Of a stretch of 28,102 nucleotides of DNA, positions 1 through 28,102 are shown in pieces. The notes beneath the pieces were generated by a model. The model ran no database searches and had not been told where the DNA came from. It saw nothing but the letters and a program-made list of their open reading frames with translations. Positions within the stretch are counted from its first letter, which is position 1, and every line of letters begins with the position of its first letter. This DNA comes from a virus. Both the position numbers and the translations under genes were made by a program. The stretch lies in IMG/VR virus record IMGVR_UViG_3300031784_000160, positions 1 to 28,102 of that record. The stretch is one strand, 5' to 3'.

Positions 1-666
1 ACTTATGAGTTAACAGATGGGTTAGGAAATAAAAAACCATATAAATTTGAAATTTCTGGTGATGTTAAACCTGATAGTTGCCAAAACTCAATAAAAATTG
101 AACTATTTTGGGCTGAGGAAAGACTAAAACGTAATACAAAATATCGAAATAGTCTTCAATATACACCTAATGATAATAATATTGTTGGAAGAATATATGT
201 TGCTAGAGCACCATTATCATCTGAGTCTGACTCAATATTAGATAAAAGAATAACAATATGTATTAAGTATAAAGCTCAAAATGATTATGGTGGACATATA
301 ATGGATAATTATTTTCATGTGAGTGATAAAAAAAGTTGTAAAAGACAAAAATATGAAGAAGAAAAAGCAAGAATAGAGGAAGAAAAAAGAAAAGCAGAAT
401 TAGAAAAGGAAAAGAAGAAGTGGGAAGAAGCTAAAAAAATATGGGATGAAGAAGTAAAAAGAAAAGCAGAATTAAAACAACAAGAAGAAGAAAAAGCAAG
501 ACTAAAAAAAGAAGAAGTCTTAAAAAAACAAAATGAAGAAGAGGCAAGACTAGAAAAAGAAGAAAAAATTAGAAAAAAACAAATTCGAAATGGATTTATT
601 ATAATGGCCTCAATAGTTATCCTTCCAACTACACTTACTAAAATATTTTATAAAGAAAAACCATAA
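1..666 (+). CDS. Coiled-coil, membrane-anchored protein, C-terminal part (5' end outside window)
   Basis: The reading frame is open from base 1 without a stop, so the ATG at 301 is almost certainly internal and the gene begins upstream of the window. About 100 residues of mixed, probably beta-rich sequence (with cysteines and charged residues) are followed by a highly charged Glu/Lys/Arg helix of roughly 85 residues, rich in EEEK/EEKR repeats and typical of a long coiled coil. A single hydrophobic segment (about 20 residues beginning NGFIIMASIVIL) and a short basic tail end the protein, so it may be a C-terminally anchored membrane protein. The coiled coil resembles TolA-like low-complexity helices in composition only; I do not recognise the family. 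A terminator follows directly. Confidence 0.7.
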   Translation, partial: TYELTDGLGNKKPYKFEISGDVKPDSCQNSIKIELFWAEERLKRNTKYRNSLQYTPNDNNIVGRIYVARAPLSSESDSILDKRITICIKYKAQNDYGGHIMDNYFHVSDKKSCKRQKYEEEKARIEEEKRKAELEKEKKKWEEAKKIWDEEVKRKAELKQQEEEKARLKKEEVLKKQNEEEARLEKEEKIRKKQIRNGFIIMASIVILPTTLTKIFYKEKP

Positions 667-677
667 AATTTTAAATT

Positions 678-702
678 AGGCTTGGGAAACCAGGCCTTTT
701 TT
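678..702 (+). terminator. Rho-independent terminator with GAAA tetraloop
   Basis: An 8-bp stem (AGGCTTGG with CCAGGCCT, one G-T wobble) encloses a GAAA loop and is followed by six T residues. It lies 11 nt after the stop of the preceding gene and just before the clamp loader gene, so it most likely ends transcription of the upstream gene. Its left arm also carries the TTGG that serves as the -33 element of the next promoter. Confidence 0.8.
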
Positions 703-712
703 ATTATATTAA
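681..712 (+). promoter_or_regulatory. Bacteroidota-type promoter before the clamp loader gene
   Basis: CTTG (681-684) and TATATTAA (705-712) are separated by exactly 20 nt, matching the Bacteroidota primary-sigma pattern (TTTG / 19-21 nt / TAnnTTTG) and the spacing of six other sites in this window. The -33 element lies inside the terminator stem. Only 5 nt separate the -7 element from the ATG at 718, so the transcript may be leaderless. Predicted from sequence only. Confidence 0.55.
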
Positions 713-717
713 GTTAT

Positions 718-1638
718 ATGAAAGAAAATAGTTTATTTGTAGAACGGTATAGAAGTAAAACATTAGATGAGTATATTGGTAATGAACAATTAAAACAAAT
801 TGTATCCCAATATATTAACAACAATGATATTCAAAATCTATTATTGTATGGTACACCTGGTACAGGTAAAACCACATTAGCTAAACTTATAGTCAACAAT
901 ATAAATTGTGACTTCCTATATATTAATGCATCGGATGAGAGGGGGATCGACACTATTAGAGATAAAGTGCAGGGTTTTGCCTCAAGCGCTTCATTCAAAC
1001 CCCTTAAGATTATTATCTTAGATGAAGCTGATTTCTTAACTATTCAGGCCCAAGCGTCATTAAGGAATATTATCGAGACATATTCTCGTACTACACGTTT
1101 TATCTTAACATGTAACTATCTTGAACGCATCATTGATCCCCTTCAATCCCGATGTCAAGTATTAAAAATTACTCCTCCATCTAAAAAAGAAGTAGCACAA
1201 CATGTTGCTAATGTTTTAGAACAGGAAAACATTAACTATGAATTAAATGACTTAGTATTAGTAGTTAATAAACATTATCCAGATGTCAGAAAAATACTTA
1301 ATACTTGCCAGGTTAATACAGTTGAAGATAAGTTAACCATTGATAAATCACTAATTGCATCAAATGGTTATACAGATGCTATTTTAAAAGAACTTAAAGC
1401 AGCAAATAAAAACAGCTTCAAAAACATCAGACAAATACTTGCAGATAGCAATTTGGATGACTTTGAAGAAATTTATAGATTCCTATATGATAATTTAGAT
1501 GAGTATGGTAAAGATGACTTAACCAAAGTATCAATTATTATTGAAATAGAAAACTATATGTACCATGCCAATTTTAGAATTGATAAAGAAATCAATGTAA
1601 TGGCCTTAATATGTTCAATTTTAAAAACAATACAATAA
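718..1638 (+). CDS. gp44: DNA polymerase sliding clamp loader large subunit (T4 gp44 / RFC-like AAA+ ATPase)
   Basis: This 306-residue AAA+ protein would load the phage sliding clamp onto primed DNA using ATP. Visible motifs are Walker A GTPGTGKT (residues 45-52), Walker B LDEAD (101-105), sensor-1 region TCN (131-133) and the RFC-family SRC motif with its arginine finger (144-146). The length fits T4 gp44 and archaeal/eukaryotic RFC small subunits. I start at ATG 718 rather than the in-frame TTG at 682, because 682 falls within the terminator stem and residues from MKENSLFVERYR onward match the family's N-terminus. The gp62-like small subunit lies just downstream, with one 80-aa gene between, as expected of a T4-type replisome block. 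Confidence 0.95.
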   Translation: MKENSLFVERYRSKTLDEYIGNEQLKQIVSQYINNNDIQNLLLYGTPGTGKTTLAKLIVNNINCDFLYINASDERGIDTIRDKVQGFASSASFKPLKIIILDEADFLTIQAQASLRNIIETYSRTTRFILTCNYLERIIDPLQSRCQVLKITPPSKKEVAQHVANVLEQENINYELNDLVLVVNKHYPDVRKILNTCQVNTVEDKLTIDKSLIASNGYTDAILKELKAANKNSFKNIRQILADSNLDDFEEIYRFLYDNLDEYGKDDLTKVSIIIEIENYMYHANFRIDKEINVMALICSILKTIQ

Positions 1639-1639
1639 A

Positions 1640-1882
1640 ATGAGTAAGACAGAAAAGCAGCTCAATGTTAACATTGACATTAAATCATCTCAACCAATTA
1701 CTTCACCTGAAGGTAATCATATCTTTGCTGAAGGTGTAATTTTGAGAAAAGTATCTAAATTTGTAGCAGGCACAGCTGAAGATGCTATTATTCCTATTCC
1801 TGTAATGTATGATGTATCAACAGGTAAAGTATTAGTAGAGTTGTTGCCTAAAGAACTCCGAGACGAATATGCAAATATTTGA
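1640..1882 (+). CDS. Small protein of unknown function between the clamp loader genes
   Basis: This 80-residue protein starts 1 nt after the gp44-like stop and overlaps the gp62-like gene by 14 nt, so it is translationally embedded in the replication operon. It is soluble, predicted mostly beta, and ends in a short helix (PKELRDEYANI). I recognise no family or catalytic motif. Its position suggests a replication-related role, for example binding to the clamp or loader, but this rests on context alone. Confidence 0.8.
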   Translation: MSKTEKQLNVNIDIKSSQPITSPEGNHIFAEGVILRKVSKFVAGTAEDAIIPIPVMYDVSTGKVLVELLPKELRDEYANI

Positions 1883-2279
1883 TTGGCTTAAACAAATTAC
1901 TTACGAAAAACAATCTTGGGACTCATTTACTGAGGAAGACAAAGTATCATTTAATCCATATATGATACATCGCTTCCTCAGTATGAATCCTGAGTATATT
2001 GAGTTTGTAAACCTAATCCAGAACATTCCTTATACTGAAAAGGAAAAAATATATAAACTATATTTATATATGATTCCAAAGAAAAACATGTTTTTAAAAT
2101 ATATTAAATCATCTAAAACTAAAACTAGAGAGGAGCTATTACAACATTTAGCTTCTTACTATGAGTGCTCTTTGCGTGAGGCAGATGAATATTATCATAT
2201 GCTTCATAATGATACTATTAAAGGTATTTTAAAGAAAAAAGGTATTGATGATAAAGAAATTAAAAAGTTATTAAAATGA
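1869..2279 (+). CDS. gp62: Clamp loader small subunit (T4 gp62-like)
   Basis: In T4-like phages, gp62 joins four gp44 ATPases to form the clamp loader and has no ATPase motifs itself. This 136-residue, all-helical protein has the family hallmark FNPYMIHRFLSMNPEY near residues 28-43, followed by a Lys-rich segment (IPKKNMFLKYIK) and a C-terminal helix pair. It is shorter than T4 gp62 (about 187 aa) but similar to compact versions in marine phages. It overlaps its upstream neighbour by 14 nt and the next gene by ATGA, so coupled translation is likely. The family call rests on motif recognition and on the nearby gp44-like gene. Confidence 0.82.
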   Translation: MQIFDWLKQITYEKQSWDSFTEEDKVSFNPYMIHRFLSMNPEYIEFVNLIQNIPYTEKEKIYKLYLYMIPKKNMFLKYIKSSKTKTREELLQHLASYYECSLREADEYYHMLHNDTIKGILKKKGIDDKEIKKLLK

Positions 2280-2479
2280 AACTAGACAGTATTGTAACAT
2301 CAGTTATAAAACAATTTGAAGAGCGTAGCATTAAAGGTAAAGAAAAATATGGTACTGACTTGGATAGAGAAGATTTAGCTTTAATAGATTGGATAGAGCA
2401 TGCTAAGCAAGAGCATATGGATGCTATCTTATACTTGGAAAAAATCAAACAGCAATATCTTAAAGAAACTGAATCGTGA
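2276..2479 (+). CDS. Small helical phage protein, MazG/dATP-pyrophosphohydrolase-like
   Basis: A 67-residue helical protein that overlaps the gp62-like gene by ATGA and the nuclease gene by GTGA. It carries the pattern KYGTDLDREDL...WIEHAKQEHMDAILYLEK, which I associate with small phage proteins related to the MazG-like all-alpha nucleotide pyrophosphohydrolases: an acidic Glu/Asp pattern on helices plus a KYG-LDR loop. If so, it would trim (d)NTPs. The short length means at most half of a normal MazG helical bundle, so it may need to dimerise or may be non-enzymatic. Function is tentative; coding status is well supported by the two overlaps. Confidence 0.75.
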   Translation: MKLDSIVTSVIKQFEERSIKGKEKYGTDLDREDLALIDWIEHAKQEHMDAILYLEKIKQQYLKETES

Positions 2480-3405
2480 AAATACCATCTATAGTAAAAA
2501 CGATTCAAAAACAACCCATACAAGAAATAAACTATGCATTCCATAAAACAATTTCTTATAGCCAGTTCTCTATATATCATGAGTGCCCTCACAAGTGGGA
2601 ATTACAATACAAAGACAATTTACAACAGTATGAACCTACTATCCATACTGTGTTCGGAACCGCAATGCATACTGTTATTCAGCATTACCTTACTGTAATG
2701 TACAATGAAAGTGGAGCAGCAGCGGATAGAATAGATATAGAGACATTTTTTGAAGATGAGTTTAGAAAAGTATACTTAGAAGAATACAAGGCAAATAAAA
2801 GCACTCACTTTAGTGGAGCAGCAGAAATGAGAGAGTTTTATGATGATGGTATTGCTATATTAAGTTTCTTTAAAAAACACAAAGGACAATACTTCAGTAA
2901 ACGAGGATGGTATTTGATTGCTTGTGAGTTACCTATTGTTATAACGCCTAATAACGCGTTTAAAAATGTTTTATATAAAGGTTATATCGATCTTGTAATG
3001 TATCATGAACCCACAAATACCTTTAAGATATACGACTTTAAAACGTCTACTCGAGGATGGAATGATGATGCTAAAAGAGATGAGCGTAAACAATTTCAAT
3101 TGCTGTTCTATAAAAAATACTTTAGTGAACAGTATGGTGTTCCTGAAGAGAATATAGATGTTGAGTTTGTTATATTAAAAAGAAAAATATGGGAGGAAAG
3201 TGAGTATCCTCAAAGTCGTATTCAAGAATTTGCTCCTCCAAGTGGTAAAATTAAAATGAAAAAAGCATTAACCGCCATAGATAATTTTCTAAATGAATGC
3301 TTTAACATTGATGGATCATACAAAGACATATCGCATCCTGCGACCCCAAGTAAAAACTGTCAATGGTGTCCCTTTAATGAGAGAAAAGATCTTTGCAACA
3401 AATAG
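2476..3405 (+). CDS. PD-(D/E)XK nuclease with predicted 4Fe-4S cluster (RecB/Cas4/AddB-like)
   Basis: The 309-residue protein has the RecB-family nuclease order: the N-terminal helix SYSQFSIYHECPHKW with Cys37; GTAMHTVIQHY with His65; the core D...DFK motif (YKGYIDLVMY followed by IYDFKTST); and a QFQLLFY helix (the motif Q position). It ends with Cys295, Cys298 and Cys307 (CQWC...LC), which with Cys37 forms the four-cysteine set that holds a 4Fe-4S cluster in Cas4, AddB and Dna2-type nucleases. A single-stranded DNA exonuclease role in phage recombination or replication is likely. Start is GTG 2476, overlapping the preceding stop by GTGA; no ATG nearby would keep the N-terminal helix. The next promoter's -33 box lies within its last codons. 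Confidence 0.88.
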   Translation: MKIPSIVKTIQKQPIQEINYAFHKTISYSQFSIYHECPHKWELQYKDNLQQYEPTIHTVFGTAMHTVIQHYLTVMYNESGAAADRIDIETFFEDEFRKVYLEEYKANKSTHFSGAAEMREFYDDGIAILSFFKKHKGQYFSKRGWYLIACELPIVITPNNAFKNVLYKGYIDLVMYHEPTNTFKIYDFKTSTRGWNDDAKRDERKQFQLLFYKKYFSEQYGVPEENIDVEFVILKRKIWEESEYPQSRIQEFAPPSGKIKMKKALTAIDNFLNECFNIDGSYKDISHPATPSKNCQWCPFNERKDLCNK

Positions 3406-3423
3406 TGTTTTTGTATATATTTA
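3392..3423 (+). promoter_or_regulatory. Bacteroidota-type promoter before the RHH-like gene and glycan cluster
   Basis: TTTG (3392-3395) and TATATTTA (3416-3423) are exactly 20 nt apart, the same architecture as six other sites here. It overlaps the end of the nuclease gene and lies 16 nt before ATG 3440. A perfect T4-late-type box TATAAATA follows at 3426-3433, so an alternative late start just before the ATG is possible. It may drive the long glycan cluster. Confidence 0.6.
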
Positions 3424-3439
3424 TATATAAATAAGTGTT

Positions 3440-3625
3440 ATGGATAAAAAGGATATGACATTAACAAGCGTGAAAGTTCAAAGCGACTTGTTTGAAGATT
3501 TCAAATTAGAATGTGTTAAGCGAAAATTTTCTTTACAAAAGCTTGTAGATAGAGCAGTCCATTTATATCTTACATCAGACGAATTTAGAAAGTCAATTCA
3601 CAATCACAATAATTTAAATCGATAA
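3440..3625 (+). CDS. Small ribbon-helix-helix-like protein
   Basis: A 61-residue basic protein with a short strand-like start (DMTLTSVKVQSDLFEDFKLEC) followed by two helices (SLQKLVDRAVHLYLTSDEFRKSI). This is the general layout of ribbon-helix-helix DNA-binding proteins such as Arc/MetJ/CopG. It could regulate the promoter directly upstream or the following glycan genes, but no operator is established. Leaderless or short-leader expression from 3392-3423 is predicted. Confidence 0.75.
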   Translation: MDKKDMTLTSVKVQSDLFEDFKLECVKRKFSLQKLVDRAVHLYLTSDEFRKSIHNHNNLNR

Positions 3626-3632
3626 AAGTTTT

Positions 3633-5066
3633 ATGAATCAAAGTTTTGCGTATTTACCTCAAAACAAGAGGAAAAAAATACTTTTAATTTGTGACGACAT
3701 TAGAGTCCACTCAGGTGTAGCAACTGTCGCTCGCGAATTAGTATTAAACACAGCCCAACATTTCAATTGGGTAAATGTAGGAGGTGCTATTAATCATCCT
3801 GAAGCAGGTAAACGAATGGATTTATCAGTGGATACCAATAATAATACTGGTTTAACTGATAGTTCTGTTATTTTATACCCAACTAATGGATATGGAGATG
3901 CTAGATTAATTAGACAGTTAATCCAAATGGAAAAACCAGATGCTATTTTCTTAATCACTGATCCAAGATATTTTATTTGGTTGTTCCAAATTGAAAATGA
4001 AATCAGAAAAAAAACACCTATCATTTACCTTAACATTTGGGATGATTATCCAGCTCCAATGTATAATAGATCATATTATGAGTCATGTGATGCTCTATTA
4101 GCTATCTCTAAACAAACTAAAAATATTAACACTTTAGTATTAGGTGATAAAGCTAAAAATAAAATTATTCAATATGTGCCTCATGGTTTAAATGAAGATA
4201 TCTTCAAACCGCTTGACAATACTTCTGAGTTAGAAGAATTTAAAAAGAAATTATTTGGAGGCAAAGAAATTGATTTTGCTCTATTCTTTAACTCTCGAAA
4301 CATTCGCCGCAAACAGATCCCAGATACAATGATGGCTTATAAGTTGTTTATTGATAGATTATCTGAGGAACAAGCAAAACATTGCGCGTTTGTATTACAT
4401 ACTCAAGTAGTAGATGATAATGGTACTGACTTAGAAGCAGTAAGAGAATTATTATTTGGTGATGACCCAAAATATAATATCATTTTCTCACCTCATATGC
4501 TCCCAGCTGATCAAATGAATTTGCTTTATAATAGCACTGATGCTCAAATTTTATTAACTAATAATGAAGGTTGGGGATTAAGTTTAACTGAAGCATTATT
4601 AGTAGGAAATCCAATTATTGCTAATGTGACAGGCGGAATGCAAGATCAAATGCGTTTTAGTAAAAAAGGTAAATGGATTGATTTTGACGCTAAGTTTCCT
4701 TCAAACCATAATGGTACAGTTAAAGAACATGGTGAGTGGGCATTTCCAGTTTATCCAACTAACCGTTCAATTCAGGGTTCACCATTAACTCCTTACATTT
4801 GGGATGATAGATGTAACGCTGAAGATGCAGCTGAACAAATTAAAGCTGTTTATGACTTGTCTAAAGAAGAAAGAAAAGCATGTGGTTTAAAAGGACGTGA
4901 ATGGGCTTTGTCTGATGAAGCAGGATTCACAGGTAAGAAAATGGGTGTTAATGTTATTAACACTTTAGATAAATTATTTAAAACTTGGAAACCAAGAGAA
5001 AAATATGAATTAGTAAATGCTAATGAAATCAAACCTAAAACAGTACCTCACGAATTAGTTTATTAA
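3633..5066 (+). CDS. Glycosyltransferase, GT4/GT-B type
   Basis: A 477-residue GT-B glycosyltransferase that should transfer a sugar from a nucleotide-sugar donor. The N-terminal Rossmann-like half begins KKILLICDDIRVHSGVATVARELV, a typical acceptor-domain start with a Gly-containing loop. The C-terminal donor domain carries the EX7E motif, Glu312 to Glu320 (EGWGLSLTEALLVGNPII), then a GG loop (NVTGGMQDQM). It opens the 12.6-kb glycan cluster and is followed 14 nt later by a second GT-B gene. Donor and acceptor cannot be read from the sequence. The start at 3633 is 7 nt after the previous stop. Confidence 0.88.
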   Translation: MNQSFAYLPQNKRKKILLICDDIRVHSGVATVARELVLNTAQHFNWVNVGGAINHPEAGKRMDLSVDTNNNTGLTDSSVILYPTNGYGDARLIRQLIQMEKPDAIFLITDPRYFIWLFQIENEIRKKTPIIYLNIWDDYPAPMYNRSYYESCDALLAISKQTKNINTLVLGDKAKNKIIQYVPHGLNEDIFKPLDNTSELEEFKKKLFGGKEIDFALFFNSRNIRRKQIPDTMMAYKLFIDRLSEEQAKHCAFVLHTQVVDDNGTDLEAVRELLFGDDPKYNIIFSPHMLPADQMNLLYNSTDAQILLTNNEGWGLSLTEALLVGNPIIANVTGGMQDQMRFSKKGKWIDFDAKFPSNHNGTVKEHGEWAFPVYPTNRSIQGSPLTPYIWDDRCNAEDAAEQIKAVYDLSKEERKACGLKGREWALSDEAGFTGKKMGVNVINTLDKLFKTWKPREKYELVNANEIKPKTVPHELVY

Positions 5067-5080
5067 TACCAAAAAGTTAT

Positions 5081-6391
5081 ATGAAACCATTATTTTTTAT
5101 TAGTTGCCCTATCGACACATATAGTGGATATGGAGCACGTTCCCGAGATTTAGTTAAAGCAATCATTGAGACAGACAAATATGATGTTAAAGTCATTCCT
5201 CAGATGTGGGGTAACACACCTTGGGGTTTTATTGAAGATAATCCTGAATGGTCATTTTTAACAGATCATTTATGGACTCAACCTCAACTCCCAAAACAAC
5301 CTGAGGTATGGATGCAAATTACAATCCCAAGTGAATTCCAGCCAATTGGTAAATTTAATATTGGAGTGACAGCTGGTATTGAGACAACACTTTCACCTGG
5401 TGATTGGATTGAAGGTATTAATAGAATGAATTTAACATTAACTTCTTCTGAGCATTCAAAAGAAACATTTGTTAAAACAGCACTTCAAAAAATTGATCAA
5501 CGTACTAATCAAGTGATTGGAGAAATGAGAGTTGAAAAACCAATTGAAGTATTATTTGAAGGTGCTAACATTGATATATATAAACCACTTGATACTGTAG
5601 AATCATTTCCTGAACTGACTGATGTTAAAGAAAAGTTCTGTTATTTGTTTGTAGGTCACTGGATTAATGGTGATTTGGGTGAGGATAGAAAAAATGTTGG
5701 GTTGTTAATTAAAGCATTTTATGAGACATTTAAAAATAAAAAACAAAAACCAGCACTTATTTTAAAGACATCTCAAATAGGTTCTTCATATGTTGACCGA
5801 GATGAAATTTTAAAAAGAATTAACATGATTAAAAAGACAGTTAATTCAAAAGATTTACCAAATGTTTATCTATTACATGGTGAATTTACTGATGTTGAAA
5901 TAAATGAATTGTATAATCATTCTAAAGTAAAAGCAATGATTAGTTTAACTAAAGGTGAAGGTTTTGGTCGCCCATTATTAGAGTTTAGTCTAACTAAAAA
6001 ACCAATTATCACAACCAATTGGAGTGGCCATAAAGATTTCTTAGATGAGAAATTTATCACTATGCTTCCAGGTACTATGACAAATGTTCATCCTAGCGCA
6101 GCTAACAATTGGTTATTAAAAGAATCACAATGGTTTTCAGTTGATACAGGTCATGTAGGACATCATTTAAAAAATATGTTTGAAAATTATAAAACATATA
6201 CTGATGGCGCTAAGCGTCAAGCATATAAGAGTAAAAATGAATTTAGTTGGGATAAAATGAAAGATAAACTAGATCAATTATTCACTCAATATATTCCTGA
6301 GTTTCCAAAAGCAATTGAATTAAAATTACCTCAATTAAAGAAAATTGAATTACCAAAACTTAAAAAAGTAGAAGAAAATGTCGCCGGATAA
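5081..6391 (+). CDS. Glycosyltransferase, GT4/GT-B type
   Basis: This 436-residue protein begins MKPLFFISCPIDTYSGYGARSR, the glycine-rich acceptor-domain start of GT4-like enzymes, and has the C-terminal EX7E motif at Glu293 and Glu301 (EGFGRPLLE) followed by PIITTNWSGHKDFL. A Lys/Leu/Pro low-complexity tail (repeats of LPQLKK and LPKLKK) ends the protein and might mediate contact with a partner or membrane. The AAGTTATATG start context is shared with several other genes in the window. It overlaps the next gene by 14 nt. Specificity is unknown. Confidence 0.87.
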   Translation: MKPLFFISCPIDTYSGYGARSRDLVKAIIETDKYDVKVIPQMWGNTPWGFIEDNPEWSFLTDHLWTQPQLPKQPEVWMQITIPSEFQPIGKFNIGVTAGIETTLSPGDWIEGINRMNLTLTSSEHSKETFVKTALQKIDQRTNQVIGEMRVEKPIEVLFEGANIDIYKPLDTVESFPELTDVKEKFCYLFVGHWINGDLGEDRKNVGLLIKAFYETFKNKKQKPALILKTSQIGSSYVDRDEILKRINMIKKTVNSKDLPNVYLLHGEFTDVEINELYNHSKVKAMISLTKGEGFGRPLLEFSLTKKPIITTNWSGHKDFLDEKFITMLPGTMTNVHPSAANNWLLKESQWFSVDTGHVGHHLKNMFENYKTYTDGAKRQAYKSKNEFSWDKMKDKLDQLFTQYIPEFPKAIELKLPQLKKIELPKLKKVEENVAG

Positions 6392-6842
6392 AATTATTGC
6401 ATGCCCTAAATCAGGAGGTGACTTGTGTTATGAAACACAAGTTACACCTGAAATTACAAACTGGATGTCTCTATCTTGTGGTTATTGGACTAATAGTTTA
6501 ATGACTAAGGATAGTGATTTCTATAAAGAACAATTTGAAGTACTACCTGAGTTATACAAAGCATTAGCTTGGGAAGATCCTGAAACAAAATTAACTTGGT
6601 TACCACAAACAATAAATCTTCCAACACAAGGTATGGTATTTGCAAATGGTACTTCATCTGATAATTGGAAGTGGGCAGCTGTTAAAGCAACTCAAGTAAC
6701 AGAAGAAGAAAAAGAAAAATACCCAATCCCAAAACAACCAGGTAAATTCTATGAATATAGAATGAATATGGAAACACTTCAACATTTTGAAGAAAGAGAT
6801 TTTATAGATGCTTTAGAATATATTGGCCTTATAGGAAAGTAA
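6378..6842 (+). CDS. Unknown protein within the glycan cluster
   Basis: A 154-residue soluble protein overlapping the previous glycosyltransferase gene by 14 nt. The N-terminal region has several cysteines (IIACPKSGGDLCYE...LSCGYW), perhaps a small structural or metal site. The rest is rich in Trp, Tyr and Lys-Pro segments. No glycosyltransferase motif is visible and I cannot name a family. Its last bases contain the -33 element of the following promoter. Confidence 0.78.
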   Translation: MSPDKIIACPKSGGDLCYETQVTPEITNWMSLSCGYWTNSLMTKDSDFYKEQFEVLPELYKALAWEDPETKLTWLPQTINLPTQGMVFANGTSSDNWKWAAVKATQVTEEEKEKYPIPKQPGKFYEYRMNMETLQHFEERDFIDALEYIGLIGK

Positions 6843-6853
6843 TATTATATTAG
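6822..6853 (+). promoter_or_regulatory. Bacteroidota-type promoter inside the glycan cluster
   Basis: ATTG (6822-6825) and TATATTAG (6846-6853) are exactly 20 nt apart, with the extended upstream AATAT also seen at the 25398 site. Only 6 nt separate the -7 element from ATG 6860, so the transcript would be leaderless or nearly so. The -33 match is imperfect (ATTG rather than TTTG). Confidence 0.5.
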
Positions 6854-6859
6854 GGTTAT

Positions 6860-7483
6860 ATGAAAATTAGTTATGCTATTACAGTCTGTAATGAACTGGA
6901 AGAAATTAAACGTCTAATTAGTTTCCTCCATCAACATAAACGCCATGAAGATGAAATTTGTGTTTTGTTAGATAAACCAAAAGCCTCCCCAGAGTTATTA
7001 TACCAATTAAATGTATATTCTTCTGAAGATTTTATTATCTTAAAAGAAAGTGAATTTAAAGGACATTTCGCTGATTGGAAAAATCAATTAAATGAAATAT
7101 GTTCTGGTGATTATATCTTTCAGATTGATGCTGATGAGTTACCTAATGAATATCTAATTGAATCATTACCTGAAATATTAGAAACTAATTCAAGTGTAGA
7201 AGCATATGTTGTTCCGAGAGTTAATACTGTAGAAGGTTTAACTCCAGAACATATTGCTAAGTGGGGATGGCATGTTAATGAAAATGGGTGGATTAATTGG
7301 CCTGATTATCAATGGAGAATATATAAAAACAGTCCTGGTATTGAATGGAAAAATAAAGTACATGAGGTTATAGAAGGATACAAAACTGTAGCTCAATTAC
7401 CCGCTTATGAGGATTTAGCATTATATCATCCAAAGACAATACAACGTCAAGAAAAACAAAACAATTACTATAATACGTTATGA
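6860..7483 (+). CDS. Glycosyltransferase family 2-like (GT-A)
   Basis: A 207-residue GT-A enzyme. It begins ISYAITVCNELEEIKRLI, the usual start of a GT2 nucleotide-binding domain, and has a DXD metal/nucleotide motif at Asp90-Asp92 (FQIDADE). The later part has a Trp-rich stretch (WHVNENGWINWPDYQWRIY) and a His-containing element (KVHEVIEGY) as in GT2 enzymes of the beta-1,4-glucosyltransferase (WaaE) type. It is compact for the family. The gene follows its own promoter and overlaps the next one by ATGA. Confidence 0.85.
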   Translation: MKISYAITVCNELEEIKRLISFLHQHKRHEDEICVLLDKPKASPELLYQLNVYSSEDFIILKESEFKGHFADWKNQLNEICSGDYIFQIDADELPNEYLIESLPEILETNSSVEAYVVPRVNTVEGLTPEHIAKWGWHVNENGWINWPDYQWRIYKNSPGIEWKNKVHEVIEGYKTVAQLPAYEDLALYHPKTIQRQEKQNNYYNTL

Positions 7484-8298
7484 AAAAAAAAGATTTAATA
7501 GTTGGATGTGTATCTAACTATAATTATGATAATATTCACAATTGGTCTAAATCTTTGATTCAATCAGGATTTGATGGAGATAAATTTATTATAACATATA
7601 ATATATCTAATGATACTCTATTAGAATTACAAAAAGATGGATTTATAATATATGAAAGCCAATTGTATACTAATATTGTTGTTCAACGTTTTGCTGATGT
7701 TTGGAGATTACTTAATAATCTTGATCTCACTCAATATAACTGGCTAATCTCTACAGATGTAAAAGATGTTATATTCCAGACTAATCCTTCAAATTGGTTA
7801 GATAAAAATATGAAAGACTATAAATTTGTAGTAGCTTCTGAATCTCTTAAATATTGTGATGAAGATTGGGCTGTCTACAATATGAATGAATCTTATGGAC
7901 CTGAAGTTTATCAATGGATATCTGATAAAACAATATATAATGCTGGAAGCGTAGCTGGTGAAGTAAATTTTACTAAAGACTTATTTTTTATTAATTATTT
8001 ACTTTCATTAGCTGGAAAAAGTCATAATCCAGATCAAGCATCTTTAAATATTTTATTATCAACTAATTTACTTCAAGATAAAATTAAATATACAGATAAT
8101 ATAGATGGTTGGGCTTGCCAATTAGGCACTACCATGGACCCAGCTAAAATAGAAAAATATAAACCTAAACTATTAGAGTCTCAACCATTAGTAAAAAATA
8201 ATAAATTAATAAACTCTCAAGGAGAAGAATATTGTTTAGTCCACCAATATGATAGAGTTCCTGAGTTAAAAAACATTATCAATCAAATTTATGCTTAA
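7480..8298 (+). CDS. Probable glycosyltransferase (GT-A-like, DXXD)
   Basis: A 272-residue protein with a Rossmann-like start (LIVGCVSNYNYDNIHNW) and an acidic motif STDVKDVIFQ with Asp93 and Asp96, in the place where nucleotide-sugar transferases carry their DXD. Further typical pieces are NAGSVAG, DQASLNILL and LVHQYDR, which resemble the metal-binding and closing motifs of GT8/GT-A type enzymes. The family cannot be fixed from sequence alone. It is coupled to both neighbours: ATGA overlap upstream and 8-nt overlap downstream. Confidence 0.75.
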   Translation: MKKKDLIVGCVSNYNYDNIHNWSKSLIQSGFDGDKFIITYNISNDTLLELQKDGFIIYESQLYTNIVVQRFADVWRLLNNLDLTQYNWLISTDVKDVIFQTNPSNWLDKNMKDYKFVVASESLKYCDEDWAVYNMNESYGPEVYQWISDKTIYNAGSVAGEVNFTKDLFFINYLLSLAGKSHNPDQASLNILLSTNLLQDKIKYTDNIDGWACQLGTTMDPAKIEKYKPKLLESQPLVKNNKLINSQGEEYCLVHQYDRVPELKNIINQIYA

Positions 8299-8959
8299 TT
8301 TTGGAGTCCATATACAGTGTTACAAAAATAATAAAGCTGTTGATTACTGTTTAGAACAATTTAGAAATTATTATCCTGAAAATCCAATTAGATTACTTTC
8401 TGATAATGGAGATGATTTTGATAATCTAGTAGAAAAGTATAACATATTTTATAAAAAAGAAAGTAAAAATATTTTACCTAAAGGTAAAATGAATGGAAGT
8501 GATGGAGTATATGAGTATCTATCTCGTATTAATAATACCTGTCTATTATTTGATACAGAATGGATATTCCTAATGGAGGAAGATGTTTTAACTAAAGGAA
8601 TAATAAAATCATTCCCTAATACTGAAGCAGCTGGAATATGTTCTCATCCTTTTCATCCTGAACTTGAAAATTATTTAAAATCAAAAAATAATAATACTGT
8701 GTTAGGATATGGAATGTGTGGGGGCAGTATTTTTAAAAGACAAACATTTTTAGATTGCTACCAACATATTAATTCCTTTAACCTCCCAGAACTAGAAAAA
8801 ATGGATCCCAGAATAACAGGATGGAGTGATATTCCTTTAACTGTATTTTTTATAATAAATGGGTATTCATACTCAATATGGGATGAGACAGAACAACCCT
8901 CAGCTAATATATATCATAATAATTCTTCATTTGAACATGATTTTAAAAAATACTACTAA
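8291..8959 (+). CDS. Probable glycosyltransferase (GT-A-like)
   Basis: A 222-residue protein beginning NFGVHIQCYKNNKAVDYCLE, a GT-A-like first strand and helix. It has an acidic cluster LMEEDVLTKG (residues 94-103) where a DXD would sit, and a Gly-rich loop YGMCGGSIFKR. It overlaps the upstream gene by 8 nt and stops 1 nt before the next start. Donor and acceptor are unknown. The EED in place of a classic DXD makes activity less certain. Confidence 0.72.
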   Translation: MLNFGVHIQCYKNNKAVDYCLEQFRNYYPENPIRLLSDNGDDFDNLVEKYNIFYKKESKNILPKGKMNGSDGVYEYLSRINNTCLLFDTEWIFLMEEDVLTKGIIKSFPNTEAAGICSHPFHPELENYLKSKNNNTVLGYGMCGGSIFKRQTFLDCYQHINSFNLPELEKMDPRITGWSDIPLTVFFIINGYSYSIWDETEQPSANIYHNNSSFEHDFKKYY

Positions 8960-8960
8960 T

Positions 8961-9761
8961 ATGACACAAGGATACTTTTTTTTAGGATTAGGAAAATATT
9001 ATATAGATGAATCTATTAATCTTTTAAAAACTATTAAAAAATTTGATAATAAAAGATTATTTGGTATTATGGTAAATCAAGAAGATTACCAATACGCTAA
9101 AGAATTAGATTTATTTGATTCTATAATAATTAATGATTATTCTCATCCTTTATATCAAACAGTTAAAACCTCTTTTGAGAAATATTGTTTGATTCCTAGA
9201 ATAACTTTTAATGAATATTTACCATTTGAAGAAACTATTATACTTGATAGTGATATCCTATGTATTTCTAATCCTGATAATATGTGGGAATATTTTTCAA
9301 ACAACTCTCAAGATTTTAATATGACTGGGTTTGAATGGGATGAAAATTGGCATTGGGGTACAATAAAAAATGTATCTAAAATTATAGGAAAATCTGTACC
9401 TCATACTCATGGAGGAGTTTTTTATATTAGAAATAAAGAAAAGTTAAAAACTTACTTTGATCTATGTCATGATGTATATCATAAGTATGATGAATGTGGA
9501 TTATTACAAAATTTTAGAGGTGGTAGAGTAGATGAGCCTATATTTGCTGTAGCTATGGCATTAAGTGATATGTTGCCATTAGATTTTATTAAATACCCTA
9601 TAATTACTTTTAATCTTTCTGGAGACACTGTTTTTCCTACAAATCTACAAACTGTAAATAACCTAAACATTAACTGTGAAGAATATATACCTTTTGTTCA
9701 TATGTTTGAAAAATCTACAGGAAACAATTATAAACAAATTTTAAATAAAATATTAAACTAA
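8961..9761 (+). CDS. Probable glycosyltransferase (GT8-like)
   Basis: A 266-residue GT-A-like protein with a clear DXD motif at Asp96-Ser-Asp98 (IILDSDILCISNPDNMWEYF), a HGGVFYIR loop and a late His (FVHMFEKSTGNN), an arrangement resembling GT8-type transferases. I place the start at ATG 8961, 1 nt after the previous stop, because it gives a normal first strand (GYFFLGLGKYYIDES). The in-frame ATG at 8859 would force a 101-nt overlap and add a non-family N-terminus. Confidence 0.78.
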   Translation: MTQGYFFLGLGKYYIDESINLLKTIKKFDNKRLFGIMVNQEDYQYAKELDLFDSIIINDYSHPLYQTVKTSFEKYCLIPRITFNEYLPFEETIILDSDILCISNPDNMWEYFSNNSQDFNMTGFEWDENWHWGTIKNVSKIIGKSVPHTHGGVFYIRNKEKLKTYFDLCHDVYHKYDECGLLQNFRGGRVDEPIFAVAMALSDMLPLDFIKYPIITFNLSGDTVFPTNLQTVNNLNINCEEYIPFVHMFEKSTGNNYKQILNKILN

Positions 9762-9768
9762 ATTAAAT

Positions 9769-10368
9769 ATGAGACGAATATTCTTAGATGGTGGCACACA
9801 TTATGGCCAAGGATTACAACAATTTATACAAAAATATAATATCACTCCAGAATGGGAAATACATACTTTTGAAGCTAATCCAGTAACATATAATCATTTT
9901 TTAGAAAAAAATCCTCATTTGCTTCAACGTTTTAATATAAATCATTATAATAAAGCATTATCTAATAAAAATGGAGTAGTGACTATAAACCAAGAAACCC
10001 CACCAAATGAAGATAACTCAGGAATGGGATCTTCTATTATTTCTTTAGATAAGTGGAATCCATGGGGTGGGGCTTTAAGAGAAAATTTTAAAACAACATC
10101 TGAAGTTGAATGTATTGATTTATCTGAGTTCATTTTAAATAATTTTTCTAAAGAAGATTTTATTGTATTTAAATTAGATATAGAAGGAGCTGAGTATGAT
10201 GTGTTAGAATCCTTAATAGAAACTGAAGCTATTTTTCACATTAATGATTTATATGTTGAATTTCATTCAAGATTTTTTACAAATTCTGAAGAAATCTTAA
10301 TCAAAGAAAATAATATTAAATCCTTTATTTTAAATAATACTCAAGTTAGACTTACAGAATGGCACTAA
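9769..10368 (+). CDS. FkbM-family SAM-dependent methyltransferase
   Basis: A 199-residue class I methyltransferase. It has SAM motif I FLDGGTHYGQG (residues 5-15), motif II acidic residue in HTFEANP, and the FkbM hallmark KLDIEGAEYDVLESL near residues 130-145. FkbM enzymes O-methylate sugars or polyketides, so here it probably methylates a hydroxyl on the glycan being built. It overlaps the UDP-galactopyranose mutase gene by 10 nt. A second FkbM-type gene sits at the end of the cluster. Confidence 0.88.
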   Translation: MRRIFLDGGTHYGQGLQQFIQKYNITPEWEIHTFEANPVTYNHFLEKNPHLLQRFNINHYNKALSNKNGVVTINQETPPNEDNSGMGSSIISLDKWNPWGGALRENFKTTSEVECIDLSEFILNNFSKEDFIVFKLDIEGAEYDVLESLIETEAIFHINDLYVEFHSRFFTNSEEILIKENNIKSFILNNTQVRLTEWH

Positions 10369-11504
10369 TTGAATACAATTATATTATTGTAGGTTCAGGA
10401 TTCTTTGGCTCAATATGTGCTTATGAGTTAACTAAAAAAGGTTATAAATGTCTAGTTTTAGAAAAACGAGACCATATTGGAGGCAATTGTTACACAGAAA
10501 ATAAAGATGGAATCAACATCCATACTTATGGGCCCCATATCTTTCACACATCAAATAAAAAAGTATGGGAGTGGATAAATCAATTTGTTTCTTTTAATGA
10601 TTTTACTCTTCGACCTGTAGCTAATTATAAAGGTGAAATTTATTCTTTACCTTTTAACATGTGGACATTCTCCAAATTATGGGGAGTGACCCACCCAGAC
10701 CAAGCTAAATTAGAAATTGAAAGACAAAGTGAACACATTAAAGACCCTCAAAATTTAGAAGAACAAGCTATTAAACTAGTAGGAGTAGATGTTTATGAAA
10801 AGTTAATTAAAGGATATACTACTAAACAATGGAAAAAAGATCCTAAAGAATTACCTAAAGAAATTATAAAACGACTACCTGTTAGATTTAACTATGATAA
10901 TAATTATTTTAATGATAAGTATCAAGGTATTCCTATAGGTGGTTATACTCAAATATTTGAAAAATTATTAGAAGGAATTGAAGTTAAATTAGGAGTTGAT
11001 TATTTAAAAGATAAAGAATACTGGGATAATCAAACTGAAAAGATAATATATACTGGACCTATAGATGCTTATTTTAACTATCAATTTGGGGAATTAGAAT
11101 ATAAAACAACTAAATTTGATCATAAAAAATTAGGGACAGATAACTTTCAAGGTGTAGCTATGATGAACTATACAGATGAAGAAACTCTTCATACACGATG
11201 TATAGAACATAAACATTTTGAATTCATAGATTCTCCAACAACCTGGATTACTTGGGAGTATCCAACTGAATATAAAGCCCAACAAACAGAACCTTACTAC
11301 CCAGTTAATGATAAAGAAAATACTTTAAAATATTCTCAATATAAAAACTTGACTAATCAAGAAAAAAATATTATTTTTGGAGGTAGATTAGCAGAGTATA
11401 AATACTATGATATGCATCAAGTAATTGAATCTGCTTTAAATTTTGTAAAACAAGAAATTAATGATAACACAAATAGCAATACATACTTTACCTTACGAGA
11501 TTGA
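10359..11504 (+). CDS. glf: UDP-galactopyranose mutase
   Basis: A 381-residue flavoenzyme that converts UDP-galactopyranose to UDP-galactofuranose. The N-terminal FAD-binding motif is IIVGSGFFGS (GXGXXG at residues 12-17), followed by the family signatures VLEKRDHIGGNCYTE and HTYGPHIFHT. The conserved substrate-binding region RPVANYKGEIYSLPFN and the C-terminal FAD segment (FGGRLAEYKYYDMHQVIESAL) are also present. Length is normal for the family. It implies that the cluster makes a galactofuranose-containing glycan, provided the host supplies UDP-galactose. The next gene overlaps its 3' end by 44 nt. Confidence 0.96.
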   Translation: MALIEYNYIIVGSGFFGSICAYELTKKGYKCLVLEKRDHIGGNCYTENKDGINIHTYGPHIFHTSNKKVWEWINQFVSFNDFTLRPVANYKGEIYSLPFNMWTFSKLWGVTHPDQAKLEIERQSEHIKDPQNLEEQAIKLVGVDVYEKLIKGYTTKQWKKDPKELPKEIIKRLPVRFNYDNNYFNDKYQGIPIGGYTQIFEKLLEGIEVKLGVDYLKDKEYWDNQTEKIIYTGPIDAYFNYQFGELEYKTTKFDHKKLGTDNFQGVAMMNYTDEETLHTRCIEHKHFEFIDSPTTWITWEYPTEYKAQQTEPYYPVNDKENTLKYSQYKNLTNQEKNIIFGGRLAEYKYYDMHQVIESALNFVKQEINDNTNSNTYFTLRD

Positions 11505-12336
11505 TCAATTAGAAAGACTTTTAATCCAATTAAAAAGAAACTCTAAACACCTCACTCCAGATAATAATATTATTACTGATGTTGTATTAAATGTTAATTT
11601 AAACAATTGGGATAATTCTTCTCTATCAAAAGAATTTTTTATAGATAAATTTTATCAATTAGAGCAATTAACTAAAACTTGGTCTACAACTAATTTTCAC
11701 ATCAATGATAATAATGAAATTTTAGGTTGTGTGAGTCATAGGAGAAAAGTATTTAGAGAAACTCAAGCTGATAATGTTTTAGTTCTTGATACTGATGTAT
11801 TTTTTAGTGATAGTTTGTTATATCATATTATTAATGGGGCGTTATTAATAGAACAAAATAGTCCATATTATGTGTTAACTCCCCAAATAACTAAAATGTG
11901 GGATAACAGTTGGGATTGTTTAGTTAATGATGCTTTTTTAAATGATTCAACTAATGAATTTAAAAATAAAGATCCATTTATAACAGCAGATTGTTTAGGA
12001 GAAGTTAGTATAAAACCTATTGATGGTTTTAAATTTGGAGGAGGATGGGGAACATTAATAAGTGTTCCATTATTAAGAAAAATAGATATACCTGACTCAT
12101 TAGGACATTATGGCCTAGAAGACACATATATAATGATTTGCTCTTCTTTTCTTAAACAGAACGGACTTAATGTAAATCAATATGTTTTAGAAAATGAACT
12201 CCTAATTGAAGATAATAGATTTAGATTTAGCCCATATAAAAAATACTTATCAGCTATAGATAGAAGAGAAGAATTTAAAAAAATAGCTAATGAAAATTTT
12301 CAAAAAGAATTAAATAAATTTGGAAGTTCTTTATAA
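11461..12336 (+). CDS. Probable glycosyltransferase (GT-A-like)
   Basis: A 291-residue protein starting at an ATG within the glf gene (44-nt overlap); this start gives a plausible first strand and helix (QIAIHTLPYEIDQLERLL). A DXD motif is present at Asp110-Thr-Asp112 (VLVLDTDVFFSD), and a Gly-rich FKFGGGWGTLISV loop precedes a GLEDTYIM segment resembling the ED acceptor-base region of GT2 enzymes. Given the adjacent mutase it might use UDP-galactofuranose, but this is inferred only from position. Confidence 0.78.
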   Translation: MITQIAIHTLPYEIDQLERLLIQLKRNSKHLTPDNNIITDVVLNVNLNNWDNSSLSKEFFIDKFYQLEQLTKTWSTTNFHINDNNEILGCVSHRRKVFRETQADNVLVLDTDVFFSDSLLYHIINGALLIEQNSPYYVLTPQITKMWDNSWDCLVNDAFLNDSTNEFKNKDPFITADCLGEVSIKPIDGFKFGGGWGTLISVPLLRKIDIPDSLGHYGLEDTYIMICSSFLKQNGLNVNQYVLENELLIEDNRFRFSPYKKYLSAIDRREEFKKIANENFQKELNKFGSSL

Positions 12337-12349
12337 AATTATATATTAC
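12319..12349 (+). promoter_or_regulatory. Bacteroidota-type promoter before the aminotransferase-like gene (19-nt spacer)
   Basis: TTTG (12319-12322) and TATATTAC (12342-12349) are 19 nt apart, one less than the other sites. The -7 element ends 5 nt before ATG 12355, so a leaderless transcript is predicted. Weakest member of the set. Confidence 0.42.
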
Positions 12350-12354
12350 ATATT

Positions 12355-12996
12355 ATGAAAAATGTCTATGATATAACAACTGAGTTTGAAAAACGATTAG
12401 GAGAATACACTGGTGCTCCATATGTTATAACTCTTGATAACCAATCTAATGGATTATTTTTAGCTTTATATTATGAAAACTATATAACTAAAAATATCAA
12501 ATCAGAATCTATAACTATCCCATCAAGAACATATCCTTCAGTACCATGTGAAATAATCCATGCTGGTTTAAAAGTTAAATTTAAACAAGTTGAAGGTAAA
12601 ACTATTAAAGGAGCATATCAATTAGAAGGATCTAATGTATGGGACTCTGCTTTATCCTTCACAACCAACATGTATAAATCAGGTACACATATGTGTATCT
12701 CATTTACTGGCCCATATAAGCATTTTAAATTAAGTAAAGGAGGAGCTATATTAACTGATAGTTTAGAAGCTTACCATTGGTTTAAAAGAGCTAGATACTC
12801 TGGTAGGAGAGAATGTTCATATCATGATGATTATTTTGATATGTTAGGATGGAATTTTTATATGATGCCTGAGTTAGCTTCTAGAGGATTATTATTAATG
12901 AATCAATTTTATAATTTAGATGGTACTCCTAAACATAATGAAGATTTAGAATTGCCTTATCCTGATTTATCTAAATTTGAAATATATAAAAAATGA
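12355..12996 (+). CDS. Short DegT/DnrJ/EryC1/StrS-type aminotransferase-like protein
   Basis: Family members use PLP to aminate a keto-sugar nucleotide and are normally about 370 residues; this one is 213. Recognisable pieces in order are FEKRLGEYTGAPYVITLDNQ, SNGLFLALYY (SGT-AL loop), IPSRTYPSVPCEIIHAG, WDSALSF with Asp97 (pyridine-nitrogen partner), ISFTGPYKHFKLSKGG with the likely Schiff-base Lys122, and GWNFYMMPELASRGLLLMNQF. About 50 residues of the central Rossmann part and most of the C-terminal small domain are missing, yet the key Lys and Asp remain and the frame is intact. It overlaps the acyltransferase gene by ATGA, a pairing like PglE-PglD. It could be a minimal enzyme or a sugar-binding relic. 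Confidence 0.82.
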   Translation: MKNVYDITTEFEKRLGEYTGAPYVITLDNQSNGLFLALYYENYITKNIKSESITIPSRTYPSVPCEIIHAGLKVKFKQVEGKTIKGAYQLEGSNVWDSALSFTTNMYKSGTHMCISFTGPYKHFKLSKGGAILTDSLEAYHWFKRARYSGRRECSYHDDYFDMLGWNFYMMPELASRGLLLMNQFYNLDGTPKHNEDLELPYPDLSKFEIYKK

Positions 12997-13571
12997 AATT
13001 AGCATTATATGGTTATGGAGGTCATGCTAAAGAAGTAGCAGCTCAAATAGGCCAAGATGTTATATTTTTTGTAGATGATAATTACGCAAATGAATATACT
13101 CAACCTATTTCATCATTTAACCCAAATGAATATTCAATGATAGTAGCTACTGGTGATTCTAGAACCAGATATGACATGGTTCAAAAATTACCAAAAGAAA
13201 CTAAATTTTTTACTTTCATTCATCCTACAGCATTAATGTTAAGTGATAATATTGAGATTGGAGAAGGTAGTTTTATTGGTGCTAATTCAATATTAACAAC
13301 TAATATTAAAATAGGTAAACATGCTTTGTTAAATCGAGGAAACCATATAGGTCATGATACAATAATTGGAGATTATTTTAGCGCAATGCCTGGAGCTATA
13401 GTATCAGGTAATGTTAGAATTTATGATGTAGTTTATTTAGGTACTAATTCATCAATAAGAGAAAAAACATCAATCCATAGTTTCACCACCATAGGCCTTA
13501 ATTCAGGTGTAGTTAAAGATATAATAGAACCTGGTGTATATGGTGGAACACCTATCAAAAAAATAAAATAA
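12993..13571 (+). CDS. Sugar O/N-acyltransferase, PglD/NeuD type (left-handed beta-helix)
   Basis: A 192-residue acyltransferase. The N-terminal nucleotide-sugar-binding Rossmann part begins LALYGYGGHAKEVAAQIG. The C-terminal half is a left-handed beta-helix built of hexapeptide repeats (for example IEIGEGSFIGANSI, IKIGKHALLNRGNHIGHD), with HIGHD supplying the likely catalytic His. The end GVYGGTPIKKIK matches the family. PglD-type enzymes acetylate UDP-4-amino sugars made by a PglE-type aminotransferase, which fits the overlapping aminotransferase-like gene. The next gene overlaps by 1 nt. Confidence 0.9.
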   Translation: MKLALYGYGGHAKEVAAQIGQDVIFFVDDNYANEYTQPISSFNPNEYSMIVATGDSRTRYDMVQKLPKETKFFTFIHPTALMLSDNIEIGEGSFIGANSILTTNIKIGKHALLNRGNHIGHDTIIGDYFSAMPGAIVSGNVRIYDVVYLGTNSSIREKTSIHSFTTIGLNSGVVKDIIEPGVYGGTPIKKIK

Positions 13572-14254
13572 TGAAAATCCATATTTTTTATAGACATTAT
13601 AATATAGAGGGTTCAGACTATAAAAATCGTCCCCAATGGTTTGATTTTGAAAAATGTTTCATAAATCTTCTTAATACTATAGAAGGTAAAAATGTTGACC
13701 TCCATTTAATAATGGATGGAAATATTGAAAATAATTTTGTGAACAAATATAAAGATAAATATATTTTACATATTATAGATGCTAAATCAGACCAAATCTC
13801 ATTTTGGAAAACATGGGAAATAGCTAAACAAACTTTGATTAGTGATAAAGATTTAGTATATTTTTTAGAGAATGATTACTTACATGTTGACAATTGGGTT
13901 GATAAAGTGATAGATTTATTCTCTTCTTATAATAATTTAAATTATGTAAGTTTATATGATCATAATGATAAGTATTTTTTACCTATGTATGATGATTTAG
14001 TATCAAAAATATTCACTTCTGAAACTTGTCATTGGAGAACAACCCCAAGTACTTGTGGTAGTTTCATTATACCAAAAAATATTTTTGAAGAAGATTATAA
14101 TGAACATACCACTATACCAGGAGACCATAACAAATTCTTACATTTAACTCACACTAAAAACAGATTTATAATAACCCCTATCCCAGGATTATCAACTCAT
14201 TGTATGGAGGGGCTATTATCACCTACTATTAATTGGGAACAAATAAATAAATAA
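13571..14254 (+). CDS. Probable glycosyltransferase (GT-A-like)
   Basis: A 227-residue protein whose start codon overlaps the preceding stop (TAATG). It begins KIHIFYRHYNIEGSDYKNRP and has an acidic motif in VYFLENDYLHVDNWVDK, in the position of the GT-A DXD, followed by TPSTCGSFIIPK and an acidic/His segment TTIPGDHNKFLHL. The pattern resembles a GT2-type enzyme but lacks a strict DXD, so the exact family is unsettled. Confidence 0.72.
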   Translation: MKIHIFYRHYNIEGSDYKNRPQWFDFEKCFINLLNTIEGKNVDLHLIMDGNIENNFVNKYKDKYILHIIDAKSDQISFWKTWEIAKQTLISDKDLVYFLENDYLHVDNWVDKVIDLFSSYNNLNYVSLYDHNDKYFLPMYDDLVSKIFTSETCHWRTTPSTCGSFIIPKNIFEEDYNEHTTIPGDHNKFLHLTHTKNRFIITPIPGLSTHCMEGLLSPTINWEQINK

Positions 14255-14256
14255 TT

Positions 14257-14838
14257 ATGATATACGATTTAGAAAAAAAAGTAAATGAAGTATATTTTAT
14301 GTCTTCTGATATTAATGAGCATATACCTGCTTTATTAAAATATGGTGGAGAATGTAAACATATAACAGAAATGGGGGTTAGAGGAATATGCTCAACATGG
14401 GCTTTTTTAGGAGCTAATCCTAAAAAATTAATTAGTTATGACATTCAAGATCCATCTACATGGGGTGAGAGCATACAAAATGTAAAAGATACAGCTGAAG
14501 CATATGGAATTGATTTCACATTTATATTAGCTGATGTGTTAAAAATAGAAATTGAAGAAACAGATTTACTATTTTTAGACACTTGGCATTCATATAAACA
14601 ATTAAAATCAGAGTTAGAATTACATGCTGGTAAAGTTAAAAAATATATTGTATTTCATGATACTACCTCATATGCTGATAAAGATGAAACTTCATATGAA
14701 CATTGGGGAGATGAATGGAAAGCTGAAGGAATAGGTATTTGGAAGGCTATTGAAGAATTCTTAACTTCAAACCCAGAATGGGAATTAAAAGAACGCTTTT
14801 ATAATAATAATGGTTTAACTGTTATAGGAAAAATATGA
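14257..14838 (+). CDS. Class I SAM methyltransferase-like protein (CmcI/methyltransferase-24 type)
   Basis: A 193-residue Rossmann protein with a SAM-motif-like ITEMGVRGICSTWAFLGA, an acidic ISYDIQDP strand end, a central LLFLDTWHSYKQLKSEL and IVFHDTTSYAD. The LDTWHSY...FHD pattern matches CmcI-like methyltransferases. It probably methylates a sugar in the glycan pathway. It overlaps the next gene by ATGA. The substrate cannot be told from sequence. Confidence 0.78.
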   Translation: MIYDLEKKVNEVYFMSSDINEHIPALLKYGGECKHITEMGVRGICSTWAFLGANPKKLISYDIQDPSTWGESIQNVKDTAEAYGIDFTFILADVLKIEIEETDLLFLDTWHSYKQLKSELELHAGKVKKYIVFHDTTSYADKDETSYEHWGDEWKAEGIGIWKAIEEFLTSNPEWELKERFYNNNGLTVIGKI

Positions 14839-15599
14839 TAAGTGTAATTATACCAACATATAAGTCACCAGAAATGTTAGACTTATGTCTACATTCTTGT
14901 ATTGAGGGGCAACAAAATAAAAATCAAATTATAGTTGTTGTAGATGGATTTTATGATTTAAATAAAGAAGTACTTGAAAAATGGGCTGAATATATTGATG
15001 TTTTAAATTTAGAACAAAATGTAGGTTTATGTCGAGGAACTAATTTAGGAGTATATAATGCTCAATATGATAAGATATTGATTGTTAACGATGATAATGT
15101 GTTTCCAAAAAATTGGGACATCCATTTAGAAACAGATTATGTTAAAAACTCATTATTAACACCTAATCAAATTGAACCATACCCTAGTATGTTTAATCAA
15201 TTCCACATTAAAGATTTAGGTAAGTCAGTTGATACATTTGATTTAGAATATTTTCAAGAGTATGAAAAAACATTAAATGAGGTAGTCTATAAGAAAATGC
15301 CTGAGGAAACAGGTTCAACATTACCTATTTTTATGTCAAAAGTAGATTATTTAAGAATTGGAGGGTGGGATGAAAACTATGAACTAGGAATGGTAGCAGA
15401 TTGGGATTTCTTTTTAAAATGTCAATTATCAGGATTAAAAATGTTTAGAACTTATAATTGTCATTTCTACCATTTCGCTTCAGTGTCTACTAATGGAGAA
15501 AAAAGACAAAAAGCAGAACAAAATGGTCATGAATATGCTAAATACAAATGGGGTACTTATATTAAACATAACCCACAGAATAATTTAAAGTTTTTATGA
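14835..15599 (+). CDS. Glycosyltransferase family 2
   Basis: A 254-residue canonical GT2 enzyme: ISVIIPTYKSPEMLDLCL at the N-terminus, NVGLCRGTNLGV, then the metal-binding DDN at residues 86-88 (ILIVNDDNVFPKNW), and a C-terminal half with GGWDENYELGMVADWDFFLK, where the acidic residues act as catalytic base. It ends with a His-rich strand (CHFYHFASVST). Tight coupling (ATGA overlaps on both sides) makes it part of the methyltransferase-flanked end of the cluster. Confidence 0.92.
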   Translation: MISVIIPTYKSPEMLDLCLHSCIEGQQNKNQIIVVVDGFYDLNKEVLEKWAEYIDVLNLEQNVGLCRGTNLGVYNAQYDKILIVNDDNVFPKNWDIHLETDYVKNSLLTPNQIEPYPSMFNQFHIKDLGKSVDTFDLEYFQEYEKTLNEVVYKKMPEETGSTLPIFMSKVDYLRIGGWDENYELGMVADWDFFLKCQLSGLKMFRTYNCHFYHFASVSTNGEKRQKAEQNGHEYAKYKWGTYIKHNPQNNLKFL

Positions 15600-16267
15600 G
15601 ATCATTAAAAGAAATAACACCTCGAAATTTTAATCATTTTTGCCAGCGAACAACTAATTATCAAAAATCTCAATTAAGGCAAGATTTATTTATATTGTTT
15701 ATTACTAATTTTAAACAAAATGGATATTTTATTGAAGCAGGGGCAAGTGATGGGGTTACATTTAGTAATACTTTTACTTTAGAAAAAAACTTTAATTGGC
15801 AAGGAATATTAATTGAACCAGGTCTATATTGGAAAGAACTTTTAAGTAAAAATAGAACATGTCATATAGGTTATAAAGCTCTTTGGAAAGAAAATAATTC
15901 TGTTCTATTTAATGAGATTCAAAATAATCCTACTTTATCACATATATCCTCTATTGATTCAAGTAGTTGGATGTTTGATATCAATCAAGAGAAAAAATCA
16001 CAATATACAGTCCCCAGTACCACTTTAGTAGATATATTAAAATATTATGATGCCCCAAATGTTATAGATTATTTATCTTTAGATATTGAAGGTTCAGAAT
16101 ATGATGTTTTAAATAGTTTTAATTTTGAAACATATGATATTAAAATTATAACAGTTGAACATAATTATTCTCCCAATAGAGAAAAAATATTTAATCTACT
16201 ACAAAGCAAATATAATCGTGTGTTAACTGAAGTAAGTGGAAAAGAGGATTGGTATATTAAAAAATAA
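15596..16267 (+). CDS. FkbM-family SAM-dependent methyltransferase
   Basis: A 223-residue methyltransferase of the FkbM family, closer to the subgroup beginning with SQLRQDLFILF. Motif I is YFIEAGASDGVTFSNT, motif II ILIEPG, and the family hallmark LSLDIEGSEYDVLNSF is followed by IITVEHNYSPNR. It is the last gene of the glycan cluster, overlapping the GT2 gene by ATGA; a promoter follows directly. It and the 9769 gene may methylate different hydroxyls. Confidence 0.9.
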   Translation: MRSLKEITPRNFNHFCQRTTNYQKSQLRQDLFILFITNFKQNGYFIEAGASDGVTFSNTFTLEKNFNWQGILIEPGLYWKELLSKNRTCHIGYKALWKENNSVLFNEIQNNPTLSHISSIDSSSWMFDINQEKKSQYTVPSTTLVDILKYYDAPNVIDYLSLDIEGSEYDVLNSFNFETYDIKIITVEHNYSPNREKIFNLLQSKYNRVLTEVSGKEDWYIKK

Positions 16268-16299
16268 TTTGGCTTTATAATTTCTTAATGTTATATTTA
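16268..16299 (+). promoter_or_regulatory. Bacteroidota-type promoter after the glycan cluster
   Basis: TTTG (16268-16271) and TATATTTA (16292-16299) are exactly 20 nt apart, with TTTGGC and TTAATGT extensions shared with the 18822 and 21114 sites. The -33 box begins immediately after the stop of the methyltransferase gene. ATG 16316 lies 16 nt beyond the -7 box. Confidence 0.68.
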
Positions 16300-16314
16300 A
16301 TCAAAATTAAGAAA
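16281..16314 (+). repeat. Perfect 9-bp inverted repeat flanking the promoter -7 box
   Basis: TTTCTTAAT (16281-16289) and ATTAAGAAA (16306-16314) are exact reverse complements separated by 16 nt that contain the TATATTTA element. The arrangement could be an operator for a dimeric regulator or a hairpin just before the ATG. AT-rich DNA makes chance symmetry more likely. Confidence 0.5.
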
Positions 16315-16315
16315 C

Positions 16316-16498
16316 ATGGATTATACTAACAGTGATTATTATTTCTATTCACACTTAGACCCAGATAGAGAACCTATTGGAACATGTAAAGCAGGTACTT
16401 TAGGTATAGCTACTTATTATTTTGCCTCTATGAAAGGTATGGATACTAAAAATTTTTTAAAATTATATTCTATAGGAGTAAAAAATGAATCTAGATAA
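16316..16498 (+). CDS. Small protein of unknown function
   Basis: A 60-residue protein, Tyr-rich and Asp-rich at its N-terminus (DYTNSDYYFYSHLDPDREP), with a single Cys in GTCKAGTLG. No recognised family. It is supported by the promoter just upstream and a 14-nt overlap with the next gene. Confidence 0.68.
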   Translation: MDYTNSDYYFYSHLDPDREPIGTCKAGTLGIATYYFASMKGMDTKNFLKLYSIGVKNESR

Positions 16499-16874
16499 TT
16501 TTGGAGATAGACTAAAAATCAGTCGCAATAAACAGTCTCAAGAAAAAGATGTGTTTGTTGAATTTGTTAGCATGTTAGATGAATGTTGGGCTAAAACTAA
16601 TTTTCTCCATGATCATCTAAAAATTGATTTTTATAATTATGAGGAAGCATACTATAGTATTATTGAAGATCTTATTTATCTTAAGTATGGAGATGAAGTA
16701 GGTGCTTTGATTTTATGGTATGTATATGATAGATTTGATTCTGAAGGTAATCTTCAAAAACTAGAAGTAGCTATTCCTGGTAAAGATAAAAAAATTTACA
16801 CTCTTAAGACAGCTCTTGATCTTTGGAATTTAATTGATAAAATAAATAAAGCAAATCAAAATAACAATTTATGA
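16485..16874 (+). CDS. Small helical protein of unknown function
   Basis: A 129-residue soluble, acidic protein that looks largely helical (for example YEEAYYSIIEDLIYLKYGDEVGALILWYVYDRF split by a short loop) with a Lys-rich segment near residue 100. No motif recognised. It is coupled to both neighbours through 14-nt and ATGA overlaps. Confidence 0.78.
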   Translation: MNLDNFGDRLKISRNKQSQEKDVFVEFVSMLDECWAKTNFLHDHLKIDFYNYEEAYYSIIEDLIYLKYGDEVGALILWYVYDRFDSEGNLQKLEVAIPGKDKKIYTLKTALDLWNLIDKINKANQNNNL

Positions 16875-17245
16875 GTAGATACTGTAAAGTATGTGGTATT
16901 GAAATTGATCCTCGAAGGATAGCCATCCTCCCAGACACCCAAACATGTACTCAGCATTCAACAGCTGAAAAGAAAGTAGCAATGGTAGTTCAAATGGGAG
17001 AGGGTGATCATACATGGACTGAGACATATGCTGTGGAGAGAGAAGTATATGATAAGATTCAAGAAGCAGAAAAGAATTTTAGAAAAACAACCACACCTAG
17101 AAAACCAAAAGTGAAATCACCTGAAGAAGAGGAAGAATTATCTGTTTTAGATGAGGTAGAAGAAGAAACAGAATTATCAGAAGATGAATATACTGATGAT
17201 GAAGATGATTATTCAAATGATGAATATACTGAAGACGAAGACTAA
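16871..17245 (+). CDS. DksA/TraR-like zinc-finger protein with acidic tail
   Basis: This 124-residue protein begins with a compact zinc-finger: Cys5, Cys8 (YCKVCGIEIDPRRI), then Cys26 and His29 (TCTQH). The IDPRRIAILPDTQTC wording is very close to the DksA/TraR finger, except that the fourth ligand is His rather than Cys. DksA-type proteins enter the RNA polymerase secondary channel through a coiled coil; only a short helix follows here. The last 45 residues are almost all Glu/Asp plus Ser/Tyr, a nucleic-acid-mimic-like or disordered tail. It could act on transcription, but this is inference. It shares ATGA with the gene before and TAATG with the next. Confidence 0.75.
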   Translation: MSRYCKVCGIEIDPRRIAILPDTQTCTQHSTAEKKVAMVVQMGEGDHTWTETYAVEREVYDKIQEAEKNFRKTTTPRKPKVKSPEEEEELSVLDEVEEETELSEDEYTDDEDDYSNDEYTEDED

Positions 17246-17889
17246 TGCCTAAAGCAATACATTTAAGTAAAGAGCAAATTTTAGCAGCAATGGACAAGAC
17301 TAAGTCTGTTCGTGCCGCGGCTCGTTACCTAAATATTTCATACCAGCATCTTAAAAAATGGATGAAACTATATAAGGATGATAATGGAGTTACTTTATTT
17401 GAAGCACATAAAAACCAGTCAGGTAAAGGTATCCCTAAATTCTTATCAGCATCTCATTATAATAAAAAAGAACCAGCGTTATTAGACATACTAGAAGGTA
17501 GAGTTAACCCAGCTCATTTTAACCCTCAAAAGATAAAGTATAGAATGATAACTGAGGGTTATTTAAAGGAAGAATGCTATGGTTGTGGATTCCATGAACG
17601 TCGAGTATCTGATTATAAAACCCCACTTATTCTACATTTTAAGAATGGTAACAAACAACATTACTCTTTAAATAATATGGAGATGTTATGTTACAATTGT
17701 TATTATTTAACTGTAGGAGACTTATACACTGATAAACAACTTGAAGGATTAGAAGACCATAAACCGATGAATGAGAGCCATGTTGATTGGGAATTAGATG
17801 ATTATACTCTTCAACGACTGAAAGAATTAGGTTTAGATAAATCTCATCCTCCTACCGATGATGGAAGTGAATTTATTAGTAGACTTTAA
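17245..17889 (+). CDS. HTH protein with degenerate HNH-type zinc domain
   Basis: A 214-residue protein. Residues 8-43 form a helix-turn-helix (SVRAAARYLNISYQHLKKWM) suited to DNA binding. Residues 111-152 have the four zinc cysteines of an HNH/treble-clef domain (Cys111, Cys114, Cys149, Cys152) with PLIL...NGN...LNN...LCYNC between. Aligned without gaps to active HNH domains, the catalytic His position is Phe132 and the His after the last CXXC is Tyr153, so nuclease activity is doubtful. A DNA-binding or regulatory role is more likely than homing. It follows the DksA-like gene by a 1-nt overlap. Confidence 0.8.
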   Translation: MPKAIHLSKEQILAAMDKTKSVRAAARYLNISYQHLKKWMKLYKDDNGVTLFEAHKNQSGKGIPKFLSASHYNKKEPALLDILEGRVNPAHFNPQKIKYRMITEGYLKEECYGCGFHERRVSDYKTPLILHFKNGNKQHYSLNNMEMLCYNCYYLTVGDLYTDKQLEGLEDHKPMNESHVDWELDDYTLQRLKELGLDKSHPPTDDGSEFISRL

Positions 17890-17903
17890 ATATTTATTAG
17901 TAG

Positions 17904-18059
17904 ATGAAGAAGAAAAAACACGATAGTATTATTAATGATTATGACAAAATTAAGTCTAAACATCTTGATAATTTAGCTAGTAAAATGTTAGCTAATGATG
18001 AGAAGATGAATAAACTTAAAGGTAAAGATATTAACCCTAAATTTTTAGACTTATTTTAA
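17904..18059 (+). CDS. Short Lys-rich protein of unknown function
   Basis: A 51-codon gene filling the gap between two larger genes: ATG 17904, stop 18057-18059, and the next ATG 1 nt later. The product is basic and helical (MKKKKHDSIINDYDKIKSK...), ending INPKFLDLF. No family recognised; coding is supported by the snug fit and intact frame. Confidence 0.62.
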   Translation: MKKKKHDSIINDYDKIKSKHLDNLASKMLANDEKMNKLKGKDINPKFLDLF

Positions 18060-18060
18060 T

Positions 18061-18420
18061 ATGGCTATTGAGATTAACCTAAATAATAGTGACGAGTTTC
18101 AAGATATGATTGATAGGAAAGATTTCACTATAGCTAAAGCTGTGGTGGAGACTATTCTAGCCAATCTAAATACTCGCAAGAAGCACCTCCATGTACTATC
18201 AGTTAATTGTTTAGAGGATGGAGCTACATATGATATTACTTTAGAAAAAAAGTATTTTGCTGAGACGTTACAAGAAAATTTAAAATACTATGTTGAGAAA
18301 GAACTTTATGAAGAATGTTCTCAAATAGTAGAAGCTATAAACCAATTAAAAGAAACACCAGATGGCACTAAAAATCCCAACACACCAAGCAGAAAAAATA
18401 AGAAAAAAGAGACCAAATAG
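18061..18420 (+). CDS. Small helical protein of unknown function
   Basis: A 119-residue protein with two predicted helical regions and a strand pair (HLHVLSVNCLEDGATYDITLEKKYF), and a Lys/Asn/Pro-rich disordered C-terminal tail of about 25 residues. The tail-coding region overlaps the next gene in another frame by 59 nt. No recognised motif. Confidence 0.75.
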   Translation: MAIEINLNNSDEFQDMIDRKDFTIAKAVVETILANLNTRKKHLHVLSVNCLEDGATYDITLEKKYFAETLQENLKYYVEKELYEECSQIVEAINQLKETPDGTKNPNTPSRKNKKKETK

Positions 18421-18496
18421 GCACTCAAAAAAGAGATCAAGCAAGATTAAAACTAGCAAGAACTATAAAAAATCTTACAAAGGACAAGGTAGATAA
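18362..18496 (+). CDS. Very small basic protein (KNYKK-x-YxGQGR type)
   Basis: A 44-residue, strongly basic protein (MALKIPTHQAEKIRKKRPNR... ending KNYKKSYKGQGR). Short phage proteins with this SKNYKK-YxGQG ending are common and probably bind nucleic acid, though their function is not known to me. It overlaps the 3' end of the previous gene by 59 nt in another frame. Confidence 0.65.
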   Translation: MALKIPTHQAEKIRKKRPNRHSKKRSSKIKTSKNYKKSYKGQGR

Positions 18497-18515
18497 TAAA
18501 ACCAAAAATAAAGTT

Positions 18516-18674
18516 ATGAGTAAAAATTCACCAATTCAAAATTATGAATGCGCTAAAGCATTTGGCCAGGTTATGGAATCAATTCGTAAAAAGAATCAAC
18601 GCCAACAGCAATCTAATCAACCAAAACAGAAACTAGAAAAGTACCATCCTGCTTTAAAGTACAATGGACAGTAG
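18516..18674 (+). CDS. Small Gln/Lys-rich protein of unknown function
   Basis: A 52-residue protein preceded by AAAGTTATG, the start context seen at several genes here. The N-terminal helix NYECAKAFGQVMESIRKKNQ leads into a Gln-rich stretch and the ending YHPALKYNGQ. It overlaps the next gene by 11 nt. Confidence 0.62.
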   Translation: MSKNSPIQNYECAKAFGQVMESIRKKNQRQQQSNQPKQKLEKYHPALKYNGQ

Positions 18675-18813
18675 TGTTCTAGCATATTTTGATGAGATCC
18701 CTGATAAGTACTTAATCTTAATGGCTGAGTATAATTGGGAAAAGTTAGAAGAATTATGTATACTTCTAACATTAGATATTGAAGTAGCCAATCAAGGGAG
18801 GTTAAGTAATTAA
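18664..18813 (+). CDS. Small helical protein of unknown function
   Basis: A 49-residue acidic protein (MDSSVLAYFDEIPDKYLILM...), mostly helical, overlapping the previous gene by 11 nt. It ends just before the promoter at 18822. No family recognised. Confidence 0.6.
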   Translation: MDSSVLAYFDEIPDKYLILMAEYNWEKLEELCILLTLDIEVANQGRLSN

Positions 18814-18821
18814 CCCTCTTG

Positions 18822-18853
18822 TTTGGCTTCCCAAGACCTTGATGTTATATTTA
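18822..18853 (+). promoter_or_regulatory. Bacteroidota-type promoter before the SWIM gene
   Basis: TTTG (18822-18825) and TATATTTA (18846-18853) are exactly 20 nt apart. TTGATGTTATATTTAGATAT here is repeated at 21131. TTGG-CTTC-CCAA (18823-18834) forms a small dyad over the -33 element. ATG 18870 lies 16 nt downstream. Confidence 0.7.
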
Positions 18854-18869
18854 GATATAATTAAAGGTT

Positions 18870-19199
18870 ATGATTGAACGTACATATGAATTTAAAGATG
18901 GTAAACACTATGTCAAGGGAGGATTTACACCACCTATGATAGTTGACCTAGTGACCAAGAAAGCTATTATACCTTGGTGGGTGAATGTACCATTAGATAC
19001 TACTCTAGATGATATCATTTGGGAGAGAGGTGATTTAGAAATTATTAAACCTCAATCAAATATTATTGAAGTAGCCTCTAGTTCAGGTGAAGGTAAATAC
19101 CAAATCAAAAAAGTAGGTAATAAATACCAATGTAATTGTCCTGGTTATTGGAGAAGTAAAGATCGTATCTGTAAGCATATTAAACAAATAATAAATTAA
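18870..19199 (+). CDS. SWIM zinc-finger protein
   Basis: A 109-residue protein whose C-terminus has the SWIM zinc-binding pattern CXC...CXH: Cys88, Cys90, Cys101, His103 (YQCNCPGYWRSKDRICKHI). SWIM domains bind DNA or protein partners. The N-terminal half is beta-rich with no recognised domain (GKHYVKGGFTPPMIVDLVTK). It starts a small operon of tiny genes; start context AGGTTATG. Confidence 0.84.
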   Translation: MIERTYEFKDGKHYVKGGFTPPMIVDLVTKKAIIPWWVNVPLDTTLDDIIWERGDLEIIKPQSNIIEVASSSGEGKYQIKKVGNKYQCNCPGYWRSKDRICKHIKQIIN

Positions 19200-19203
19200 G
19201 GTT

Positions 19204-19437
19204 ATGAAAAAAGTAGGAAAAATCACAAACACATGGAAACGAGCACTCCAACAAATTCGCTCAAATCAACTCAATGAGGCTATTGAAACATTAGATGAAT
19301 GTCTATTGATTCTAACTATAGCGACTGAGGATAATACTGAAGAACTAGATGGTGTGAGTGTTGATCTTTGGAAAACACGAGTATGGGTTAAACTAGAAGA
19401 CTTAGACGCAGTACCAGCTTATGATCAGTACATCTAA
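19204..19437 (+). CDS. Small helical protein of unknown function
   Basis: A 77-residue, TPR-like helical protein (WKRALQQIRSNQLNEAIETLDECLLIL resembles one helical hairpin when split at the turn). AGGTTATG start context, 4 nt after the SWIM gene. No family recognised. The 3' end overlaps the next gene by 17 nt. Confidence 0.72.
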   Translation: MKKVGKITNTWKRALQQIRSNQLNEAIETLDECLLILTIATEDNTEELDGVSVDLWKTRVWVKLEDLDAVPAYDQYI

Positions 19438-19642
19438 GAAAAAATTAGTAACTGAAGACCCAGATAGAAAGCCATATATTGTTTATAATGAACATTTACA
19501 AGTATGGGTGGGTCTAAAAGATGGAGGTAGAGTAGCTTTATTCTCTGATGAGTATGATGAAGCAAAACCACTCCATTATGATCAACAGTTTAGAACCCTG
19601 CAGCGTGTAGCTGGATGTAAATTAGAAAGAGAATATATATGA
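19421..19642 (+). CDS. Small protein of unknown function
   Basis: A 73-residue, beta-rich protein (PYIVYNEHLQVWVGLKDGGR) with no recognised motif. The chosen start gives a 17-nt overlap with the previous gene, and its stop overlaps the next start by ATGA. Confidence 0.68.
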   Translation: MISTSKKKLVTEDPDRKPYIVYNEHLQVWVGLKDGGRVALFSDEYDEAKPLHYDQQFRTLQRVAGCKLEREYI

Positions 19643-19977
19643 AATTATTAATAGGAATAGGGGTTGGAGTGTTAGCTCAATTGTTAACATTCCTTCAACT
19701 TCAAGGTAGGTGGAAATTTCCTTGGATGAAAGAACACCCCCATATAGTTGTATGGCTAGGTATCCCTATATCCTATTTGTTCATGTATTCAGTTCAATGT
19801 ATGGTAGAACATTTTGGAGGACAACTTTGGCCTTCTAGACTAATAGGTTTTGCTATTGGAACTATTATTTTTACATTTATGTCATTAAATTGGTTTAATG
19901 AACCTATATCTGTGAAGACAGGTGTATGTTTGTTTTTAAGTATTTGTATTTTATGTGTTCAATTATTTATGAAATAG
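19639..19977 (+). CDS. Small multi-pass membrane protein
   Basis: A 112-residue hydrophobic protein with about four transmembrane segments (LLIGIGVGVLAQLLTFL; VVWLGIPISYLFMYSV; LIGFAIGTIIFTFMSL; GVCLFLSICILCVQLF). It overlaps the preceding gene by ATGA. A holin or an inner-membrane accessory factor is possible; nothing in the sequence decides this. Confidence 0.75.
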   Translation: MKLLIGIGVGVLAQLLTFLQLQGRWKFPWMKEHPHIVVWLGIPISYLFMYSVQCMVEHFGGQLWPSRLIGFAIGTIIFTFMSLNWFNEPISVKTGVCLFLSICILCVQLFMK

Positions 19978-19978
19978 T

Positions 19979-20278
19979 ATGGCTGAAAAAACAGGTAATA
20001 CAGTAAAATTGTTTTATAATTTCCCTACTCAATTAAGTACTGAAATATTCAGTAATGGAGAGTGGTATCGGGTTACATGTCGTAATTTTAGGAGTTTTAA
20101 TGGCCCAAGACGTATTATGAAATTCAATAAACAGAATGAACCATACTACGAAGAATATAATGGTCCTGTCTTTTTATTTGAAACAAATGTTAGATTAAAA
20201 GACATGAGTAAAAAAGGATATGTTTATCCTCATGATACACCTCCTAAAGCTAAGCCAAGACCTTATGAATATTTATAA
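19979..20278 (+). CDS. Small protein of unknown function
   Basis: A 99-residue, Phe/Tyr-rich, probably beta-fold protein ending in a Lys/Pro-rich tail (TPPKAKPRPYEYL). It starts 1 nt after the membrane protein's stop. No recognised family. Confidence 0.74.
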   Translation: MAEKTGNTVKLFYNFPTQLSTEIFSNGEWYRVTCRNFRSFNGPRRIMKFNKQNEPYYEEYNGPVFLFETNVRLKDMSKKGYVYPHDTPPKAKPRPYEYL

Positions 20279-20285
20279 TTAACCA

Positions 20286-20510
20286 ATGAAAAACCTAACC
20301 ATGAACCCAACATCAGTAACCATGGAGTATATCATTAAATCCGCCATTTATGAGAATAAAATGGAATTGATAGCCCCATCTAGAGAGTACACGGATAAAG
20401 AGGTAGCATATATAAAAGGTTATATACAGAGTTTAGAGGATATGTTAGAAGAATTTACACTTTTGAACAAAGAGGATTTAACTTCTACTTATAAGATATG
20501 TTTAAATTAG
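20286..20510 (+). CDS. Small helical protein of unknown function
   Basis: A 74-residue acidic, helical protein (MEYIIKSAIYENKMEL, then DKEVAYIKGYIQSLEDMLEEF). No recognised family. A hairpin lies between its stop and the next gene. Confidence 0.68.
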   Translation: MKNLTMNPTSVTMEYIIKSAIYENKMELIAPSREYTDKEVAYIKGYIQSLEDMLEEFTLLNKEDLTSTYKICLN

Positions 20511-20515
20511 TTATA

Positions 20516-20537
20516 GGCACCGTATTTATACGGTACC
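20516..20537 (+). promoter_or_regulatory. Hairpin just upstream of a start codon
   Basis: ACCGTA (20519-20524) and TACGGT (20529-20534) form a perfect 6-bp stem around TTTA, extended by GG/CC beyond one mismatch. It ends 1 nt before ATG 20539 and lacks a T-tract, so it is more likely to affect translation of that gene than to terminate transcription. Confidence 0.45.
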
Positions 20538-20538
20538 A

Positions 20539-20757
20539 ATGGCTGAACAATTATTAACATATCATTTTCATAAAATAGTTAAAGTAATTGGCTCATGTGA
20601 GAGCGAGGAACAATTACTGACTGCTAAGGAAATGATAGTTAATTTTACTTGGTACTGGAAAAGTAAAGGTTTAGATACTAAAACATTAGACCATTACTTA
20701 AAATATTTTAGTATACTGTTTAACTATAAAAAAAGTTCCATCTTAAACTATGAGTAA
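20539..20757 (+). CDS. Small helical protein of unknown function
   Basis: A 72-residue protein with basic and aromatic helices (FHKIVKVIGSCESEEQLLTAKE; LDHYLKYFSILFNYKKSS). It has a hairpin directly before its ATG and overlaps the next gene by 8 nt. No recognised family. Confidence 0.66.
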   Translation: MAEQLLTYHFHKIVKVIGSCESEEQLLTAKEMIVNFTWYWKSKGLDTKTLDHYLKYFSILFNYKKSSILNYE

Positions 20758-20923
20758 CGAAGAACGCATTGAGGACATTTGTTTTTACGCCTACCAAAGA
20801 GGAGACTATGATCAGTTAATAGAGTTGGTTATTAAAAGTGAAAAGAAAAATCCCCATAAATTAAGAATTGAACACTTTGAATATGCTAATTTCAAACTAA
20901 ACACCAGCTACATGCTGAAATAA
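20750..20923 (+). CDS. Small protein of unknown function
   Basis: A 57-residue gene, with ATG inside the end of the previous gene (8-nt overlap) and a normal stop. The helix ERIEDICFYAYQRGDYDQLI precedes a basic half. No family recognised. Confidence 0.6.
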   Translation: MSNEERIEDICFYAYQRGDYDQLIELVIKSEKKNPHKLRIEHFEYANFKLNTSYMLK

Positions 20924-20933
20924 ATTAAAGAAT

Positions 20934-21107
20934 ATGTGGTTTATATTTGTTTTATTAGTTGTTCTTATAATTGGAGGCATATTCATGGATTTGTTATATA
21001 GATTTGAAAAAGCACCAAAACCTGAGTCTAAGTATGTTCAAATTATACATTGGTGTTTAGTGGCTCTTTTTTATATCACTATTATATATTGGATTAGAAC
21101 TTGGTAA
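20934..21107 (+). CDS. Small two-helix membrane protein
   Basis: A 57-residue protein with two hydrophobic helices (FIFVLLVVLIIGGIFMDLLY and IIHWCLVALFYITIIYWI) joined by a charged loop (RFEKAPKPESKYVQ). This hairpin layout fits a class II holin-like or accessory membrane protein, but no lysis gene is adjacent. It ends just before the promoter at 21114. Confidence 0.65.
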   Translation: MWFIFVLLVVLIIGGIFMDLLYRFEKAPKPESKYVQIIHWCLVALFYITIIYWIRTW

Positions 21108-21113
21108 AATAAG

Positions 21114-21145
21114 TTTGGCCCTCCAAGGTTTTGATGTTATATTTA
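21114..21145 (+). promoter_or_regulatory. Bacteroidota-type promoter before a small basic gene and clpP-like gene
   Basis: TTTG (21114-21117) and TATATTTA (21138-21145) are exactly 20 nt apart. TTGATGTTATATTTAGATAT is identical to the 18822 site, and TTGG-CCCT-CCAA (21115-21126) again covers the -33 box. ATG 21164 is 18 nt downstream. Confidence 0.7.
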
Positions 21146-21163
21146 GATATAAATTAAAAACAC

Positions 21164-21298
21164 ATGGAAAAGAATATCACATACAATGGATTATCAGAAC
21201 GACATGTCGCTCAGATTATCAGACGAAAAATGATTCAGAAAGCCAAACCTTCAGGTAAAGCTTATAAAAGAGAAAAATTTAGGTTCATAGGTGAATGA
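21164..21298 (+). CDS. Very small basic protein
   Basis: A 44-residue Lys/Arg-rich protein (ERHVAQIIRRKMIQKAKPSG) that overlaps the next gene by ATGA and directly follows a promoter. It may bind nucleic acid; family unknown. Confidence 0.62.
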   Translation: MEKNITYNGLSERHVAQIIRRKMIQKAKPSGKAYKREKFRFIGE

Positions 21299-21555
21299 AA
21301 AGGTTATATTTTTATAATGATAATGTTTATGTTATATTAAGAGCTATTCCTGTTAGTAACTTCTATAAGAAAGAAGAATTAAATAGAGAGTTTCTTAATG
21401 GATGGAAAGAGTATTTAGGAGCGGATCATATATTAAAAACTGATACTCATTTCTTGTTTTGTGAAATTATTCAAGAACCTGAATGGAATGAAATAACAGA
21501 AGAATTAATAGTTACAGATGAAGAACAGTTACAACCCGAACAGCAAGATATTTAG
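21295..21555 (+). CDS. Small protein of unknown function
   Basis: An 86-residue protein with an aromatic, beta-rich N-terminus (RLYFYNDNVYVILRAIPVSNFY) and an acidic Gln/Glu C-terminal tail. The tail overlaps the ClpP-like gene by 38 nt in another frame. No recognised family. Confidence 0.68.
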   Translation: MKRLYFYNDNVYVILRAIPVSNFYKKEELNREFLNGWKEYLGADHILKTDTHFLFCEIIQEPEWNEITEELIVTDEEQLQPEQQDI

Positions 21556-22060
21556 AACAATTGTTTTAAGTGGTGAAATAGATGAGTCATCTGTTAAAGA
21601 TGCTATTCAAACTATCTCATTTATAAATGAAATTGATAGTGGTAAGGATGAAGTTGAACCTATAAAACTAATCATTAATAGTTTAGGTGGTAACATACTT
21701 GATGGTTTTGCTTTAATTGGTGTTATAGAAAACTCATTTGTTCCTGTCTATACATATGGTTATGGGTCAATAATGTCAATGGCATTACCTATACTAGTAG
21801 CTGGTGATAAACGTTTTGGTCACCCTCTAGCTACATTTATGTATCATGAATGCTTGGACAGTGTGCCTTATGATAAAATGTCTATCATAAAAGAGAATAT
21901 AGAGGAAACAGATCGATTAATGGACATGTATGATGATTATCTCATCTCCAGAACATCACTAACTCAAAAACAGTTAAATAAAGTTAAGAATAAAAAAACT
22001 GACTGGTATTTTGGCTCTGATGAAGCTCTTAGTTATAATATAATAAATGAAGTAATATGA
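21518..22060 (+). CDS. clpP: ClpP-like serine protease
   Basis: A 180-residue peptidase of the ClpP (S14) fold. It has INSLGGNILDGFALI with the oxyanion glycines (57, 58), YGYGSIMSMALPILVAG with the nucleophile Ser87 in MSM, FMYHE with His110, and KKTDWYFGSDEALSYNIINEVI with Asp162. These align with E. coli Ser97, His122 and Asp171, so the triad is complete. It lacks the usual N-terminal propeptide and is a little shorter than the bacterial enzyme. As no ClpX/ClpA-type gene is visible nearby, it might work with host unfoldases or act in head assembly; no capsid gene is in the window to support the latter. Confidence 0.88.
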   Translation: MKNSYNPNSKIFRTIVLSGEIDESSVKDAIQTISFINEIDSGKDEVEPIKLIINSLGGNILDGFALIGVIENSFVPVYTYGYGSIMSMALPILVAGDKRFGHPLATFMYHECLDSVPYDKMSIIKENIEETDRLMDMYDDYLISRTSLTQKQLNKVKNKKTDWYFGSDEALSYNIINEVI

Positions 22061-22296
22061 AAGGAACACTTGAATTTGATCTTAATGATCCTGATGACCG
22101 CTTGGAACATGAACGTTGTGTTAAATCACTTGATATAGCACTTGTTCTTTGGGAACTAACTCATAACTCTTATCGTAGTTTAACAAATGGGTTTGATGAG
22201 GATGATAGTTACTATAAAGGCGTAGATGCTGTTTATGATCATCTAAAAGAATTACTATATGAACATAATGTTGATATTGATAAATTAATCCGATGA
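22057..22296 (+). CDS. Small acidic protein of unknown function
   Basis: A 79-residue acidic, helical protein (LNDPDDRLEHERCVKSLDIAL; YYKGVDAVYDHLKELLYEHN) overlapping both neighbours by ATGA. It resembles small phage accessory proteins but has no named domain. Confidence 0.75.
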   Translation: MKGTLEFDLNDPDDRLEHERCVKSLDIALVLWELTHNSYRSLTNGFDEDDSYYKGVDAVYDHLKELLYEHNVDIDKLIR

Positions 22297-22817
22297 ATAT
22301 GCTTAATAATATTACCTATCCATTCAGAGACTTCTATCGCCGAGTGAAAAATGTATTGCGATGGTTACCCACCATTTGGAAAGACAGAGACTGGGATAAT
22401 AGTCACATCACAGAGATCTTAATCAAGAAACTTGAATTTACCAGAGACTTCTACCTATCAGGCAAAGCGTATAGTGTTGAAGCTGAAAAGGTTGCTAATG
22501 AGATTCAAGAGGCAATTAATCGCCTCCATATGACTCGAGATAGCTGGGAGTTTCATGAAGCCCCAGCTATGGAGGAATTAGAACAAAAATGGGGTCTAAC
22601 AGCTTTTAGTTTTGAACCTTATGAGTATGATGAGAATGGTGAAGTACTTACTTATGAGATGAAATCAAAAACTGAAAAAGTAAATACTGAGGAAGAGGAA
22701 GAACAATATAGTAAAGAGTTTAGAGAAGCATCTAAAATTGCTCACAAACAATATATGAAAGATAAAAAAGACGCTTACAAATTTATAGCTAAAAATATAG
22801 ATAAATGGTGGGACTAA
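22293..22817 (+). CDS. Protein of unknown function
   Basis: A 174-residue, highly charged helical protein with many Trp and Glu residues. A basic, aromatic N-terminus (YPFRDFYRRVKNVLRWLPTIW) leads into long helices, and a Lys-rich end reads KDKKDAYKFIAKNIDKWWD. No catalytic motif recognised. ATGA overlap upstream, 13-nt overlap downstream. Confidence 0.78.
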   Translation: MNMLNNITYPFRDFYRRVKNVLRWLPTIWKDRDWDNSHITEILIKKLEFTRDFYLSGKAYSVEAEKVANEIQEAINRLHMTRDSWEFHEAPAMEELEQKWGLTAFSFEPYEYDENGEVLTYEMKSKTEKVNTEEEEEQYSKEFREASKIAHKQYMKDKKDAYKFIAKNIDKWWD

Positions 22818-23182
22818 AAAAGAAACTAACATTATGGTGGGAAAAGAAAACCAAATTTAATCCCCATGGTGTTTGGCCTGAAGGTGCTGCTCCTGTACAA
22901 GCAGAAGGTTATACTAAAGATGGTAAGTGGTATTACTTTAGATCTAGAGGATCCCATGCTCAGATGGTAATATGTGAATCAGAAGAAGATTATGGTAGCT
23001 TACATAACACTAAATACCTATTTGAAAGAGAATTAGAGTACGGAGATGGAATGTTTCAAGCGAGTTGGATGACACATGATGATGCTGTACGTTTAGCCAC
23101 AGTGTGGTTAAATGAATATTATGAAGTTGTACAAGAACTTAAATTAAATGACAAGTGGTCAAAAAAACTACGTTCTTACTAA
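22805..23182 (+). CDS. Protein of unknown function
   Basis: A 125-residue protein with a basic start (VGLKKKLTLWWEKKTKF) and an aromatic, beta-rich middle (KDGKWYYFRSRGSHAQMVICE). It overlaps the following signal-peptide gene by 28 nt. No recognised family. Confidence 0.75.
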   Translation: MVGLKKKLTLWWEKKTKFNPHGVWPEGAAPVQAEGYTKDGKWYYFRSRGSHAQMVICESEEDYGSLHNTKYLFERELEYGDGMFQASWMTHDDAVRLATVWLNEYYEVVQELKLNDKWSKKLRSY

Positions 23183-23703
23183 TATTGTTATTGTTGTGTC
23201 TCACAACCGGATATAGCCAATCCAGACGTCCTAAAAGTGCTAAAAAAATTACTATTCAGGACGTTGTTGAAGAGAAAAAAACACCCGAGGATATATTAAG
23301 AGAAATATATAAAGCTAGACTTGATTCAGCATCTCAATTATCTTACTCTTGTATTCAAATGTTAGTTGAAACTAAAATTGAACTTGATAGTGTTAGAAAA
23401 AATAATCAAACATTATATGTTGTGATTGATAGACAACTAGACACACTTGAATCAGCCCGTAATAAAGAAAGACGAGCTAAACAAGTAATGTTAAGAGAAC
23501 ATTATAAAAAAAGATCTTGGGTTAAAGCATTTATTGGTCAAACAGTTTTTGTAATTGGAGGAGTTGGAGCATTTATAACTGGTGCTTGGGTTCCTATAGG
23601 AATGGGAGTATTAGCAGTTGAAATATTTTTAGTGATGGAAAGTAAATATAGTGAAGTTAAATTAGAAGATAATAAACAAGAAGTCAAACGATATAAAATG
23701 TAA
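23155..23703 (+). CDS. Exported coiled-coil protein with C-terminal membrane hairpin
   Basis: A 182-residue protein starting at GTG 23155; this start adds a full signal peptide (VKKTTFLLILLLLCLTTGYSQ), which no later ATG would retain. A basic linker is followed by a charged coiled-coil region (about residues 45-118), two short hydrophobic helices (AFIGQTVFVIGGVGAFITG and WVPIGMGVLAVEIFLVM, residues 124-160) and a Lys/Glu-rich tail. Cys15 lies in the hydrophobic core but the sequence before it (LLLL) is not a good lipobox. Signal plus coiled coil plus C-terminal TM resembles a unimolecular spanin in layout only. First gene of the exported-protein block. Confidence 0.78.
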   Translation: MVKKTTFLLILLLLCLTTGYSQSRRPKSAKKITIQDVVEEKKTPEDILREIYKARLDSASQLSYSCIQMLVETKIELDSVRKNNQTLYVVIDRQLDTLESARNKERRAKQVMLREHYKKRSWVKAFIGQTVFVIGGVGAFITGAWVPIGMGVLAVEIFLVMESKYSEVKLEDNKQEVKRYKM

Positions 23704-23706
23704 ATT

Positions 23707-23877
23707 ATGTTAAATACAATTATTAGCTTAGCAATCCTAGGATTTGGATTAAATTATTATTTTAAGTATCAAAACCTTAAAAAACAAATGAGTACACCTT
23801 CAACAACTCCAACAGGTGATGAGCCAAATGACACTTCACAACCAACAAGTGTACCTGAAAAACAAATTGGAGACTAA
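23707..23877 (+). CDS. Small membrane-anchored protein with Thr/Pro-rich tail
   Basis: A 56-residue protein with one N-terminal hydrophobic helix (LNTIISLAILGFGLNYYF), a basic stop-transfer (KYQNLKKQ) and a Thr/Pro/Ser-rich tail. It begins 3 nt after the previous stop, and its TAATG overlaps the T9SS cargo gene's start by 1 nt, so coupling is likely. Function unknown. Confidence 0.68.
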   Translation: MLNTIISLAILGFGLNYYFKYQNLKKQMSTPSTTPTGDEPNDTSQPTSVPEKQIGD

Positions 23878-25418
23878 TGAGACAATTTCTATTATCTCTC
23901 TTCTTAACCCTTACATCAGTAAGTATATTTTCTCAATGTGGGGGTAATATTTCCTATACTCTAAGTGTTCCTCCAAGTGCTAATAACACTTACCCACCAG
24001 GGACAGTTGTTGAGCTTTGCATAACAATGGATGGGTGGAATGGTAATAGTCAAGGTTCTAATTGGTTTGAAGGATTTTATATAGCGTTAGGTGGGGGGTG
24101 GCAGACAGTCACCCCTACCCTATTCCCTCAAGATGCTGATGCAACTAGTGGTACCTGGATATGGACAACTCTCACAACATCAACTAATGGAGCTACTTCA
24201 GGTCCGGGTTTCTTCTTTGAAGGCCCCGCTGGCCCTACAGATGGCAATCCAGGGAACGATTGGGGTGACTCTTGTCCAAGTACTACTTGTGTTTGGTCTT
24301 GTTGTGTTGAGATAACCACTCAAAATGGTAATCCTGGAGCAGATCTTCATATAGGAGTTATACCTTATGCTGATGGTACAATGGGTAGTTGGGGAACACA
24401 AGCATGTAATGATATTCAAACTAATCTATTTGATGGTTCAATTGGATGTCTTACACCTGGATGTACAGATGCAGATGCTTGCAACTACAATCCTACTGCC
24501 GATTGTGATGATAATAGCTGTACTTACAGTGGATGTAGTGATCCATTAGCCTGCAACTATGATGCTACTGCAGGTTGCGATGATGGTAGTTGCACCTATA
24601 GTGGATGTACAGACCCACTAGCATGTAACTTTGATGCCACAGCAGGGTGTGATGATGGAAGTTGTAGTTACACGCCTGACATTATCTTCAATCCTACATC
24701 CTATAATATATGCCTAAACAGTAGTGTACAGCTCAATGCTGAGCCTGTAGGAGGATATTGGACTCACGAGTTTGTAGTTGGTAATGTTTTCACAGGCCAA
24801 GCTAGTGGATTGTATCAACCAACATACCATGTTTCTGTCTTTGGTTGTGATGTTGAAGAAAGTGTAGATGTGAATGTTAGAGGGAAGTACGATGCACCTA
24901 ATATTATCTATAGTGCTGAATTTATAGATCTATGTGTTGATTCTTATAACCAAACATATGTAGCAGATAACTCAGTAGGAATTAGTTATAATTGGTTTAT
25001 TGATGATGTTAAACAGCTGTCTGTTGATAATGTACTAAACATAGAGTGGTATGATACAACTCGAACTTATATCATCAAAGTAATAGCATATGATGCTTTA
25101 GGTTGTGAAAGTGAACCTAAACTTATTTCGGTACATACCGAGGCATGTCAAAGATTCTTTGCGCCGAATTCATTCACTCCAAATGGAGATGGTATTAATG
25201 ATATTTTTGAGGTAAGAGGATTATCAGTATACAAACCAATTGTAAAGATATTCAATAGATGGGGAGTTGAAATTTATACCTCATCTAATCTATATTGGAC
25301 AGGTGATAGTGGAAATGGATATTATTGTAGTAGTGATGTTTACAATTGGATAATAGAATATAAAGATAAAGATGGGTTTAACAAAATTCAAAAAGGGTTT
25401 GTAACTCTCATAAGATAA
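23877..25418 (+). CDS. Secreted protein with type IX secretion / gliding-motility C-terminal domain
   Basis: A 513-residue protein with an N-terminal signal peptide (RQFLLSLFLTLTSVSIFSQ, residues 2-20), a Gly/Trp/Thr-rich domain (21-190), three 24-residue Cys-rich repeats (195-266, pattern GCTDPLACNYDATAGCDDGS), a beta-rich Ig-like region (267-424) and a C-terminal domain from about 428. That last part, FTPNGDGINDIFEV...VKIFNRWGVEIY...GYYC...GFVTLIR, is the CHU_C/gliding-motility-associated C-terminal domain (TIGR04131/PF13585), known as a type IX secretion signal in Bacteroidota. The protein should be exported through host Sec and T9SS and may stay on the cell surface. Such a domain inside a phage gene is unusual. 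Its function is unknown; adhesion or surface masking is possible. Confidence 0.9.
   Translation: MRQFLLSLFLTLTSVSIFSQCGGNISYTLSVPPSANNTYPPGTVVELCITMDGWNGNSQGSNWFEGFYIALGGGWQTVTPTLFPQDADATSGTWIWTTLTTSTNGATSGPGFFFEGPAGPTDGNPGNDWGDSCPSTTCVWSCCVEITTQNGNPGADLHIGVIPYADGTMGSWGTQACNDIQTNLFDGSIGCLTPGCTDADACNYNPTADCDDNSCTYSGCSDPLACNYDATAGCDDGSCTYSGCTDPLACNFDATAGCDDGSCSYTPDIIFNPTSYNICLNSSVQLNAEPVGGYWTHEFVVGNVFTGQASGLYQPTYHVSVFGCDVEESVDVNVRGKYDAPNIIYSAEFIDLCVDSYNQTYVADNSVGISYNWFIDDVKQLSVDNVLNIEWYDTTRTYIIKVIAYDALGCESEPKLISVHTEACQRFFAPNSFTPNGDGINDIFEVRGLSVYKPIVKIFNRWGVEIYTSSNLYWTGDSGNGYYCSSDVYNWIIEYKDKDGFNKIQKGFVTLIR
24459..24674 (+). repeat. Three tandem 72-bp coding repeats
   Basis: Three consecutive 72-nt units encode 24-residue repeats (residues 195-218, 219-242, 243-266), each with GC[ST]D, AC at position 7-8, a C followed by DD, and SC[ST]Y. 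Each unit carries four Cys and several Asp, suggesting disulfides or calcium binding. Units 2 and 3 are closest, as expected from recent duplication. Confidence 0.85.
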
Positions 25419-25429
25419 TATTATATTAA
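25398..25429 (+). promoter_or_regulatory. Bacteroidota-type promoter before thyA operon
   Basis: TTTG (25398-25401) and TATATTAA (25422-25429) are exactly 20 nt apart, with the AATAT extension seen at 6822. The -33 element lies within the last codons of the T9SS cargo gene. ATG 25445 lies 15 nt downstream. Confidence 0.65.
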
Positions 25430-25444
25430 AGTAAATAGAAAGTT

Positions 25445-25639
25445 ATGACTGAAGAAAAAACATTAATTGCAGACCCTGATGAAATTTTTACAATAGACAA
25501 GTATTATTCCACAAAATATCCAGGTTATTATCAACTAGGTGGAAGTGGAGGATTACAAATTTATCTTGCTAAAAAACCAAAATGGCTTCATAGAAAAATG
25601 ATGAAGATATGCTTGGGAGTGGAGTGGATTAACAATTAA
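25445..25639 (+). CDS. Small protein of unknown function
   Basis: A 64-residue protein (aromatic, Lys-rich: FTIDKYYSTKYPGYYQLGGSGG...KPKWLHRKMMKICLGVEWINN). It has the AAGTTATG start context and sits directly upstream of thymidylate synthase. No family recognised. Confidence 0.72.
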   Translation: MTEEKTLIADPDEIFTIDKYYSTKYPGYYQLGGSGGLQIYLAKKPKWLHRKMMKICLGVEWINN

Positions 25640-25652
25640 AAAACAACAAGTT

Positions 25653-26750
25653 ATGATATCAGATGATTTTCAAATCGGACCTAATGGTGCTTATGAGCAT
25701 GTAGGTAATGAGTTAGATTTACAATACCAAGATCTACTCCAATATATCCTAGACAATGGTGTTGAAAAGAAAGATAGAACAGGTACTGGTACTCTATCAG
25801 TATTTGGATATCAGATTAGACACAACATGCAAGATGGGTTTCCACTTCTTACAACTAAGAAGATGGCTTGGAAAACTATGGTAACTGAGTTGATATGGTT
25901 TTTAAGAGGTGATACTAATATCAAATACCTTATTAATAACAATTGTCATATTTGGGATGGTGATGCTTATAAGAATTATTTCATTGAAAAGAGCAATGAG
26001 AAAGGCCCTTTTGGTGTTAGTGGTTTAATATTAACACAGGAAGAATTCATCAACGAAATCAAAACAGATGATGAGTTCGCTAAGAAGTGGGGTGAATTAG
26101 GACCAATTTATGGAGCACAATGGAGAAATTGGCTAAATATCCCCGGTGAACTTAATAAGGGAGGTATAGACCAAATCGCAAACCTAATCAACGAACTCAA
26201 AACAAACCCAGACTCAAGACGATTAATGGTTAATGCTTGGAATGTAGGTGAATTAGACCAAATGGTACTTCCACCTTGTCATTATGGATTTCAAGTTTAT
26301 ACAAGAGAGTTGAGTTATAATGAACGAGAGCAACTAGCATTATCATATCCATATATTAAGGAATTATGTGATATGAATGGACCAATGACACCAAAAGGAT
26401 GGGATGATTATAACATCCCAACCAGAGCAATCTCTTTAATGTGGAATCAACGTTCAGTAGATACATTTTTAGGTTTACCATTCAACATTGCTAGTTATGG
26501 ATTGCTATTAGAAATTATTGCTAAAGAGGTTAATATGGTACCTGATGAGTTGATTGGTAACTTAGGTGATGTTCATTTATACTCAAACCATATTGAACAA
26601 GCTAAGGAACAAATTAGTAGAACACCTTATGATTTGCCTAAATTGATTATCAATGATGAGTTCTGGAGAATCAGCAGTATTGGAATATGGGATTTTAAAA
26701 TTGAAAACTATCAATCACACCCATCAATTAAAGCACCTTTATCAAATTAA
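25653..26750 (+). CDS. thyA: Thymidylate synthase (ThyA-type)
   Basis: Converts dUMP to dTMP using methylene-tetrahydrofolate. In this 365-residue protein the core motifs are DRTGTGTLSVFG (41-52), FPLLTTKKMAWKTM (63-76), ELIWFLRGDTNI (79-90), DSRR with the phosphate-binding arginines (187-190), LPPCHYGFQVY with the catalytic Cys209, QRSVDTFLGLPFNIASYG with Asn278 (the residue distinguishing dUMP from dCMP use), and GDVHLYSNHIEQ near the end. It is about 100 residues longer than E. coli ThyA. An insertion of about 40 residues lies between FQVY and the LMWNQRS strand, and more lies between residues 110 and 150. Expressed with its small upstream partner from the 25398 promoter. Confidence 0.96.
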   Translation: MISDDFQIGPNGAYEHVGNELDLQYQDLLQYILDNGVEKKDRTGTGTLSVFGYQIRHNMQDGFPLLTTKKMAWKTMVTELIWFLRGDTNIKYLINNNCHIWDGDAYKNYFIEKSNEKGPFGVSGLILTQEEFINEIKTDDEFAKKWGELGPIYGAQWRNWLNIPGELNKGGIDQIANLINELKTNPDSRRLMVNAWNVGELDQMVLPPCHYGFQVYTRELSYNEREQLALSYPYIKELCDMNGPMTPKGWDDYNIPTRAISLMWNQRSVDTFLGLPFNIASYGLLLEIIAKEVNMVPDELIGNLGDVHLYSNHIEQAKEQISRTPYDLPKLIINDEFWRISSIGIWDFKIENYQSHPSIKAPLSN

Positions 26751-26753
26751 TTT

Positions 26754-27053
26754 ATGACATACGAAACGTTTTTAAAAATAACGCTTGAGTTACAAAAACA
26801 AGAGCGCATTGTAGACAACTTGTATAAAAACAAGATTGACCTACTTGAGTTTATAGATCCGTATCACGGTCTAATCCATTTACTGATTAAAGAAATCTAT
26901 GGTGAGGAAGGTGTTGATTGGTTCTCTTGGTTCTGTTATGAAAATGATTATGGTGAGAAAGGATTAGAAGCATGGGACAAAGATGGAACCCCAATCTGTT
27001 ATAGTCTTGAATCGCTTTGGGAGTATTTAGAGAAGCTTAGACAGGAGTCTTAG
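26754..27053 (+). CDS. Small protein of unknown function
   Basis: A 99-residue acidic protein with a helical start (FLKITLELQKQERIVDNLY) and a Trp-rich second half (GVDWFSWFCYENDYGEKGL). It follows thyA by 3 nt. I have the impression of a widespread phage orphan, but no family can be named. Confidence 0.76.
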   Translation: MTYETFLKITLELQKQERIVDNLYKNKIDLLEFIDPYHGLIHLLIKEIYGEEGVDWFSWFCYENDYGEKGLEAWDKDGTPICYSLESLWEYLEKLRQES

Positions 27054-27101
27054 TTTCATATATGTATAATAAAACCACATTTGTTGTGAGTGAAATCTTA
27101 A

Positions 27102-27125
27102 GGTTTTGGGAAACACTTCAAAACC
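27102..27125 (+). promoter_or_regulatory. Hairpin abutting the lipoprotein start codon
   Basis: GGTTTTG (27102-27108) and CAAAACC (27119-27125) are perfect reverse complements with a 10-nt loop; the right arm touches ATG 27126. The structure could hide the ribosome entry region, giving translational control. No T-tract follows, so it is not a terminator. Confidence 0.45.
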
Positions 27126-27467
27126 ATGAAAAAGATATTTCCCACACTCGCCCTCCTGATAGCAATGCTATCTTTCACTTCTTGTGCTATTCAACAAGAA
27201 ATTGAAATCATTAAAGTTAGAAAACAAAAAACTGAGCAGTTTGTTCATCATAGACAAACTGTTAAAGATGGCTTGTTTTCTAAAAATCGCAAACTAAGGA
27301 CACGTCATCAATACTTTTATCACGATACAGATAGTGATAAATGGTATTTTAGACCTACTCCGCTACGTAAAGATTTTATTCACTATAAAAGAACTGGTGG
27401 TGTTAAAGGCACTGGCGGTAAAGTTAGAGTGATTAAAAGAGCTACTATGGCGAAGCCTACTAAGTAA
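27126..27467 (+). CDS. Predicted lipoprotein of unknown function
   Basis: A 113-residue protein with a lipoprotein signal (KKIFPTLALLIAMLSFTSC; lipobox FTSC, lipidated Cys20) followed by a strongly basic domain rich in Lys, Arg, His and Tyr. It would be anchored in the outer or inner membrane after Sec export and signal peptidase II cleavage. A hairpin directly precedes its ATG. No family recognised; an o-spanin is not excluded but nothing specific supports it. Confidence 0.78.
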   Translation: MKKIFPTLALLIAMLSFTSCAIQQEIEIIKVRKQKTEQFVHHRQTVKDGLFSKNRKLRTRHQYFYHDTDSDKWYFRPTPLRKDFIHYKRTGGVKGTGGKVRVIKRATMAKPTK

Positions 27468-27511
27468 AGGATTTCATCTATAGGAAGCGGCGATTAGTCT
27501 CCCTCATAATT

Positions 27512-27531
27512 ATGAACAGCTGATTGTTCAT
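27512..27531 (+). promoter_or_regulatory. Inverted repeat upstream of the subtilase gene
   Basis: ATGAACA (27512-27518) and TGTTCAT (27525-27531) are perfect reverse complements around GCTGAT. It lies 48 nt before ATG 27580 with no clear T-tract; it could be an operator or a weak structural element in the leader. Confidence 0.35.
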
Positions 27532-27579
27532 GATAAGGATAGAGGCTTGAATATTTATAATAAACCAAAAATAAAAGTA

Positions 27580-28102
27580 ATGAAAAAATTAATTTCCGTT
27601 CTGTTATTAACAGTTTTCTCAATTGTAGGTTTCTCTCAAAACTTAGTTGAGAATGTTAATAACCAAGTAATCTTAAGATACAAGTCAGGTACTCCATATC
27701 GTCTTGTAGACGCCTTCACTGAATTTTATAATGTCCCTGTAGTTGCTCAATTTGATCAACTTGGAATGATTGTGGTGCAATTCTCTGGTAACTATGATGA
27801 TTTCGCTAAGGATTGTTATAATAGCGATTTGTTTGATATCATTGAAAGAGACCAAATCCAAGAAATGAAAATGGATTATGTTCCAAATGATCCTGAATTT
27901 ACCTCTTGTTGGCATTTAAGACAATCAACTGACAAAGATATTGACGCTGATGAAGCATGGGACTTACTCCCAACTAATAATCAATGGGTGTCAGTAGCAA
28001 TGTTTGATGGTGGTTTGGATATGACATTACCTGACTTTGCAGGTAATATTGATAGTCCATTTAACGCTGTTAATGGTACAAATGCTATTCCATATGTTAA
28101 TT
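27580..28102 (+). CDS. Subtilisin-like (S8) secreted protease, N-terminal part
   Basis: The frame runs from ATG 27580 to the end of the window without a stop, so about 174 codons are visible. A flavobacterial signal peptide (KKLISVLLLTVFSIVGFSQ) is followed by a propeptide-like region (residues 20-105) and the mature start typical of subtilases: VPNDPEF...CWHL...IDADEAWDLLP. VSVAMFDGGLD then contains the catalytic Asp of the Asp/His/Ser triad, about residue 141. The His and Ser motifs would lie downstream of the window. It is a secreted endopeptidase by family; it may also carry a C-terminal T9SS signal, which cannot be seen here. Confidence 0.85.
   Translation, partial: MKKLISVLLLTVFSIVGFSQNLVENVNNQVILRYKSGTPYRLVDAFTEFYNVPVVAQFDQLGMIVVQFSGNYDDFAKDCYNSDLFDIIERDQIQEMKMDYVPNDPEFTSCWHLRQSTDKDIDADEAWDLLPTNNQWVSVAMFDGGLDMTLPDFAGNIDSPFNAVNGTNAIPYVN

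Follow-up and report, generated by a model that had tools for sequence, protein, structure and literature searches.

The window analyzed here, a virus record of 28,102 bases, contains an open reading frame (ORF) at 12355-12996 on the plus strand that starts with ATG, has no internal stops and encodes a compact member of the DegT family, hereafter mini-DegT. The gene lies in an island of glycan genes and is followed by an acyltransferase gene. The features discussed below are as follows, with residue roles given by alignment.

3633-16267, plus strand: glycan gene island around mini-DegT, including several glycosyltransferases, two FkbM-type methyltransferases, a UDP-galactopyranose mutase and a CmcI-like methyltransferase
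12355-12996, plus strand: compact DegT-family protein (mini-DegT, clade A), 213 residues plus stop, assigned from Pfam, homologues and AlphaFold2
12445-12447, plus strand: codon of Ser31, which is Ser or Thr in all copies and aligns with the Thr that binds phosphate in full-length DegT enzymes (role: PMC5936713)
12532-12534, plus strand: codon of Tyr60, invariant, at the site where an aromatic residue packs against the ring of PLP
12643-12645, plus strand: codon of Asp97, invariant, aligned with the Asp bound to the pyridine nitrogen of PLP
12700-12702, plus strand: codon of Ser116, invariant, aligned with the phosphate-binding Ser
12718-12720, plus strand: codon of Lys122, invariant, aligned with the Schiff-base Lys186 of GDP-perosamine synthase
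12736-12741, plus strand: codons of Lys128-Gly129; the Glu of the GEGG motif is Lys or Arg in all homologues seen
12946-12993, plus strand: short tail at the C terminus (PYPDLSKFEIYKK region) that takes the place of the small domain; both clades keep its P-D/N-L core
12993-13571, plus strand: NeuD/PglD-type hexapeptide N-acyltransferase, 192 residues, overlapping mini-DegT by ATGA

Elsewhere in the window (682-1638, 2476-3405, 21518-22060 and 25653-26750), Pfam matches revealed a clamp-loader-like AAA ATPase, a PD-(D/E)XK nuclease and a Clp-type protease, and a thymidylate-synthase-like ORF was recognized by eye only. The protein encoded at 23877-25418 possesses a CHU_C type IX secretion signal domain, which suggests a Bacteroidota host.

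Mini-DegT scored 41.7 bits against the Pfam DegT profile (PF01041, DegT/DnrJ/EryC1/StrS), well above the cut-off of 19.8. The alignment fell into two blocks, with residues 5-84 matching profile positions 23-98 and residues 110-197 matching positions 163-246 (of 360). Positions 99-162 and 247-360 were essentially missing, and the protein thus departs from the full-length architecture of a large plus a small domain. The 64 central profile positions are represented by 25 residues, for a net loss of ∼40. Beyond position 246 the profile has 114 further positions, for which the protein offers only 16 residues; it therefore lacks the small domain. An earlier reading made from the sequence alone had described a DegT-like protein of 213 residues in an intact frame that lacked most of its C-terminal small domain and about 50 central residues. 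The ORF and the profile match bear out this description, including the central loss itself; its size is the one point to be revised, to ∼40 residues by the profile.

AlphaFold2 modeling of the window protein (113 homologues) gave a pLDDT of 94.8 and a pTM of 0.92, and a representative of the second clade (clade B, see below) gave 95.2 and 0.91. When Foldseek was used to search with the window model, the three best chains were all GDP-perosamine synthase, with E values of ∼1e-9. VIA-align comparison with the PDB matches from Foldseek yielded 50 best entries that were all full-length DegT-type enzymes (Z scores of 19.0 to 16.8), with ∼197 of the 213 residues aligned at ∼3 Å; the Z score for GDP-perosamine synthase was 18.0. 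Alignment of mini-DegT with full-length DegT by hhalign gave 99.6% with an E value of 1.6e-23. In the models, the large domain has the fold-type I PLP fold. They suggest that strands 3 and 5 have lost the two helices between them and that the rest of the sheet is kept.

A scan of IMG/VR with the window protein retrieved 486 related viral stretches, the best 80 of which were ∼78% identical or more to the query and aligned over essentially its whole length. A second viral scan using a clade B query retrieved at least 591 relatives, a set that may overlap with the first. Among named phages, tblastn identified Flavobacterium phage vB_FspM_immuto at 80% identity, where the annotation reads WecE-like transaminase, as well as two uncultured megaphages and, at 29%, Synechococcus phage S-SCSM2R. 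When 85,000 prokaryote species were scanned with a profile, nine mini-DegT loci were located, including some in Neomarinimicrobiota metagenome-assembled genomes (MAGs) and one in a Prochlorococcus single cell. The carriers are hundreds of aquatic viral contigs, two isolated phages (vB_FspM_immuto and S-SCSM2R) and a few bacteria. The PHROGs library barely recognizes the family, the names given to its members in GenBank are taken from the full-length enzymes, and no description of a short DegT family was found in the literature searched.

The complete copies (n = 258) separate into clade A, to which the window protein belongs (172 copies, median of 214 residues), and clade B (86 copies, median of 197 residues), which are ∼31-35% identical to each other. 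Nearly all are 194-222 residues long, and the few longer copies represent extensions; no copy among the 258 possesses the central part or the small domain that mini-DegT lacks. The sequence-only reading had proposed a search for phage homologues of 200-220 residues, and homologues of conserved length are now found on hundreds of contigs, far more than chance would give. It had also named a closely related full-length homologue as the sign of a simple truncation; none of the 258 restores the missing parts. Comparison of the window gene with eight homologues gave dN/dS values of 0.07-0.11, indicative of strong purifying selection, and this result together with the conserved length led us to reject a simple truncation or pseudogene. 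On three contigs (L148:1249-3864, L151:3003-5618 and L153:3012-5618), mini-DegT forms the C-terminal part of an 870-residue fusion with a group 1 glycosyltransferase and an FkbM methyltransferase, and one of these contigs (L151, in G076) carries both clades. Two others (L126 and L129) each encode two mini-DegT copies, one of each pair being only 42% identical to that of the window; by sequence, these divergent copies possibly represent a third subgroup.

The crystal structure of Spr1654 shows PLP in contact with Thr59, Tyr84, Asp170, His173, Ser194, Lys199, Glu205 and Gly206 (PMC5936713). Profile alignments place these contacts on Ser31, Tyr60, Asp97, Leu100, Ser116, Lys122, Lys128 and Gly129 of mini-DegT, with the mapping running via GDP-perosamine synthase and full-length phage DegT sequences rather than residue by residue. 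In all 182 unique mini-DegT sequences, which span both clades, Tyr60, Asp97, Ser116, Lys122 and Gly129 are invariant and position 31 is Ser or Thr. For at least five of the eight published contact positions to fall within the 20 invariant columns, the hypergeometric P is 2e-4. The earlier assignment of Lys122 as the PLP lysine, with Asp97 retained, was correct in its numbering and agrees with the alignment, in which these residues correspond to Lys186 of GDP-perosamine synthase and to the ED-type aspartate that full-length DegT proteins conserve. Two contact positions are changed: residue 100 is Leu or Val (normally a Gln or His on O3'), and residue 128 is Lys or Arg (normally the Glu of GEGG). 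Furthermore, Tyr169 stands at the position of the Arg in the NYRM motif, and the spacing between Ser116 and Lys122 is one residue longer in clade A than in clade B. Asp28 is invariant and adjoins the phosphate-binding turn in the sequence; our guess is that it might pair with Lys/Arg128. The small domain of Spr1654 supplies a His that lines the substrate site (PMC5936713), and this domain is missing from mini-DegT.

The gene neighborhoods of the two clades point to amino-sugar synthesis. In the window, the sequence-only reading had noted the ATGA overlap with a PglD/NeuD-like acyltransferase gene, and the analysis confirms this: the next ORF starts at 12993, and its product matches TIGR03570 (NeuD/PglB/VioB acetyltransferase) over the full length with an E value of 3.6e-44, scoring 150.8 bits against a cut-off of 160.8. 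The same protein matches PF17836 (PglD_N, 37.5 bits) and PF00132 (hexapeptide, 38.9 bits), both above their cut-offs. The gene following mini-DegT is PglD-like in 59 of 108 unique clade A loci when assessed by clustering, or in 54 by direct BLAST. A strong full-length NeuD/PglD match is present on 31 of 44 whole clade A contigs or phage records and lies within 2 kb of mini-DegT in 30 of these 31 cases, compared with an expectation of 1.4. In 11 other clade A loci, identified by clustering, a WbqC-like gene (PF08889) is located directly downstream instead of the PglD-like gene (e.g., L168:6636-7289). Genes resembling GDP-mannose 4,6-dehydratase (GMD) occur on only 9 of the 44 clade A contigs, and none is present in the window. 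These counts leave the clade A substrate unexplained and rule out the perosamine pathway as a universal mini-DegT route; the host is the probable source of the sugar substrate for clade A.

Of 78 clade B loci, 64 have a GMD-like gene immediately downstream of mini-DegT, and the two genes often overlap by ATGA. Twenty-two of the 23 GMD-like genes tested matched TIGR01472 (GDP-mannose 4,6-dehydratase), and the one that was fully tabulated scores below the equivalog cut-off. A gene for a WbuC-like cupin of ∼137 residues (e.g., L212:4066-4497 and L182:4591-5001) occupies an upstream position in 68 of the 79 loci. Of 40 contigs, 39 carry a cupin match, most of these falling under the cut-off of the model. 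The one copy scanned against Pfam matched no family, and PDB matches of the cupin to designed propeller proteins, along with other weak ones, were dismissed as chance. A single variable gene, encoding a methyltransferase, a formyltransferase or a hexapeptide acyltransferase, usually separates the cupin from mini-DegT; the order acyl- or formyltransferase, mini-DegT, GMD was observed in 11 loci. Neomarinimicrobiota MAGs (L172:3862-7562, also L174 and L175) contain the WbuC-like cupin, a methyltransferase-like gene, mini-DegT and GMD in a run that looks like part of a polysaccharide cluster of bacterial type; in L172, a full-length DegT gene lies upstream. This run was detected in 4 of 149 Neomarinimicrobiota genomes.

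Some contigs carry a full-length DegT gene in addition to mini-DegT: 16 of the 44 contigs of clade A and, among the viral contigs of clade B, 11 of 38. Where both occur, the full-length enzyme could serve the pathway. No such gene is present on the remaining 28 and 27 contigs, respectively, many contigs being fragments. We also considered that the gene might be split, an adjacent gene supplying the small domain. The common neighbors surveyed (acyltransferases, GMD, the WbuC-like cupin, WbqC, methyltransferases and glycosyltransferases) include no obvious small domain, and on the basis of these neighbors a split gene was set aside.

From the residue conservation and the structural models, we think it reasonably likely that mini-DegT is a compact, catalytically competent PLP-dependent nucleotide-sugar aminotransferase, the product of which is N-acylated by the neighboring enzyme. 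The protein would retain the PLP-binding large domain minus two helices between β-strands 3 and 5, with the small domain exchanged for a short conserved tail. PLP would be held by Ser31/Thr and Ser116 at the phosphate, by Tyr60 at the ring and by Asp97 at the pyridine nitrogen, and it would form a Schiff base with Lys122. The enzyme would then aminate a keto-sugar nucleotide, the donor being an amino acid and probably L-glutamate. Clade B enzymes would most likely act on GDP-4-keto-6-deoxymannose from the adjacent GDP-mannose 4,6-dehydratase, yielding a perosamine-like sugar. The PglD-type neighbor would N-acylate the new amino group, and the surrounding glycosyltransferases would attach the sugar to produce decorated phage or host glycans. 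The conserved P-D/N-L tail is a candidate for glutamate binding and active-site closure. On balance, we also lean toward the more specific proposal that this phage family of ∼195-215 residues constitutes a minimal fold-type I PLP aminotransferase without a small domain, having a remodeled phosphate site (Asp28 plus Lys/Arg128) and a tail that closes the active site of a dimer. The sequence-only reading had envisaged that a half-size PLP enzyme, coupled to an acyltransferase, is functional; the short length conserved in two clades, the invariant PLP-site residues, the confident fold and the amino-sugar context are all consistent with that view, and the function itself we infer from sequences and models.

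That the small domain and the O3' Gln/His have been lost, that partner enzymes are tightly linked and that some contigs carry full-length DegT would also suit a PLP- or nucleotide-sugar-binding pseudoenzyme, one that serves PglD, GMD or full-length DegT as a subunit for binding, chaperoning or regulation. A sugar-binding pseudoenzyme had been the alternative put forward in the sequence-only reading. It is disfavored because all 182 sequences, from two such divergent clades, retain the Schiff-base lysine, which binding does not require; moreover, most contigs encode no full-length DegT that could be assisted. We regard a pseudoenzyme as unlikely. A decayed or truncated gene devoid of function is highly improbable, for its half-normal length is the sole feature in its favor and is countered by length conservation, a dN/dS of ∼0.1, hundreds of copies, invariant active-site residues and a confidently predicted fold.

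Mini-DegT might instead be an active PLP/PMP nucleotide-sugar enzyme other than an aminotransferase, such as a C3 dehydratase, isomerase or epimerase. The sole PDB chain retrieved by a single-sequence search was a mutant of the E1 3-dehydrase, matching at the K-H motif, and the WbuC-like cupin and GMD neighbors permit other 4-keto sugar chemistry. However, wild-type E1 and ColD have His at the position of the family's Lys (this His is mutated to Lys in entries 3bb8 and 3gr9), and the acyl- and formyltransferase neighbors imply an amino group to acylate; we consider such an activity rather doubtful. Mini-DegT is probably a working small enzyme rather than a broken one. It is a real, widespread, compact form of a known family and, as judged from sequences and models, most likely an active nucleotide-sugar aminotransferase that supplies a pathway to N-acylated amino sugars within the glycan islands of phages.

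A dimeric active site surrounded by both a large and a small domain is believed to be a requirement of fold-type I PLP enzymes. A half-size version that occurs in nature and is conserved in many phages would reveal which parts of the fold are dispensable and offer a compact scaffold for amino-sugar synthesis. If the aminotransferase assignment is true, mini-DegT would rank among the smallest fold-type I PLP enzymes, and many aquatic phages would be seen to make their own N-acylated amino sugars, likely for disguising or modifying surface glycans.

Of the known systems, GDP-perosamine synthase (Per/RfbE; PDB 3bn1, 3dr4 and 3dr7) shares with mini-DegT the fold, the PLP-site Tyr, Asp, Ser and Lys, and the GG turn. 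Its PDB chains comprise 364-368 residues compared with 195-214 in mini-DegT, and its small domain, β3-β5 helices, GEGG Glu, O3' residue and NYRM Arg are missing or changed in the phage protein. The likeness in gene context holds for clade B only, where GMD and sometimes a formyl- or acetyltransferase are partners, whereas most clade A contigs and the window lack GMD. Other DegT/DnrJ/EryC1/StrS sugar aminotransferases, including PseC, ArnB, WlaRG and Spr1654, match structurally (Z scores of 17-19) and have the same PLP-site anatomy, but all are full length and are 13-24% identical to mini-DegT by structural alignment. CDP-4-keto-6-deoxyglucose 3-dehydrase E1 and ColD are relatives by fold, and the K-H motif region of mini-DegT resembles that of the E1 H220K mutant; the wild-type enzymes are full length and lack the Schiff-base Lys that is invariant in mini-DegT. 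The 12993-13571 product is a close but slightly sub-threshold member of the PglD/NeuD/PerB N-acetyltransferases (TIGR03570). The N-formylperosamine genes of Brucella are gmd, per and wbkC, and this locus is resembled by the 11 clade B loci described above and, in the order formyltransferase, mini-DegT, GMD, by clade B loci L173, L221 and L225; Brucella Per is a full-length DegT, however, and the phage loci additionally contain the WbuC-like cupin. The viosamine pathway of Mimivirus likewise pairs a virus-encoded sugar aminotransferase with an acetyltransferase, but there the DegT protein is full length and the virus infects eukaryotes.
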